Below, piece by piece: positions 1-64,000 of a DNA stretch of 64,000 bases. Below the pieces are notes generated by a model. It was not told where the DNA came from. It did no database searches and worked only from the letters and a program-made list of their open reading frames with translations. Origin of the DNA: Prorocentrum cordatum (Eukaryota; Sar; Dinophyceae; Prorocentrales; Prorocentraceae); contig CAUYUJ010009446.1 of assembly GCA_963575745.1 (NCBI GenBank), positions 1,058,740 to 1,122,739 of the forward strand, given 5' to 3'. Numbering within the stretch: the first letter of the stretch is position 1; each line of letters begins with the position of its first letter. Both the position numbers and the translations under genes were made by a program.

Positions 1-330
1 TTGTGCCAGCGTGCTTGAGTCCGGCCCTTGTGCTTGTACTCGGCCCCTGTGCTTGTGCTCGCCCCCGCCCCGGGGCCTTTGTGCTGTGCTGTGTTGTGCC
101 CCTGTGCTGTGCCCCTGTGCTGTGTCTCTGTGCTGTGCCCCTGTCCTGCGCACCTGTGCTGCGCCCCTGTGCTATGCCCCTGTGATGTGCCCCTATGCAG
201 TGCTGTGCAATGCTTTGCCCTTGCGCTGTGCCCCAGTGCTGTGCCCTGCAGAGGTTTTCCCATGGCTGTGTTGTGCCCTTGTGCTGTGCTACTGTTGTTT
301 CCCAATTGTTGTGACCTTCCTGCCCTCGCG
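1..330. repeat. GTGCTGTGCCCC-type minisatellite
   Basis: Degenerate tandem copies of an 11-12 base unit built on TGTGCTGTGCCCC run through the first 300 bases. The Cys/Pro-rich ORFs in three frames are products of the repeat. No gene is seen from 331 to 577. Confidence 0.8.
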
Positions 331-577
331 TGATCGGGTTCGGTCCAGCGCGGGGGGTCACAGCGTGATGATATAATCCTCATTTGTTTATGGATAGTTT
401 TTGTTTGTTGTGCACGAGAACGATAATATATCAAGCGAACCTGACAGCAACTAAGGATGTGTTTGTGCGCATGTTGCGTGTAGTCGGACGCCTTCGTCCG
501 TCTGCTGCCGTTTTCACTAAATGAAGTCTGACTGATCGAAGAGTGTCGTACCTTTATCTTAAGCTCTTACTCGGAAC

Positions 578-845
578 AAGTGCTGTGCTGTGCTATGCTT
601 TGCTGTGCCCTGCTCGTCCCTGCCGTGTCGTGCCGTGCCGTGCGGTGCTGTGCTGTGTGCTTGTGCTGTGTGCTTGTGCTGTGCTGCGCTGTGCTGTGCT
701 GTGCCGTGCCGTGCCGTGCTGTGCTGTGCTGTGCTATGCGGCGCTGTTCTGTGCTGTGCTGTCTGCTGTGTCCTGTGTGCTGTGTGCGTGTGCGTGTGTG
801 CGGTGCTGTGGTTTGGTGTGCTGTGGTGTGCTGTGCTCCCCAGCA
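578..845. repeat. TGTGC/CGTGC pentanucleotide repeat
   Basis: Nearly uninterrupted (TGTGC)n with CGTGC variants. It resembles the tract at 1-330 and probably shares its origin. Translations on both strands are Cys/Val/Ala or Ser/Thr/His repeats with no domain. Confidence 0.8.
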
Positions 846-1215
846 GCCCTCGCAAGTGGCGACAGTAAGGCAGACCGCAGCCACCCAAGGATGGCGAGGT
901 CTAATCTGAATCTGGGTATGGCCCCACTGCGCTGCGCCCCCCCCTCCAGGAATCCTCGAAAGTGGCGACGGTTTCGCAGATCGCAGCCCCCCAGGGACGG
1001 CCAGGTTTAATCTGAATCTGGGTATGGCGACATTGTGCTGCCCCCCCCCCCCTCCCCCAGCAGCCCTTGAAAGTGGCGGCAGATTCGCAGATCGCAGCCC
1101 TCCAGGGATGGCGATGGCGAATCTGCATTTTGGTATGGCAACACTGTGCTGGCCCCCCGGCAACCCTCAAAAGTGACGACAGTTTCGCAGATCGCAGCCC
1201 CCATGGATGGCAAGT
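846..1215. repeat. Tandem ~108 bp repeat, four units
   Basis: Four copies of a ~108 bp unit follow one another, each with a core like AGTGGCGACRGTTTCGCAGA, then GATCGCAGCC and CCAGGGATGG. They start near 846, 955, 1063 and 1165, separated by C-rich runs. No coding signal is seen. Confidence 0.75.
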
Positions 1216-1235
1216 GCGAGAGAGGTATGAGACAA

Positions 1236-1236
1236 G

Positions 1237-1268
<32 letters not shown>

Positions 1269-1306
1269 AAAGAGGAGGCGGGAAGGAAGGAAGCAAGGAA
1301 GGACGC
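1236..1306. repeat. (GA)n microsatellite with AG-rich tail
   Basis: A pure GA run of about 29 bases grades into GAAAGAAAGAGGAGG-type purine sequence. Confidence 0.85.
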
Positions 1307-1434
1307 AACCCCAGTGCTCCATTCAAAACGAGAACCCAACCACGAAGGGTTGGGAGTACAGGAATCATCACCAGAAGCTCCTGACGGCAGGGCTTGCTAG
1401 TCAGTGTTCTTGTTATCCAGCAAACATCACCGAT

Positions 1435-1523
<89 letters not shown>

Positions 1524-1566
1524 TATCATTATCATTATCATCATCATCATCATCATCATCATCATA
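1435..1566. repeat. (ATC)n microsatellite, left flank of the PLE-like element
   Basis: About 130 bases of ATC/CAT triplets with a few ATT interruptions. It stops exactly where the 140 bp direct repeat of the retroelement begins. The matching array at 6633-6746 is in the same orientation, so the element probably split one original array. Confidence 0.9.
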
Positions 1567-1702
1567 TTCCGTGCAGCGAGCTGGCTCGGACTGGTGTGAG
1601 TGCACAGGGCGCTCGAGCTGCTCGCTCCAGTGGCCCTCTTGCGAGCCAGCAGAGCCTCATTCCGATGGCGCTCTGAAAGAACATCGCAACCAGTGATCAT
1701 CG
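1560..1702 (+). repeat. Pseudo-LTR-like direct repeat, left copy
   Basis: This ~140 bp block begins at CATATTCCGTGCAGCGA and ends at CAACCAGTGATCATC. It recurs at 6493-6632 with a three-base indel and about four substitutions (roughly 95% identity by eye). On the left it abuts (ATC)n; on the right it runs into unique element sequence. Confidence 0.85.
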
Positions 1703-2009
1703 ATTTCCGCCAGGTGACCGGCTGCTGTCTCTGCCACGGCCTTGGTGTGGTCCCAGTTCGTGTTGCAGGTGGTGCGCTACCTGTTCCTCTCCCTGCCCAT
1801 CTTCCGGTTCGTGAAATGCCGCTCCTGGTCCCGTGGCCGGAGCCGGAGGGATTGAAGCGGAGTGACGTTATGTTGGGCGAGTATAAGGTGTTGTTCATGG
1901 ATCCGTCCATGGAATCCCTTGGGAAGATCTCCGAATGGTTGGGTAAAGCTGCCGAGCGCGGGCGTCTTGATGTACTTGCTGTCGCGTCACATCTTGCAGT
2001 CACAAAGCT

Positions 2010-2774
2010 TTGTCCTGCCAGAGGGAGCTATGGGAGGCTGTCTTCGGGGCCTCACATGTGCCTGTGTGCTCTCACCCTCACGGCAATGGCAGCAGCGCGA
2101 CTTCGACGTGCTCGCGAGGCCCCCAAAGTACCCAAGTGGCCTCTCGTGTGTTTCAGGCCATGCCGAGCCAGGCGATTGCAGATCTGAGGGACGAGTTCCC
2201 GGGATGGTGGAGGAGCGTAGTTTCAGCAATTCTCGTGCCACATGAAGAGCAATCAGCTGTGTATGCATTGTTCTGCCATGCAGGCATGTATCTAGGCAAG
2301 TGCAATCTTCTGCGATTCGGGGCCGTTCCTAATGGGATAGCTTCGAGGTGTGCGGAGCACATCCACGCTTTGCTTATGCCGTCTTCCCGCGACGGTGGGC
2401 TTCACCGGTATAAGATCCTCCGCGCCTCCCTCGGGTCAGTCTCCTTCCTCCCCGTCGTCGTCTGTCCATCCGAGCGGCAAGCTCTAACACTGGAAGCCTG
2501 CCTGACCGCGGGATTGCGGCCCGCAGCCAATGGGGCAGACATTGCCCAATTAAGAGCCCCGCGTCAATCTCGAATACCTTTAAAACCCGATAGACCCGCC
2601 CAGCGCTCCCGTCTGTTTCCTAGGTTCCGCCATCGTGACCCCATCGCATCTGTTTGGTCTCATCCTCCTTTTCAAGATTCTTTTAAGCGAGAGCAGGATC
2701 CACCAGCCCAAAAAAACAAGCCCCTTAGTGAATCCAGGGGCCCGTACGCTGGACTCTATCGTTTCATCCAGTAA
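2010..2774 (+). pseudogene. GIY-YIG endonuclease domain of the PLE-like element
   Basis: A 254-residue open frame carries a GIY-YIG nuclease fold at residues ~84-180. VYALF (84-88) stands for GIY and MYLGK (93-97) for YIG. They are followed by the catalytic Arg region SRCAEH (R113), the metal-binding Glu in LEACL (E162) and the terminal Asn in PAANG (N174). Such domains nick target DNA to prime reverse transcription in EN+ Penelope-like elements. No CCHH zinc-finger is visible before it. The true start is unknown: reading probably begins upstream in another frame (a 195-residue ORF at 1600-2187 overlaps), so this is part of a broken polyprotein. The last ~70 residues are basic and Pro-rich, like a linker. 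A homing or repair nuclease is the alternative, but the RT downstream favours a retroelement. Confidence 0.7.
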
Positions 2775-2822
2775 TCTCTCTGTGCCCACTCTGGGGAGCA
2801 AGGCCCACGGTATATTTTCGAC

Positions 2823-3596
2823 ATGCGTTTTCGTTCCCTCTTCGCCTCCTACTGTGCCAGTTCTAATGCGAAACTCGATTTCCCAAACACTTGGAGTCGA
2901 GGTTACGTTGCCAGCATCTTGTATTTTGTAGCAGACGTGCTCCCCCAGGCCATTCGGGGGGCAGCTCCTCTGAGCAATGCCCGCAAGTTCGTAGAGCAGG
3001 TTTTGAAGAGGTGCGAACTGCCTCCATTAGTGATCCGTCCGTTGTGCATCCCGGTATGCCTTGCAAGTCAATTTGGTCTTATTCGCAAGTTGGTTCGCGA
3101 AGCGTTGCAATCGGTGCGGGTGTACGCTGCCAGGAAAATCTTGCAACGCCATGTGTCGATTTTGCCCGGCAAGTCTCGCCTGTGGTCCCACAGAGTGCAG
3201 GGCAAGAAGCAATTGCAGGCTCTCGACCTGGAATCCCTATTGCTGTTGGATCTCCGGGAGTTGGGCGCTGCAGCTGCCCTGCCTTCTCTCCAAGCGCATC
3301 CTGGCCCATGGCGTCTGCCTGTATGGCCCCAGGTGCAGCGCGTGAGGAAAGACTTTGCTCGTGCGTGGGCCCAGTGGTCGTCCTCCCACCGGCTTCACCC
3401 CAGGGTGCGACGGTCGCTCATCCCGCACTTGCAGGGTCGCATTGTTGATCGCGCGGTTCCGCCTTGCCCGAATCATGGCAAGAACAGGAGCAAGATTCCG
3501 AATTTATTCTCGCATCGCCCCATTCATTTATTCCTGACGATCGGAGTCCGCAAAAAGTACGGTCATGCGCCACAAATGAGTTGGCCGCACATTTAA
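2823..3596 (+). pseudogene. Linker between endonuclease and RT, PLE-like element
   Basis: A 257-residue open frame joins the endonuclease part to the RT part. It has basic, helix-prone sequence and no domain I can name. In another frame (3061-3345) the same DNA reads as a Cys-rich stretch containing RCNRCGC (near 3103-3123) and later CRFC. Elements with an N-terminal endonuclease are reported to have a CxC motif between endonuclease and RT, so that Cys-rich reading may be the genuine one, but the choice of frame cannot be settled by eye. The region is broken by frameshifts. Confidence 0.4.
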
Positions 3597-4915
3597 TCCA
3601 TGCCATGCAGAAGGATCCGATGTGGACTGTCGATCCCGAGTTCCAGCGACGTGATGTTCTAGCCTGGGGTTTTGCCAGGGCCTTCCTCGCCTTGCCATCG
3701 TGGTTGAGGGGCCAAGTCACACCCGCAGGACGGAACACATTACTTCCTGAAGTGTTTGCATTCGCGAAAGACAAAGTGCTTCCTGGATTCAGGCGAAAGG
3801 GTCTGCTCCAAACCCGACCATAGTTGTCTTCGGAGGTTGGTGGACGCCAGCTGTGCACCGTTTGCCAGAGGCTGGAAAGCTGTAGCTCGAGCAGTGCGGG
3901 CCATCGTTGAGGTGGTCGGCGCCACGCGTGAAGTTTGTAGCATGGACTGTGCAGCTGAGAGCCTGCGCGCTGGTATGGCCGGTCTTCAAGGCTCCGCAAC
4001 TGGCGTTTGTACATGTTGTGGGAAGCCCATCAGGGGCATCTCCGTTTTTAGCGCTGACGTTGATCAAGCGTTTGAAGCGTGTGAATCAGCCCAGGTACTC
4101 CCAGCTTGGCAGCGTATTGCGGAAAAATATCAATCTCAGACAGCATGCACGTCTGCATATATCTAGAAGGCTCGCAAGTTTAGTTTCCGGGTTCCGAGTG
4201 AGCATCGATGGACTCGAGGATGGTGGATTTTTCACGTGGGGTTGCTCGCCACGTGTCTGCATGTTGCCGCGGTATTGAGTCTCGTGTGCCTCTCGTCGCT
4301 AGTGATTCGGCAGCACGGCATGGCTATCGGAGGAGTTCTCAGCTCAGCAGCCGTCTCCGTAATTCTCGGGGACGAAGAGGCTGAGGTTCTTAAGGGCGCT
4401 CGGCAAATCCCAGGGTTCTGTCTCCCTCAGGGGCCGTCGCTGTTGCAGCGGATTTTCTGGGTGCGTTACGTGGATGACCTGCTTGCGCTCTCTTTTCAAT
4501 ATTGTAGCACTTGTCTAGGAGTGTTTTCGGGCAGGTGTATCGGGACAAACTGAGCGTCGTGCATCAGAGTGACGGTGCTCAAGGGCACCAGGTGTGCGAA
4601 TGGCTTGATTTTGAATTGCATTTCTGGGAATCCAGTTTCTCATGGTTGCCGAAGAACTTGAACAGGGGGTGACTTTTCCGTAATGAGCCTCCGCTCCGTT
4701 CGACCATCATGCCATGGATGGGTAGCTCTCCCATTCGTTTCTCTCGAATTCGAACTGCGCCGTTTGGAAGAATAGCCCGAGGTAGGAAGATGGATTTGTC
4801 CCTGGCTCTGATGGCCATCGTAGTGCTAGAATGTTTATTAGAGCTCCTCAAGCTCGTATGCCCCCTCTCTTTCGTGCGTGCCCTCGTCCACTCCCCCCCT
4901 CCCATCCCTGCTGTC
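3464..4915 (+). pseudogene. Reverse transcriptase domain of the PLE-like element (frameshifted)
   Basis: RT motifs appear in order across four overlapping frames. A fingers-like FIPDDRSPQK lies near 3527. ADVDQAFEAC near 4056 carries the motif A Asp. GMAIGGVLSS (4317-4346) looks like motif B, and RYVDDLLALS (4464-4493) is motif C with the catalytic Asp pair. A thumb-like FGRIARGRK segment then a Leu-rich helix follow at 4760-4890. Frames change near 3800, between 4166 and 4236, and between 4553 and 4709, so no single product can be made. The motif spacing is long, consistent with an insertion in the fingers as in telomerase-related RTs, but that is inference. A LINE or group II-type RT is less likely, because a GIY-YIG domain lies upstream. 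Confidence 0.68.
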
Positions 4916-4984
4916 GTGCTGGCCCGAAGGAGCATCCGATCCCTCCGCCACTCAGCCAGAACCAGCGCTCGCATTCTCCAGCCC

Positions 4985-5718
4985 ATGTCGCAGTGGAATT
5001 CTCGTTGCACAGGTGGTGACGGGTACTCGCGTGGCCGCAGAGAGTACCCCAGCGGCCAGGACGAGCAGTGGAAGAGTGCAGAAGAACGGCTGGCTGTGTT
5101 GGAGAAGGCCTCTGAAAAATCCAAGAAGTCTTCGAGGAAGAAGTCGAAGAAGCACAAAACAAAATCATCATCTTCATCTGGTGGCTCAACGGACTCTAAC
5201 GAGAAGATTCGCCAGGCCGAAGAGTTCCTGGCAAAGAAGAGCAAGCGTTTCAGGAACTATATCAAATATTCTGCGCAAAAAGAGCGCGATGCCGAGTATG
5301 CGAGACAGGGTGAGTTGATAGCTCGGGCCATCGGCCCCCAGATCAGTGAAGCAGCACAGGCCGCAGCGATCCAGATCGCGCCGACGGCTCCCCCCGGCCC
5401 CTCCGGAGCAGCGGCCGCCGGCCCTACCGCGGTTCCGGGCGCCCTTCCACCGGCTTCGACACCACCGGAGGGCCCTCAGCAGTTGACCCCCACGCACGAG
5501 GCCTTGCTTGAGGCGGTCCTTGCGGAAGTATCGAGATCAAGGATGGCTCGATCCAGGGCGTCACCAAGGCAATCTCCGAAGGTTGGTCGTCGAATCCGCA
5601 GTTTGCCAAGTCGGTCGAGGCAGCCACTAAAAAGTTTGCGGGGAAAGACGTGGCGGTCCCGAGGCCTAAAACCGAGAGGATCCAGTTGCTGTTCGACGCG
5701 ATCCGCAAGCTGCCCTGA
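4985..5718 (+). pseudogene. Second ORF of the PLE-like element, basic coiled-coil protein (one frameshift)
   Basis: The frame opens at an ATG at 4985. After ~25 residues comes a charged stretch: EERLAVLEKASEKSKK, then a Lys/Ser run, then a helical segment with KKSKRFRNYIKYSAQKERD, then an Ala/Pro-rich linker. Near 5530 the sense reading jumps by -1 to a frame giving IKDGSIQGVTKAISEGW and ending FDAIRKLP at a TGA at 5716-5718. The change from ordered protein to Arg/Ser noise in the original frame supports one indel. The function is unknown; nucleic-acid binding is a guess from composition. Because PLEs sit in head-to-tail tandems, this may be the first ORF of the unit rather than a trailing one. 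Confidence 0.5.
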
Positions 5719-6492
5719 GCTACCCGTAGCATCTTCCTGATAATCTTCTGGCCTCTTCAAGTTCCGGCGCTCGTGCTCCTAATGTGTCTGTGCATCTCGT
5801 TATATTCAGGATTCGCTCTGGCATGGTACCAGAACGAGGCGTTGAAATACCAGAGCGAGGCGCTCAAATGGCAGGTAGGCGGACAGGTCTTCACCAGCGT
5901 TGTAGATCTTGCCCGTGCTTACTTATTCCCCTTCTCTTTCGCCTCCCAGCTCCCTTCTCCCTAGCTCGCATCTCCGCCGCAGCAGCTGCCAGCCATCACC
6001 GGTCTTGGCCGAAATATGCCAAGCCCCGGGGTCGGTCCTCTTGCCGATGGGATTGCTCGAGCGCTCGGGCACTAGAGGTACAAGAGATGGGGGGAATTCG
6101 TTACGTCAGACAAATATGTTTGCGCCCTCTGTTTACGATATATATCTCTTGTACCTCCCCGTGCGAGATGGGCGCCAGCAGCGTATGAAGCCAGATATAT
6201 TGAGATGTGTCTGGCGGAGCCTCCTGCTGGTCCGACGCCCGCGGACTGAACAATGGGTGCCCTTCACCTTGAGCATCGCGGACACTTGAATATTTAAGTG
6301 GAGACAGGGAGGAAAACGGACGCTTAAGGACACGAGACGAAGGAGCCAACGACCATGACGATGACGATCGTGCGTGCTGACGCGGAGCCGGGGTGTGCCA
6401 GGAGGGGAGACTCACGGAGTCCCGGCACGTGTCTCCTCGTCAGTGTGCGCGCGCAGGTTTGCCCTCTCTCAGGGGCGAATCCCAGGAGGGTT
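5719..6492. other. 3' region of the PLE-like element, no clear gene
   Basis: A short open frame at 5773-5964 includes WYQNEALKYQSEALKWQVGG, a small internal duplication, but no domain. The rest up to the right direct repeat shows no coding signal. TATATATCTCTTGTACC near 6139 may be structural only. Confidence 0.4.
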
Positions 6493-6632
6493 CATCATAT
6501 TCCGTGCAGCGATTTGGCTCGGACTGGTGTGAGTGCACAGGGCGCTCAAGCTCGCTCCAGTGGCCCTCTTGCGAGCCAGCAGAGCCTCATTCCGATGGCG
6601 CTCTGAAAGAACATCGCAACCAGTGATCATCA
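6493..6632 (+). repeat. Pseudo-LTR-like direct repeat, right copy
   Basis: Second copy of the 140 bp block at 1560-1702. It begins in unique sequence and ends directly in an (ATC)n array, the mirror of the left side. Direct repeats of this kind arise in PLEs from partial tandem copies. Confidence 0.85.
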
Positions 6633-6746
6633 TCATCATCAGCATCACCATCATCACCATCATCATCATCAGCAGCATCACCATCATCATCAGCAGCATC
6701 ACCATCATCATCAGTATCATCCTCCTCATCATCATCATCATCATCG
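6633..6746. repeat. (ATC)n microsatellite, right flank of the PLE-like element
   Basis: ATC triplets with periodic AGC/ACC variants, in the same orientation as 1435-1566. Confidence 0.9.
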
Positions 6747-6792
6747 TGAGCAGGGCGCTTCTCTGCGCACTGGCGCACCCCTTCTTTCTTCC

Positions 6793-7885
6793 CTGCTTCT
6801 GCCGCGATGGTTGTGCCAGCCCGCATGTTGTTCCTTCAGGGGCTCCTGGATCAGGGCGTGAAGCTGGTCGTCGCATCGGCTGCTCATCCTCGTTTGCGGC
6901 ACCAGGTGATTGCTGCGCACTGCTACCCCAACGTGATCATCCTTGTGTAGCACTAGGCCTTCAGCAGGGCGACGCTGCAGTGGCTCCTCTCGGCGATTGC
7001 AACTTGCCACATCGCTGACCGATGGCATCGACATAGCGATGGACATTCTGAGGTTATAACATTGTAAAGCCTTCTCGTGATGATGGTGGGACCCCTACTA
7101 CTGATGGCAATCATCCTGGAGGCGGCCCTGACGCCCCTGACCGAGAAGATGACGATGGGGGTGGGCATGGTCCGCGCCAGCGCCGTGATCGGCTGCAGGG
7201 TGGGGACCTTGAGTTTGGCACGGAAGCCGAAGGGCGCACATCTCTGTCTTCGATCTTGGTTCTGATTGTAAAAAGCCACGTCGGAACGATGTGGCTGGTG
7301 GAGGTCGCGCAGCTTCGTGCAAGTGTACCGTTTGTATTTCAACCGATCTCTCCTTTCCTTAGTGAGCTGAAGCACCAGACAGTGCCAGGGGTTGCACAAG
7401 GCGTTTCGGCTGTTTCGCGCCGAACGTACCCTGCTGGCGAGACTTCTGGATTTTATGCCAACTGCATCAGTGGAAAATGGGAAAGTGTTGCCCAAGGCTC
7501 GGTGGAGCGCGCTGCACGAGAGATTCCCTCGTTTGTGCGTTGGTACCCCGGGTGTGCCCAAGGACGGTATCCGTATCTCTGTCCGTTTTTTTGTCCAGCA
7601 CGTTTGGTTTGGATGGCCCTTTGAACGTTCGACGCGTTGGCCCTAGAAACAAGAGTGACCAAGCAGAGATTTCTGGCTCCCGCTGCGCGGACAAACAATC
7701 TGGATTTGGATGGTTGTCAATTCTGCAATTGTTCCTGCATGGTACTCTGATTCGCCCGTCAAAGATGTACTTTCAAGCGCTGGCCGAGAAAGTCCCATCG
7801 ACAACGATTTTCAGGAGCTGTTAGAGGACGAGAAAAGACATAATGAACATATCGTTCGGGAGTGCGGGTTGTTTACGGTCTTGTG
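6793..7885 (+). pseudogene. Unidentified broken coding region between two (ATC)n arrays
   Basis: Several stretches read as ordered protein but in different frames. An ATG at 6808 opens a short frame with LLDQGVKLVVASAAHPRLRH, closed by a TAG near 6949. From ~7079 a Gly/Asp-rich stretch leads into RDRLQGGDLEFGTEAEGR. From 7392 a frame containing LFRAERTLLARLLDF runs to a TAG at 7644-7646. The same frame resumes near 7690 with IWIWMVVNSAIVPAWYSDS and ends GLFTVL at a TGA at 7883-7885. I do not recognise the family. The stops could mark introns or decay. It may be a further part of the PLE-like unit or a separate element. Confidence 0.4.
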
Positions 7886-8588
7886 AAGCAAAGTGGTATG
7901 TCAAGAAAGATGAGGTGTTACTTCAATTCGCTGGGTATGGGGCTCGTGAGCAGCATCGCGAGGTGCATCGCCGAGCTACTGATCTGATCGGTGTAGCTGC
8001 GAGTTCTCGGTCGCTTGGCCTGCGCACTGTGTTCGTAATACAGTGTTGATCTTGGGTGCCGTAATCAAATCAGTGCATGCGTTGTGCCATCGTTGCCACG
8101 TTTCTTCCAAGCGTTGGGTTCGACTCACAAGTTGCACTGGTAGCTTGCAGTGTGTATCCAGTATGTTGTTTTCCTCTCGACCCTGCCTGGTGGCTCTGCT
8201 CTCGATTGTTTTTCCGGGGGAGTGGTTTCGGTGGTATACCTGCGCTTTGCGGGCGGTACGGCCTCGCTGATAGCGCGTATTGTGCGGCCACAGGTGGCGC
8301 TACACACCTCTGCTCCCAGGGAGCGGATTCGGTGGTCGACCCTCGGCCTGAGGGTGGCGCGGCCTGGGGGGTGGCGCGTGCTGTGCTGCCCCAGTTGACG
8401 CTGCATACCTGCGGTGGGAGCCGTCTCGTGGTTCTGGCGTGCGGCGGCGGGCTCACTCCTCAGCCTGCCCGCGCCTATGCCGTACCTTGGCCCGTTTTTT
8501 GTCGGTGCGCGATTGCAGACACAAGCCAGGGAGAATCTGGTTGCCTGTGTTCAGAATCTATGTCAGGAACCAAAAGTTTTGTGGGCGG
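7886..8588. other. Non-coding stretch with a degenerate ~95 bp repeat
   Basis: Three weak copies of a ~95-100 bp unit marked by GGTTTCGGTGG/GGATTCGGTGG are seen between about 8170 and 8450. No gene is recognised. Confidence 0.4.
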
Positions 8589-8712
8589 AGAACAGTCACC
8601 ACCATCATCATCAGCATCATCATCATCATCAGCAGCGGCAGCATCATCACTTGCATCTTCATAGTCATCTTCGTCTTCACTTGAGCACTCATCATAAGCA
8701 TGTTCATCATTG
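8589..8712. repeat. (ATC)n microsatellite
   Basis: ATC/CAT triplets, increasingly interrupted to the right. This is the third such array in 7.3 kb. Confidence 0.85.
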
Positions 8713-8883
8713 TTCCTTCCCACGTCATCTGAAGACTGGCAGAAACGCGGGAGGGGCGTCATGCCCCAAACTCGATTGTTTGTGTTGCTTGTTGTCGGTG
8801 GGCCAAAAATAATCGCAAGCACCAGCTTTTCCGCCGCGCGCGCAAGGCTCTGGAGATTTGCAAGCAGGATGGCTCCCAGGAGA

Positions 8884-9215
8884 CCCCAGCCACGGCTCTT
8901 GCGCGGGATGGGGAGGAGAATAGGGTAATGCGAGACGGGGGGGGTGCAACGGGAGAGGAGGAGGAGGAGGAGGAGGAGGAGGAGGAGGAGGAGGAGGAGG
9001 AGGAGGAGGAGGAGGAGGAGGAGAGGAGGAGGATGAGGAGGATCCAGGAAACCCTAGCCATGGCTCTTGCGTGGGTTGGAGAGGAGCGGAGTGTAATGCG
9101 AGATGGGAGGAGGGGGGCAACGGGACGAGGAGGACAGGGAGGAGGAGGAGGAGGAGGAGGAAGAGGAAAAGGAGAAGGAGGAGGGGGAAGAAGACGAAAA
9201 CATAGACTAAGGCAA
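8884..9215. repeat. 168 bp tandem duplication around (GGA)n
   Basis: Two units start at 8884 and 9052. Each begins CCC(C/T)AGCCAYGGCTCTTGCG, continues with a copy of TAATGCGAGAYGGG and ends in GGA repeats. The unit probably expanded with its microsatellite. Confidence 0.7.
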
Positions 9216-9405
9216 CTAATGATAAGAGAGGAAGAGGAGGAGGGGACAGGGGATAAAAGGGAGGAGGAGGAGGAGGAGGAGGGGAGAGAGGAGAAGGAGG
9301 AGGGAGAGGAGGAGGAGGAGGAGGAACATGAGGAGCGGGAGAGGGAGAAGGGAGAAGGAGCAGGAGGAGGAGGAGGATAAAGAGGAGGAGGAGGAAGATA
9401 AACAA
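8957..9405. repeat. (GGA)n purine tract
   Basis: Long GGA/GAG runs on the plus strand, including an uninterrupted block at ~8957-9025. The Glu-rich and Arg-rich ORFs are repeat products. Confidence 0.9.
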
Positions 9406-9600
9406 AACAGAGGGGGAGCGGGTGGGGTAGCTTGGAGTGGATTGGCCTGGGCAGTGGCGGGCCGCGCGCGGGCCGCTCCCTCCGGGGGGGACGGCGCTGG
9501 GGGCGCCCGCTGCCCCCGGGGCCTCCACGCCACCCCTGGGGGCAAATCTCATCGAGCAGCGAATTGCGCCGTGCGAGAGAAACCCGAGGAGATTCCTCGT

Positions 9601-9720
9601 CTTCTTCGCCCTCCTTATCCTCCTCCTCCTTCTCCTTCTCCTTCTCCTCCTCCTCCTCCTCCTCCTTCTCCTTCTCCTTCTCCTCCTCCTCCTCCTCCTC
9701 CTCCTCCTCCTCACTCACTC
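9601..9720. repeat. (CTC)n pyrimidine tract
   Basis: CTC/CTT triplets, the complement of the purine tract 200 bases upstream, so the two form a loose inverted repeat. From 9721 to 11350 I see no gene, only GC-rich unique sequence. Confidence 0.85.
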
Positions 9721-11350
9721 ACTCAGGGCGGATGATGTCGATGACAGAAGCCCACCAATCCTGCTCCAACCACCAACTGCTGGGTGGGAGGGGGACTTAA
9801 AACGAATGAAAAAATCAGGTGAAGCGGCGCAGCATGCCGCAATCACCTCCGGCAAGTCCGTCCCCGCGTCTTCCGACCACCTCTCATATCCCCTAATCCA
9901 CCTCGATGGTCGAGCACGTGCCATGGGAAAAAGAGCGGGGCGCTCGGCCAGGGGCGTCGTGGCACCGCCAAGCAAATTCGCCCACGCACAAGCGTCCATT
10001 CCCCAACCCCCTCCGACACCCCCTCCTCCTCTTCCTGACGGTGCCGGGGTCGGCGCCCAGTGAAACAATGGGATGCCTATACTTGGGGCTCGTGGTGAGT
10101 GAAGCCATGTCCCTGTTAACGCCCCCTGAAAAGGGCGGTGCTAGACAGGGCCCTGGTACAAGCCGCGGACATAAGGGCTGCGAGGGAGCACAGTTGACGC
10201 TGCTACGAGTCGGCACGCGACCTCGTGCTGGGCCCAGTGGGTGGGTGGCCAGGGACGTCCAGCGGGCGTGCTGATGCAAAGAGGTGCCCTTTGACTGGCC
10301 AAGGCGTCCCCTGCGGCAGGTTGACGCCTAGGCATCGAACTTGGTTGGGCTGCGTTGAATGTGAAAGAGGGGTGCGGTGAAGAAAGCAAAACAAACGCGC
10401 GGCCCAATCAAGATCGCTATGAAAAGAATGGCCAAGCCGCGGCGCGAATGCCGCAATGTAAAGCCAGATGCTCGCACCATCTGGGTGGATCTAAAGGCAG
10501 TGGCAGTGTGTATGGTGAATCCCGAGAGATAATCTCGATGCGCCTGCTTCCGCATGCTCTCCTGGGATTTGGCGGTTCACCCCAGTAACCTCCCGTTGCC
10601 CCCGAACAGTGCAGGCAAGCGAAAAACAGACTGTTTGGTGTCCACGCGTGCTTTTTTACATGTTCTTCTCGGGTTTAGCACGCGAGCCCTCTGGAGCAGA
10701 GAAGCGGCAGCGAACGAGCGGGCGGGGAGAGGAAAATGTGGGGCGGCACGCGTATAGCGAGGACGGCATGATGTGGTGGCGGTGGCTCTGATTCACCCGA
10801 CAACTGCCTCTGCGCTCGAATCAGCCGCGAGCGCCCAGGCCTGTTCGAGCGATATACGTGCACGTCCCCCCCCCCATCCCCACCCACACCGCAACCCCCG
10901 CGCGCAGACTATTGCCAGAGTGCGGGTGGAAACAGGAACTGTGATGCTAAACGTATACGGTGTCAATCGAACTCTCTCTCGGAGCCCCTGGGCGGGTGTA
11001 ATCCAAAGTCTGGAACAGAGATGCGGGCATCGAAAGGGCACGGTGGCAGAAGCGTGTAGCGAGGACCCACGTTGCGTCGGCTATGGGATTGTCTCGATGA
11101 ACACGTGCCTCTGCGCGCGGCGAAAGCCACGGCGGCCCAGCCTGCTCGAGTGACACACGAGCACGTTCCTCCGATCCTCGGCCCCCATCACACTCCAGCA
11201 CCCCATTCCTCCATGATCACGAGAGTCGGGGAGGAGAAGGAAGAGGGGAGGAAAGAGGAACGGACGAAAAAAGAAGTAGGCGGGCAGGGAGAGAGGGGAA
11301 GGTTGGGAGAGGGCCACTCACGGTTAGTCTCCTGGGAGGTCGAATCGGAT

Positions 11351-12360
11351 GGCGCTCGTCCTCCGTCGCGGCGCAGCTCCAGGCCCGAGCAGGCGCGCCA
11401 AGCTCGGGAGCCACGCGCGGCTACGGGGCTGTCCAGGATCGACAGCCTGCGCAGCCTCCTCGGCGGGCGCCGCCGTGGCGACGGCTGCGGAGGGTGGCTT
11501 CCGAGTCGGGTTGGAGCCGCTCTCGAAGGTGGAGTCGCTCTCGGGGGTGCCCCCTGCCCCTGGCGCGCCCGCGGTGGCTGCGGTGGCGCGCTCGCGGTGG
11601 CTGCGAGGCCGCGCACGCGATGTGGCGCCCGTCTGCTGCTCCTCTGCCCCTGGCGCGCCCGCGGTGGAGGTCTGTACGACATGCTGCTTGGCCGCGATGT
11701 CGGGTTGTCTCCTGTCTCCTTGCCTCCATCGGCGCCGCACCGAGGGGGAGCCCAGGTTGCTGTGCAAACTCCCCCTACAGCATGGTTGTCGCAGGGACCC
11801 AGGCGGGCGCCTGCGACAAGGGAGGCCGAGGTCGCTCTGCAACCCCCCCCGCTGCTTGGCCCTGCTGTTGGGCCGCCGCCGACGCACCCTCTCTCGGGCC
11901 GCAGCTGCCGTGGCGCCTGTGGAAGCACTGGAGCAGCGCGCACGCCCTCGACGGCAAAGTCTGGGGAGGTGACGCCTGTGACGAGGCCGGGCGTGAAGAC
12001 GCGGGCCTCGGGGTCAAAGGCAGAGTTCAGCTGAGGTGGCGGGGTAGCGGTCGAGGCTGGTATGACGATGTACTGGATGTTCTGTGTCTGGGAAACGGCC
12101 AGAGCAGCCAACCTGTGCAGCGGCAAATGCTCTGGCCACGTCTCGCGCCCTGATGGGCGTTCCCTTTCTGGCTCCGTATCCCATCCGAGCAAATCCCGCT
12201 CGGAGGCGTCTCGGCATGGCGCCGGTGTTTTTCATGTTGGAGACCTCGTTGTTGGCGTCCTGACGGGCGGTGGGGACGAATCCTGGACGTGCGATCGCGG
12301 GCCGAAGAGAGGAAGCATGATGAGAAACGGATGTGCGAGAGACAGGGAGGACAGGTACAG
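11351..12360. other. GC-rich sequence with ORFs on both strands, no identified gene
   Basis: Long open frames exist on both strands (334 residues at 12192-11188 minus, 320 residues at 11072-12034 plus), as expected from high GC. The minus-strand part covering ~12100-11900 has an unbiased composition (for example NIQYIVIPASTATPP) and could be an exon, but there is no recognisable domain. Two copies of CCCCTGGCGCGCCCGCGGTGG, ~90 bp apart, lie in 11555-11665. Confidence 0.25.
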
Positions 12361-12367
12361 TAAGGAG

Positions 12368-12489
12368 AAATGGCCGCGCTCGGCGCAGCCCCTGGGATCT
12401 TCCAGGCCCATAGGCCTCCTCCTTCTCCAAATGGCCGCGCTCGGCGTAGCCCCTGGGATCTTCCAGGCCCATAGGCCTCCTCCTTCTCC
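12368..12489. repeat. 61 bp perfect-type tandem duplication
   Basis: AAATGGCCGCGCTCGGCG begins at 12368 and again at 12429. The two 61 bp units differ by about one base. They run into (CTC)n at 12485-12540. Confidence 0.9.
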
Positions 12490-12719
12490 TCCTCCTCCTC
12501 ATCCTCCTCCTCCTCCTCATCCTCTTCCTCCTCCTCTCCGTCGCGGGTCCACATCCTCATCGGCCTGGCGAATGGCCCAGCCCTGCGCAGCTGCGTGCAG
12601 GGCATGGCGTGGCCATCTCCTCATGCACTGCGCGCTGGGCAGGGCAGACGGGGGGCTGCGGGGCAAGCGCCCACAGGAACGTTGGGGGCGTGTGGGGGGC
12701 GCTGAATAAGCCACTAGGG

Positions 12720-13555
12720 GCATAGGTGGTGCTCCCTGTGGGGCACGACACGAGAGCGGGGTGGGCCGAAATGGGCGGGGGGGGCATCATGCGGGCTTGC
12801 CCACGCGGGACGTTGGTGGAGCCCACGTGTGGAACACAATCCGCGTGACAGGTTTTGACAGGCATTCCGACATGGACGGGAAATGGCGCGTGGGTGCGCC
12901 CGCAATGGCCGTCTGGGAGAGCTCCCCATGCGGGCACGGACCGTGTGATGGGTAAGCCGAAGTTGATATGGGGCGGCATGCGCCCACTCCCACTGGCGAC
13001 GCAGGGGGATCCCCCCCTGTGGGGGGCATGAAGCGTGGGGGGGCTGTGCCGAAATTGACGTGTCGCGGAATGCCGCCCACCCCCGCTGAGGCCATATGTG
13101 GAGCTTCTCCCATGGGGTCACGAAGCGTGTGAGAGGCGTGCCGTCATGGGGTCGGGAATTGTGTGCAAAATAGGCGCGGGACGGCATACGCCCACATCCA
13201 GTGTCCCCCTGCGGGGGCAGGGTGTGCCGAAATGGGCGCGGGCCACAGACGCCCACACCCCATGAGGCCGCATGTGGAGCATCCTATGGGGTGCACGAAG
13301 CGTTTGAGGGGTGTGCTGAATTTAGCGCGAAGCGGCAGACGCCCACACCCACCGAGGGAGGAACTCGTTGTGGGGGTACGAAGCGATTGAGCGGTGTGCC
13401 GAAATGTACGCAGTGGCATGCGCCTACATCCACTGAAGCTGGGGGACACGAAGCGTGTGAAGAATGCGCCGACAGGCGCGGGGCGACATACGCCCACTGA
13501 GGCCATTGGTGGACCTCCCGATGGGGCACGAAGCGTGTGAGTGGTCTGCCGAGAC
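12720..13555. repeat. Degenerate ~84-90 bp minisatellite array
   Basis: About nine diverged units share GGGGCACGAAGCGTGTGAG, then GTGTGCCGAAAT, GCGCGGGRCGGCATRCGCCC and ACACCCACTGAGGCC. Spacing varies from ~60 to ~100 bases. Open frames on either strand merely read through the repeat. Confidence 0.75.
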
Positions 13556-15079
13556 CGATGCGAGGCGAGTAGGGGCAGGACGAGGATGGTGAGGGAGAGG
13601 AGAAGGTGAGGAGACGCGTACGTATGCAGCGCTGCGGATTCAAAACAAATGCCCAACAACACAGGAGGGTTCGGAAGAGCAAGCGCCTCCCCGCAACGAC
13701 GTTTGTACATACGGTCAACTACGACGAGCATCTGAAGTGCCACAAGCGCATACCCTCGCCGTGCAAAGCACGTTTACATATCTAGGATGAGCTCATCGTG
13801 CCCATGGGAATGATCTACCCAAGCTCTGTCGCCTCGTTCTCGTGTCGCCACCCTCTCCTCTGCTTTCAGACGCATCACCCGTGCCATTGGGCGAACGTTA
13901 GATGCACTGGTCATGAGTTGCTTGGGATGGTCCTAGCGCGCACGAGCACTACACTCATGGCCCGTGCTTGTCAAGCCCGGTCTCGAATCAGCGAGTATTG
14001 CTTGCTATTTCTGACGGTCATTCGATAATCCCGTGCCTTGCAGAGACATTCATCGATATGTAGCATCACTCAGATTCACGTTTGGCCTCTGCGATCTCAG
14101 GACGCCATAACGCCCTTCGCAATCCAAGCAAGCTCCGAGGCAGCCCCGATAATGCATCTTTCTCTGCTTGCACCTCTGATCGAGCTGTTTGGGTGTTCCT
14201 GGTGGGTTTATGCGTACATACGTATATGTATGTATACAGATACACGCACACATACAGACACACATGTATCTATCTAGTGCAGATAGAGAGAGAGAGAGAG
14301 ACGTGCTTGTCTGTGGGTGCTTGTTTGTGTGTGTGCGTGTGTCAACCCATGCTTTTGTACCAGGATGTGATGGTCAGTTGTCCTTTGCACTCGCGCTGTA
14401 CAGTGCAGTCGTCGTATTGGTTTGCAAGTCGCATGTCGATGAGATCAGGGCGAGCGTCATTCGCCACGGGTGGACTACACCAATACGTGCACATTGGTGC
14501 TAGTGAGAATCTCGGCTGGGCTGGGTCGTCGTCGGGGTGTTGGGGTTGGCCTTCTCGAGGGGACGCGCTGGTTTGGCTCGGTTTGAACCAGGTCTGAGGC
14601 CCCAGAGGGGCCCGAAATTTCTGGATGCCCTTAGGTACCCCGCTCTCGCCCTTGCGAACGCCGCTGGCGTCGAGGATCTTCTCACTTGCACGCGTTTCCG
14701 TGCGAGAATGTGCGACCGTACCGACAGGTGCCATGATGCTCAACACAAGTGTACCAGTGTCATAACACGCTTTGGCTCCAGCCATGAGCGAAGCGACTGT
14801 GCTGAGAGTGCCGATGGCGGCTGCAATTTCGTGCATGCGGCGGCTTTGCGAAGACGTTGCGGCTTAAGCGGTCCTGGCAGCTGACATGGGGCTGGGGTAA
14901 CAGCTTGACCAAGGCGTTTGTTGCCGATTTCTGTGGCTGGGCACCGTCGAACCTGCAACGGCGGGCCATCGATGTCAAACTTCGCACGTTGGTTCTGCGA
15001 GAGCGGTGCTTGATTGGCTTTCGCCGCATCCGCCGACCCCCTTGGGATGGCTTGGCTTTGTCCTTCTGAGGCCGTCTTG
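13556..15079. other. Mostly unique sequence, no identified gene
   Basis: A TACGTATATGTATG-type tract and (GA)n lie at 14210-14310. A minus-strand frame at 14836-14342 starts with a hydrophobic segment (IAAAIGTLSTVASLMAG) and could be a small protein or exon, but nothing supports it further. Confidence 0.3.
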
Positions 15080-15420
15080 GGCGCGTCTGGGGCTGTTCGG
15101 TCTGGGGGTGTCGTAAGCTTTCTTGGGCTCTCTTGGGGCCTTTTTCGGGCCGCCTTGGGGCTTTATTGAGACCCTCTTGAGGCCACTTGGGGATGTAGTT
15201 GACTCTCTTTGGGCATTTAGGGTCAACTGGAGGGCCATTTGGCCGTCATGAGACGGGCATGGGCTGTCTTGGCGACCTCTGGGGTCGTTCTGGGCCCCTC
15301 CAGAAGCCACCTTGGGCAATCGTGGGGCCCTCGTGGACGCCTGAGCGCGCGTTCCTGCGTAAAACCGGGCACTCTTGGGGACCGGGGCGGTCAAGGGACC
15401 TGAAGCCAGTCGTGGGCCTG
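15080..15420. repeat. TTGGGGCC-type minisatellite, outer part
   Basis: Degenerate repeats of about 17-25 bases built on TCTTGGGGCC. They belong to the same family as the dense array at 16280-17560 and the patch at 38925-39075. Confidence 0.6.
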
Positions 15421-15504
15421 TAGCCTTGGCAAGAAATGCGTAGAAAATGGTTCGACGCGGATACCCCTACATGCTCATTATTTGTTGACACATTCTTATT
15501 CGAT

Positions 15505-15660
15505 CGTTTGGGTATGAGTGAATCTAAGTGTGAGCGAGCCCGAGTATGAGCGCCTGGATGTGAACGGGCCTGGGTGAAGGGAGCCTGAGTATGCGCGGCT
15601 GTTTATAAGTGTGTTTGGGTATGAGTGGGCTTGAACTTGCATGGGTCTCAGAATGAGTAC
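15505..15660. repeat. GAGTATGAGCG-type degenerate repeat
   Basis: Imperfect tandem copies of an 11-14 base motif like GAGTRTGAGCGRGCCTG. A related tract lies at 63040-63240. Confidence 0.55.
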
Positions 15661-16279
15661 GTCTGGAAAGTCGTAAGGTGATCCTGCAATTTGAGCGCTT
15701 GCGAGGTCTCCAGAATGCTCCGACTAGCAGTTCGAGTTCCTCCTCTTGGGCCTCTCTTGGGGGTCTCTTTGGGCTCTCTCGGGGGCCTCGGAGCCCCTAT
15801 TGGGGCTCTCTTGGGGGTCTGGTGGACCTCCTTGGACGCTCTTCGAGCCGAAGAGGCGAGCATGCGTACGTCATGTAACATCGCGAGGGGGTTCAATGAC
15901 TCAATGACTTGGGCATCCCGGGCTGGGACCCCAGGGTCTACAAGACGGCCCAAGATGCACCAGAGAGAGAGAGAGGGAGCCACAGGACGGCCCCTCGGGA
16001 CCATCTCAGGACACGCGGGAAGTACAGTTTCCCAGCCTTGTCAAGATGTCTTTTGACTTGGCCTTCGGTGTGTGGCGGCATCCGAGTTTTGAGGCCAGCT
16101 GTTGAAGTAGCATGTCCGCTCCTATCGAAGACGCCTACGGCGAATCACCGCCGCCCCCTGCCTTCTTGGAAGCGCCGCGCCTAAGTGGCCGAACTTTGAG
16201 GCCACACCTGCCAAGCTATCGGACCATGTGTTCCCCGAATCACTTTGGAAAGCATTCGGGGAACACGTGGGCATTTTGA

Positions 16280-17560
16280 AGGTCATCTTGGCCGTCTGGT
16301 GGCCATTTTGACCTTTTGACCCTTTCGAGCCTTCTTGGAGGACGTCTTGGAGGGCTCTTGGGCCGTCTTGGAGGCCATCTTGAGCGTCTTGGAGGCCTCT
16401 TGGGCCGTCTTGGGGGCCTCTTGGGGCCGTCTTGGGCCTCTTGGGCGATTTGGGCGATCTTTGGGGGCACTTGGGCCGTCTCGGGCCATCGGAAGGCCGA
16501 AAAAAGCAAATGCTACAATCCTTCAAAAATCATGGGAAATCTATGATTTTGGCTTTTTCGGGCCTTCCTGGAGGCCCTCTTGGAGGCCTCTTGGGCCGTC
16601 TTGGGCCATCTTAGGGCCATCTTCAGCCGTCTTGGTGGGCTCCTGGCCCGTCTGACGCCGTCGGAGGCCGTTCGGGGGGCCTCTCTGAACTGGCTTCGGG
16701 CCCTCTTGGAATGCTCCAGGGCCGTCTTGGAGGCCATCTTGGGCGTCTTACAGGCCTCCTGGGCCGTCTTGGGGGCCTCTTGGGGCCGTCTTGGGGGCCT
16801 CTTGGGCCGTTCTAGGGCCATCTTGGGCCTCTTGGGCGATCTTTGGGGGCTCTTGGGCCGTCTCGGGCCGTAGGAAGGCCGAAAAGAAGCAAATGTCAAA
16901 ATCCTTCAATAACCTAAGGAAAATAAGTGTTTTTGCTTTTTTCTGGCCTTCCTGGAGGCCCTCTTGGAGGCCTCTTGGGCCGTCTTGGGCCAGCTTCGAG
17001 CCAACTTCGGCCATCTTGGTGGGCTCCTGGCCTGTCTAACGCCGTCGGGAGCCGTCTTGGGGGCCTCTCTGAACCGGCTTGGGGCCCTCTTGGGGCGCTT
17101 CGGGGCCGTCTTGGAGGCCATCTTGGGCGTCTTGGAGGCCTCTTGGCCCGTCTTGGGGCCGTCTTGGGGGCCTTTTTGGCCCTCATGGGGCCATCTTGGA
17201 GGCCTCGTGGACGATCTTGGGGCGATCTTGGGGGCCTCTTGGGCCGTCTTGAGCCGTAGGAATGCCGAGAAAAAGCAAATGCCAAAATCCTTCAAAAACC
17301 TTAGGAAACTCTACGATTTTGGCCTCTTCGGGCCCTCCTGGAGGTCCTCTTGGGCGCCTCTTGGGCCGTCTTGGAGGCTTCTTGGGCGAACTTGGACGTA
17401 TCTGGGACCCTCTTGGGCCGTCTGGGAGGCCGTCTTGGACCATCTTGGGCGAGCTTGAGGGCCATCTTGGCCGTCTTGGAGGCCAGCTTGAGCCGTCTTG
17501 GAGAATTTGTTGCGGACATTGAGGTCGTTTGCGGGCCTGGAGCTCCCTCCCGGAACCCCG
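16280..17560. repeat. CTTGGGCCGTCTTGGAGGC minisatellite with ~384 bp higher-order repeat
   Basis: A ~20 base unit with CTTGGGCCGTCTTGGAGGCC variants fills the region. Every ~384 bp it is interrupted by an A-rich block beginning GAAGGCCGAAAA and containing AAATCCTTCAA and TTTTTCTGGCC-like sequence. Blocks start at 16492, 16874 and 17260, so three higher-order units are visible. The ORFs (GLLGRLGGLL and similar) are repeat products. Confidence 0.85.
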
Positions 17561-18070
17561 GCGGGACGCGCCGGAGCCCCAGGGGGAGCTCTTTTGGAGA
17601 ACCAAAACCAAAACCGAAATCATCTAGCACGCCAGGCACCCCTGTGATGAATCAACAGGGGGCGGCGGATCTCAGGGCCTTCGGCTCATCCCGCCATCGT
17701 GCCTGGGTTGTCGGTAAGACTTCTCAGGGATGCTTATTGCGGTCTCTTCGGAGGGCTCTTGGGGGCCTCGGGGGGCAATGTTGAGGCCTCTTGGGAGCCT
17801 CTTGGAACCTCTTGGGACTTCCTGAGGCCCTCTTGCTTGAATTTCCCCCCCACCAAAAAACGACAGCGACAAAGCAAAACCTGGGAAGTATTGGCTCCCG
17901 ACCGCTCTCCGTAAGCTTTCTGGGAAAGCCATGCGGCGATCCCCAGATGCGCCCAGGAGCGCCCGAGAATCCTTCCATGGATCTGGGGTCTGAAGCCTCG
18001 AGACAATGTATTACCATCCTCGATGAAGAGAACTCGAGGAGACCTGAAGGCATCTCGCTGTGCCTACGGT
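17561..18070. other. Border sequence, no gene seen
   Basis: Holds a last patch of the CTCTTGGGAGCC repeat near 17750-17830 and otherwise unique sequence without coding signal. Confidence 0.4.
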
Positions 18071-18074
18071 CTAC

Positions 18075-18990
18075 GTATATATATACACACATACACAAAC
18101 ATGCTGACACATCAATACCTACACACATGCATACATATGTGTATGCATGCATACATACACGCTTGCATGCATGCAGGCACCCATCACATACATCTATACA
18201 CAATTACATACATGCATGCACGCATGTATACACATATACTTGCATGCAACCGTACGTACGTATGTATAAATGTAGGTATAGATGTTCATATGTATACGTA
18301 TACATACATACATACTTACTTACTCACATGCATACAGGCATGCATGCATACATGCATCTATATGTACCAACATTCATGTATGCATGCATGCATAATGCAT
18401 TAATGCTTGTATACGCGCACGCGTATCTCCATACATGCCTGCATACATGCATGCGCGTATGCATACACGCACACACCTACATGTATGCACACATGCATGC
18501 ATGTACGCATACATACATGTACACATCCATACACATGTGTATGCATGTATGCACACACATATACACACGTACATACACACAGGCATGCATGTATTGATCA
18601 ATCCATGGATTCATATATGCATGCGTACACATATGCACACATACATGCATACATACATACATACATGCATTAATGCAGTCATGCAGTTATGCAAACATAC
18701 ATGCTTACATGTACCCATACACGCACACAAATATATGCATGACTGCATACGCACATACACATGCATGCATACATACATACACACACATGAGCATGCATAC
18801 GTACGTACATACATACACATACATACAGACAGACAGACAAACAGGCATACATACATCCACACATATCTGCGTACATACATGCATGTTTACATACGTACAC
18901 ACATACATACATACACACTCGCGTACCCACGCGCATACATACCATACACACATGCATGCATACATGCATGCAGACATCTGTGACCTATAA
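18075..18990. repeat. CATACATG-type microsatellite tract
   Basis: About 900 bases of ACAT, GCAT and CACA tetra- and dinucleotides with many ATGCAT palindromes. Met/His/Tyr/Cys-rich ORFs on both strands are repeat products. Confidence 0.9.
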
Positions 18991-19002
18991 ACACACACAA
19001 AT

Positions 19003-19006
19003 GTAT

Positions 19007-19041
<35 letters not shown>

Positions 19042-19075
19042 CAGGGAGAACGAGAGAGAGAGAGAGAGAGTGAGC
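19003..19075. repeat. (GA)n microsatellite
   Basis: GA dinucleotides, followed at 19310-19352 by the complementary (CT)n. Confidence 0.9.
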
Positions 19076-19409
19076 GCGCGCGTGGAAGCGAAGGAGGCGG
19101 ATGCGCAGTCGGAGGCGAAGGACGATGTAGGAGGAGGGGGAGTAGGGGGAGGAGTCGAGGCCGGGGGATTGTGGAGCCCCTCGTCGTTTTGATCCGGTTT
19201 TTATCGAGTGGGACGCTCTTTCATCTTTGTAAGCTTTGATGTTGTTTGCCATTTTTCTGCTCGCCGTGATCCCCTCATAATATGCTTCTCTCGTTATATC
19301 GTTCTCTCGTGTTCTCTCTCTCTCTCTCTTTGTCTCTCTCTCTCTCTCTGTCTATCTCCTGCACCAGGCCAATGCATGCCGATGCGATACCAATCCATTG
19401 CCAACCACT

Positions 19410-21480
19410 GCCGATGCAATGTGAATGGTGGAATCCCTTTTCTCGGGGGATTTCAATCAGAATCCTGTGTGAATCCTTCTTCGGAGGATTTCAAGTGGAA
19501 TGCCTCTGTGGAGGGTTCCGATAGGGATCCTCCTGTGGAGGGTTGCACTAGGAATCCTTCTTGTGGGGGGTTCAGTAGGAGTCCATCTGCGGAGGGAGAC
19601 ATAGGACTCGCCAGCGCAATGCCAACGCAATGCCGAAGCAGTTTCATCGCAATGCCCAACCAATGCCAAGGCGATCCCAATCCAGTGCCAATGCAATGCC
19701 AATGTGGGGGCCTTTGTGGTAGATGTTAAAAGGGAACCTACTCCTGGAGGGTTTGAACAGGAACCGCTGTGCGAAAGGAGGCTCAAGGACGCGCTAGCGC
19801 AATGCCAAAGCAATGCCCAGTCCAATGCCAATGGGGGGAATATTTTCGCTCGATGGATTTCAATCAGAATCTTTTGTGGACGGTGTCATTACGAACCCTT
19901 CTTCGGAGGATTTCAATAGGAATGCCTCCGTGGAGGGTTTCACTAGGAATCCCTCTTGTGGGGGGTTCAGTAGGAGTCCTTCTGCGGAGGGAGCCATAGG
20001 ACTCGCCAGCGCAATGCCAACGCAATGCCGACGCAGTGCCATCGCAATGCCAAACCATTGCCAAGGCGGTCCCAATCCAATGTCAATGCAATGCCAAGGG
20101 GGGGAACCCTTTGTTACATATTCCAAAACTTATCTCACTTGCGGAGGATTTCGCTCGGAATCGTTCTGCGAAGGGGGGCATGAGGATTCGCCAGCGCAAT
20201 GCCAATGCAATGCCAACGGAATGGCGAACCAACGCCAAGGCGATCCACGCTTAATGCCAATGCAACGCCAGTGGGGGTGCATTGCTTGTGGTAGCGCTCA
20301 ACATCAATCCATCTAAGAACCGTTTCTGTGGATGATGTCACCCACACAGGAATCCTTCGAAGGACGCTTCTTCGGATGATTTCAATAGGCATCCCTCTGT
20401 GGAGGGATTCGCATGGAACTTTTTTGTGGAGGATTGCAATGTGAGTCCTTATTGTGGGGGGCTCGTAGGCACCATTCTTGTGGACGTCTTCAATCGGAAT
20501 CATTCATGTGGAGCGTTTGGTTGGGACTCGCCAGCGCAATGCCATCGCAATGCCAACACAATACTAAAGCGATGCCAAACCGTTACCAAACCAATGCCAA
20601 TGCAATACCGATGGCGTGGTTCCAGTCTTTCAACAGATTCCAACAGAAGTCCTGCTGTGGATGCTTTGGTTACGGATCCTTCGCCAGAGGATGTCGCTAG
20701 GAATCTCTTTGTGGAGGGTTTCGGCAGGAATCCTTATGTGGAGGGAACCATGAACCCTTTAGGCGGGGGCTTTTAAAAAGGAGCCCTTCGTGCGGAACGT
20801 TTCAATAGGAGTCCTTCTATGGTGGGAGCCATTTAGAACCCGCCAGCGCAACGCCAAATCAGAGCCAGCGCCATGCCAAACCAATGCCATGATAGCCCCA
20901 ACCCAATCCAAATGAAATGCATGGGGGAAATATCTTGTGGTCGGTTTCAACCGGACTCCTTCTGTAGGGGGCTTCGGATGGGTTCAATGCGAACCTTTCT
21001 TGTGGAATGGTTCAATCGAAATCTTTTTCGTGCGGGGCCCGACAAGAATCATTCTGCGAAGGGAGCTTTGGAACTCGCCAGCGCAATACCAAAGCAGTGC
21101 CAACGCAATGCCAACTTAATGCTAAGGCGGCCCCAACCAAATGTCAATGCAATACCGATGGGGGAAGGCATGTGTGATATATTCCAGTAGGAACTTGTTA
21201 TGGATTCAATTTTGTTTGGGGGGGGGGGACTTCGCATGGAATCCTACTGCGCAGGGTTTCAATATGGGTGAACCCTTTTTGTGGAGGGTTTCAATAGGAC
21301 TCCTTCTGGTAGAGGGTTTCAATCTGAGTCCTCCTCTGAGGGGTTCTATTAGGACCCGCCAGCGCAAGACTTGCGACATGCAAACGCGATGCCAACGCAC
21401 TGCCAAGCGCTATGCCAACGCAGTGCCAATGCGATGCCAAACCATGGCCAAACCAATGCCAATGCAATGCCACGCAGGGT
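19410..21480. repeat. ~2 kb array of two interleaved repeat motifs
   Basis: A ~31 base motif like TTTCAATAGGAATCCTTCTG followed by TGGAGGG is tandemly repeated several times. It is then followed by CTCGCCAGCGCAATGCC and a run of GCAATGCCAA 10-mers. The composite recurs about eight times; the GCCAGCGCAA mark is at roughly 19610, 19995, 20188, 20526, 20838, 21074 and 21355. Apparent ORFs of 125-185 residues change frame from unit to unit and show no domain. Confidence 0.8.
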
Positions 21481-21529
21481 ATTTCTTTCTTTCGAAGCAT
21501 CTCAATTGCAAAAAAACTTTATCCTGGGG

Positions 21530-22145
21530 GAAGGGGGAGGAGGAAAAGGAGGAGGATGAGGAGGAGGAATTTCCTTTGCCCCCCCCCAAAAAAAAACACA
21601 CACGCTAAGTGTTTGTTGTTTTTTGGGGGAGGGGGGGGGGGAGGGGGGCACACCAAAAACCGAAACCCTGCATTTATTCTTATCTTGGAGGAGGAGGAGG
21701 AGAAGAGAAGGAGGGAGAGGAATTTCCCTGGTTTCCCCCCAACAAAAAAAAACGCCCAGTTTTTTTTTGGGGGGGGAGGGGGGGGGGCACACCAAAAACC
21801 GAACAACCTGCATTTCTTCTTCTCTCAGGAGGAGGGGAGGAGGAGGAGGAGGAGGGAGGAGGAGGAGGAGGAGGAGGAGGAGAGGAGGAGAGGAGGAGAG
21901 GAGGAGAGGAGGAGGAGAGGACGAAGGAGGGGGAGAGAAGAGGACGCCACAGAGCACACAGAGCATTGAAAGACACCCGCGCGAATCCAGTGCGAAAGCT
22001 TCGCGCGCGCTCCTTCAACCCCGAGGGGCTCCAGGAGGGAGGAGGAGGAGGATGCGAAGGAGGAGTAGGAGGAGCATTAAAGGAGGAAGATAAGCAGTAA
22101 TGGAGGAGGAGGAGGAGGAGAAGGAAGAGGAGGAGGAAGAGCAGG
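21530..22145. repeat. Purine-rich (GGA)n with G- and A-homopolymer blocks
   Basis: Three related segments near 21540, 21680 and 21820 each hold a GGA run, a C or G run and an A run next to CACACCAAAAACCGAA, which suggests a ~140 bp duplicated unit. No gene. From 22146 to 23760 the sequence is unique and GC-rich without recognised genes. Confidence 0.65.
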
Positions 22146-23764
22146 AGGAACATGTTGAGCATCGCAAGCCATTCTGATGACATTATGGGAGTTGGCGCCC
22201 ACTGCATGCTCGTCCGATCCGCGGCGGACGGGTCGGTTGCCAGTCCTCTCTCTTCCTTGTTCTCCTCGCCTTCCCCCGAGGGAAAGGAGGAACAGCCCAC
22301 TCCTGCCCCTCTCCCTTCCCCCTTTCCCGCCCCCCCCTCATCCCTCCTCCCTCCTCCCTCCTCCCCTCCTCCTCCGCGAAGAGGAGTACGAGGGACCTCT
22401 TGTCCCTGGCTCGGTCGAGGACGGAGGTTCATCAGACTGATTCGTTTTGTTTCCCCCGCGCGGACCTCGCCCACACGCGTGAGGTGTACGTGGGCTGCAT
22501 GTCGCCGTTGATGGCACAAAGCCCTGAGGGAAAATCAGCCGAGGGCCAGTTGAGATAACGGCGGCCCTCCCTGGCGTTGTTCTTCCTTTCTGTGTCCCCT
22601 TGAGGCTTCTCGTCGCCACGGCTGGGTCCGTCTCGAAAGACTGGCCAGGATGGACCTGGGGAGGAGTCCCAGGACCAATTTTGAGCCGATTTGGGCAGCT
22701 GTTGCCTCAGTTGGCCCTCTTTCGAGAAGGCGCCTCCCCATCCACTCCATCCTTTCCCTCTCCCTCCCCTCTATCCCTCCTCCTTCGTCTCACGTCGCCT
22801 TTGCCCGCATGTCGTGTCCTTCCTCGCTGCTCGCTCTGTCCCCAGCGTGGTTGTTCCACTCCCATCGTGTCTCTCAGCCGAGGCACGTTTTATCAGTTTC
22901 GGTTCCCCTTGGTCTCGCCCGCTTCGCACCGCAGTTCTGCGTTACGCAGCTTTCGTCTGCACTTTATGGCAACTTCGATTTTGTCCGCACGCTCCAGGCG
23001 CCCATGCGTGCACAAGACCGACACAGCGCACCTACCGAAGCGCCCCGTCGTGGAACACCTCTAGACCAGCAAGCAACGGCACGTACGTCAACGTATATGA
23101 ACGTCAAGCTTCCCTTAAACTGACACATCCCGGTTCTGATTGTGTGCATCGTTGTTGCTTGCCAGGGTACACGTATGTTCTTCGATCGGCAACCAACTAG
23201 TATCATTCAGATTTGTTCTGCCAGTCTGCGACTTGCTAGCGCCGCCGGGCTCGCTGGGCACTGACGCTCGTAGTACCCCCAGCTGCCATTGAGGAAGCGA
23301 TGTGCTTTCGCTTGCTCGTTCCTAGTTCTCCCCAGGGCATCCAGTATCGAGGCGGCAAGCTCGACGACATAACAGTGGTGGTCGGCTTGGTCTGCCACGA
23401 GGAGCGTATTTGTTTTCACTTCTGTTCCTTGTCCTGCTGCTCCTCCTTCTCCTCTCGCATGCCGAGCGTTTGCATATGGCAGCCGCTGGCGTCGAACAGT
23501 TTGCGCACACATCTGATGTCATGGGGCAACAAATGATGAAACAAGTAAGAAAGGAAGGTCACAAGCAGGTTGGGTTGCACGCGCATGGGATACATGTGCG
23601 TTCGAGCAGAGCGGCGGCAAGCAGGCGAAATGAAGTTCGTTTCTAGGAGCAGGGGGCGAGTAATGGTCGTACATCGTCTGGCTAGAAGGATTTGGAGTAG
23701 TGGTGCACGGTCGGCGCTCCCCTTCCGTCGTCTGCTTCTTTCTGTTTGCCTCAGTGCCGTTGCA

Positions 23765-24124
23765 GGGGGGAATAGGGATAGTGAGAGAGAGGGAGGGACG
23801 GAGAATGAGAGAGAGAGGGAGAATCATCGAGAGATATGTCGCGACAGACAAAGCAGGATAGGCAACGAGGCAAGGATAGGGAAACAATGATACAGGGAGA
23901 GAGAGGGAGAGGGAGAGGGAGAGGGGAGGGAGAGGGAGAAAGCGAAGGGATGGTGTTATGTACACATGAACTTGCATATACTTGCGTGAGTCTGTGCATA
24001 CATACGTGAGTACCTATAGGCGGGATCTGAAAGATAACTCCGTGAAGCTGGGTATATACATGTGCATGCTAAGATGTATATATATACATGCATGTAATCT
24101 ATACATATGTGTACACATATATAT

Positions 24125-24182
<58 letters not shown>

Positions 24183-24300
24183 CAGAGGGAGAGGGATGGA
24201 CAGGAGAGAGGAGAGAGAAGTGAGGAGCGAGGAGGAGAGGGAGGAGAAGGCGGAGAATGAGAGAGGAGGCGGGGAGAGGGCCAGGGAGGCAGGGAGAGGG
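23765..24300. repeat. (GA)n and GAGAGGGA tracts around an ATATACATG patch
   Basis: GA-rich tracts at 23780-23945 and 24122-24300 flank ~170 bases with TATATACATG motifs. No gene is seen. Confidence 0.75.
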
Positions 24301-24671
24301 CCAGAGCCGCTCGCCCCAGGAGGTCTCCCCGGAGCGGCTTCCCGCGGGCACCGAGGCCGGGGCCGCTCAGCTGCGGGACAGATCCTCCTCCGATCGGCTA
24401 CGCGTGAGAGTGGCCCTCCGCCCGCTGGAAGGTCTGATCCTTCTCCGACGGCTTTCGGGGCCGTTGCTGCCGCATCGCAGGGAACGGTTGACAAGTCGCG
24501 CGCCAAGGGTCAGTCTTCCCCCGGTAATCCTTGCATATAGCCGATCCGAGGGGGGTGATCGGGGGCGTCGACGAGGGGGAGCGTCGAAGAGGGTGGTGAT
24601 GACGCTGTCGTCGTCGAAGGGAGAGCGGGGGGGAGGGAAGTGTTCGTTGGTGCTTGGAGTTTCCCTCACCT

Positions 24672-24782
24672 CGGGATGCTTTTTCCAGCAACTGTGCCTC
24701 GTCGAGGGGTTTTCAGGGGTGCTTAGATCATCCCGAACGGCCGCCAGAGGCCCGAGTTATGACCCGAAAACCACCAGACGTC
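24672..24782 (+). repeat. Dispersed ~110 bp repeat, copy 1
   Basis: Contains TGTGCCTCGTCGAGGG, then ATCCCGAACGGCCGCCAGAG and a GAGTTATGACCCGAAA-like block. Related copies lie at 36785-36895 and 48825-48940, in the same orientation. Confidence 0.7.
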
Positions 24783-25157
24783 GAAGAGTGGCTTGGGGAC
24801 TAGGGGGTGGGCGTGGATGCCATGGCCGTGGCCATGGAATCTCCCAGATCGCATGCCCCCATATTCTTCTTATCATGCGTCCCCTGCGCCCCCACCCACT
24901 GGCCAGACACCGACGTCATGATTTTTCATGAAGTCGCCACCCAGAAGTCTCAACACATTCCCCGGGACCGGTTTTTCATCCTTAGTGATTTTTCGACGGC
25001 CCCGAAGCCCCAAAGGGCCCCGAGAGGCCGAAACCAGCGACAAACCTTCCGTCGTGATTTTTTCATGGCCCGATTGGGGCTGGGCTTCCTTCGTCCGCGC
25101 ACATGCCTCGGGCCATGATGGCTACCCCCCTCTCTTCCTGGCCCCCATCGCCGGCGC

Positions 25158-25640
25158 CACGGGGAGGAGGGGGACGGGCCAGAGGAGGAGGAGGAAGAGG
25201 AGGAGGAGGAGGAGGAGAAGCAACACGTCTTGGCCTGGGACCGCGTGGACGCGACAGGGGTGCTGGAGGAGGCGAGGTTTGACGTGGCCACCCGGGACGC
25301 CACCATCACGAGACAACCTGTTTTCTTGGACGTCAGCGTGACCTGTCGCGCCAGCAGGCCAGCGCCGGCCGAGACGGGTCCGCGGCCAGGAACGCCGCGG
25401 ACGCCAAGCCCCCGCGATACCCGCCGCACGGAGGGGAGCCGGCCCCCGCTATCTTCGAAGCCGGCGCGCGGCCCGGTGAAGAGACTGTGGCGTACGTGCG
25501 GTCCTGGGCGCACGATATGGCCCGGGCCCGCCAGACGGAGGTCATCCGTGTCGCTTGGTCGCTTGGCAGCAGCTCAGCACGCACCTCCAGACCGGGAATG
25601 CGGAACTGCTGCTCAGCGCGATGGGCCGGGCCAGCGAACG
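25158..25640 (+). pseudogene. C-terminal fragment of a LINE-type protein (broken)
   Basis: In one frame a poly-Glu run encoded by (GAG)n leads into FDVATRDATITRQ and VFLDVSVTC. A -1/+2 jump near 25385 gives AKPPRYP and FEAGARPGEETVAYVRSWAH. An 8-base tandem duplication (GCTTGGTC) at 25553 then shifts frame to WQQLSTHLQTGNAELLLSA. The order (D-V…LDV-V, K…RY, E-GGRPG…VRSWA, LS…GNA.LL) matches the C-terminal region of many LINE proteins and recalls the restriction-like nuclease layout (Asp, then Lys/Tyr). That family reading is from memory of the pattern. No RT lies directly upstream, so this is an isolated remnant. A relative lies at 61786-62200. Confidence 0.5.
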
Positions 25641-25759
25641 GCCCCGCGGCCAAGGCGACGCACCGCCGCCGAGGCGAACGGCCGCGGCCCGGGCCGCCAC
25701 CGCTGCTGCCACCAGCCTTGTCACAGCCGCAGCCACGAGCGCTGTCACACAAGTCCCGC

Positions 25760-25998
25760 CACAGCCACCACGACCTGGGGCCCGCCACAACGACCACCCC
25801 AGCCACCACCACGGCCGCAACCACGGCGCCGCGACTCCCACGACGCCACCACCACGACACCAACCACGACCACGCCACGACCACGACCACGCCCACCACG
25901 ACAGCCACCAGCACGACCACGACCACCACCGCGACCACCACCACGACCACCACCACGACCACTCCGACCACCACCAAGACCACCACGACCCATCTGCC
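25760..25998. repeat. (CACGAC/CCACCA)n repeat
   Basis: Tandem CCACGACCA hexa- and nonanucleotides. The His/Thr/Pro-rich and Trp-rich frames are artefacts. (GGA)n follows at 26285-26345. Confidence 0.8.
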
Positions 25999-26555
25999 CC
26001 CCTCCCCTCGCTTCCTCTCCCTCCCCTTTCTCGGTTGGGTCGCCCCTCCTGCGCCTTTCGGCTGCCTTCCGGCGGTGGGGCCCCTCGCCTGGGGCGGGTG
26101 TCTCGTCGCTGGTCGGCCGCGGTGTGCAATGTCCTGCCCCTTGCCGCCGTCGCGCGTGTCTAGTTCACCCGTGGTGATTTCGCGCAGGGGCCCCGCCGCG
26201 AGCCGTCCCCCGCCAGGGCCTCGTTGGGTACCTGGTGCGGATAGACCTTCCTGCCCTCTCCCCCCCCCTGCAGGGAGGATAAGGAGGAGGAGAATGAAGG
26301 AGGAGGAGGAGGAGGAGTACAAGGAGGAGGAGGAGCTCAAGGAGGTGCGCGAGGCCGATCCTCATCCTTGCTGTTTATTCATGCCGATCCCCGTGGTCTG
26401 AGCGGCGGTTGTCTCGAGGGGCGGGGGGCGCTGCGGCCGTGGCCAATTCTTCCCAACGACAAGGGGGTGACTGGGGGGAGGCAGGTGTGACTACGGTTAG
26501 GAGGTTTGGCTTAGCGTGTCGCGCCACCTGTTCTGGCCCACCACGCCTCGCCTTG

Positions 26556-27991
26556 CTCCTGATCCGCCGTATTTTAGGCGATGTCGAAAGTAGGGTGGAA
26601 ATCCGTAAGGGCTTCGCCCCCTGCCGCCGGCCCCCTCTCTCGGAGAATGCGCTATGCAAGAGCTATGTCATGAGGCCAGGGCGCTGTCGTGAAGCAGTAT
26701 CGGAACTTCATGCGAGGCCTATTCGTAAAGAGCAAAACCAATAGATGACCAGAGAGGTTACCACACCTGCCGATTGGTAAGACGTCGTGACCCTGCCGAT
26801 CTGCGTGAGGGGTGCCGCCGAATTTCAGAAATGTGGCAAATCCCCTGTGCGTTTGACCGTGACCCCGCCGACCTGCGTGAGGGGTGCGAGCAAATTTCAG
26901 AAATCTGGCAAATCCCGAGTGTTTTTGGACCCTGACCCCGCCGATCTGCGTGAGAGGTGCGAGCAAATTTCAGAAATGTGGCAAATCCCATGTGTTTTTG
27001 GACTCTGACCCCGCCGATCTGCGTGAGAGGGGTGCCACCGAATTTAAAACATGTGGCAAATGTCATTTGTTTTTGGGACCCTGACCCCGCCGATCTGCGT
27101 GAGGGGTGCCACCGAATTTAGAAAATGTGGCAAATCTCATATGTTGTTTTTTTACCCTGACCCCGTCGATCTGCATGAGGGGTGCCACCAAATTCCAGAA
27201 ATGTCGCAAATCCAATATGTTTTTGGACCCTGACCCCGTCGATCTGCGTGAGGGGTGCCACCAGATTTCAAAAATGAGGCAAATCCTTTGTACTTTTTGA
27301 CCCTGCCCCCGCCGATCTGCGTGAGGTGTGCGAGCGAATTTTTAGAAATGTGGCAAATCCTTAGTGTTTTTGGACCCTGACCCCGCCGATCTGCGTGAGA
27401 GGTGTGAGCAAATTCCAGACATGTGGCAAATCCCATGTGTTTTTGGGACCGTGACCCCGCCGATTTGCACGATGGGTGCCACCGAATTTCAGAAATGTAG
27501 CAAATCCCATGTGTTTTTGGATCCTGACCCCGCCGATCTGCGTGAGGGGTGTAAATTTATACCCACCCCAGCAATTCTGACAATACGATTTGGGCGTGGT
27601 AAAAATGCGTGTTTTGGGCCTCCCCCCCTCGCGCGGTCCATCAACACGGAACAGTAAGCAGCAAGAAGTCAACAAGGAACAGTAAGCAGCAAGAAGCAGA
27701 ACTGTAACAGTGGAAACTGGAAGCTGCAACTGGTACAGGAAACTGCGAACCTCCGGCCTACAGCCTGGTGGCCCCACAAGGGGGCCGGCGGATTTCCGCC
27801 CTACGTTTCAAGCTCCTTTGATGTTGAGCTCCGCCGAACTATGCCGTCGCTGTTTCCGTCATACCTATGCATGAGTATCCGCCCTACTCTTCTGAGGCGG
27901 AGATTTCCGCCATGTTTGTTTCTTATCGTTCAGAGTGCATTTCCGAGAATCGTGAGTCAGAAATATCAACTAAAGTGTGGCGGATCCGGAG
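26556..27991. mobile_element. Nested insert with ~25 bp imperfect terminal inverted repeats
   Basis: The left end at 26556-26580 (CTCCTGATCCGCCGTATTTT…) and the complement of the right end at 27967-27991 (CTCCGGATCCGCCACACTTT…) agree at about 18 of 25 positions. Further in, GTAGGGTGGAAATCCG (26592) is the complement, with one change, of CGGATTTCCGCCCTAC (27789). Between them lie the 74 bp array, a duplicated GGAACAGTAAGCAGCAAGAA (27648 and 27676) and two hairpins of the GGCGGATTTCCGCC type (27787, 27897). No protein is encoded. Confidence 0.5.
26787..27560. repeat. 74 bp tandem array, about 11 units
   Basis: The GATCTGCGTGAGGGGTGC mark recurs near 26798, 26868, 26943, 27018, 27094, 27168, 27240, 27314, 27389, 27464 and 27534. 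Each unit continues with AATTTCAGAAATGTGGCAAA and TGTGTTTTTGGACCCTGACC. Unit length is 70-76 bases. The array lies inside the nested element. Confidence 0.9.
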
Positions 27992-28165
27992 TCGGGATCG
28001 GCGCGACACGCTAACCCCGTCTCGGTCCCAGTCGTCAGAGTCCCGAGCCCTTCCCCGCCCCCCCGCCCCGCGGAGCGGAGCGACACGCTGTCAGCTTAAA
28101 GGGCATGCCGTGTCGCCGGGGCCGCCGCTGGACACGCTGGGAAAACCTTCCTGCCCGCATCGGTA

Positions 28166-29640
28166 CGATTGGCATTCCTTACCCAAGTTGTCCATGCTCT
28201 GACTCTTCTGCTCCTGCTTAGTTTGTGTTCCGTGCTTCGGTCCCATTGCATCACGCGCCCACGAAGGGTATTTTGCCTGGCTCTGCACACCGAGGCCGAT
28301 GCACGTGCCTTGGTGTGCGCTCGTGGAACAACTGAGGCACATGTTCTAATCTGATTCCTCCGCGTTCCACTCTGATGCCGAGCCGATTGTCTGGTGGTTT
28401 CGCTCTCGCAGGCCCCTCCCTTCTCTCCCCCAAAGGACCATACGACTGACAGGGTCAGACAGCCAGCAACTTTCCGACATTCGTCATAAAACAGCATGTG
28501 TGCTCTGCCACTCCACCTCACAGCAGCACAATCAAGGTTGAACCGCCACCGCGGACAATTCGGAGTACCCTCTTGTGATCATCAGGTTTGCCGGATCGTC
28601 CTACTGCAGTCAGCCAGACGAGTGAGGCGTGATTACAGCACTCGAGCGTATGTTTTAGAATGCATTGGTGAAGGGGCAACTGCATGACGAATGAACACGG
28701 TACGAGTAGCAGCAGCTGGTATGGCACGCATTTGAGGTTGGGCGGAATGGCATGCAACGAATCATATGCATGTACTTACATCTTCAGTTGCGAACGAAGG
28801 AAGGCGATTGACATGTTCAATGTGATAGCATGGAGCTTACGTTGACAGGAGCAAGCAGCAATGACATGACGTCTGCATCATATGCTTGATACCGTCGCAA
28901 GGCCGGTTGCAATCGGTGGGAGAAGTTCTTGAGCAATTTTCACCACGCGGCGTGACGCCATGCTAAGCGCACGTTCTAGATTGTTGGTGACGTGTTCCTT
29001 GTGTGATTGTTTCGCTGCCGTTTTCCCACAATTCTGGCGACTATTGACATTGTTGCGTTTCATGGCCAGGCAGATGCGCATGTCTTTACTCTGAAGCCCA
29101 TGCGCAGTTCACGTTACAACACAAGCGTCCTGTGTTCCGCAGTCCACTCCCTCTAACTTCACCTCTTGCTCGTCCCTCCCTGCTCTTCCATCCTCATTCT
29201 TCCGTTCTAGCTTCCCCTCCTCCTTCGATCCGGACCCCCTGCTCATCAATTCCATAGCACTTTGCCCCTGCATGTCTGGGCGGAAGCGTTCGTGCATGCA
29301 TTTCTTGCTTGTGCGAAAAGGCAGATGGGGAAGATGACACAAGCACGAGGACGATGTGGATAATGAGATATTGGATTGTTGCCTTTCTCCAGAGCACCTC
29401 GTAGCCATCATGGGGGAGACCGCCCACGATTGAGCACAGTCAGGGACGATTGTGGTCAGACACGGGCACGGACACACCCGAACTATGCTTGTGTGGACAG
29501 GCCACACCGCCTCCGCATCCCCCTCCCTCAGTGCGTCCCCCGCCCCTTAGCTCCATGTCCTCTTTCCTCGCATCGTCCCTGACGGGGACAGTGGGTCAGC
29601 TGCTGGCGGACGAAGCGTCTGCGGCTTAGACTCATGTCGA
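28166..29640. other. Unique sequence, no gene recognised
   Basis: Lower GC than its neighbours around 28500-29100. Short frames on both strands show no domain, and no RNA gene is evident by eye. Confidence 0.35.
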
Positions 29641-29649
29641 ACCGAACGT

Positions 29650-30200
29650 CAACATGTCTTCCCCACCCCCGTTCCCCATCCTTCCTCGTCAATCCTTCCT
29701 CCATCCTAGCCATTCCGCCAAACTACGCGCACCCCCCATTAGTTCCTCCTCCATCCTCTCGCCACGTCCTCTTCCTCCTCCTCCTCCTCTTCTTCCTCCT
29801 CGTCCGTTCTATCTCATCCCTCCACTCACCTTGGGCAGTAGCGGTGCAGGTGGCATTCAAAGGAGAGGCTCGAGGCGCCTCTGCATCCGAAAGACCACGC
29901 GCGCGCCACCGACGAACACACGTTGACGCGCGGCAGGTGTCGGCTAGCACCACCGCTGCAACTCTCAGTTGAACGGGACAAGGGAGGGGAAGGGATGGAA
30001 GGTGAAGGGAGACAAGGGGAAGGTACTTCTGGGTAGGGAGGATGGGGATGAAGAGAGTAATAGATGGATGGAGTGGAGGGAGAGAAGGAGGGATGGTAGG
30101 AGGGAGGAGAGCAGGGAGGGAGGAGAACGGGAATAAGGAAGGGAGCTTGGGACGGGGATGGGGAGGGGATGGAGCAGGATGGGGGACAGGGCAGGGGTGG
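29650..30200. repeat. Pyrimidine-rich then purine-rich low-complexity sequence
   Basis: CCTCC/TTCCTCCTC from ~29650 to 29830, and GGGAGG/GGATGG from ~29960 to 30200. No gene. Confidence 0.6.
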
Positions 30201-30339
30201 ATTGTGTGAGAGATCCGTGTCTTGCCCAGGGAAGGTTCATGGTGCCAATGCTGCCTCCTGCAGCTGTGGGAACCTGGCGACGGGTCCAGCGTTTTCCCTC
30301 CACTCTTCCTCATCAACCTCATCCCTGGTCTTTTTCTTG

Positions 30340-30510
30340 TTCTTCGTATTATTCGTCTTCTTCTCCTACTGCTCCTCCTCGTCCTCCTCCTGCTTTTCCT
30401 TCTCCGTTTTGTCCTCCTCCCCGTCCTCCTCCTCCTCCTCCTCCTCCTCCTCGTCTTCCTCTCCTCCTGCTCCTCCTCCTCCTCCTTCTCCTTCTCCTCC
30501 TCCTCCTCCT
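30340..30510. repeat. (CTC)n microsatellite, insertion site of the LINE
   Basis: CTC triplets with TTC interruptions. The last bases form part of the 18 bp target-site duplication of the LINE. Confidence 0.9.
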
Positions 30511-30523
30511 CCTGGTCCGAATC
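30506..30523 (+). repeat. LINE target-site duplication, left copy
   Basis: CTCCTCCTGGTCCGAATC, identical to 35890-35907. Confidence 0.88.
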
Positions 30524-31277
30524 GCAGGTGGTTGCCTCTCAGCTGCAGGCACACTCAGCGAACATCACCGCGCAGGTTCAGAATGCTGTGGCCACCACGA
30601 TGCAGCACGTCCAGGGCACGATCATCTCGCAGCTCCAGGCCCATTTCGCCCCGACGATGCGGCGGGTGGAGGGACATGACCTGGCCATTGGTGACATGCA
30701 GAGGAAGCAGTTTTCCATGGAGGACGCCCAGAAAGAGATGCGCGCAGGTATCAGTCGAACCAATAACCGCCTGTCATTATCGGAGGAAGAACATTCAGCG
30801 GTGGACATCGCTCGTCTCGCGGATTTCGATAGAGATCCCTACCCAACGATCTTCACGATCAACGCTCCAGATGATGTTGCCCCAGATGAAGTACGTGGAG
30901 CAATCGCTTCTTGGATCACCGACGCCAAGCTTGATGCGGAAGACGCAGTGTTGCACGGTCGTGGCCCCAGCAGACGGTTTGTCTTGGAAGTCAAAGGAGG
31001 CGCGACAGGTATCTCGAAGGCCATCATCTTGGCCAAGGCGCTCCGCTTCCCCTCGGGTGAATGGAGGAGGTTCTCGGCTCGGCAGCTTTCTGGGGCTACT
31101 GGTCCTCTGTATGTTGGTCCCGACAAAGCCCCTAAGCAGATTAGACGTGAGCAGCAGTCTAAGCGATTGGCCGCTATCGCCCAGGAGAAGATGCCCAACA
31201 AGCGTTGGTGGGCTACCAGAGCGAGAGGCTTGGTGCACATTGAGGGCCAGCCGCTGGTCGAGGTGGTGGTTAGTTAG
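30524..31277 (+). CDS. LINE ORF1 protein, 5'-truncated
   Basis: An open frame runs through the left boundary and gives ~250 element-derived residues, ending at a TAG. The first part (QLQAHSANITAQVQNAVATT and QLQAHFAPTMRRVE) is an amphipathic, coiled-coil-like stretch with a repeated QLQAH. The second part (YPTIFTINAPDDVAPDEVRG … LEVKGGATGISKAIILAKAL … GPLYVGPDKAPKQIRREQQS … RGLVHIEGQPLVEV) has the strand/helix rhythm of a small RNA-binding domain. ORF1 proteins of LINEs bind the element RNA with such a coiled-coil plus RNA-binding layout. The Leu-rich lead from 30222 is translated (CTC)n and not part of the element. The exact fold is inferred. Confidence 0.6.
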
Positions 31278-31441
31278 AGGCGCCAACGAGCCTTCTAGAC
31301 TGGCATGCAATCAAGCGGTGGTCGCCCAGCACCAAGTGGATGTGGCGGGCATCACGGCCGCCTTCGACCGCGCCTTCGAGACGGTGGACACCAGCTCCTG
31401 GTCGTGGTCCTGACCAATGGGCTCACCCGTGGCGGATCGAG

Positions 31442-32285
31442 GCTCTTGAGAAGGGATCTCGCCAAGAGGTCAGGGTCGTCTCATGGAATGCCAGAGGTCT
31501 GTGCGGACTCGGATCAGAGGGGCGCCGGAGAACTCTATGCCGCGCGAAGCTCAGGAGGCTCGAACCCTTTCTTCGCATGAGAGCGGTCATCCTACTTCAA
31601 GAAGTACACGGATCTGAATATGATTTGAGCTTTCTGTTGAGGCAGTTTCCATATGAATACCGAATTTTTTTCAGTGCAGCTTCGTCACCTGGGAAAGGAG
31701 GCGTTGCGATTTTGATTCCATGGTACAAGGAGACTGATCTCTCCAAGCTGCCGCCGAATGTTATTCCGTCCTTCAGGCCTCGATGTGTGGTTCCTGGACG
31801 CATTCTTTCTCTTCAAGTTCGAGGCGCTGGTCAATCGGTCCACATTTTGAATGTTCATAACTTTGATTTGGACGCTCATGCGCGCCAAGCGGTGAGAGCC
31901 TTGTGGCGGCGTGCGGCTGTGTGGGCCCAACAAGATGAACGGCGTCGTTGCTTTATGGTGATGGGCGACTTCAATGTGGCGGATGTTGCTCCAGACTCCC
32001 TCCTGAGGCCTGCGGCTCGGCGTGATGTGGAGGTTCTTGGACAACAGCACTAACCATTCTGGCGTGCGCTGTTTGACCATCGGATGGTGGAGGTGGCCTC
32101 GAGCTTGCCGACCCACTTCTGCAAGCATACCCAGACTTGTTCGACCATGGATCGGGCCTTTGTCTCTTTAACGCCGCCCTTCATACTCGAGACTGAGGTC
32201 ACGCTTTCGGTTCAACAGGAAGCAACACGTCTGTCCGACTGGTACCTCAGCGATCATGCTCTGTTACTTCTTCAACTTCGGCCAG
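31442..32285 (+). pseudogene. LINE ORF2, APE-type endonuclease domain (in-frame stop)
   Basis: Reading in frame from 31340, the domain starts at EVRVVSWNARGL, which holds the Asn of APE-type nucleases. It continues with VILLQEVHGS (catalytic Glu), GKGGVAILIPW, and CFMVMGDFNVAD (Asp-x-Asn), and reaches YLSDHALLLLQL (terminal Asp-His) near 32252. These are the expected motifs in the expected order for the nuclease that nicks target DNA to start reverse transcription. A TAA at 32051-32053 interrupts the frame between GDFN and SDH; the same frame continues beyond it. Near 32283, in a GGCCAGGGGG run, the sense reading moves to another frame. No better start than the post-ORF1 spacing can be proposed. 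Confidence 0.8.
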
Positions 32286-33937
32286 GGGGAAGAAACCACC
32301 CAGAGAGCGCTCGATTCCTGATTATGTCTTTCGTGTCCCTGAGTACAAAGTGGAGCTGAACGAATACCTGGCACACGCTGACTGGACTGGCTGCTCGGTG
32401 GAGGAGCGTTGGACTGTCGCCAAAGATGTCATGATCAGAGCAGCGGCGCGAGTGCGCAACATGCTCCAACAGCTGCCTCTGGACGCCTCGCGTGATGGGG
32501 TGGAGGACTCGAGGAGGATCACACTTCGTAGTATTGCTCGGGCCATCTGGCGGCAGGATGCTCGTCTAGCGTCGCTGCTTCGGCATAACACCGAGCACGG
32601 CCAGAGGTTCTTGTATGTGGACAATGGGGTTGTCTCTCTCTTGAATGCCTCTGAGTTTGCTGAGACGGTCATTCGGGCGAACTCTGAGTGGCATGAACGG
32701 CTCCAACGACACGCGGAAGCTCAAGCGCTTCGTGGTGATCGGCAACGTCGTGAGCCTGCCGAGTTGTCTCGGGAACAGTGGCGCAAGATACAGAGGACAT
32801 CAGCAAGGAGAGCCCGTCTATGGTGTGACTCGCGCCGCCAGCTTATCCTGAACGGCATCAGGCACAACTCGGCTGGACATTCTACGATGCCTCCTGCAGT
32901 TGCGGACATTCGCTGTACTCCTCCTGTGGGCCTCCAGGAGCAGGGGACACGATTCTTCCCTCAGCAGACATCGGGAGATCGGCCCCCGACGCGGATGGGT
33001 TCCTTGTCTTCTCACATCGTGACGTCTGCGCCTTGCACATATGATGCATCCCTTCAAGCCGCTGTGTCGGACTCACTTGGTGGTCGGACTGCTGTCACCA
33101 GCAGGAGCGACCTTAATGGCGGCCACCCCGCGCCTCGTGAGTCCACGGTCTCAGCGGCCGCTGTTGGGATGCGCGGGGGGGGGGGGGGGGGGGGGGGGTC
33201 TTCAAGCCGCTGTATCGGACTCGCTTGGTGGTCGGACCACGCCTTCGGGCAGGGGCGACCTTAATGTCAGGCCCTCCCCTGGGACCGCGCCTCGCGAGCC
33301 TACGGTTTCAGCGACCGCTGTTGCCTCCTCTGGCCGCTCTTCTTGTACTACGTCGTCGTTATCGATCTCTTCTTCCTCGTCTTCGTTGGCGAGTGGTTTC
33401 TTGACGGACTCTGATGCGTGTGAGGAGATGCATGCCCAACCTGGGACGGGAATTCCTGCTGGGCATACAGATTCTGCTGATGGTACGACTGCTCGCGGTG
33501 CTGCGGACATGGCCTCGGCGCTTCAGCGACACTGGGGGGAGGTATTCAGGGCGAAAGAGTCTCCGTCTGGCGATGTTCTTCGCGGGTATCTTTGTGACCA
33601 TCTCCCTGCCTACCCTGCTCCTGAGCTCAAGCCGCCGTCGATTGATGACCTCAAGAGCGCCCTGCGCAAGGGCAAGCCCAGTGCACCTGGCCCAGACAGG
33701 CTGCCCCATCGTGCGTGGCTCGCCCATGATGACGCGGTGGAGACTCTCTATCTGGTATTGCTTGGTATGTTCAGTGGAATTGGCTGTCCATCGGGCTTCA
33801 ATCATCACTTACTGTGCTTCATTCCGAAGGATGAGCGGCCAGAGGATCTTATCGATCTTGTTCGGGCTCCCGAGGAGCTACGGCCGCTTGCTCTGAAGAA
33901 CGCAGACTCCAAGGCCATCGCCAGCACCATTAATTAA
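32286..33937 (+). pseudogene. LINE ORF2, linker and N-terminal RT segment (frameshifted)
   Basis: After the frame change, a charged linker runs from PRERSIPDYVFRVPEYKVEL through LRSIARAIWRQDARLASLL and EQWRKIQRTSARRARLW. A second change, at or before the duplicated block and poly-G run (33050-33326), moves to the frame of 33041-33937. That frame holds LKSALRKGKPSAPGPDRLPH, the typical PGPDxxP entry to a LINE RT, and LCFIPKDERPEDLIDL, then LRPLALKNADSKAIAS. It ends at a TAA at 33935, where the next RT segment is in yet another frame. Confidence 0.7.
33050..33326. repeat. Internal duplication around a poly-G run in the LINE
   Basis: A ~120 bp block starting CTTCAAGCCGCTGTRTCGGA is present twice (33053 and 33202), separated by an uninterrupted run of about 27 G (33173-33199). 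The two copies differ by short indels. The duplication changes the ORF2 reading frame, so it is probably a defect of this copy. Confidence 0.75.
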
Positions 33938-33944
33938 TGTTCAG

Positions 33945-35858
33945 TTATGCGCGATTGCGGAACAGAGATGCCACCATGTCCAGCGTGGATTTGTCCGTGG
34001 AAGGCAATTTACCTCCCACATCGCGGAGCTTGACACGTATGCGCGCATGGCTGGTGGACATATGTATGCGAACATTATCAGGCCTGCCTTCATTTCATTT
34101 GATGTGCGCGCGGCCTTTCCTTCGATGAGTTGGGTATGGGCCCAGACGGTATTGGGATATCATAAGATTGCTATGGGCTTTCTCATGGCCATTCGGGCGC
34201 TGTATCATGATATGCAAAGCTGGACCTGGCGTGGTGACTCCTTACAATTTCTCTTTCACGTATCGGCGGGCGTGGCCCAAGGTTGCCCGCTCTCTGGGTC
34301 TTTATGGACGCTGACGTTTGATCCCTTCCTACATCACCTGTGCAATGGCAACGTGGAGGGCTACGGAAGTGTTATGGCAGCAGATGGTTTCGAAGTTGGC
34401 AATACTGACTACTCGATGGTGACTGGCCCTGGCGAGATGGCGCCCCTGATTGCTGGAGCATGTGCGGATGATGTTGGAGTGGTACTACCTGTACTGAAGG
34501 AGGTGACCCGCGTTGCGCCTGTCTTTGCAGCGGCACAGGAGCTGGCGCACCTGCGCCTGCAGAGCAAGAAATGTTTCGTGGTGCCGCTCTGGACTTGCGT
34601 TTCTCCTGAGGTGCAGGACCTTGTCGGGTCCCACCTTCGGTCTTTTGCACCGGCCTTTTCGGCCTTTCCCATCAAGGGGCGGGCCAAATACCTGGGGGTG
34701 CAATTTGGTCCCGAGGCCACGCTCGACATGCAGTGGGAAGCGGCCAGCACGAAGCTCGCGTACCGAGTGCGCCTTGCTGCCTCGACACGAGCGCCCGCGG
34801 AAGCCTCCGCTCGGCAGTGCAACTCCTGTTCCCTTCCTGTCCTGTCGTACCTCGTTCAGTTCTTTCCCCTCCCTTCCTTCCTCCTCCGAAGAGAGCAATG
34901 GCTGCTGCACAAACTTTTGCGGCTTCCCCCGAACACTTTTAAGCGAGATGAGATCCTAAGCCTTCAACAGTGGTTCCCTGGATCGGCGCCTGCGGCGATG
35001 GCGGTCCTCGGTCGTTCGGCTGTGTGGCGGTTCGGGCTTCACACGTGGACGAAGGCCAAGGATTTCACACGACTCCTGGGAGAGTGGCACATGTGGCACG
35101 GCACATGTGTGCGTCATGCCCGAGGGGACTGGTCCCCAATGTGCTGGGCCCAAGATCGGTCGATTGCCCAATTCATCCTGTTTGTTCTTGATGTTTCCCC
35201 CTCCGACGTCTTCTCTCGCACTGCCCTCCGAGAGGCGGAGCGGAGGATGCTGGAAGAAAGGCGCACCGCCTTGGAGGAGGGAAGGCGACCTAGGACCCAG
35301 CGTATTCTTTCCCGCTCCCTCTCCTCGTCCCTCTTTCCTGACCGTCTCCACCTCCTCTTCCTCCGCCGCCTCCGTGCCTGGTTTCCGACGCTGGAGCTCC
35401 CCTCCTCGCGAGACATGGAGGCGAGGTGGGCGCTCCTGAGGCTGATTCTCACACGTTCCCAGCCTTCATGGGCCTGGGCTCATTTGAAAAGTCTCGCGGG
35501 GGGATGGGTCACTACAGCCAGGATGCCCGTCCTCGTGCGCAGGAGCTGTCGCCTTGGATGTGAAGGATATGTGGACTCCCTTCCTCACTACCTCTGCTGT
35601 CCTCGGCTCCTCCACCTCCTGGCTCGTCATAGACCTCGTGCTTTTCTCCCCCCCTGCCCCATGGTTCGTATTGGGCTTGGGGATGAGGGGCGACCTGATC
35701 GGCTCTTCTCGAGAGCGGACGCCCACAGTCTGGCGGTCCTGGCCTTCCACTTTTACCACAAACTAAAGGCAGAGCAGGATGCAGCTCCTGGATCTGCTCG
35801 CGACCTCGAGTCTCATCTGAAGATTCTAAGAGGCGCCAGAATTGCAACGGGCGCCTGA
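33945..35858 (+). pseudogene. LINE ORF2, RT core and C-terminal zinc knuckle (open frame)
   Basis: From ~33945 the frame reads AIAEQRCHHVQRGFVRGRQF, the usual lead to the RT palm, although the first ATG is at 34047. FISFDVRAAFPSM is motif A, GVAQGCPLSGSLW is motif B, and CADDVGVVL is motif C (ADD in place of the more common YADD/FADD). KYLGVQFGPE follows as the motif D/E region. Towards the C terminus CRLGCEGYVDSLPHYLCCP has the CX3CX7HX4C spacing of LINE zinc knuckles. The frame is open for over 600 residues to the TGA at 35856-35858, so this end of the element is well preserved. It cannot make a full ORF2 protein because the upstream parts are in other frames. Confidence 0.82.
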
Positions 35859-35889
35859 GATAATGGATGGATCTCTGAAGGCACGTGCG

Positions 35890-35907
35890 CTCCTCCTGGT
35901 CCGAATC
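35890..35907 (+). repeat. LINE target-site duplication, right copy
   Basis: Identical to 30506-30523. It is followed directly by a different sequence (CTCTTACAGTCGATCC). Confidence 0.88.
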
Positions 35908-35914
35908 CTCTTAC

Positions 35915-36298
35915 AGTCGATCCCACTATCGACCCCACTATCGATCTCACTATCGATCTTCCGACCGAATTCCCTAACGGTCTTACCGTCGATCTCACGA
36001 TGGATCTCTCATCGATGTCACGATCGATCCCGCCATTGATCTCACGATCGATCCTTTGATCGATCTTACGACCGAATTCCCTATTTGTCTTATCGTCGAT
36101 CTCACTACCGATCTCACTATCGATGCCACCATCGATGTCATTATCGATCTCGTGATCGATCTTACGATCGATGGATCTCATTATATATACACAGATATGT
36201 GTATGTATGTATGTATGTATGTATACATACATATCACCATCGATCTCACTATCTATCTCACTATGTGTTTCACCATCGATCTCACTATCGATCTCCCC
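35915..36298. repeat. CGATCTCACTAT satellite
   Basis: Degenerate 12-base units (ATCGATCTCACT with CACGAT and CCACTAT variants), rich in ATCGAT, with a TATG/TACA patch at 36180-36232. It flanks the LINE and belongs to the target locus rather than to the element. Confidence 0.8.
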
Positions 36299-36604
36299 CG
36301 ACGGGAAACTGACCGGACACGGACGGGACACCGGCAGGACTCCCGCGGACCACCGCCGGACGACCTGGGGGCGGCGCCCTTTTTATCCTTCGGCGACCTG
36401 GCCACGCACGACACGAACACGAAACCGAAACCGATTTCCCAGTGCGGGGCTCTCCGTTTCACTGCGATCTCGCCCCCTCTCTTCCGATTGAAAATCATGG
36501 GGAAGGAGTTTGAGTCTAATTATGTGTATATCCCTGGGCCCCGGTAGACAGCAGTAAGAACTCTTGAGGCTGCCCGTCCAAGGGCAACGTTGGGGGGGGG
36601 GGGG

Positions 36605-37045
36605 AACAGGCTCAGAGGGGGATGCATCGACCCCCAATCGCCGACTGATCGTTGGTAGGGGCACAACCGCCCATTGGTCGTCCTCGTCGTCGGCATCGTC
36701 ATCAGTGTCGTCTGCATCCGCGGTCATCGTCCATCGTCCTCGTCGTCGTCATCAGTGTCGTTTTCCATCTCCGAGATGCCCTCCAGCGGCTGCGCGCCTC
36801 GTCGAAAGCGTTCTGGGGGTGCCTGGAGAATCCCGAACGGCCGCCAGAGAGCCGAATTATGACCTGAAAGCCAGGGAGCAATGCTGGGGGGTCATGAGGG
36901 GAATGCATCGACCCCCAATCGCCGACTGATGCATCGACCCCCAATCGCCGACTGATGCATCGACCCCCGGGGGGGGATCGGCTCACGGGGGAATGCATCG
37001 ACCCCCAATCGCCGACTGATCGCCGATAGGGGCACGATCCGTAGA
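36605..37045. repeat. ATGCATCGACCCCCAATCGC repeat, five copies
   Basis: A 28-base unit, ATGCATCGACCCCCAATCGC plus CGACTGAT, occurs at 36623, 36903, 36929, 36955 (partial) and 36993. Around it the sequence GGGGCACRAYCCG is also repeated. No gene is seen in 36299-37740 apart from these repeats. Confidence 0.75.
36785..36895 (+). repeat. Dispersed ~110 bp repeat, copy 2
   Basis: Shares CGCGCCTCGTCGAAAG, ATCCCGAACGGCCGCCAGAG and AGCCGAATTATGACCTGAAA with copies at 24672 and 48825. Confidence 0.7.
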
Positions 37046-37751
37046 CGCGCTAACGGTGATGTAGGTAATGGCGATGTAGATGTCGGTATTGTAGGTAGGG
37101 TTGGTTCGTAGCCAACCCATTTGTAGGAAAGCGTGGTTCGCGCTGCCCTACAGTTCGCCATAGATTCACGTGCGTGAGATGTCGGAAAGTGTGGGTTCGT
37201 GATGTCCAATAGCTTGTTCTGCGCGAGTTCGGCGTCGCAAAAGCCACATTCGCAATATCACCGACAACCAACATCGCCATTAGCGCGGCCAGGATCGTGC
37301 TGGTTTGTGATTGGGGACCCATCGCCGATCTGTCGGCGACGATGTATCGTCGATTCCAGGTCGATGTTTCCCCCCCGGAGCTGGTCCCCCCCCTAACGTT
37401 GCCCCTCAGAGAGCCATTCGGAGAATCAGTGTGACTGAACCGCGTCGCCCCTGCATCCCAAGCCGAGCTCGGAAAACACACAGCTCCTCACCGAAGCGGG
37501 TTCGAGCAGCTCTGGGGCGCAGCTGAGCTTTCCAGCGCAGAGCCCTCCTGCAGCCCTCGCCTGCGCTTGAGATTGGGCATTCGCATGAGCTGGCACGATC
37601 ATGTAACAGCGCCCAGAAGCACATCCGCGAGACGAACAGCCTAACAGTAGGTTTGCGTCATGTCGACGTGGCAGAGACCCCCTCGCGGGCATTCAAGGTT
37701 GAGCGTCACCAGTGGCCCATGATCAATGGATGTTGAGCTTTCAGAAAGTTC

Positions 37752-37815
37752 AACATCCGCTTCGCGAAGGGCAGACTGCCGCTTCGCGAAGCGGCAGACT
37801 GCCGCTTCGCGAAGT
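37752..37815. repeat. Tandem CTTCGCGAAG palindromic repeat
   Basis: Three tandem ~24 bp units each contain CCGCTTCGCGAAG. The middle one forms a perfect 22 bp palindrome at 37776-37797, centred on TCGCGA. It may be a protein-binding site or a hairpin; no gene adjoins it. Confidence 0.7.
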
Positions 37816-37889
37816 GCCGATCGCCCAAGGCTGAGCGATCCACACGATTTCAGTGACCAGTGCCGAGTTGTCATGCTGGTGCGAACCCG

Positions 37890-37996
37890 CCGTAGGTCGA
37901 CGACGTCGTCGTCGTCGTGGCCGTCGTTGTCGTCGTCGTCGCCGTCGGTGTTGTCGCCGTCGTCGTCGCCGTCGGTGTCGCCGCCGCCGCCGCCGC
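37890..37996. repeat. (GTC)n / (CGC)n triplet repeat
   Basis: About 100 bases of CGTCGT triplets ending in CGCCGC. No gene is recognised from 38000 to 38920; the open frames there reflect high GC. Confidence 0.85.
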
Positions 37997-38859
37997 CCAC
38001 CCCCCGCCAGCTTCGCGCTCCTAACAGCAGCCAGCCCTCGCCGCGCGCAGCTGCTTTTTTATGCCGTCGGGCGCGCCGCGCCCTCGCGGCACCCTGGCAG
38101 AGAGAACAGCTGTACGCCGAGGCTCTCCCGCGTGCACCCCCCTCGTGGCCTTCTGCCTCCTCGGCGGCGAGCCCAGGGGAGAGGCGAGATGGGGGCAGGC
38201 CTTCTCAGAAGCCGTCGCGCCTCCTGAGAAGTTGTCGGAGCCTCCTCCAGGGACGGAGGCGGCTTCCCAGAAGTCCAGAGGGCGTCTGAGAAGCCCCGCC
38301 GCCTTTGAGAAGGCCTGGCCCTTCTCGCCTGCCCCCAGGGCTTGCCGCCGATCTCCCCACGGCCAGAACAGCCCCCCTGCCCCTCTGCATTTCTCGATGT
38401 CCCTCCTTTCGAGGTTCTTGGCAATCTTCTGCGCCTGTCGGACCCAGAGGAGGTGCTTGGTCAGCGTTCGCGTCGGCCGACTGCCTTCATGTGATGCCTG
38501 GGGGGCCAGAGTACCGACCTGAGTCATTGAGGACCCGCAGCGGCAGTTCCACGGCTGATAGGCCAGGCCAGTGTTCGGGCGGATCCAGCCGCGCTCGAGC
38601 AACTCCCTCGGAGCCCAGCGCTGACCTGGCTATCTTTCTGTTCCCTGGTCTGGAGGCCCCCTACCAGGCCCCAGAACGGCCAAACAACACCTTTGGATGA
38701 GTGAGCCGGTTCTGGCAAGGGGTCCATGCCTACGGGGGCCCACATTGCGAACATGACGTCGAATGTCTGGGGAGAGGTGGGGAAGGGAAGGGAGGGCTCC
38801 ATCCGCCTTCCCGATTCCCCCTTTGCTCCCGTTCCTCTGGTGGGGGTTGTGGAGCCATG

Positions 38860-39075
38860 TTTGCCTTAGGTTGTGGAGCCATGTTTGCCTCTGGGGGGGT
38901 CCTTGGAAGGCTCGGAAGGGCACTTGAAACCGTCTTGGGGTCGTCTTGAGGCCTCTTGGATGTGCGTCGCAGGCTGTCTTGAGCCATCCTGAGTTGTCTT
39001 GAGCCATCTTGGAGGTCATCTTGGGGTCTCTGAGGCCCTCCTGGAGCCACTTTGAGCGATTTGGGTGGCTCTAAC
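38860..39075. repeat. Short patch of the CTTGGAGG/TTGAGCC minisatellite
   Basis: Units like GTCTTGAGCCATCTTGG, related to the large array at 15-17.6 kb. GTTGTGGAGCCATGTTTGCC is also duplicated at 38845 and 38870. Confidence 0.6.
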
Positions 39076-40575
39076 GCCTCGCGCACCCCCTTCCCAGACC
39101 CAGGGAAGAGGTAACCCCCTTCCCCGAGAAGGGGAATGATTGATTTTGGGCAGAGAGAGAGAGAAAGAGAGAGAGAACTCAAAAGTAGTTAAACCACCGA
39201 CGCCCAGAGAGCTGGTGGGATCCGATACGGATCCCATCCAGATCCTATTGGAATCCCTAGGGTTCCTGCAGGGTCTTAAACTTCGAGGGGAAAGACGGCA
39301 CGTTGAGAAACAACGGCAAATCGAGGAGCACCTCCACATTGAAGAAAAGACAGCACCGAAAAACACCCCAATTGAAAAACAAGTTTGAAGACTCCAATTG
39401 AAATTTGATTGACATCCTATAGAAACCCGCTTGGAACCGTTAGGAATCACATCGGTTTTTGAGGGTTTCTGAGGCGCGTGCTGGCTTTAGTTCGACTTTG
39501 GTCCTCCCGCCCCCCTCCCTCCCCACCTTCCCTTCATCCTTCCTCCTTTTCCTTCTCTTCCTCCCCTTCCTCATTCCTTCTCTTGAAAGTGTGCGCCCGA
39601 GGCCCGGCCTCCCATGGCTGAAGCTAGCGACAGGGGCGAACGCGCGCGCGGATGCCAGACGTCGGGGCCAAGTCGCGCATGCGTGCCTGAAGTGATTGGG
39701 GCAAGGTGGCCGAGGCCCGCCTCTCCAGGGCGAGCGACAGGGACATATATGCATCGATGTAACGTACGCATAGTTATGTATACATCTACATGTACGGACA
39801 GAAGGAGATAATAAAAGCAAGGGGAAACGCCAGAGAGCGAGAGAGAGAGAGAGAGACAGACGGACAGACAGACAGAAAGAGAGAGAGAGAGAGAGGATGG
39901 ACAAGTAAACGGGAGTCCCGTCGACAGCCGGTTACTGCGGTAGCCGAGGCCGCCATCGCACTCTTGGCGGCGGTGCGCATTTTGCCCCCTGGCGCGAAGC
40001 GTCTGTAGCACAAGGCCCACGTGGGAAAATGGCCCAGGTCGGCGAAGCCCTGGTTGGCGGCCGGGGGACAAAGGGCTTGACAGCTACGCGGTATGCGAAC
40101 GACGAGGCGTCCCCCGCCGCCGCAGCCAGGCCCCGACGACGCGTGGCCGCGCGGGCAATCGGGCTGGCGAGCGGCAGGCCGAAGGCCGTGGAGAAGGGCC
40201 GTGCTTGGCGTGCAAAACTCAGCGAGCGTGTCTTGCAGACAGGCGGGTGAGGGTGGTGAGTAGCAATGGACGGTTTGGGCGCGCCGTCTGTACAGGTGAA
40301 ATACGCACAAGCGGCACCCCTGTGCAGGGAGGTGCACACCCCTCACGTGGCAAGGGCGACAGGGCCAAAGGAGCCAGCGGCTGTGCCAGGGGCACAGACG
40401 CCCCCCCGTTCCCGCAAATCGCCTGCCCACTGTGCCCGGGGGCACAGCAGGCAGGCGGGCTGCGGGAGCGGGGGCGGGGCGCCAAGGCCTCGCCACCCAA
40501 ACCGCACGAGGGGGGTGCCCCCCCCCCAGGGGGGCTGGGGGCCAGCGGTTGGCGTTGCGTGGTGGTGTAAGTGAG
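39076..40575. other. Mixed unique and simple sequence, no gene recognised
   Basis: (GA)n lies at 39150-39175 and GA/CAGA repeats at 39836-39896. CCTTCC-rich sequence lies at 39500-39590. GC-rich frames on both strands show no domain. Confidence 0.4.
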
Positions 40576-40947
40576 CGTAAAAGTGCACCTGCGAGCGGCC
40601 CCCCCGCTGTGAAGTTGCAGCTGCTGCAGCGGCCTCAACAGCGGGTGCGACAGGCGTCAGCACCGCTACAGCTGCGGGCGCGGCTCACGCAGGGGGGGCA
40701 GTGCTCCCGCGAGGCAAGGAAGCGGCACGCCCGATGCAACGGGGCCGTCTGAGATGAGGAAGAAGCGGATGCGCCTGCGAGCGGCGCCCCTGCCGTGACG
40801 ACGCAGAAGCCACAGCGCGGCTTCAACAGCAGGGAGTGCGCCAGTCGACGGCCCCATACTGGCTGCGGGCGGGGCTCGCACAGGGGGTGGGGGGCAGCGC
40901 CCTGGTGAGGCAAGAGCAGCGCGCCCGAAATGCAACGGCGTAGCTGA
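40576..40947. repeat. ~188 bp tandem duplication
   Basis: Two diverged units share GCGCCTGCGAGCGGC, GCAGAAGC/GCAGCTGC, CTTCAACAGCRGG, CTGCGGGCGSGGCTC, GGCAGYGC and GARATGCAACGG in the same order. Confidence 0.7.
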
Positions 40948-43140
40948 AATTACACCGTTCAGTTGGGGCCGCCAGGGAGCGCCGATGGGCGATGCCTGCG
41001 CCGATGGCTACGGTGCGCGGGGCCCTTGGCGAGCAACGTGGCCAGCCAGTTGCAATTCGTGGAAGGTCGCAGCGGAGGATGGCAACAGCCGCAGCAGCGA
41101 GAGACACAGGTGCCAGATACAGTAGAGGAAGGTGCGGCCGACCTAGTAGTTGTCTTGAACGTGAAAGCCTAGACCGGGACAGTAAGGCGGGCATGTCTGC
41201 CCCTCCAAGTTGGCGATGTGCTCCTGCTGGTGCCAGAAGGCGGACTGGGCGAATTTGCTCGTGCTGCCACGCGGGAGGCCGAGGGCCTCATCCAGGCAGA
41301 GGGCCAGGGCAAGCGAGCTGTGGGCGAGGGCCGGTCGGAGGCCAGAAGCACGCAGACCCCGTAAGCGAAGCTCGATGCTCGCGTGGGCGGCGGGCGGGTC
41401 GGCGCGTCTGACCCCGACCTCCAGAGGCCGGCCCACAGGGTCGCAGATGTCCCGGCTGAACGGCCTGGCGGGCTAGGATCGTCGCAGGATGGGCCGCGGA
41501 GGCGGCCGGTGCCCAGAGGGGGGGGGCACGAAGACCGATCCTCGCCCTGCGGGTCCGCCCAGGGCCAGGCGGAGCCTCTGGGGCCCATGGGGTCCCAGGG
41601 GCGGGGAAGGGCGACGGCTCTGCGGAGCCGGGCCCGCCGCGGCGGGGACGCGAGGGGCCCTCGTGAGGCCGCGCGTCCGCTTGTCGTCGTCGTCAGCGTC
41701 CTCCAGCTCCTGCCTCCCCCCCCTCTGCCGCCGCCTGGGATCGGAGGGCGGCCTGGGGGCGGGTGAGGGGGGAGGTGAGGGGAAGGCGCTCTGGGGCGCG
41801 GCGCCTGCGCTGTGCTCAGCGGCGCCGCTTCCGGGGAGCCTGGTCGGGCGGGCCTGCGAGCGCCGCCCCCCTGGCCTCGTCCTGGGCGGGGTCCGCTGGA
41901 GGCATGCGGAGCAATTGGCAGACGCGTGGGCGACGCGTTGCGTGGTGGCGCGGAGGCCGCCAGTGAATCTGACGGCGATGGCACTGACAGTGACGAGCGA
42001 TGTGAGACATTGATGACACGCGTGGCGCGAACCTGTTTGACAAGAAAGCCCGCTCTCGCGTAACATGTTCGTTCTGCGCGCGTGTTTGGTGTTCGGGGGC
42101 GCGGTCGCCCATGGCCCCATCAGCTGGACGCGCGACAGTGATCGGGGCGCCAGCAGTGTGGCCGCGGGGCGCAAGGTTGTCGTGGCGGTTGTGATTTTCG
42201 TACCCTTTTCCTCCCTCCCCATCTCGCCTTCTCTCCCGCGCGACGGACGTAGACGACAGGGGGGAAGGGGGGAGGGGGGGTGCTTGGGTGGGCCGGAGCA
42301 GGTGGGCGGTGCACCCCTTGGTTAGCGCGGCGATCCAGCCTTGGTTGGCGTCGCCGGAGCGGCTTCGGGCGACGCCGCGGAAACCGTTCATCGGCTTGCG
42401 CTCCTGACCCTGGGCCGCGACCTCCGCGCCGATTTGGGCCGCGGGGATTCAGTCGGCAGGGGCCGTGAGGACAGAGTCGCCTCGGGCACCCCCCTAACCC
42501 CTTAGGCGGTGCGTGGCGCGCTTTGGTGGGCGACCCAGGTGGCCAGGCGGCGGTTGCGGCGCGGGCGCGGGCGACGACGGCGGGATCGTGGCCTGGGTAG
42601 CGCGCGCAGTGAGTGCGCGGATCGTGGTCGGTGGAGCGTCGGCGGTGGCGGTGCGCACTGGCACCGAGCCGTGGCCTGCGAGTGCACGGCGGACGAGCAG
42701 CGCGCGGGCCGTGGCCTGCGCGGCAGGTTGCGGAGCCTGGAAGCTTCTGCTGGGGGGGAGGGGGCGGGAGGCGGCAGACGCCCTTGGCGACGCCGAAGAG
42801 CCGAAGAGCGTCGCGACGCAGTGCCTGTCGACGGCGGCGGCCAGGCGGCAGACGCCCGTGGCGATGCCGAAGGGCGTCCCGACGCAGCACCTGCCGGCGG
42901 CGGCGGCGGCCCTTCCGGGGTGGACCAGACCCGCCGCGTTGAGGAAACCGTCGCGGAAGACCGTGCACAGCTACTTGCAGCTCAGGATCGCCAGGGTCCG
43001 GCCGGCCGCTGTCGCGGCACGGCTGCCTAGCTCATGAGCACGGGCGCGTGCGAGGGCGAAGACGGCGAAGATAATGCCCATGATGTAGACGCAGGTCGCG
43101 TCGAGGGCGCTGTGGAGGAGCAGCGGAAACGGAAGATCAG
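40948..43140. other. GC-rich region, possible exon fragments, no identified gene
   Basis: High GC leaves long frames open on both strands. A minus-strand stretch at about 41460-41170 (SIELRLRGLRASGLRPALAHSSLALALCLDEALGL) and one at 43110-42980 with a hydrophobic segment (CVYIMGIIFAVFALA) look more protein-like than their surroundings, but they have no recognisable family and no clear splice sites. Confidence 0.25.
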
Positions 43141-43148
43141 GTGCAACA

Positions 43149-43185
<37 letters not shown>

Positions 43186-43260
43186 GAACATTATTAATTC
43201 TAAAGAATAAGTATTGTTGGGACCCCTGGTGCGCGCCCCCCCCGCCGCGCCTAGGCCGCA
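43141..43260. repeat. (TTG)n-anchored repeat, left copy
   Basis: A (TTG)n run is followed by TTCTAAAGAATAAGTATTGTTGG and a C-rich run. A similar block (TTG run, TTCTGAAGAATAATTGTTG, C run) lies at 45105-45215. Confidence 0.55.
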
Positions 43261-43329
43261 GCCACATTTTCATCATTTTCGTGAGGAAGTCTCAGGCAAA
43301 ACGGGGTATACCAGATCCGGTTGTGTTGT

Positions 43330-43995
43330 TACGATCGGTTTTCCCTTGCAAAAAATAAGGCAAAGTGGACATTTCTTGTTCTAACATGACCAAACTTCAA
43401 GAATCCCTTGCAAAAAATGACACGAAGTGCACATTCGCGCGCGCAAGACGAAATCCTTCCAAAACCTTAGTCTTCGTAGCGATTTTCACATAAAAACATG
43501 AAAAACCCAATGGTTTTTCAAAAAAAGGGTTTCAAAAATTCACCCCGCGCGCTCTTGCGGATTTCTTAGGAAACCCAATACTTTTTCAACATTTCTGTCA
43601 AACGGGCTCTTGCGAGCAACTTTTTCACGTGCTTCGAACTTCTGCAACAAAGGTTGCGCGCCTGCCAGGGCCATCATCCCTGTCAAATAATACCATGTCG
43701 GACACATTCGTTTTTTCTTCGCGCGCGCACGCCGAAATCTTCAAAAATCATTGGGTTTCTTAGGAATTTTAGCACCGCGCAACATAAAATCATACGAATC
43801 GCACCGTAGGTTCTCGAAAAACATCTGTACGAATTTTCAAAATTTCTACCCGCGCGCGCTGTCCGAATCCTTAAAAACCAATGGTTTTTCAACATTTATG
43901 TTATAGAGCTCGCGCGAGCTGTTTTCGCAAGCTCTTTCAACGGCGTTCGCGCGCCTGCCAGGGGCCACAATCCCTTGCAAAAAATATCATGCGGG
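43330..43995. repeat. AT-rich region with dispersed CCCTTGCAAAAAAT units
   Basis: CCCTTGCAAAAAAT occurs near 43342, 43407 and 43973, each followed by a GGACAC/GTGGACAT-like word and GCGCGCG. CCAATGGTTTTTCA and its complement TCATTGGGTTTC also recur. The region has much lower GC than its flanks. No coding signal is seen. Confidence 0.6.
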
Positions 43996-44093
43996 ACACA
44001 TGCGCGCGTCGTCGCGTCGTCGTTGTCGGCATGGTACCACAACAAGTCAGTGTGTCACCGCGTCATCGAACAAAATCACTGATCACTGTCACA

Positions 44094-44115
44094 TCCGTAG
44101 CCATCTCGGATCAAG
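44094..44115 (+). other. Relict dinoflagellate spliced-leader exon
   Basis: These 22 bases match the conserved 22 nt dinoflagellate spliced leader at 19 positions; the differences are at leader positions 12, 14 and 17. It ends in CAAG followed by GT and lies 26 bases before the ATG of the gene at 44142. Genomic relict leaders mark genes re-inserted from trans-spliced mRNA. Confidence 0.65.
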
Positions 44116-44141
44116 GTATCGCCTGTGTTCTTGGGTGGGTC

Positions 44142-44729
44142 ATGGCTTTGTCGGCGAAAGCCCTTGACGAGCAGTATGGCCCAGAGCTGTCGCGGCCTCC
44201 CTTGGCCGACTGCGGCAGCCCGTTTTATTTGCATCAGGCGCTCGTTGCAAAGGGTATCCAGGTCAGTCACCAGGCGTGCAAGGTTTGGTGGGTCAAGTAT
44301 CGGGTTGTGCCTGGCAAGGTCAGTATTTCTAGCGCCAAGGAGCTGGAGGAGCAGCACGGCTCTGCCATCCGCCATCTGGGCATCGAGTATAATACAGCTT
44401 TCAAATTATGTGGGGCGCTCCGACGGTTGGATCCACCACTGTATGTGTCAAATCCGGTCGCAACGGCGTGGCTACTGCAGTATTCTTCCAAAGAGACGCT
44501 TGTCATAGTGCAGAACGCTGGCCATTTGGAGACCTGGTATGGAGAACGTATTCGCACAGACATGCCCGAGGGGACTACTGACGGGGCCGTCTTGAAGCAG
44601 TGGCTCCTGGGACATTTATCTGTATCTGCTGACGCCAGGGTATGCCAGAAGTGGCTCAGCACGGAGTGGGGCGCCAAGGGAGCATTGAATACTGCGCCTC
44701 ACCAGCCAAAGCAGTCCATATCATTGTAG
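44142..44729 (+). CDS. Three-repeat helical protein, probably DNA-binding or element-derived
   Basis: The ATG at 44142, the first after the relict spliced leader, gives a 195-residue protein. The frame is also open upstream to 43881, but that part is low-quality sequence. The protein consists of three ~60-residue repeats: residues 8-54 (LDEQYGPEL … KVWWVKYR), 68-114 (LEEQHGSAI … ATAWLLQY) and 129-175 (LETWYGERI … CQKWLSTEW). Each begins with an acidic helix with a (Y/H)G turn, has a middle Leu/Ala helix, a V(S/Y)VS-like turn and a final Trp-containing helix, as in helix-turn-helix arrays. I do not recognise a named family. The tail (residues 176-195) is polar. The gene sits between (TTG)n-anchored repeats and is followed by an inverted repeat, so it may belong to a mobile element or be a retroposed gene. 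Confidence 0.6.
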   Translation: MALSAKALDEQYGPELSRPPLADCGSPFYLHQALVAKGIQVSHQACKVWWVKYRVVPGKVSISSAKELEEQHGSAIRHLGIEYNTAFKLCGALRRLDPPLYVSNPVATAWLLQYSSKETLVIVQNAGHLETWYGERIRTDMPEGTTDGAVLKQWLLGHLSVSADARVCQKWLSTEWGAKGALNTAPHQPKQSISL

Positions 44730-44752
44730 GACCTACAGACAGTACCGGCGTC

Positions 44753-44815
44753 GTACTGGTTTACCGTGGTTTCCTATTCTAGCGTCAGGAACATGTTACC
44801 ACGAAAAACCAGTAC
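44753..44815. repeat. 18 bp inverted repeat downstream of the gene
   Basis: GTACTGGTTTACCGTGGT (44753-44770) pairs with ACCACGAAAAACCAGTAC (44798-44815) at 16 of 18 positions, with a 27-base loop. Just before it, CAGTAC (44740) and GTACTG (44753) form a second small hairpin. It could act in RNA 3'-end formation or be an element terminus. Confidence 0.65.
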
Positions 44816-45104
44816 AGGTGTCCAGCGTTGGAACAGGGGGAAAAGTCGTATACTAAGCTAGCTTACAGAAAATGTTACCACAACAAGTCACTGTACCCAT
44901 GCGCCAGTGTAGTAGCCAAGGTCGTCCGCAGGCCACGAAGTGAAGTGTCCGAACGTCATAGGGCGGGAAGCTGGGCGTGGGTGGTGGCGAAGAGTCGTTC
45001 GGAAATGTGGTAGAGCTTGAACCGGCCCCCCCACAAAGTGGGGGTATTGCCCGCCTCCTATGAAAACCCTGGCACTGGTGAGAACGGAGTGTCCCCACGT
45101 GCTA

Positions 45105-45107
45105 GTA

Positions 45108-45140
<33 letters not shown>

Positions 45141-45215
45141 GGCGTTGTTGTTGATTTCTGACTTCTGAAGAATAATTGTTGTTGATCCCCCCCGTCCGGT
45201 GCACATTGTTTTTTC
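45105..45215. repeat. (TTG)n-anchored repeat, right copy
   Basis: Counterpart of 43141-43260. The two flank a ~2 kb stretch containing the gene at 44142-44729. Confidence 0.55.
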
Positions 45216-45469
45216 GATTGAAGTGCCCTTCCCGGGGCTCGCACCCTGTTTTTTATTAGGGAAAGGCTTGAGGGTCAAAATGTGTCGGTGGCCCCCGGTT
45301 TGCAACAACAACGGCTCCCGCTTGAGATTTCCACGCAATTTAGCCAGGAGTCCCGGTCCCGCCCGAGACTTCCTCGCGTTTTATGCAGGAGTCGCGCTCT
45401 CGCTTGGGACTTCCTTAAAATGTATTATCCCGGCGCTCTGGAGTCGCGCTCTCGCTGGAGACCTGCCCC

Positions 45470-45965
45470 TCGCTTTGTTTCGTGGCCCCGTTGCAGCCCT
45501 TCGTGGCCCCCTCGCTTCCCTTCGTGGCCCCGTTGCAGCCCCTCGTGGCCTCCTCGCAGCCCTTCGTGGCCCCGTTGCAGTCCTTCCTGGCCCCCTCGCT
45601 TTGCTTCGTGGCCCCGTTACAGCCCTTCGTGGCCCCCTCGCTGCCCTTCGTGGCCCCGTCGCAGCCCTTCGTGGCCCCGTTGCAGCCCTTCGTGGCCCCG
45701 TTGCATCCCTTCGTGGCCCCGTTGCATCCCTTCGTGGCCCCCTCGCTGCCCTCGTGGCCCCATATATGCATGCCCTTCGTGGCCCCCGCTCGTTCGCGCC
45801 CGTGGTGGCCCCATATGCATATGTCCTACGTGGCCCAGTTGCTACCCTCAGTGGCCCCATCGTTGCCTTCTGTGGCCCCGCATTATCTGCCCTTCGTGGC
45901 CCCCGCTCGTTCGCGCTCTTCGTGGCCCCATACGCATTCCCTTCGTGTCCCCGCTGTTGCCCCTC
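45470..45965. repeat. 21 bp tandem array, about 24 units
   Basis: CTTCGTGGCCCCGTTGCAGCC-like units, alternating GTTGCAGCC and CTCGCTGCC endings. Since 21 is divisible by three, all six frames stay open and give heptapeptide repeats (for example RGPVAAL). No start context or domain supports a real protein. Confidence 0.9.
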
Positions 45966-46014
45966 GTGGCCTACTTCGTGTCCTTGTGGCCCTGTTGTCG
46001 TTCTCTTTCGCTCT

Positions 46015-46052
46015 CGCTTTCGCTCGTCGCCGTCATCGTCGTCGTCGCCGTC

Positions 46053-46084
<32 letters not shown>

Positions 46085-46090
46085 TGTCGG
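46015..46090. repeat. (CGT)n triplet repeat
   Basis: CGTCGT triplets with CGCCGTC interruptions. The rest of 46091-46860 shows no identified gene; short frames lie on both strands. Confidence 0.85.
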
Positions 46091-46860
46091 TCCCCTGTCC
46101 GTCCCTCTTGGGGTCGGTCGACCGTCCGCGGCCGCCCCGCCGATCAGCGCTGCCGCTGGCCAGGCCGACAGTCCGCGGCCGCCCCGCCGCTTGCCGGGGC
46201 CCAGCCTGAAGGGAAGAACGGTATACCCTTCCAAAAGGGGTTCGATCGAAGACGAAGAGGGCGGGCATCGAGGGTTTGGGAAATAGGCGTTATTGGACAC
46301 TCGAGCAGATAAGGGCGAACAGTCTTAAAATTATTGCTGTTGTTGTTGATACTCGCGGTCCGGCTGGCTGCCGTAGCGGCGCGGTGGCCTGGGGGATGAG
46401 CAAGGGCGCGTCGCGCGTGCAGCTCACCCCTGAGACGCTGGACGTCCTCCCGGAGATCTTGAAGAGCGCCCCGTGGAGCGGGAGGGGCGTGAGGTGGCTC
46501 AGGGAGAACATGCTCATCAATAATGGGAACGCAGAAAACGTAATCATCGTGATGAGCAGTGTCAGTTTGTAGCTCAGGACACGGATGCCGTGGAGGTGGC
46601 CGCACCGCATGAAAGCTGGTCGTCTCCCTCCGGAGTCTTGCCCGTCTCGCAGCTGAGGAAGTATGCCGTGGCGAGGTCACCACGCGCGGTGCGAAGACTG
46701 GGGCGGCGGCGCAGGCCATTGCGGCGGAGGGTTCGGGGGGAGAGCGACATGACTCAGTCCCGGAGTGAAAGGCCCCGGTTGCGGTCTTACCGGGCTGGAA
46801 GGCGCGGAAGGCTTCGCGTCCAGGCCGCGCTTTGTTCTTGTTGGGATTCGGGCCGAGACT

Positions 46861-46886
46861 AGAGAGAGAGAGAGAGAGAGAGAGAG

Positions 46887-46960
<74 letters not shown>

Positions 46961-47045
46961 AACAAATAGAAACATAAAGAGAGAGAGAGAGAGAGAGCGA
47001 GAGAGAAAAAAAGAGAGACAGAGAGAGAGAGAGCGAGAAAGAGAG
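46861..47045. repeat. (GA)n – (CAA)n – (GA)n composite microsatellite
   Basis: GA run at 46861-46887, CAA run at 46888-46966, then a GA run to 47045. Confidence 0.92.
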
Positions 47046-47402
47046 AAACACACCCTGAATACTTTCAAGGGTCGAGTTAATCAATGGTTGACAGGGCCTT
47101 GCGCTCCGCTAGACCAATGGCATCGGACGCCCCGCGTCGACCGAACCCCAGGACATCCTGGGAAACTCGAGTGGTTTGCGGGAAAACCGCTTGGTTCCGA
47201 AAGGTTTACAATCTAACGCGCAGCAGCTGAGTGCCTTTGGTGTATTTTTCCATGTGGTCCACGTCGCGTGCTTTCCCAGTTTCTCGTCTCGTACTACACC
47301 ATGCGCTTGCTCATTCGGTTTGTTCCTTTCCTCGGTTTGTTTGTTTCCTCGTTTTTCTCCCCTCGGTTAGGGGGATGGGTCTCCCTGGGCAGGTCGCCAG
47401 CG

Positions 47403-47615
47403 GACAAGGCGGAGGAGGAAGACGAGGAGGAGGAGCAGGAGGAGGAGCAAGAGGAGGAGGAGGAGGAAGAAGAGGAGGAGGTGGATGATGGGGAGGGGGA
47501 CAGAGGAGGAGGAGGAGGAGGAGGAGGAGGAGGAGGAGGAGGAGGAGGAGGAGGAGGAGGAGGAGGAGGAAGAGGAGGAGGCGGAGGCGGAGGCGGAGGC
47601 GGAGCAGGACACCCG
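47403..47615. repeat. (GGA)n / (GGAGGC)n repeat
   Basis: A purine triplet tract of ~210 bases ending in GGCGGAGGCGGAGGC. From 47616 to 48030 the sequence is unique or C-rich with no gene seen. Confidence 0.9.
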
Positions 47616-48034
47616 AAAACATGTTGTGGTAAATTGCGAAAGCACTTGAAATTCCTGCAAAGCTCCCCCCGGGCAGCGCGCCCGCAGGCGCCCGGGCACT
47701 CGCGGGCGCCAGATGGCCCGGCGCAGCAGCCTCGCGCTGCTCGCATTCTGGTCGCGCTTCGCGCCCGCCTTGGCCCAGGGCGCGGCCGTGGACGTCGGAG
47801 GAGGAAAAGATATTGTTCCTTTACCTCTAGGCCATAACGCGCGGTATGTTCCCCCCCTCCCCACTCCCCCCCCCTCCCCCCCCTCCCTAAAGGTAGCGCT
47901 TCTCCCCGCCCAGTGCCGCAGAGCGTCTGGCACCACAGTCTGTCACGGTGGAGGGCGCAGGCGTTACGTTATGCCACCCCCTTCCCCCCATAACGCCCGT
48001 TATCGCCGCGAGTAAAGTATGCTCTCAAAGGTAC

Positions 48035-48059
48035 AGCTACCCCACGACGACGACGACGA

Positions 48060-48118
<59 letters not shown>

Positions 48119-48139
48119 ACGACGACCACGACCACGACC

Positions 48140-48216
<77 letters not shown>

Positions 48217-48236
48217 CACGACCACGACCACGACGA
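48035..48236. repeat. (GAC)n with (GCC GAC)n and (CACGAC)n blocks
   Basis: About 200 bases of GAC triplets in three phases. Poly-Asp, poly-Thr and poly-Arg/Val frames are artefacts. Confidence 0.95.
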
Positions 48237-48824
48237 GCGGCCCTGCCTGCGAGCGAGCCGCGGGCCGCCGCCGCAGGGCCTGCTCTGGGCTGCTGCGGGG
48301 GCCGCGGCGCCGCCCTCACCTCGTTGTCGCCTTTTTGGGCCTCCTGGGAGGCTCTCGTCGCCACCGCTGGATTCGCCTCCTGGTCAGAATGCCCCCCAGG
48401 AGAGGTCCGGGGAGTGGCGGTACCAGTGCGTTCTGGTTTCCCAGGACGGGTGCGCCGGCACGTCCTCGGCGGTCGCCAACTCTGGACGCGAGCGCGGGAT
48501 GGTACGATCGAAATGGGTACGAAAAGAATGGGCACGAAGACCGACATCATGTCTCATGTCTGGTTCAGTCAGTTCAGGGCTCGCTGTCGGTTCAGCCGCG
48601 TACGCTGTCCATTTGAGACAGAGGACCGCCTGCCCAACAGAGGCCGCTGTTGGTTTGGGACAACATTTGTTGTTGGGCATCGTATCCAATTTTTCCGCAC
48701 CCATCTCGGGCGTCCAGAACGGGAGGGGGGGCAGACCAGCGGGAGCGAGGTTCCAGGTCTTCGGGTTCGTTTTCGTGCGTCCTTGTCAGTTCTCGGTGGT
48801 TCTCCAGCCTCGGGGTGCGTTCCA

Positions 48825-48940
48825 ACAGCTGCGCCTCGCCGAGGGCGTTCTGGGGCTTGCCCGGATCATCCCGAACGGCCGCCAGAGTCCAGAAAGCCGA
48901 GTTGCGATCCGAAAGCCAGAGGGCAATTTTGGGGGGAGCT
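48825..48940 (+). repeat. Dispersed ~110 bp repeat, copy 3
   Basis: Contains CAGCTGCGCCTCGCCGAGGG, ATCCCGAACGGCCGCCAGAG and GAGTTGCGATCCGAAAGCCA, as at 24672 and 36785. Confidence 0.7.
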
Positions 48941-49067
48941 GCGTTCCCCCTCTGGGTGGCCCATCGGCTTCGGCACTCCATCCCGAGAGATCGTCGATGC
49001 GATGGCTCCCTTTAGGGGGGTAAGGGCCGCAGCTCCCCCAGTCATGGTTGGTCAAGGGGGCAGGGGG

Positions 49068-49072
49068 CGGCA
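49068..49072. repeat. Copia target-site duplication, left copy
   Basis: CGGCA, repeated at 58984-58988. Confidence 0.75.
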
Positions 49073-49260
49073 AGTTGAGATTATTATGTCTAGGACCTGT
49101 TAGGCATGTTGTCTCATACGCTAGAAGCAGTACCGTACTGTAACGTACTGGCTCAAGTCAAAGCAGTAAAATATTATCATCTTTATTGCCATTAGTTCAT
49201 ATAGCTTTCGCTTAAAGAACTTAATATTTCCAGTTCAGGATTTTCATCAGAATCTGGAGT
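49073..49260 (+). repeat. Copia 5' LTR
   Basis: It starts AGTTGAGATTATTATG and ends CATCAGAATCTGGAGT. It matches the 3' LTR at 187 of 188 positions (a T/G difference near 49173). The termini lack the usual TG…CA. No TATA-like element is obvious. Confidence 0.9.
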
Positions 49261-49261
49261 T

Positions 49262-49279
49262 TGGTAGCGGAGCCAGTCG
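49262..49279 (+). promoter_or_regulatory. Primer binding site for initiator tRNA-Met
   Basis: TGGTAGCGGAGCCAGTCG begins one base after the LTR. The first 12 bases resemble TGGTATCAGAGC, the copia site complementary to the 3' end of initiator tRNA-Met; the tRNA 3' CCA pairs with TGG. Confidence 0.75.
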
Positions 49280-49462
49280 GCTCCCTGCCTTCTGGCTCTC
49301 TCTCTGCCGCAGGACATACAGTTACGGCATCGACGACACCTACGAGATTATCATCCCCTGGTGTAGTCTGATATTTGGGTTATTTCAGTATATCAAGATA
49401 TACATTACCAGACACAGAGTTGGATCAAACACGGTTTATTTATCTGAAGTTCGGTTGAAAAT

Positions 49463-52159
49463 ATGTTGGCCTCTCCACAGACTACTCCACTCTCCCTCAA
49501 GCAGTATTCTAAGGACATACCGCCGGGCTGGCGGCCAAGGGCATATCCAATTCGTGAGTATCGAGAAGCGCTGGAGATATGGAGTCGACTCACGAGGTTG
49601 GAACAGGACCAGCTCGGCGCAGCGGTCATGAGCAGGCTAGAAGGCCCGGCACTGCGGGCAGCTCAAGATCTACGCGTGACACGACTGGATCAGGCAGGCA
49701 ACGTTGTGAATTACCGTGGCATCGAGGCGGTCAGCTTACCAAGAGTTGCAGCCATATTGGACGGTCAAGGCAACGAACTCGCCCCACTACAGCACAGTGG
49801 AATCAAGATTCTGAATGACAGATTGTTTGAGATGTATGGACTGGACGATCAAGATTTGGCCTGGACATCACTGGACATATTCTTTACGCTACGTCAGGGA
49901 TCCAGTCAGGACTTCATCTCGTATCTCTTCGAGTGGGATCACTTGTACGAAGAAGCTGAACGATATGGAGGATTACAAATGGGCGAGTCAGCAAAGGCGT
50001 GGCTTTTCTGGTCACGGACGACATTCGCTGATAAGACTCTCGCGGATCTACGCTTAAAAGTCAATGGAGATCTCAACAGATGGCGCGAGATGGTTCAATT
50101 GCAGTTGAAGGTAAGCAAGAACGAGATGGCAGCTAACGAACAGCACGTTGGATATAAGAACTACTGGGAAGATTCAGACTCCTGGACAAGAGAGTATGAA
50201 TACGACTACGACAACTACTACGAGGATGATGAGGAGTACTACGACGAGTGGTACGACGAAGAGTATGATGAAGATGATGATTGGTATGACGACAATGGAG
50301 ATCAAGATGGATACGGAGGCGCAGCAGCAGGTGGCACTTCATCATCTCTTCCATCCCCATCGACACCGGACGAGGACTACTGGCAGCATGTACGCGGAAA
50401 AGGATCATACGGCAAAGGAAAGGGCAAGGACGACAAAACCGGCAACGGCAAGAACGGCAAGAAAGGAGGTAAGAAACGACAAGGAGATCAGTGTACGCTA
50501 TGTGGATCAAGATGGCACAATTCAGAGACCTGCCCTCTCAAAGATGATCAGAAAGAGGACAACGCGTATCAGATTGACGAGCAGTATGATGAAGAATACT
50601 ACGGACAAGGAAAAGGTTATCGCAAAGGAAATCGCAAAGGTAAAAGACGTGGCAACGGCAAAGGATACGATCGAGATCGGCACCGAGGCTATCAAGACAA
50701 TCGAGGATCTCACGACCATCATCGACGCGATGTTCCACGTTTCGGCAGAAGCGACTTCCAACAGCGACAGCAGAAAGGCAAAGGACGTGGCAAGAAAGGA
50801 TACCGATCAAAAGGAAAAGGCTACGACCAACGACGACAGTTCTATCAAGACACTGATCGCGAAGACGACGCATATGGGAGCTACACGACCTTGCCGGCCA
50901 TCCATGAACAACAAGAACCAGACGAACAGGCAGCAGTACCAAATGAGACGTCCACGTACGACAAGAACATCATGACACGGACCCCTCTATCTTCAGGAGC
51001 GTGCCAGTTCGTACCTACCTCGACGGCGGCAGAGAGAACACCGACGCGGAAAGGATCAGCATGCGACGACATATTCGGCACCGGAGAGAGAACCACAGTT
51101 GGACAGGGACAACCACGGCATCCACCTGGGTTAGGCCCAGCAGCTACGGCGACTGGCGCGACGAGCTCAAGCTTTTCGGCATCATCAAGCGCAGTTTCGG
51201 TTTCTGCGTCTATTCATACCTGTTACAGATGTTTCTCAGCGGCGATTGCGAAGTGCGGCACGTGTAACCGTTCGTTTTGTATATGTCACGGATTCAAAGG
51301 ACACTTGATGGTGATGTGCTCTTCTTGTCTGGATATCTCAGCCGCCCGGCAGCAACAACAGCATCAATCACAGCAAGACGCACAGTCACCAGGGACCACT
51401 TCTCAGCAGCAGACCACACCGAGCTCTGATGACACGTCATCAAGTTGGATGTTGATACCTAGACCGGACGAATCGCAGATTCAGGACGAACCAGAGGAGT
51501 TTGCAGCGTTGCCAGCTTCTGGCAACCCGTTCAAGAACTTGGCGGTCATCAACGGAGTCAACGTCATCGGCCTCATCGTAGACCCTGGAGCAGCTCGCGG
51601 TCTTATCGGAAGTGCTACTCTTCGAGAGATCTTCGACAAGCTACTACGACCTCGCGGCCTGATGAAACACGTGATGTGGCATCGTTCAAAGAACAAGTTC
51701 ACGGGCATCTCATCACAGCCCCAGCACAGCATCGGTATATGTGTATTTCCTATTGGTCTGGTTGGAATGAAGCATGCTTACTTTTCTTGCGATGTCATCA
51801 CAGGCCAGTCAGCAAACTGTCCTGGACTCATTCCACTACAGACTCTGTTACGACTCGGCAGCATCATATCGTGCGGACACTTCCAGAATCAAGACGGACT
51901 TCTGGGACTGAGACTCGGCAATGGCGAGATGTGCTCACAGAGGATTCTCTTGACGGACTCATCGCACTACTTACTTCCGATCGACAACTTCGACAAAGAA
52001 AAGAACGACGTGTGGAACAAAACTGTACTTCAGCATCAGCAGGAAGTGGACGACGGAGCACATCAGCAAGGACAGCATCATCACGGAGTCACTCTCATAT
52101 CCATGATCGACGGCAACGACCGAGCACCACATGAGGACCACGGGGCTCATTTTCATTGA
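49463..52159 (+). CDS. Copia Gag–protease polyprotein
   Basis: 898 residues from the first ATG after a 200-base leader. The capsid-like N-terminal half (1-225) is helical and contains SLDIFFTLRQGSSQDFISYL. Residues ~233-285 are extremely Asp/Glu/Tyr-rich, and ~312-340 Gly/Lys-rich. A CX2CX4HX4C zinc knuckle (C344, C347, H352, C357) binds RNA. A second Cys/His cluster at 587-622 (CX2CX7CX2CX4CXCH … CX2C) looks like a treble-clef or B-box-type zinc module, unusual in Gag. The protease has DPGAARGLIG with the catalytic Asp at 707 in place of the common D(S/T)GA. The frame ends at TGA 52157-52159. The integrase frame is open from 52135, so the two overlap by 25 bases in the -1 direction. Confidence 0.88.
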   Translation: MLASPQTTPLSLKQYSKDIPPGWRPRAYPIREYREALEIWSRLTRLEQDQLGAAVMSRLEGPALRAAQDLRVTRLDQAGNVVNYRGIEAVSLPRVAAILDGQGNELAPLQHSGIKILNDRLFEMYGLDDQDLAWTSLDIFFTLRQGSSQDFISYLFEWDHLYEEAERYGGLQMGESAKAWLFWSRTTFADKTLADLRLKVNGDLNRWREMVQLQLKVSKNEMAANEQHVGYKNYWEDSDSWTREYEYDYDNYYEDDEEYYDEWYDEEYDEDDDWYDDNGDQDGYGGAAAGGTSSSLPSPSTPDEDYWQHVRGKGSYGKGKGKDDKTGNGKNGKKGGKKRQGDQCTLCGSRWHNSETCPLKDDQKEDNAYQIDEQYDEEYYGQGKGYRKGNRKGKRRGNGKGYDRDRHRGYQDNRGSHDHHRRDVPRFGRSDFQQRQQKGKGRGKKGYRSKGKGYDQRRQFYQDTDREDDAYGSYTTLPAIHEQQEPDEQAAVPNETSTYDKNIMTRTPLSSGACQFVPTSTAAERTPTRKGSACDDIFGTGERTTVGQGQPRHPPGLGPAATATGATSSSFSASSSAVSVSASIHTCYRCFSAAIAKCGTCNRSFCICHGFKGHLMVMCSSCLDISAARQQQQHQSQQDAQSPGTTSQQQTTPSSDDTSSSWMLIPRPDESQIQDEPEEFAALPASGNPFKNLAVINGVNVIGLIVDPGAARGLIGSATLREIFDKLLRPRGLMKHVMWHRSKNKFTGISSQPQHSIGICVFPIGLVGMKHAYFSCDVITGQSANCPGLIPLQTLLRLGSIISCGHFQNQDGLLGLRLGNGEMCSQRILLTDSSHYLLPIDNFDKEKNDVWNKTVLQHQQEVDDGAHQQGQHHHGVTLISMIDGNDRAPHEDHGAHFH

Positions 52160-55100
52160 GTCCTGGGCACGACGCTAAACTGTTCACTCCAGATACTCTT
52201 ACCTCATTCTCATCTACAACACGGATATACTATCGAGATTGGCAAGCTCTTTCTTCAAAGGAATCTTTCTCACTGTGGAATGGCGAACCACTCTTTCCTT
52301 CACACCTACTTCCAGAGGAGCTGGCAGTTGCAAGGACCGAATTCAATTCGATCCCAGAGATGTTCTACGCGACCTACACCTGGCTACCGGTCATCACGCC
52401 CGAGAACTACGACGCTTTCGAGGCAGCACTGGCCAAAGGACCTTATTGCGGATATCCGATTCTATGGAGTTGGTGTTCAGGTTCATCCCATCTATCTCTC
52501 TGTATGGCATCATTACCTTTCTTGTGTGCAGTACTTTTTCCAGTTGACCTACGCTACGGATGGGACCTCAAACATCGACCTCATCAACTCAAGTTACAGA
52601 GAGCAGACAAGACATTCAAACCAAGAGTCACAACGATGGAGCCAAGATGCAAGTATTGGAGTCACATGGGCACTGGACGCGACATCAAGGACACCATGGA
52701 GTTACGAGAATCAGAAATGCCCATGTTGAAGTTCATGACCTCACACGCTGTCAAGATCAAGCAGGACTTCAGAGACAATCTTGTGGAGAATCCAAGATCT
52801 TCTAGTATTTGGACGAAGTCTCCCTTGGCAGCCCTCCTTGATCATCCAGCTTATTCGGATCGACGTTACAATACTTGTATGTGTGCTTTCTCCAGTGAAA
52901 AGGACGGCCGAAGGAACAAGAAGGACACTACGTTGATTTCGACCTTCTGTCTCAATCATTCTGTGAAGCGCTGCAGCTGCAAGAAGGAGCACATACATCT
53001 TCAAGGTTATGATAAGGAGACGCATCGCAAGCGGACAGCAGCAGCAGCAATGTTTTCAAAGAAGTTCTGTACGGCACTCTGCAAGGACATCTTGGCCCTG
53101 GAGTCCAAAGAACCAGGAATCTCTATCAACAAGTTCTCAAGAGCTTTCCCGGCAGCAGCAGATGACGAGGCAGAAGATGAAGCACCATTAGCTCAGTTAC
53201 CAGCACCAGCAGGACCTAAGTCCTTAGACGACCTCATGGAAGAATTCAAGGACATCGACACCAAGAGCATCAAGATCACGCTCGACACCTTCACGCCCAC
53301 GGAAGCACAATGGATCAAGGCAGCGATTCTCTCCATCACCGATTACACTATGAGTTTCGGCGTTCCTGGGACACCTACCGGACGGATTTTGATGTTGCCT
53401 GGTACTGGCAGACCACAACAGGAAGGTGCACGAGTTCTATGTCATGCTCTCAGTCAAGTTTACATGACCAGGACTGTGACATCTCAATGCCATATGTCGG
53501 AAGCACACAAGTTTGACGAGACTGAGTTTAGCAATCCTGATGACTACAAAGATCGCATCAGATTTCTTGGCAACAAGGACGGCCACTACCACATGAGCGT
53601 GGTCAAGGATTGGAGAAGCGTACCTGAAGACGACATAGACACCACGACGACGATCTACATCATTACTCTCCTCGGCGTTCACCTTTCGGACATTATACTC
53701 GACGGTCCTCCTGGCCGACGAGATCAAGCTCGACGACTCAGAGGAAAGCAACCACGACCTACACACGGACCATATGCTATTCCACCAGAGAGGCCTGGAC
53801 CACTTGCGGCTTCTACTGACGACGCCATCGAGAAGATCGAGATCAACGGCCGTGTCTTGTCACGGACGAAGCCCAACATGGAACTTCGGGAGCTACCCAA
53901 GAAGTTGACTCATGCCAACGAGAAGGATCGTGCCGGACTACTGCGTCTACTTCATGAACGCTTCTGGCACAATTCTCCATTGGACATGATGAAGTTGCTG
54001 CAAGCCATGCTATTACCTCAGGCTATCGTTCTACAGGGCATGGAGATTTGTAAGGTTTGTGAAGTTTGTCAGCAATGGGCTAAACGACACATACGACCTC
54101 AGATTAAATCGTTTCTGGCTACAGTGTTCAACGAGATGGTACAGCACGATTTGTTCTTCCTCTGGGATGAAACGTTCATGATTCTCATTGATGAAGCTAC
54201 TAAGTGGAAGACTGGAGACCACCTCATCAACAAGACAGGGCCAGTATTGGTGAAGGCGCTCAACTACCTTTGGATACGCATTTGGGGCGCAATGCAGAAC
54301 CTTCTCACTGATCAGGAAGGAGGTCTCATGGGACACGAGGCCACCAAGCTATGTGATCGACTTGAAATCAACAGACTGGCTATTGGCAAAGGAGGAGCTA
54401 CCACCAAAGGACTTGTCGAAAGGCATCTAGCTCTTCTTAAGCTTTCTATGCTCAAGCTCAAGCAGTCAAGTCAAGCAGAAGGATTGGATCTCAGTTACTC
54501 CGACATCTGCTACGAGTGTTGCGCCGGCCACAACTGTACTCTCAACTATGGCGGCAGCACTCCACAGTTGGCCTTGACTGGACAGCTACCGAGGATGATT
54601 GCGATCGACAGCGAGACCATCACGTCCATGACGGGCGCCCTCGAGAAGCGTCCTGACTACATGGAGTCTATGTCACGCGCAAGACTACTGGCTCGACAGG
54701 CTATCGTACAGTCAGTTATTCAAGATCGATTAGCTCAGGCATCCAAGATAACTCAGCACCAGCACGAGCCGGAGCTACTCGTTCCGGGAACGATATGTGA
54801 TATTTGGCGAGAACCAGCACGGAAAGACGAATGCGGATGGCGAGGACCAGCGGAAGTCATCAGCCTGGAGCGACGCGCAGGATCGGCAATAGTCAAGCAC
54901 CAGGGCCAGCCGCTTATCATTCCTCTACGACATCTTCGGCGACACGTTCTCACCGAGCACTACATCACGGAGCTCAACAAGAAAAATGATATGAGCAGCT
55001 TCTACATACACTACGACTTGGTCAACCCTACGATGGTCAAGGCAGCGGCTACCTTTCTGGCACCATATCAGATATATGCCGATGGAGTTTTGGTTCCTTC

Positions 55101-55389
55101 GGAAACGCTGTACGACCTGATGGATTTAGTTGATGGATCTACGCCCACTAAGATATATTGGTTTGGCTTGGTATGGCAGCAAGAGCAGTATCGATATGTT
55201 CCCAGTGAAGAAGCTTGCGATTCATGCAAGCCTTTGGCCCTGGGCATCAAGATATTCAGCGATACGTTTAAGCCTGTGCATGGCATCTTGTACGGCTCAC
55301 AAGTACGTCGACTTCCTCAGATTGAATATGCACAGTGGGCTCTACTGCTACGCTGGCGACGAGAGGACCGAGCTGACTACAGTATATAG
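52135..55389 (+). CDS. Copia integrase (second frame)
   Basis: The frame is open from 52135. It has no early ATG; the first plausible non-ATG start is TTG at 52156, so access by -1 frameshifting from Gag-protease is more likely. Numbering from 52156, the first ~590 residues have no domain I can name. The HHCC zinc finger follows (H600, H605, C632, C635). The catalytic core has D665 (VQHDLFF), D719 (LLTDQEGG) and E755 (GLVERHL), giving the D,D-35-E spacing of retroviral-type integrases. A C-terminal region from ~880 is basic and contains a GTICDIWR … GWRGPAEV stretch like an integrase C-terminal beta domain. The frame ends at TAG 55387-55389. It overlaps the next frame by 13 bases. Confidence 0.85.
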   Translation, partial: GPRGSFSLSPGHDAKLFTPDTLTSFSSTTRIYYRDWQALSSKESFSLWNGEPLFPSHLLPEELAVARTEFNSIPEMFYATYTWLPVITPENYDAFEAALAKGPYCGYPILWSWCSGSSHLSLCMASLPFLCAVLFPVDLRYGWDLKHRPHQLKLQRADKTFKPRVTTMEPRCKYWSHMGTGRDIKDTMELRESEMPMLKFMTSHAVKIKQDFRDNLVENPRSSSIWTKSPLAALLDHPAYSDRRYNTCMCAFSSEKDGRRNKKDTTLISTFCLNHSVKRCSCKKEHIHLQGYDKETHRKRTAAAAMFSKKFCTALCKDILALESKEPGISINKFSRAFPAAADDEAEDEAPLAQLPAPAGPKSLDDLMEEFKDIDTKSIKITLDTFTPTEAQWIKAAILSITDYTMSFGVPGTPTGRILMLPGTGRPQQEGARVLCHALSQVYMTRTVTSQCHMSEAHKFDETEFSNPDDYKDRIRFLGNKDGHYHMSVVKDWRSVPEDDIDTTTTIYIITLLGVHLSDIILDGPPGRRDQARRLRGKQPRPTHGPYAIPPERPGPLAASTDDAIEKIEINGRVLSRTKPNMELRELPKKLTHANEKDRAGLLRLLHERFWHNSPLDMMKLLQAMLLPQAIVLQGMEICKVCEVCQQWAKRHIRPQIKSFLATVFNEMVQHDLFFLWDETFMILIDEATKWKTGDHLINKTGPVLVKALNYLWIRIWGAMQNLLTDQEGGLMGHEATKLCDRLEINRLAIGKGGATTKGLVERHLALLKLSMLKLKQSSQAEGLDLSYSDICYECCAGHNCTLNYGGSTPQLALTGQLPRMIAIDSETITSMTGALEKRPDYMESMSRARLLARQAIVQSVIQDRLAQASKITQHQHEPELLVPGTICDIWREPARKDECGWRGPAEVISLERRAGSAIVKHQGQPLIIPLRHLRRHVLTEHYITELNKKNDMSSFYIHYDLVNPTMVKAAATFLAPYQIYADGVLVPSETLYDLMDLVDGSTPTKIYWFGLVWQQEQYRYVPSEEACDSCKPLALGIKIFSDTFKPVHGILYGSQVRRLPQIEYAQWALLLRWRREDRADYSI

Positions 55390-58300
55390 CTCTTCGCTAT
55401 ACAGCCGATCAGTCTACCAACTACAGCACAATGATGCTCTACAGCTATGACCATTGCGAGGATCTGGACAAGCATTTCGATCCACCAGAGCTGGACTGGA
55501 GTGACATCAGCATGATCGACTGGCCTGACGACCTCTCTGACATTGTTATTCCGGATCAGCAGCCACCACGGGATCCACCAGCACCGCCAGCTCGGGCACC
55601 ACCAGTTCCACCTTTTCGGTCAAATGCTATACCTCCACAAGAGCCTGGACGACCACCAGATCAGCCATCGCATGGTCAACCCTCGACGGCACCAGCTACG
55701 GCAGGCACGCCGCAGCTCAACGTCCCAGGCGACCAGACCATCGACAGCGACGACGACATGGAGGAGATACCAGCTCATGGACATGATCACGACCTACCTC
55801 CAGCACCTGGACCAGCACCTCGACGCATCTCTCGAGAGATACCTATGGGTCCACCTTCGTTGCAACCACAGCACCGAGACACACAAGGATCAGAGGATTC
55901 ACTGCAGACTCCAGCTACTCCTGACAAGTTACCCTACATTCCTCTCGACTTGGACAAGTCCAAGACAAGCACAGCGGAGAAGCAGAAAGCAGTTGATCCT
56001 CCAGACGCGGCACAGTCACCACCTCAGAAGCGAGGAAGATCATCATCGCCATATCCATGGCCCTCTCCTTGGCAGCCTGAGTCACCACCACGACCACAGA
56101 CGACGTCTACGGGGAGATATCAACCAGGAGCTTCTTCATCGTCAACGGACTTGCCAGCGGCTACGCCGGGTATGTCCTCGACACAGCCAGCTCCAGCGGA
56201 TTCGACAGAACCACCTATACTTCCCATTCGTAAAGATGAAGTACCAGCAGGAGAGCAACCCTCGACTTCTACTGACAGAACTCTGGAATACAGCGACGAC
56301 CCAGATGGAGATACCAGAGTCTTATACCAGGAGACGATTGACCACCTTGACATCCCCAAGATCGTCAATCTATGCGAACGACTACCAGACGGAACTCACA
56401 AGCAAAGTATGGAAGCAATTTATGACGAGATGATCAGCAACCTTTCAGATGATTTTGATTTTGTATCTCCGACACTTTACTCCGACTCGGACCGATATCT
56501 ATACTTCCATTACGATTTGCATGAATCAATGGTTTTTCGAGTTGATGATTCGACGGCGAACCTCGCAGATGACGAGATGAGACGTTTTGCGAAGTTGGTT
56601 ATTGCAGGAGATCATAAGGAGTTGAAGGCTTTTGTTACTCATGATATTTTCGAACCTGTACTTCGAGACCACCTACCCGATAAGGCGAACATAGTTGATT
56701 GTACATGGGTGAGGAAATGGAAGGTCAAACACGTTGAAGTCAAATCACGACTATGCGCTCGAGGCTGTTTCGACCGACAGACGAACTTTATTGAGAAACA
56801 CAGCTCGACAGCGACAAGATTATCGCAGCGTTTGGTTTTGAGTTTAGGATGTTGTGAAGGTATTCTACATGTGAACGACGAGAATGACGGCGACGTCGAC
56901 ACCGAGAGCCTGGATATTTCAACGGCCTTTCTACAAGGACTTGGATACGACAACCTACGCGAGAAAGCAAGGAATCTCGGCTATGAGTATCGCGAAGACC
57001 GGACAGTCTACATCCTTCCTCCGGAGAATGTGTGGAGTCACTTTCGACGCATGCCGGAGGCATCTTCCAGTTGGAAAGTTGCAGACAAGGATCGACACAG
57101 ATATGCCCTCAAATGCTTGAGAGCAATGTATGGTTTCACAGACGCACCATTGATGTTTCAGTTGGCCTTGTTGGAGTTTCTCAAAGATAAGACAGGAGCT
57201 AAATCATCGGTTTTCGACGACAACTATCTTTACTGGGGCATCGATTACAAGGGCAACAAGGTGATCGTTTTAGTCATGACTGTTCATGTGGACGACTTAC
57301 AGATCACTGGCAGCAGATTCTATCGCGACTGGATACACAAGAAGCTGGAATCCAGATTCGGCAAGCTCAAGAGGCAGACGATGCCATATACACATGCTGG
57401 CCTACAGCTCGAACGAATTGTACCGACGTGCATACGCATTCATCAGGATCAGTTCACATCATGTCTTTCGCCATGCGTTATACCAAAAGAACGAGTTGAT
57501 GTACCAGATGCACCCTGCACGGCAGCAGAACACAAGACGTTCAGATCTCTTACTTGTGGAGCACTTTGGGCATGCCAGACACGACTGGAGGAACTATTCA
57601 ACGTTGTTTCTCTACAGACCAAGCTACAGAGTCCGACCATCAAGGACCTCCTGGCGATCAACGCAGTGATCAAGAGACTCAAGAAAAATCCCGAGAAGTT
57701 TGGCATCTACTACAGGAAGCTCAAGGCACCACTACGGATCTCTTGTATTACGGACGCCTCTTCAGCCAACAAGAACAGCAATTTCGCCACAGAAGGAGTC
57801 ACGATAGGTCTTCAAGAAGACCGACTACATTTTCCTCTATGTGATCGACAAGATTATCTGCAGGACAATCTGATCAATCGGCTCAGTGGTAAGTTACATG
57901 CACTAGTGGTCACTTCGACCAAGTCTAAGAGAGTTTCACACAGCACGTCCCATGCGGAAACGTTGGCAGCAGCACGAGGAGTCCCCATGGCACAGATTAT
58001 CGGCATGAGGCTCACAGAACCGGAGATTAACATTCTATGCGGACCTCAGAAGCCACTACAGCTTCAAGAACGACTCGACCGAGGGCAGTTGAGTTTACCA
58101 GTGGACGCTTTCATTGACTGCATGGACCTGTGGGAGTTATGTTGCGGACTTCGAGGAACACCACAGGACAAGTCTCAGCGTTTGGGTATTCTGTCGCTTC
58201 GAGAAGAGCGACGAACCCTGAGATTACGACGACTTTATCATGTACGTACCAAGTGGATGGTTTCAGATATGTTGACAAAGTTCGTGGGAGCAGATTCCAA

Positions 58301-58409
58301 GTCACTCTTGGAGCTGATCACCACCGGTTGTTGGACGATCGCAGGCACACTGCGAGTCAGGCAAGGATTTGGACTAGACAGTACCAAGTCCGACACGACA
58401 AGAACTTAA
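55377..58409 (+). CDS. Copia reverse transcriptase – RNase H (third frame)
   Basis: Open from 55377, with the first ATG at 55431 (992 residues from there). Residues 1-290 are Pro-rich and disordered. The RT begins near 415 (CTWVRKWKVK). Motif A is LDISTAFLQG with D495, the fingers-palm region includes RAMYGFTDAPLMF, and the catalytic pair lies in VHVDDLQITG (D621, D622; HVDD instead of YVDD). RNase H of copia type has D775 (CITDASS), E843 (SHAETLAAARG), D899 (CMDLWELC) and the closing MVSDMLTK. It acts in the virus-like particle to copy the element RNA into cDNA. The TAA at 58407-58409 lies inside a partial copy of the LTR tail. Expression probably needs a second -1 frameshift, or internal initiation at 55431. 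Confidence 0.88.
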   Translation, partial: LQYIALRYTADQSTNYSTMMLYSYDHCEDLDKHFDPPELDWSDISMIDWPDDLSDIVIPDQQPPRDPPAPPARAPPVPPFRSNAIPPQEPGRPPDQPSHGQPSTAPATAGTPQLNVPGDQTIDSDDDMEEIPAHGHDHDLPPAPGPAPRRISREIPMGPPSLQPQHRDTQGSEDSLQTPATPDKLPYIPLDLDKSKTSTAEKQKAVDPPDAAQSPPQKRGRSSSPYPWPSPWQPESPPRPQTTSTGRYQPGASSSSTDLPAATPGMSSTQPAPADSTEPPILPIRKDEVPAGEQPSTSTDRTLEYSDDPDGDTRVLYQETIDHLDIPKIVNLCERLPDGTHKQSMEAIYDEMISNLSDDFDFVSPTLYSDSDRYLYFHYDLHESMVFRVDDSTANLADDEMRRFAKLVIAGDHKELKAFVTHDIFEPVLRDHLPDKANIVDCTWVRKWKVKHVEVKSRLCARGCFDRQTNFIEKHSSTATRLSQRLVLSLGCCEGILHVNDENDGDVDTESLDISTAFLQGLGYDNLREKARNLGYEYREDRTVYILPPENVWSHFRRMPEASSSWKVADKDRHRYALKCLRAMYGFTDAPLMFQLALLEFLKDKTGAKSSVFDDNYLYWGIDYKGNKVIVLVMTVHVDDLQITGSRFYRDWIHKKLESRFGKLKRQTMPYTHAGLQLERIVPTCIRIHQDQFTSCLSPCVIPKERVDVPDAPCTAAEHKTFRSLTCGALWACQTRLEELFNVVSLQTKLQSPTIKDLLAINAVIKRLKKNPEKFGIYYRKLKAPLRISCITDASSANKNSNFATEGVTIGLQEDRLHFPLCDRQDYLQDNLINRLSGKLHALVVTSTKSKRVSHSTSHAETLAAARGVPMAQIIGMRLTEPEINILCGPQKPLQLQERLDRGQLSLPVDAFIDCMDLWELCCGLRGTPQDKSQRLGILSLREERRTLRLRRLYHVRTKWMVSDMLTKFVGADSKSLLELITTGCWTIAGTLRVRQGFGLDSTKSDTTRT

Positions 58410-58464
58410 TATTTCAGTTCAGGATTTTCATCAGAATCTGAAGTATGATCTGGAGTTTGGTTTA
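58400..58464 (+). repeat. Partial copy of the LTR 3' end at the pol stop
   Basis: AAGAACTTAATATTTCAGTT and the following bases to CAGAATCTG match the last ~45 bases of the LTR. Then ATCTGGAGTTTGG repeats the LTR end plus the first bases of the leader. It contains the stop codon of the RT frame. About 330 bases of non-coding sequence separate it from the real 3' LTR. Confidence 0.8.
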
Positions 58465-58775
58465 TATGTGAGATGTTATATGAGCAGCTCCACATGTATA
58501 ACATTGTTCGACTTCAATTGTGGAGCTAGTATTTTATGTTCACCTTTATCGGCTACCACTTCGAGATGGATTATCATCAGATGTATTTCAATGGATTTAT
58601 TTCAGTGATGTATTTCAATGGATTTATATTTGGTGGCCGTGGTGGATATGATAAGCCTGTTATGGCTTACTTAGGACTGCTGTCCTACTCTTTTCCTCTC
58701 TCTCACTCCTTCCTAGGGCCGCTACCGAACTCCAGTAAAATCGACTGGGTTTCATTTTTATAAGATCCAACATGT

Positions 58776-58795
58776 CCTAAAGAAAATAGGACCAG
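58776..58795 (+). promoter_or_regulatory. Polypurine tract
   Basis: CCTAAAGAAAATAGGACCAG stands directly before the 3' LTR. The A/G-rich run would prime plus-strand DNA synthesis. It is short and interrupted by one T. Confidence 0.5.
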
Positions 58796-58983
58796 AGTTG
58801 AGATTATTATGTCTAGGACCTGTTAGGCATGTTGTCTCATACGCTAGAAGCAGTACCGTACTGTAACGTACTGGCTCAAGTCAAAGCAGTAAAAGATTAT
58901 CATCTTTATTGCCATTAGTTCATATAGCTTTCGCTTAAAGAACTTAATATTTCCAGTTCAGGATTTTCATCAGAATCTGGAGT
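58796..58983 (+). repeat. Copia 3' LTR
   Basis: 188 bp, one mismatch to the 5' LTR. Followed by the duplicated CGGCA. Confidence 0.92.
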
Positions 58984-58988
58984 CGGCA
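58984..58988. repeat. Copia target-site duplication, right copy
   Basis: CGGCA directly after the 3' LTR, then a G run and (GGA)n to 59095. Confidence 0.75.
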
Positions 58989-59289
58989 GGGGGGGGGGGT
59001 CGGGAGAGGAGGGCTGGAAAAAGAGAGAAGGAGGAGGAGGATGAGGAGGAGGACGAGGAGGAGGAGGAGGAGGGCGAGCGAGGGAGGGGAGGAGAGGGTA
59101 AGGTTTGCAACGAGAGAAACAGAGGCAGAGACAGAGACAGAGACAGAGGCCTCCTCCTCCTCCCCTTCCTCCTCCACCCCTTTCTTTCAGCACTCTTCCC
59201 CTGCTGGCCCAGCCTGCCCTGCCTGCCTCTTCTCGCGCCTGTCTCCTTCGCCCCCTCCCACCCGCTTCTGCTCACTGCCTCCCCCCTTA

Positions 59290-59504
59290 CGGTCGGAAAT
59301 TTTGGCTTAGCGTGTCGCTCCGCCAGTTCTGGCCCACCGCGCTTCAGCGCGACACGCTATCTACGTCGCGGTCCCCGATCGTCAACTTCCCGAGCTTTTC
59401 CCAGCCTCCCGCCCCTCGGAGCAGAGCGACACGCTATCCGCCTGCAGGGCGTAGCTTGTCGCAGGGGCCGCCGCCGCGACATGTTCAGCAAAAGTTCCCG
59501 ACCG
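59290..59504. mobile_element. Inverted-repeat miniature element, copy A
   Basis: A 215 bp unit. The left end CGGTCGGAAATTTTGGCTTA… and the complement of the right end CGGTCGGGAACTTTTGCTGA… agree at ~23 of 29 positions. TA flanks both sides, which fits a TA target-site duplication. Internal marks are CTGGCCCACCGCGCTTC, GCGACACGCTA and CCGAGCTTTTCCCAGC. No protein. It fits a MITE of a TA-targeting DNA transposon. Confidence 0.65.
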
Positions 59505-59709
59505 TAGCCGCAACCTGAAGAGGGCAGAGAGGCCGAAAGAAGCGGGCGAAGAGGGGAGAGGAGGGAACAGGAAGGGGGGACGCGCAGAGCAGGCACGGGG
59601 AGGGGAAGGGGATCGAAGAGGGGGAGCGAAGAACGGGAGCGAAGAGGTCTGCAAGGGGGGGTGCAGGAAGGGCGATCGGGGGGGGCCGAGAGAGTTGAGG
59701 AGAGGGATG

Positions 59710-59926
59710 CGGTCGGGAACGTCTGCTCAGCGCGTCACTCCGCCGGTCCTGGCCCACCACGCTTCGGGGCGACACGCTAACCACGTCCCGGCCCAAGGGC
59801 ATCAATGTCCCGAGCCTTTTCCAGCACCCGGCCACGAGGGGCGGAGTGACATGCGCTACCCGCTCGCAATGCATAGCGTGTCGCTGGGGCCGCCGCCGCG
59901 ACACGCTAAGCAAAAGTTCTTGACAG
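59710..59926. mobile_element. Inverted-repeat miniature element, copy B
   Basis: A 217 bp unit sharing the order of marks with copy A: CGGTCGGGAAC, TCCGCCGG, CTGGCCCACCACGCTTC, GCGACACGCTAA, CCCGAGCCTTTTCCAGC, GGGGCCGCCGCCGCGACACG. Similarity is about 70-75% by eye. Flanking dinucleotides are TG on both sides. Confidence 0.65.
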
Positions 59927-60034
59927 TGGGGACAGGGGGAGAGGCGCAGAGGGGGCTCACCGACTCTGCTGTGGCACGATCACCTTGCAACCTTCGAGGC
60001 CCCCGCGAAAAATCAGACGGACGGAGCGGGGAGA

Positions 60035-60195
60035 AAGGGAGGAGGAGGAGGAGGAGGAGGAGACAAGCAGGGGGAGGAGGAGGAAGAGGAGGAGGAGGAG
60101 GAGGAGGCTGAGGAAGAGGAGAAGGAAGAGGAGGAGGAATGAGGAGGAGGAGGAGGAGGGGGAGGAAGAGGCAGAGGAAGAGGCGGTAGAGGAGA
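60035..60195. repeat. (GGA)n purine tract
   Basis: GGA/GAA triplets. Glu/Arg- or Leu/Pro-rich frames are artefacts. Confidence 0.9.
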
Positions 60196-60344
60196 ACCAG
60201 TGTAAACCAAAGACGCGTCAATGATGTTACGAAAAACCTTCCCTGCACATTCCCTCTTCATTGGACCCTGTAAGGATTTATTGGCATTGCGGGAGGTGTT
60301 CCCTTGGAAGGCAACCGTCTGAAACTCGGCACTCGTGTCAGAAC

Positions 60345-60770
60345 GAAATTCTTGAGATTCAGCGTCGCGAATCAACGTGATTGCTGCGTCCTGACAATCC
60401 GAATTTATGCTGGAACGCCTCCATTGGGATTTCACACCGCGAATCAACGTGACTGTTGCGCCCTGGCAATCGTGCATCTTGCCGGGACACCATTCCTGGG
60501 ACTTCGATGATGCGGCCCCTTGAAACTGCTGCAAACGTTCAAAGAGTATGTGCGCGGCGCTACGGCGATAATCACATTGTGAAAAAGGAGCGCCCTTCAT
60601 ATTGGAATCTGCTGCAATCGTTTAAGACATATGGCGCGGCGCTATGGCGATAACCACATTTCGAAAGAGAAGCGCCCTTCTGACTTGAAATTGGTGCAGG
60701 CGTCTGAGACGAATGTGCGCTGCGCTAAGGCGAGAACAACAGTATGAAAACGGTCCGCCCTCAATATGTG
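60345..60770. repeat. Two adjacent short tandem arrays
   Basis: First, ~72 bp units marked GCGAATCAACGTGAYTGYTG (60366, 60438). Then three ~92 bp units marked CTTGAAACTGCTGCAAACG-like, GCGGCGCTAYGGCGATAA and GAGCGCCCTTC (from 60518, 60600 and 60685). No coding signal. Confidence 0.75.
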
Positions 60771-60894
60771 AGTCTGTTGCAAAGTTCAAGCTTCAAGACC
60801 GTTCATGTTGAGGATGTCTCAGGCGAAACGTCGAGCCCGCCCTAACCACAAGCTTAGGGGTGCGACAGGGAGGAGCTTTTTATAAGGGAAAGGA

Positions 60895-60985
60895 ATGGAG
60901 GAGGACGAAAAGGAGGAGGAGGAGGAGGAGGAGAACGAGATAGGACGAGCAGGAGGAAGAGGAGGACGAGGAGCGGGAGAGAGGA
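60895..60985. repeat. (GGA)n tract
   Basis: Purine triplets. The following 61130-61330 is C/T-rich low-complexity sequence with no gene. Confidence 0.8.
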
Positions 60986-61730
60986 GGGAGGGAGGGCGGG
61001 GGCTTCTCTTGCACACCGCACCCGCCGCTTTAACACAGACAGCCATGCCGAGCACGTAACTTGGCGAGGCCCAGATGACGTTGCCGAGGCGCGTGTTTCA
61101 ATTCCCGGATTGAGGCCCTCATTGTGTATTCTTCCCCCGTCCTCCCCTTTCCCCCCCCATTGCCATTGCCTCCCCACTCTCCACTATTTACCCACTCGGG
61201 CTCTCCTCCCTCCTCTCCTCCCCCGCCCCACTCCTTCCCCGGCTCCCCTTCCCGCCCCTGGTTTTCCCTCCTCCCTCCTCTCATTTCCTCTCCGTTCCCC
61301 TCCCCGCCCCTCGTCTTCCCTTCCCTTCCTCGCTCGCTCCGCACCCACCCTTGGATTAGATCCGACCCCACCCGGCATCCCCGCAAGACCAGCCCGCCAC
61401 CCCCCTCCCCTCCTCTCAGATCGGGGGGACGAAAGGGTAGGATAGGGAAAGGAGGGGTTACGAAATCTGCTGCCTGCAGCTGGTTTCCGCCCCGCCGCGG
61501 GGCCCATTCTTCGATAGATGGGCGCCTCCCGTCGCCAGAAGGCGCTAGGAAAGCCAGCTACGCGAGCTGATTCTCGACCCTACCCTTTGCTATCCGATCC
61601 TTTCGTCCAACCCGATCAAAGCAGATCGCCCCCCGCCCCTCCGACACAGTCGGCGACTCTGCCGACCTTGCGCGCGATGCGAGGACTGCCATGCAACTGC
61701 AGTTTGTGTACGGAGGCCCACGCGCGCGGA

Positions 61731-61785
61731 GGAGGAGGAGGAGGAGGAGGAGGAGGAGGAGGAGGAGGAGGAGGAGGAGGAGTAG
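61731..61785. repeat. (GGA)n directly before a LINE-type remnant
   Basis: An uninterrupted GGA run that, in the frame of the remnant, encodes poly-Glu. Confidence 0.9.
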
Positions 61786-62200
61786 GAGGAGGCTGCCGAC
61801 GAGGCTGGTGATGTGTTGGGCGTCGTGTTCAACTGCGATGGCAGGCGCGTGGCGATTGACGTCGCCGTAGTAGGCGCCCGCGCCGACGCGCCCACGATCG
61901 GCGCGGCGGCAAGCCGCGACGGCGCCGCGGCAGCGGAGGAGGAGAGGGCCAAGCGGCGGCGCTACGCAGGGCTCGACATTGCCCCGTGCGTGCTGGAGCT
62001 GGGGGGCCCGCCCAGGCGAGAGCGCGCAGGCGACCGTGCGCATGCTGGCCGTCATAGCCGGAGGCGAGTCGCGCGCCTCCGCGCTGGCGGCCGGTCTGTG
62101 GCAGCAGGTCAGCATGGCCGTGCAGGCCACGGTCGCCTGGCGCATAGCGAGCGCCTACGTCCGTCAGGACTCGCTCTCCCTGGCAGGGCCCAGGTGAGGC
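61786..62200 (+). pseudogene. C-terminal fragment of a LINE-type protein, second copy (broken)
   Basis: Reading from the poly-Glu run gives DVLGVVFNCDGRRVAIDVAVVG, AAAAEEERAKRRRYAG and IAPCVLELGG. Near 62010 in a G/C run the sense frame shifts +1 to PGESAQATVRMLAVIAGG and LWQQVSMAVQATVAWRIAS. The pattern (D-V … DGRRxAIDVAVV, then AAAA…K..RY, then FVLE.GG, then a helical tail with W..VS..VQ) matches the C-terminal domain of LINE proteins and the remnant at 25158-25640. The Asp…Asp-Val…Lys-x-x-Tyr order recalls restriction-like nucleases of R2-type elements; that is inference. Confidence 0.52.
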
Positions 62201-62380
62201 CCAGCGAAGGAGGGGCAGGCACCCGCAAGCGCTGAGGCGACGGAGGAGGAAAGACTGAGGCGGCGGCGGCGGCGGCGGCGGTGCCAGCGGGGCCGGGTGA
62301 AGCCGAGGAGCAGAGGGAAAACGAAAACGCAGAGGCGTTGACGACGGCGCTGCGCCCGAGCGCCGCCGGCGGAGGAGCGC

Positions 62381-62835
62381 CAAGGAGGAGGAGAAGGAGG
62401 AGGAGGAAGAGGAGGAGGAGGAGGAGGAAGAGGAGGAGGAGGAGGAGGAGGAGGAGGGGAAAAAGGAGGAGGAGGAGGAAGAGGAAGGAGAGGAGGAGGA
62501 GGAGGAGGAGGAGGAGGAGGAGGAGGAGGAGGAGGAGGAGACAGAGGAGACAGAGGAGACAGAGGAGGAGGAGGAGGAGGAGGAGGAGGAGGAGGAGACA
62601 GAGGGCGAGGAGAGCAGGACGAGGCCGGAGGCCGGGGAGGCGAAGGAGGAGGAGGAGGAAGAGGAGGAGGAGGAGGAGGAGGAGAGGAGGAGGAGGAGGA
62701 GGAGGAGGAGGAGGAGGAGGAGGAGGAGGAGGAGGAGGGGGAGGAGGAGGAGGAGGAGGAGAGGAGGAGGAGGAGGAGGAGGAGGGGGGAGGAAACGGAG
62801 GAGGAGGAGGAGGGGGAGGAGGAGGCAGAGGCAGA
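62381..62835. repeat. Very long (GGA)n tract, ~450 bp
   Basis: Almost pure GGA/GAG triplets with a few ACAGA and GGGG breaks. The 435- and 467-residue minus-strand frames across it are Leu/Pro/Ser repeats. Confidence 0.95.
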
Positions 62836-62959
62836 GGGCGAGGAGGAGCCAGAAGAGGCAGGGGAGGTAGCCAGCGCGTGCGCGCCGCGCTCGCGCGTAG
62901 CGGGAGCGCGCGGCGGGCGCGCGCGGGCGCGGGCGGTCCGCCGGCGCGGCCCCGGGCCC

Positions 62960-63000
62960 CGCAGGAGCAGGAGCAGCGGGAACAGCAGGAGCAGGAGCAA

Positions 63001-63034
<34 letters not shown>

Positions 63035-63036
63035 GT
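62960..63036. repeat. (CAGGAG)n hexanucleotide repeat
   Basis: CAGGAG/CAAGAG units, about 12 copies. Confidence 0.9.
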
Positions 63037-63039
63037 GCA

Positions 63040-63240
63040 GGGGTGCGAGGTAGTCTGAGCACGAGTGAGTCTGAGTGCTGGTGGGTCTGTGTGTGAGTGA
63101 GTCCGAGCGAGAGTTGGTCTGGGCGCGGGTGCGTCTTTGAGCGAGTTTGAGTATGATCGAGTAGGCATGTGTGAGTCAGAGTGTGAGCGAGTCTGAGTAT
63201 GAGCGAGCTTGCATGTGATGGGTGAGTCTGAGCGAGGAAG
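63040..63240. repeat. GAGTATGAGCG-type degenerate repeat
   Basis: Same motif class as 15505-15660 (GAGTCTGAGTATGAGCGAG). Confidence 0.55.
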
Positions 63241-63384
63241 AGGTGCCGACGACGAAGTCCGAGTGCGCATGGGTGCGTCCGTTTGGGGAACACGGACGGA
63301 GGTGAATGAGTGAATGAGCGAGGGCCCCACAGGCCCAAATCTGGGAGGCGGAAGCACACAAACCGTCTCAGCCCCCCCCCACAA

Positions 63385-64000
63385 TATGAACGCGAATTCT
63401 GCCGTGTCCCCACCATGGGCAGCTCCGCCTGCTACATCACGGTGGGCATTGGACCACAAGAAGAGAAAAGTCTGGGGGGGCCAAAAACAGGCAAACCGCT
63501 TGAGACATCTCTTCGATCTGGCCGCGAACCCTGGATTGTCCCCACCCTTGCCTGCCTCCTTGGGCAAGCTGAAACCAGCGCCTCGTTTGAGATATCCTCA
63601 CCATCTGCCCCGAAAGCAGAGGATGTCACAATGCGGAACAAGCAAACCGCTTGAGATATCCTGACAATCTGGGCGCGAATTTTGGAGTGTCCCCGCACAC
63701 TGGCGCCAGTTTCAGGAGTGCTGGAGCCAGCGCCTCGCCAGAGAAACCTTCAGAATCAATTCCGAAGGCAAATGCAACGGTCCGAAATCGGGAAACCCGC
63801 CCCTGCCAGCCCCCCTTAGGAATGCTGAAACCAGCTCCGCCGGAGAAATCTCCAGAATCTGCTCCGAAAGCACAGGGTGCTGGGCACAGACCGCCTCAGA
63901 CATCCTCACAATCTGGGCACGAATCCTGGAGTGTCCCTGCCCCTGGCACCCCCTCCTTGGGGTGCCCACGTGCTACGCGCTACGCCTGCTATACCGCGGT
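63385..64000. repeat. Degenerate tandem repeat of ~120-150 bp
   Basis: Units share CCGCTTGAGATATCCTCACA, ATCTGGGCGCGAATCCTGGA, GTGTCCCCRCCC and GCTGAAACCAGCGCCTCG. About four copies are seen up to the window end. No gene. Confidence 0.65.

Follow-up and report, generated by a model that had tools for sequence, protein, structure and literature searches.

The locus and its boundaries

The window (the whole stretch of DNA analysed, 64,000 nucleotides) contains a broken open reading frame flanked by direct repeats and set in a microsatellite. All features described here lie on the + strand. An (ATC)n microsatellite is found to the left of the insertion at positions 1435–1565 and another to its right at 6626–6745. 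The left terminal direct repeat or pseudo-LTR (positions 1559–1701) has ATC units at both its ends and pairs with the right terminal direct repeat (6492–6631) with 95.8% identity. The first-pass annotation had described direct repeats of ~140 bp inside an (ATC)n array, and these are present. The terminal repeat is common to the window and a second genomic locus, L033 (93.6% alike over 125 columns), and L033 has a 140-bp pair whose members are 100% identical to each other. A scan of window positions 1000–7400, covering the window copy alone, gave 20 Rfam matches up to E = 10, with no hammerhead among them.

The open reading frame of the window copy

A single ancestral open reading frame at positions 1816–5715 is collinear with proteins P0001, P0004, P0005 and P0006 and with the open frame of L033. 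In the window it displays premature stops at 2772, 4164 and 4670 and about five frame changes (near 2139, ~3461–3491, ~3768–3781, ~4510–4532 and near 5530). The window copy is a decayed element. The first-pass annotation had located the unit correctly but drawn it slightly short of this open reading frame. A 3′ untranslated region probably occupies 5719–6491, as judged from the end of the reading frame and the start of the repeat; the spacing is similar in L033.

The N-terminal extension before the endonuclease (positions 1816–2139) is common to P0004 and P0005, with scores of 84 and 70 (best of three frames). None of 500 shuffles in the same frame reached either score, the best being 52 and 48. 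The GIY-YIG endonuclease domain, placed by fold and family profile, is at 2205–2549. It is followed at 2560–3450 by a linker and mostly helical region that leads to the reverse transcriptase (RT), as indicated by the P0004 alignment and the helices of the P0006 model; positions 103–551 of P0004 align to window positions 2139–3491. The telomerase-like RT (3530–4963) is placed by its identity to P0001 and by the fold of the P0006 model. Motif A is at about 4050–4085, motif B at 4317–4334 and RYVDD at 4464–4478, and the thumb reaches about 4963. Both the GIY-YIG-like and the RT motifs are located where they were first noted.

A K/S-rich and then coiled-coil tail (5012–5345) is indicated by a match to the P0006 tail and, by eye, by the L033 tail. 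The P0006 tail matches a 1.3-kb window stretch with an E-value of 7e-10, which is inflated because the low-complexity filter was off. The P0006 model has a predicted long helix at 971–1040 in this tail. The last segment (5345–5715) ends in ...VPRPKTERIQLLFDAIRKLP and then a stop; the L033 open frame ends in ...VPRPKVERIQLLFDAIRKLP, nearly identical residues to those at the window end at 5715.

Related proteins and domain order

The joined read-through of the window RT matches P0001 (58% identity, E-value = 6.7e-143), and P0002 and P0003 were also matched. A profile of P0001, P0002, P0003 and the window RT (A2) matched 12 proteins, including P0001 and P0002. P0005 gives one single-frame tblastn alignment with window positions 2148–4526 across the frame-change stretch (E-value = 1.1e-87). 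P0004, P0005, P0006 and P0011 have an endonuclease-like domain and then an RT in one frame; P0004 and P0005 leave the family alignment before or within the thumb. P0013, the one named relative, is a protein of the dinoflagellate Prorocentrum cordatum (E-value = 9.3e-31, 29% identity) and retains just the endonuclease end. Homologous-locus searches of viral-contig and genome-contig collections yielded no relatives, nor did a Penelope-like element (PLE) motif-C DNA pattern in the viral-contig collection.

Copies in the same genome

The genome that contains the window has 4,128,499,153 bases in 21,875 contigs (G000). A search with P0004 gave at least 53 match rows (46 of 1795 first-look candidates scored). 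The window accounts for two of these rows, and several rows belong to the same copy. Twenty loci were fetched for comparison. One open reading frame with both domains, the endonuclease first, is found in 15 of the 20, and 11 of the 20 match near-full endonuclease and RT profiles within one frame. L037, L045, L048 and L050 have an RT-bearing open reading frame without the endonuclease; L049, which contains 3782 N, has no RT open reading frame. Some loci are near-duplicates (L036 equals L051 in the tree; L046 with L047, and L043–L045, are very close), therefore the 15 loci do not represent 15 families. L033 is a close relative of the window copy (85% identity over 723 protein columns), with an open frame of 1377 codons and (ATC)n on both sides.

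The order originally claimed, endonuclease before RT in one protein, is borne out by these single open frames in homologues and own-genome loci. The contrary case, two domains in unrelated elements, is not seen; both share one open frame.

Direct repeats at both ends are present in the window copy, L033–L037, L039, L040, L042–L048, L050 and L051. No terminal repeats were found in L038, and L041 has a partial left copy only. The repeats are ~140 bp long and reach about 340 bp in other lineages.

The endonuclease

A profile built from the endonuclease parts of P0004, P0005, P0006 and P0011 was compared with the 1566 stop-to-stop segments of the window. The window open reading frame at 1971–2771 was matched with an E-value of 8.6e-38, the next being 0.081. 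All five sequences, the window's included, keep two tyrosines, Y-x-G-K, R, EH, E and P-x-x-N, which we take to be what is expected of a GIY-YIG active site. No invariant Cys is found, and the CCHH motif is not conserved, in five-row endonuclease alignments.

Searches for GIY-YIG by sequence gave nothing above cut-off in Pfam, NCBIfam, PHROGs or PDB. The first-pass annotation had named the lack of a profile-HMM match beforehand as refuting, and with Pfam, NCBIfam and PHROGs there was none; this is set aside because of the fold result and the family profile. The best sequence lead is from P0011 to RE_Eco29kI (E-value = 0.0079, 16.5 bits against a cut-off of 30.8). A lead to UvrC (E-value = 0.85) ranks below an unrelated chain (0.35). 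In a comparison with E. coli and T4, in which 138 open reading frames were ranked, four of seven known GIY-YIG proteins came within the first 8 by hmmsearch or the first 10 by hhalign, the remaining three being scattered or unreported. Rank tests gave p = 0.008 and 0.023 when the unreported protein was placed last. Direct hhalign of the family against a known GIY-YIG profile was weak. This comparison is only suggestive of the domain identity; assignment of the domain as GIY-YIG is supported by its fold.

The reverse transcriptase

Window positions 4167–4550 match RVT_1 with an E-value of 0.032, the sole Pfam match. With Pfam almost silent on the window, the argument draws on homologues and folds. 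The homologue RTs have no RT family match in Pfam, and profile searches of PDB by sequence gave no RT, so sequence alone leaves the RT class undecided. The RT fold of the P0006 model is predicted to be nearest to telomerase: two structure programs both place telomerases first, ahead of R2 and group II.

Eight Cys/His residues are conserved in the RT of the fetched proteins. C-x8-C-x4-H-x-C is present at the RT start (11/11 proteins), C-x2-C ahead of motif A (13/13 and 12/13) and a further C-x2-C after motif C (12/12 and 11/11). The own-genome locus L030 differs at the His of the first set. These sets may be metal sites. The interval from motif A to motif B, where permuted PLEs have an insertion-in-fingers domain, measures 85–88 residues in 12 of the 13 proteins, P0012 stopping short of motif B. 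No conserved CxC between endonuclease and RT is present in the alignments; the C-x8-C-x4-H-x-C at the RT start may or may not be the counterpart of the CxC linker.

Microsatellite targets

Thirteen copies, their repeat ends picked by hand, were scored for unit purity over the 30 bases that flank each repeat on its outer side. The copies show an insertion bias for microsatellites: nine of the 13 have same-unit purity of at least 0.8 on both sides. These are (ATC) copies (window, L033, L050), (AC) copies (L039, L040), (AGG) copies (L043, L044, L046) and one (ACT) copy (L048). L035 (0.93 ATC, 0.77 AGC), L042, L045 and L047 do not reach this value on both sides with one unit.

In a quick tree of the copies (SH-aLRT support only), the AC copies L039 and L040 are in one clade. 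The AGG copies belong to a clade of five rows that includes L045 and L047, whose join is flagged by the program as a possible long-branch effect. The ATC copies are split over two clades, and ACT is a single copy. Close relatives have the same repeat unit in this small sample.

In the second ATC clade the left repeat follows a (CAT)n run in six of seven copies, L041 being without the first bases of its repeat; ATC-rich DNA lies beyond the right repeats and is weak in L035, L036 and L051. CATCAT stands just before the inner right repeat in all seven. The window copy and L033 have ATC units on the inner sides of the repeats too. These inner units suggest that target units are part of the element's own ends.

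Relationship to Penelope-like elements

Among known retroelements, Penelope-like elements stand nearest to telomerase. Chlamys PLEs occur in green algae, spike mosses and slime moulds, with the endonuclease before the RT in one open reading frame, pseudo-LTRs and a microsatellite bias; their endonuclease is without the CCHH motif. Naiad PLEs, of animals, are also endonuclease-first, with pseudo-LTRs and a microsatellite bias, and their endonuclease has the CCHH motif. Permuted PLEs have a short CxC linker domain between endonuclease and RT. Craig et al., in a 2021 abstract, are reported to describe permuted PLEs with matching anatomy.

The element in the window is very probably a Penelope-like retrotransposon with permuted domains, the GIY-YIG endonuclease first, inserted in a microsatellite. 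Membership in, or nearness to, Naiad/Chlamys as first proposed stands in part: domain order, folds, terminal repeats, microsatellites and the lack of an Rfam hammerhead match agree with it, and the missing GIY-YIG library match goes against it. The family is like Chlamys in its endonuclease-first reading frame, pseudo-LTRs, microsatellite bias and lack of a conserved endonuclease Cys. It differs in the eight RT Cys/His and the K/S-rich coiled-coil tail, which are not known to be Chlamys features, in using several microsatellite units in one genome, and in a possibly alveolate host. It shares order, pseudo-LTRs and microsatellite bias with Naiad, but its endonuclease has no conserved CCHH set, and no conserved CxC linker was seen in the alignments. 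It is like canonical Penelope/Poseidon in its GIY-YIG and telomerase-like RT and its pseudo-LTRs, but has the endonuclease first, not C-terminal to the RT, and no hammerhead was found in the window copy. Telomerase RT is the best predicted fold match; unlike telomerase, the family is multicopy and encodes an endonuclease of its own.

A separate telomerase-like lineage, sister to PLEs or to telomerase and neither Naiad nor Chlamys, is possible and rather unlikely. The conserved RT Cys/His and the tail, which are not known to be features of Naiad or Chlamys, speak for it, whereas the features shared with Chlamys listed above speak against it. Alternatively, a LINE or group-II-like element could have acquired a GIY-YIG domain on its own, apart from PLEs; the near absence of RT matches in Pfam and PDB sequence searches would allow this. 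It is improbable, as telomerases rank above R2 and group II in both structure programs, and terminal repeats with microsatellite insertion are as in permuted PLEs. A grouping of the RT with LINEs or group II introns, the outcome raised against the first proposal, was not seen; the ranking with telomerase is by fold, not by tree.

Still less credible is that the copies lie in microsatellites only because the genome is very rich in them. Random 30-mers of these loci reach the same purity in 8.1% of cases (3128/38,648). Random pairs with the same spacing, however, pass in only 71 of 24,847 cases (0.29%), against nine of 13 copies with ends hand-picked, unlike the control. Chance juxtaposition of an unrelated GIY-YIG gene and RT gene, to which the stop codon at 2772 between the domains in the window might point, is ruled out by the shared open frames of the four homologues and the 11 near-full loci.

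Canonical PLEs have the RT and then the endonuclease, with a hammerhead ribozyme (PMC11167929). PMC12477816 describes Chlamys elements in Ectocarpus, extending PLEs into TSAR, and Ectocarpus is the only TSAR report of endonuclease-first PLEs among the matches listed. The "Chlamys" of PMC10294476 is the scallop genus and not the PLE group. The matches listed from the open-access literature include no dinoflagellate Penelope-like or GIY-YIG retroelement and no alveolate endonuclease-first PLE. Two things appear to be new: the lineage-by-microsatellite pattern within one genome, and a host that may be an alveolate. A dinoflagellate host, at which the genome size (dinoflagellate genomes can be this large) and the distant relative P0013 may hint, would extend the endonuclease-first group to alveolates.

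A possible mode of insertion

The endonuclease may nick the microsatellite, and the element RNA could then pair with the nicked strand through repeat units at its end. The RT would prime at the paired nick (target-primed reverse transcription). Copying of a tandem or read-through template could give the terminal repeats, and array slippage would mask target-site duplications.

More tentatively, and with some doubt, the copies may form a deep, possibly alveolate-borne telomerase-like clade, each lineage at home in (ATC)n, (AC)n, (AGG)n or (ACT)n, with the target read by the GIY-YIG domain and priming by RNA-end units. One protein fold would then give rise to several simple-repeat specificities within the same genome. 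The elements may in turn seed or lengthen arrays, much as telomerase does at chromosome ends. Lineages in different simple repeats would offer a natural series on target choice by an endonuclease and telomerase-like RT. The same series would bear on whether such elements partly drive microsatellite growth in giant protist genomes.

Features of the element and its homologs

Eight cysteine and histidine residues are conserved in the RT region of the thirteen homologous proteins (P0001–P0013), and they look like metal sites. Directly past the stop of the element open reading frame, a hydrophobic frame is found at window positions 5719–5964. A hydrophobic stretch is likewise present in the Prorocentrum cordatum homolog P0013, after the tail of the protein.

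Related copies in the same genome

The copy at locus L047 has terminal repeats of 710 bp that are 100% identical, and unlike its close relative L046 it is flanked by pure microsatellite on neither side. The copies L036 and L051 are identical in the tree and lie in opposite orientations on contigs C1707 and C20140; their identity is probably due to assembly redundancy.

Other sequences in the window

A LINE-like element is found at positions 31274–35855, with matches to Exo_endo_phos (positions 31274–32050, E-value = 5.9e-11) and RVT_1 (positions 33897–35855, E-value = 3.8e-6, slightly under the RVT_1 cut-off). Positions 49448–58406 display three long open reading frames (903, 1084 and 1010 aa) and possibly represent a Copia-like LTR retrotransposon, because the third has an RVT_2 match (E-value = 9.2e-7; 29.1 bits, cut-off 31.6).

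Over the entire window (positions 1–64000) no tRNA was found and Rfam gave zero matches at the gathering threshold; microsatellites (period 1–3, at least 8 copies) make up 1,425 bases.
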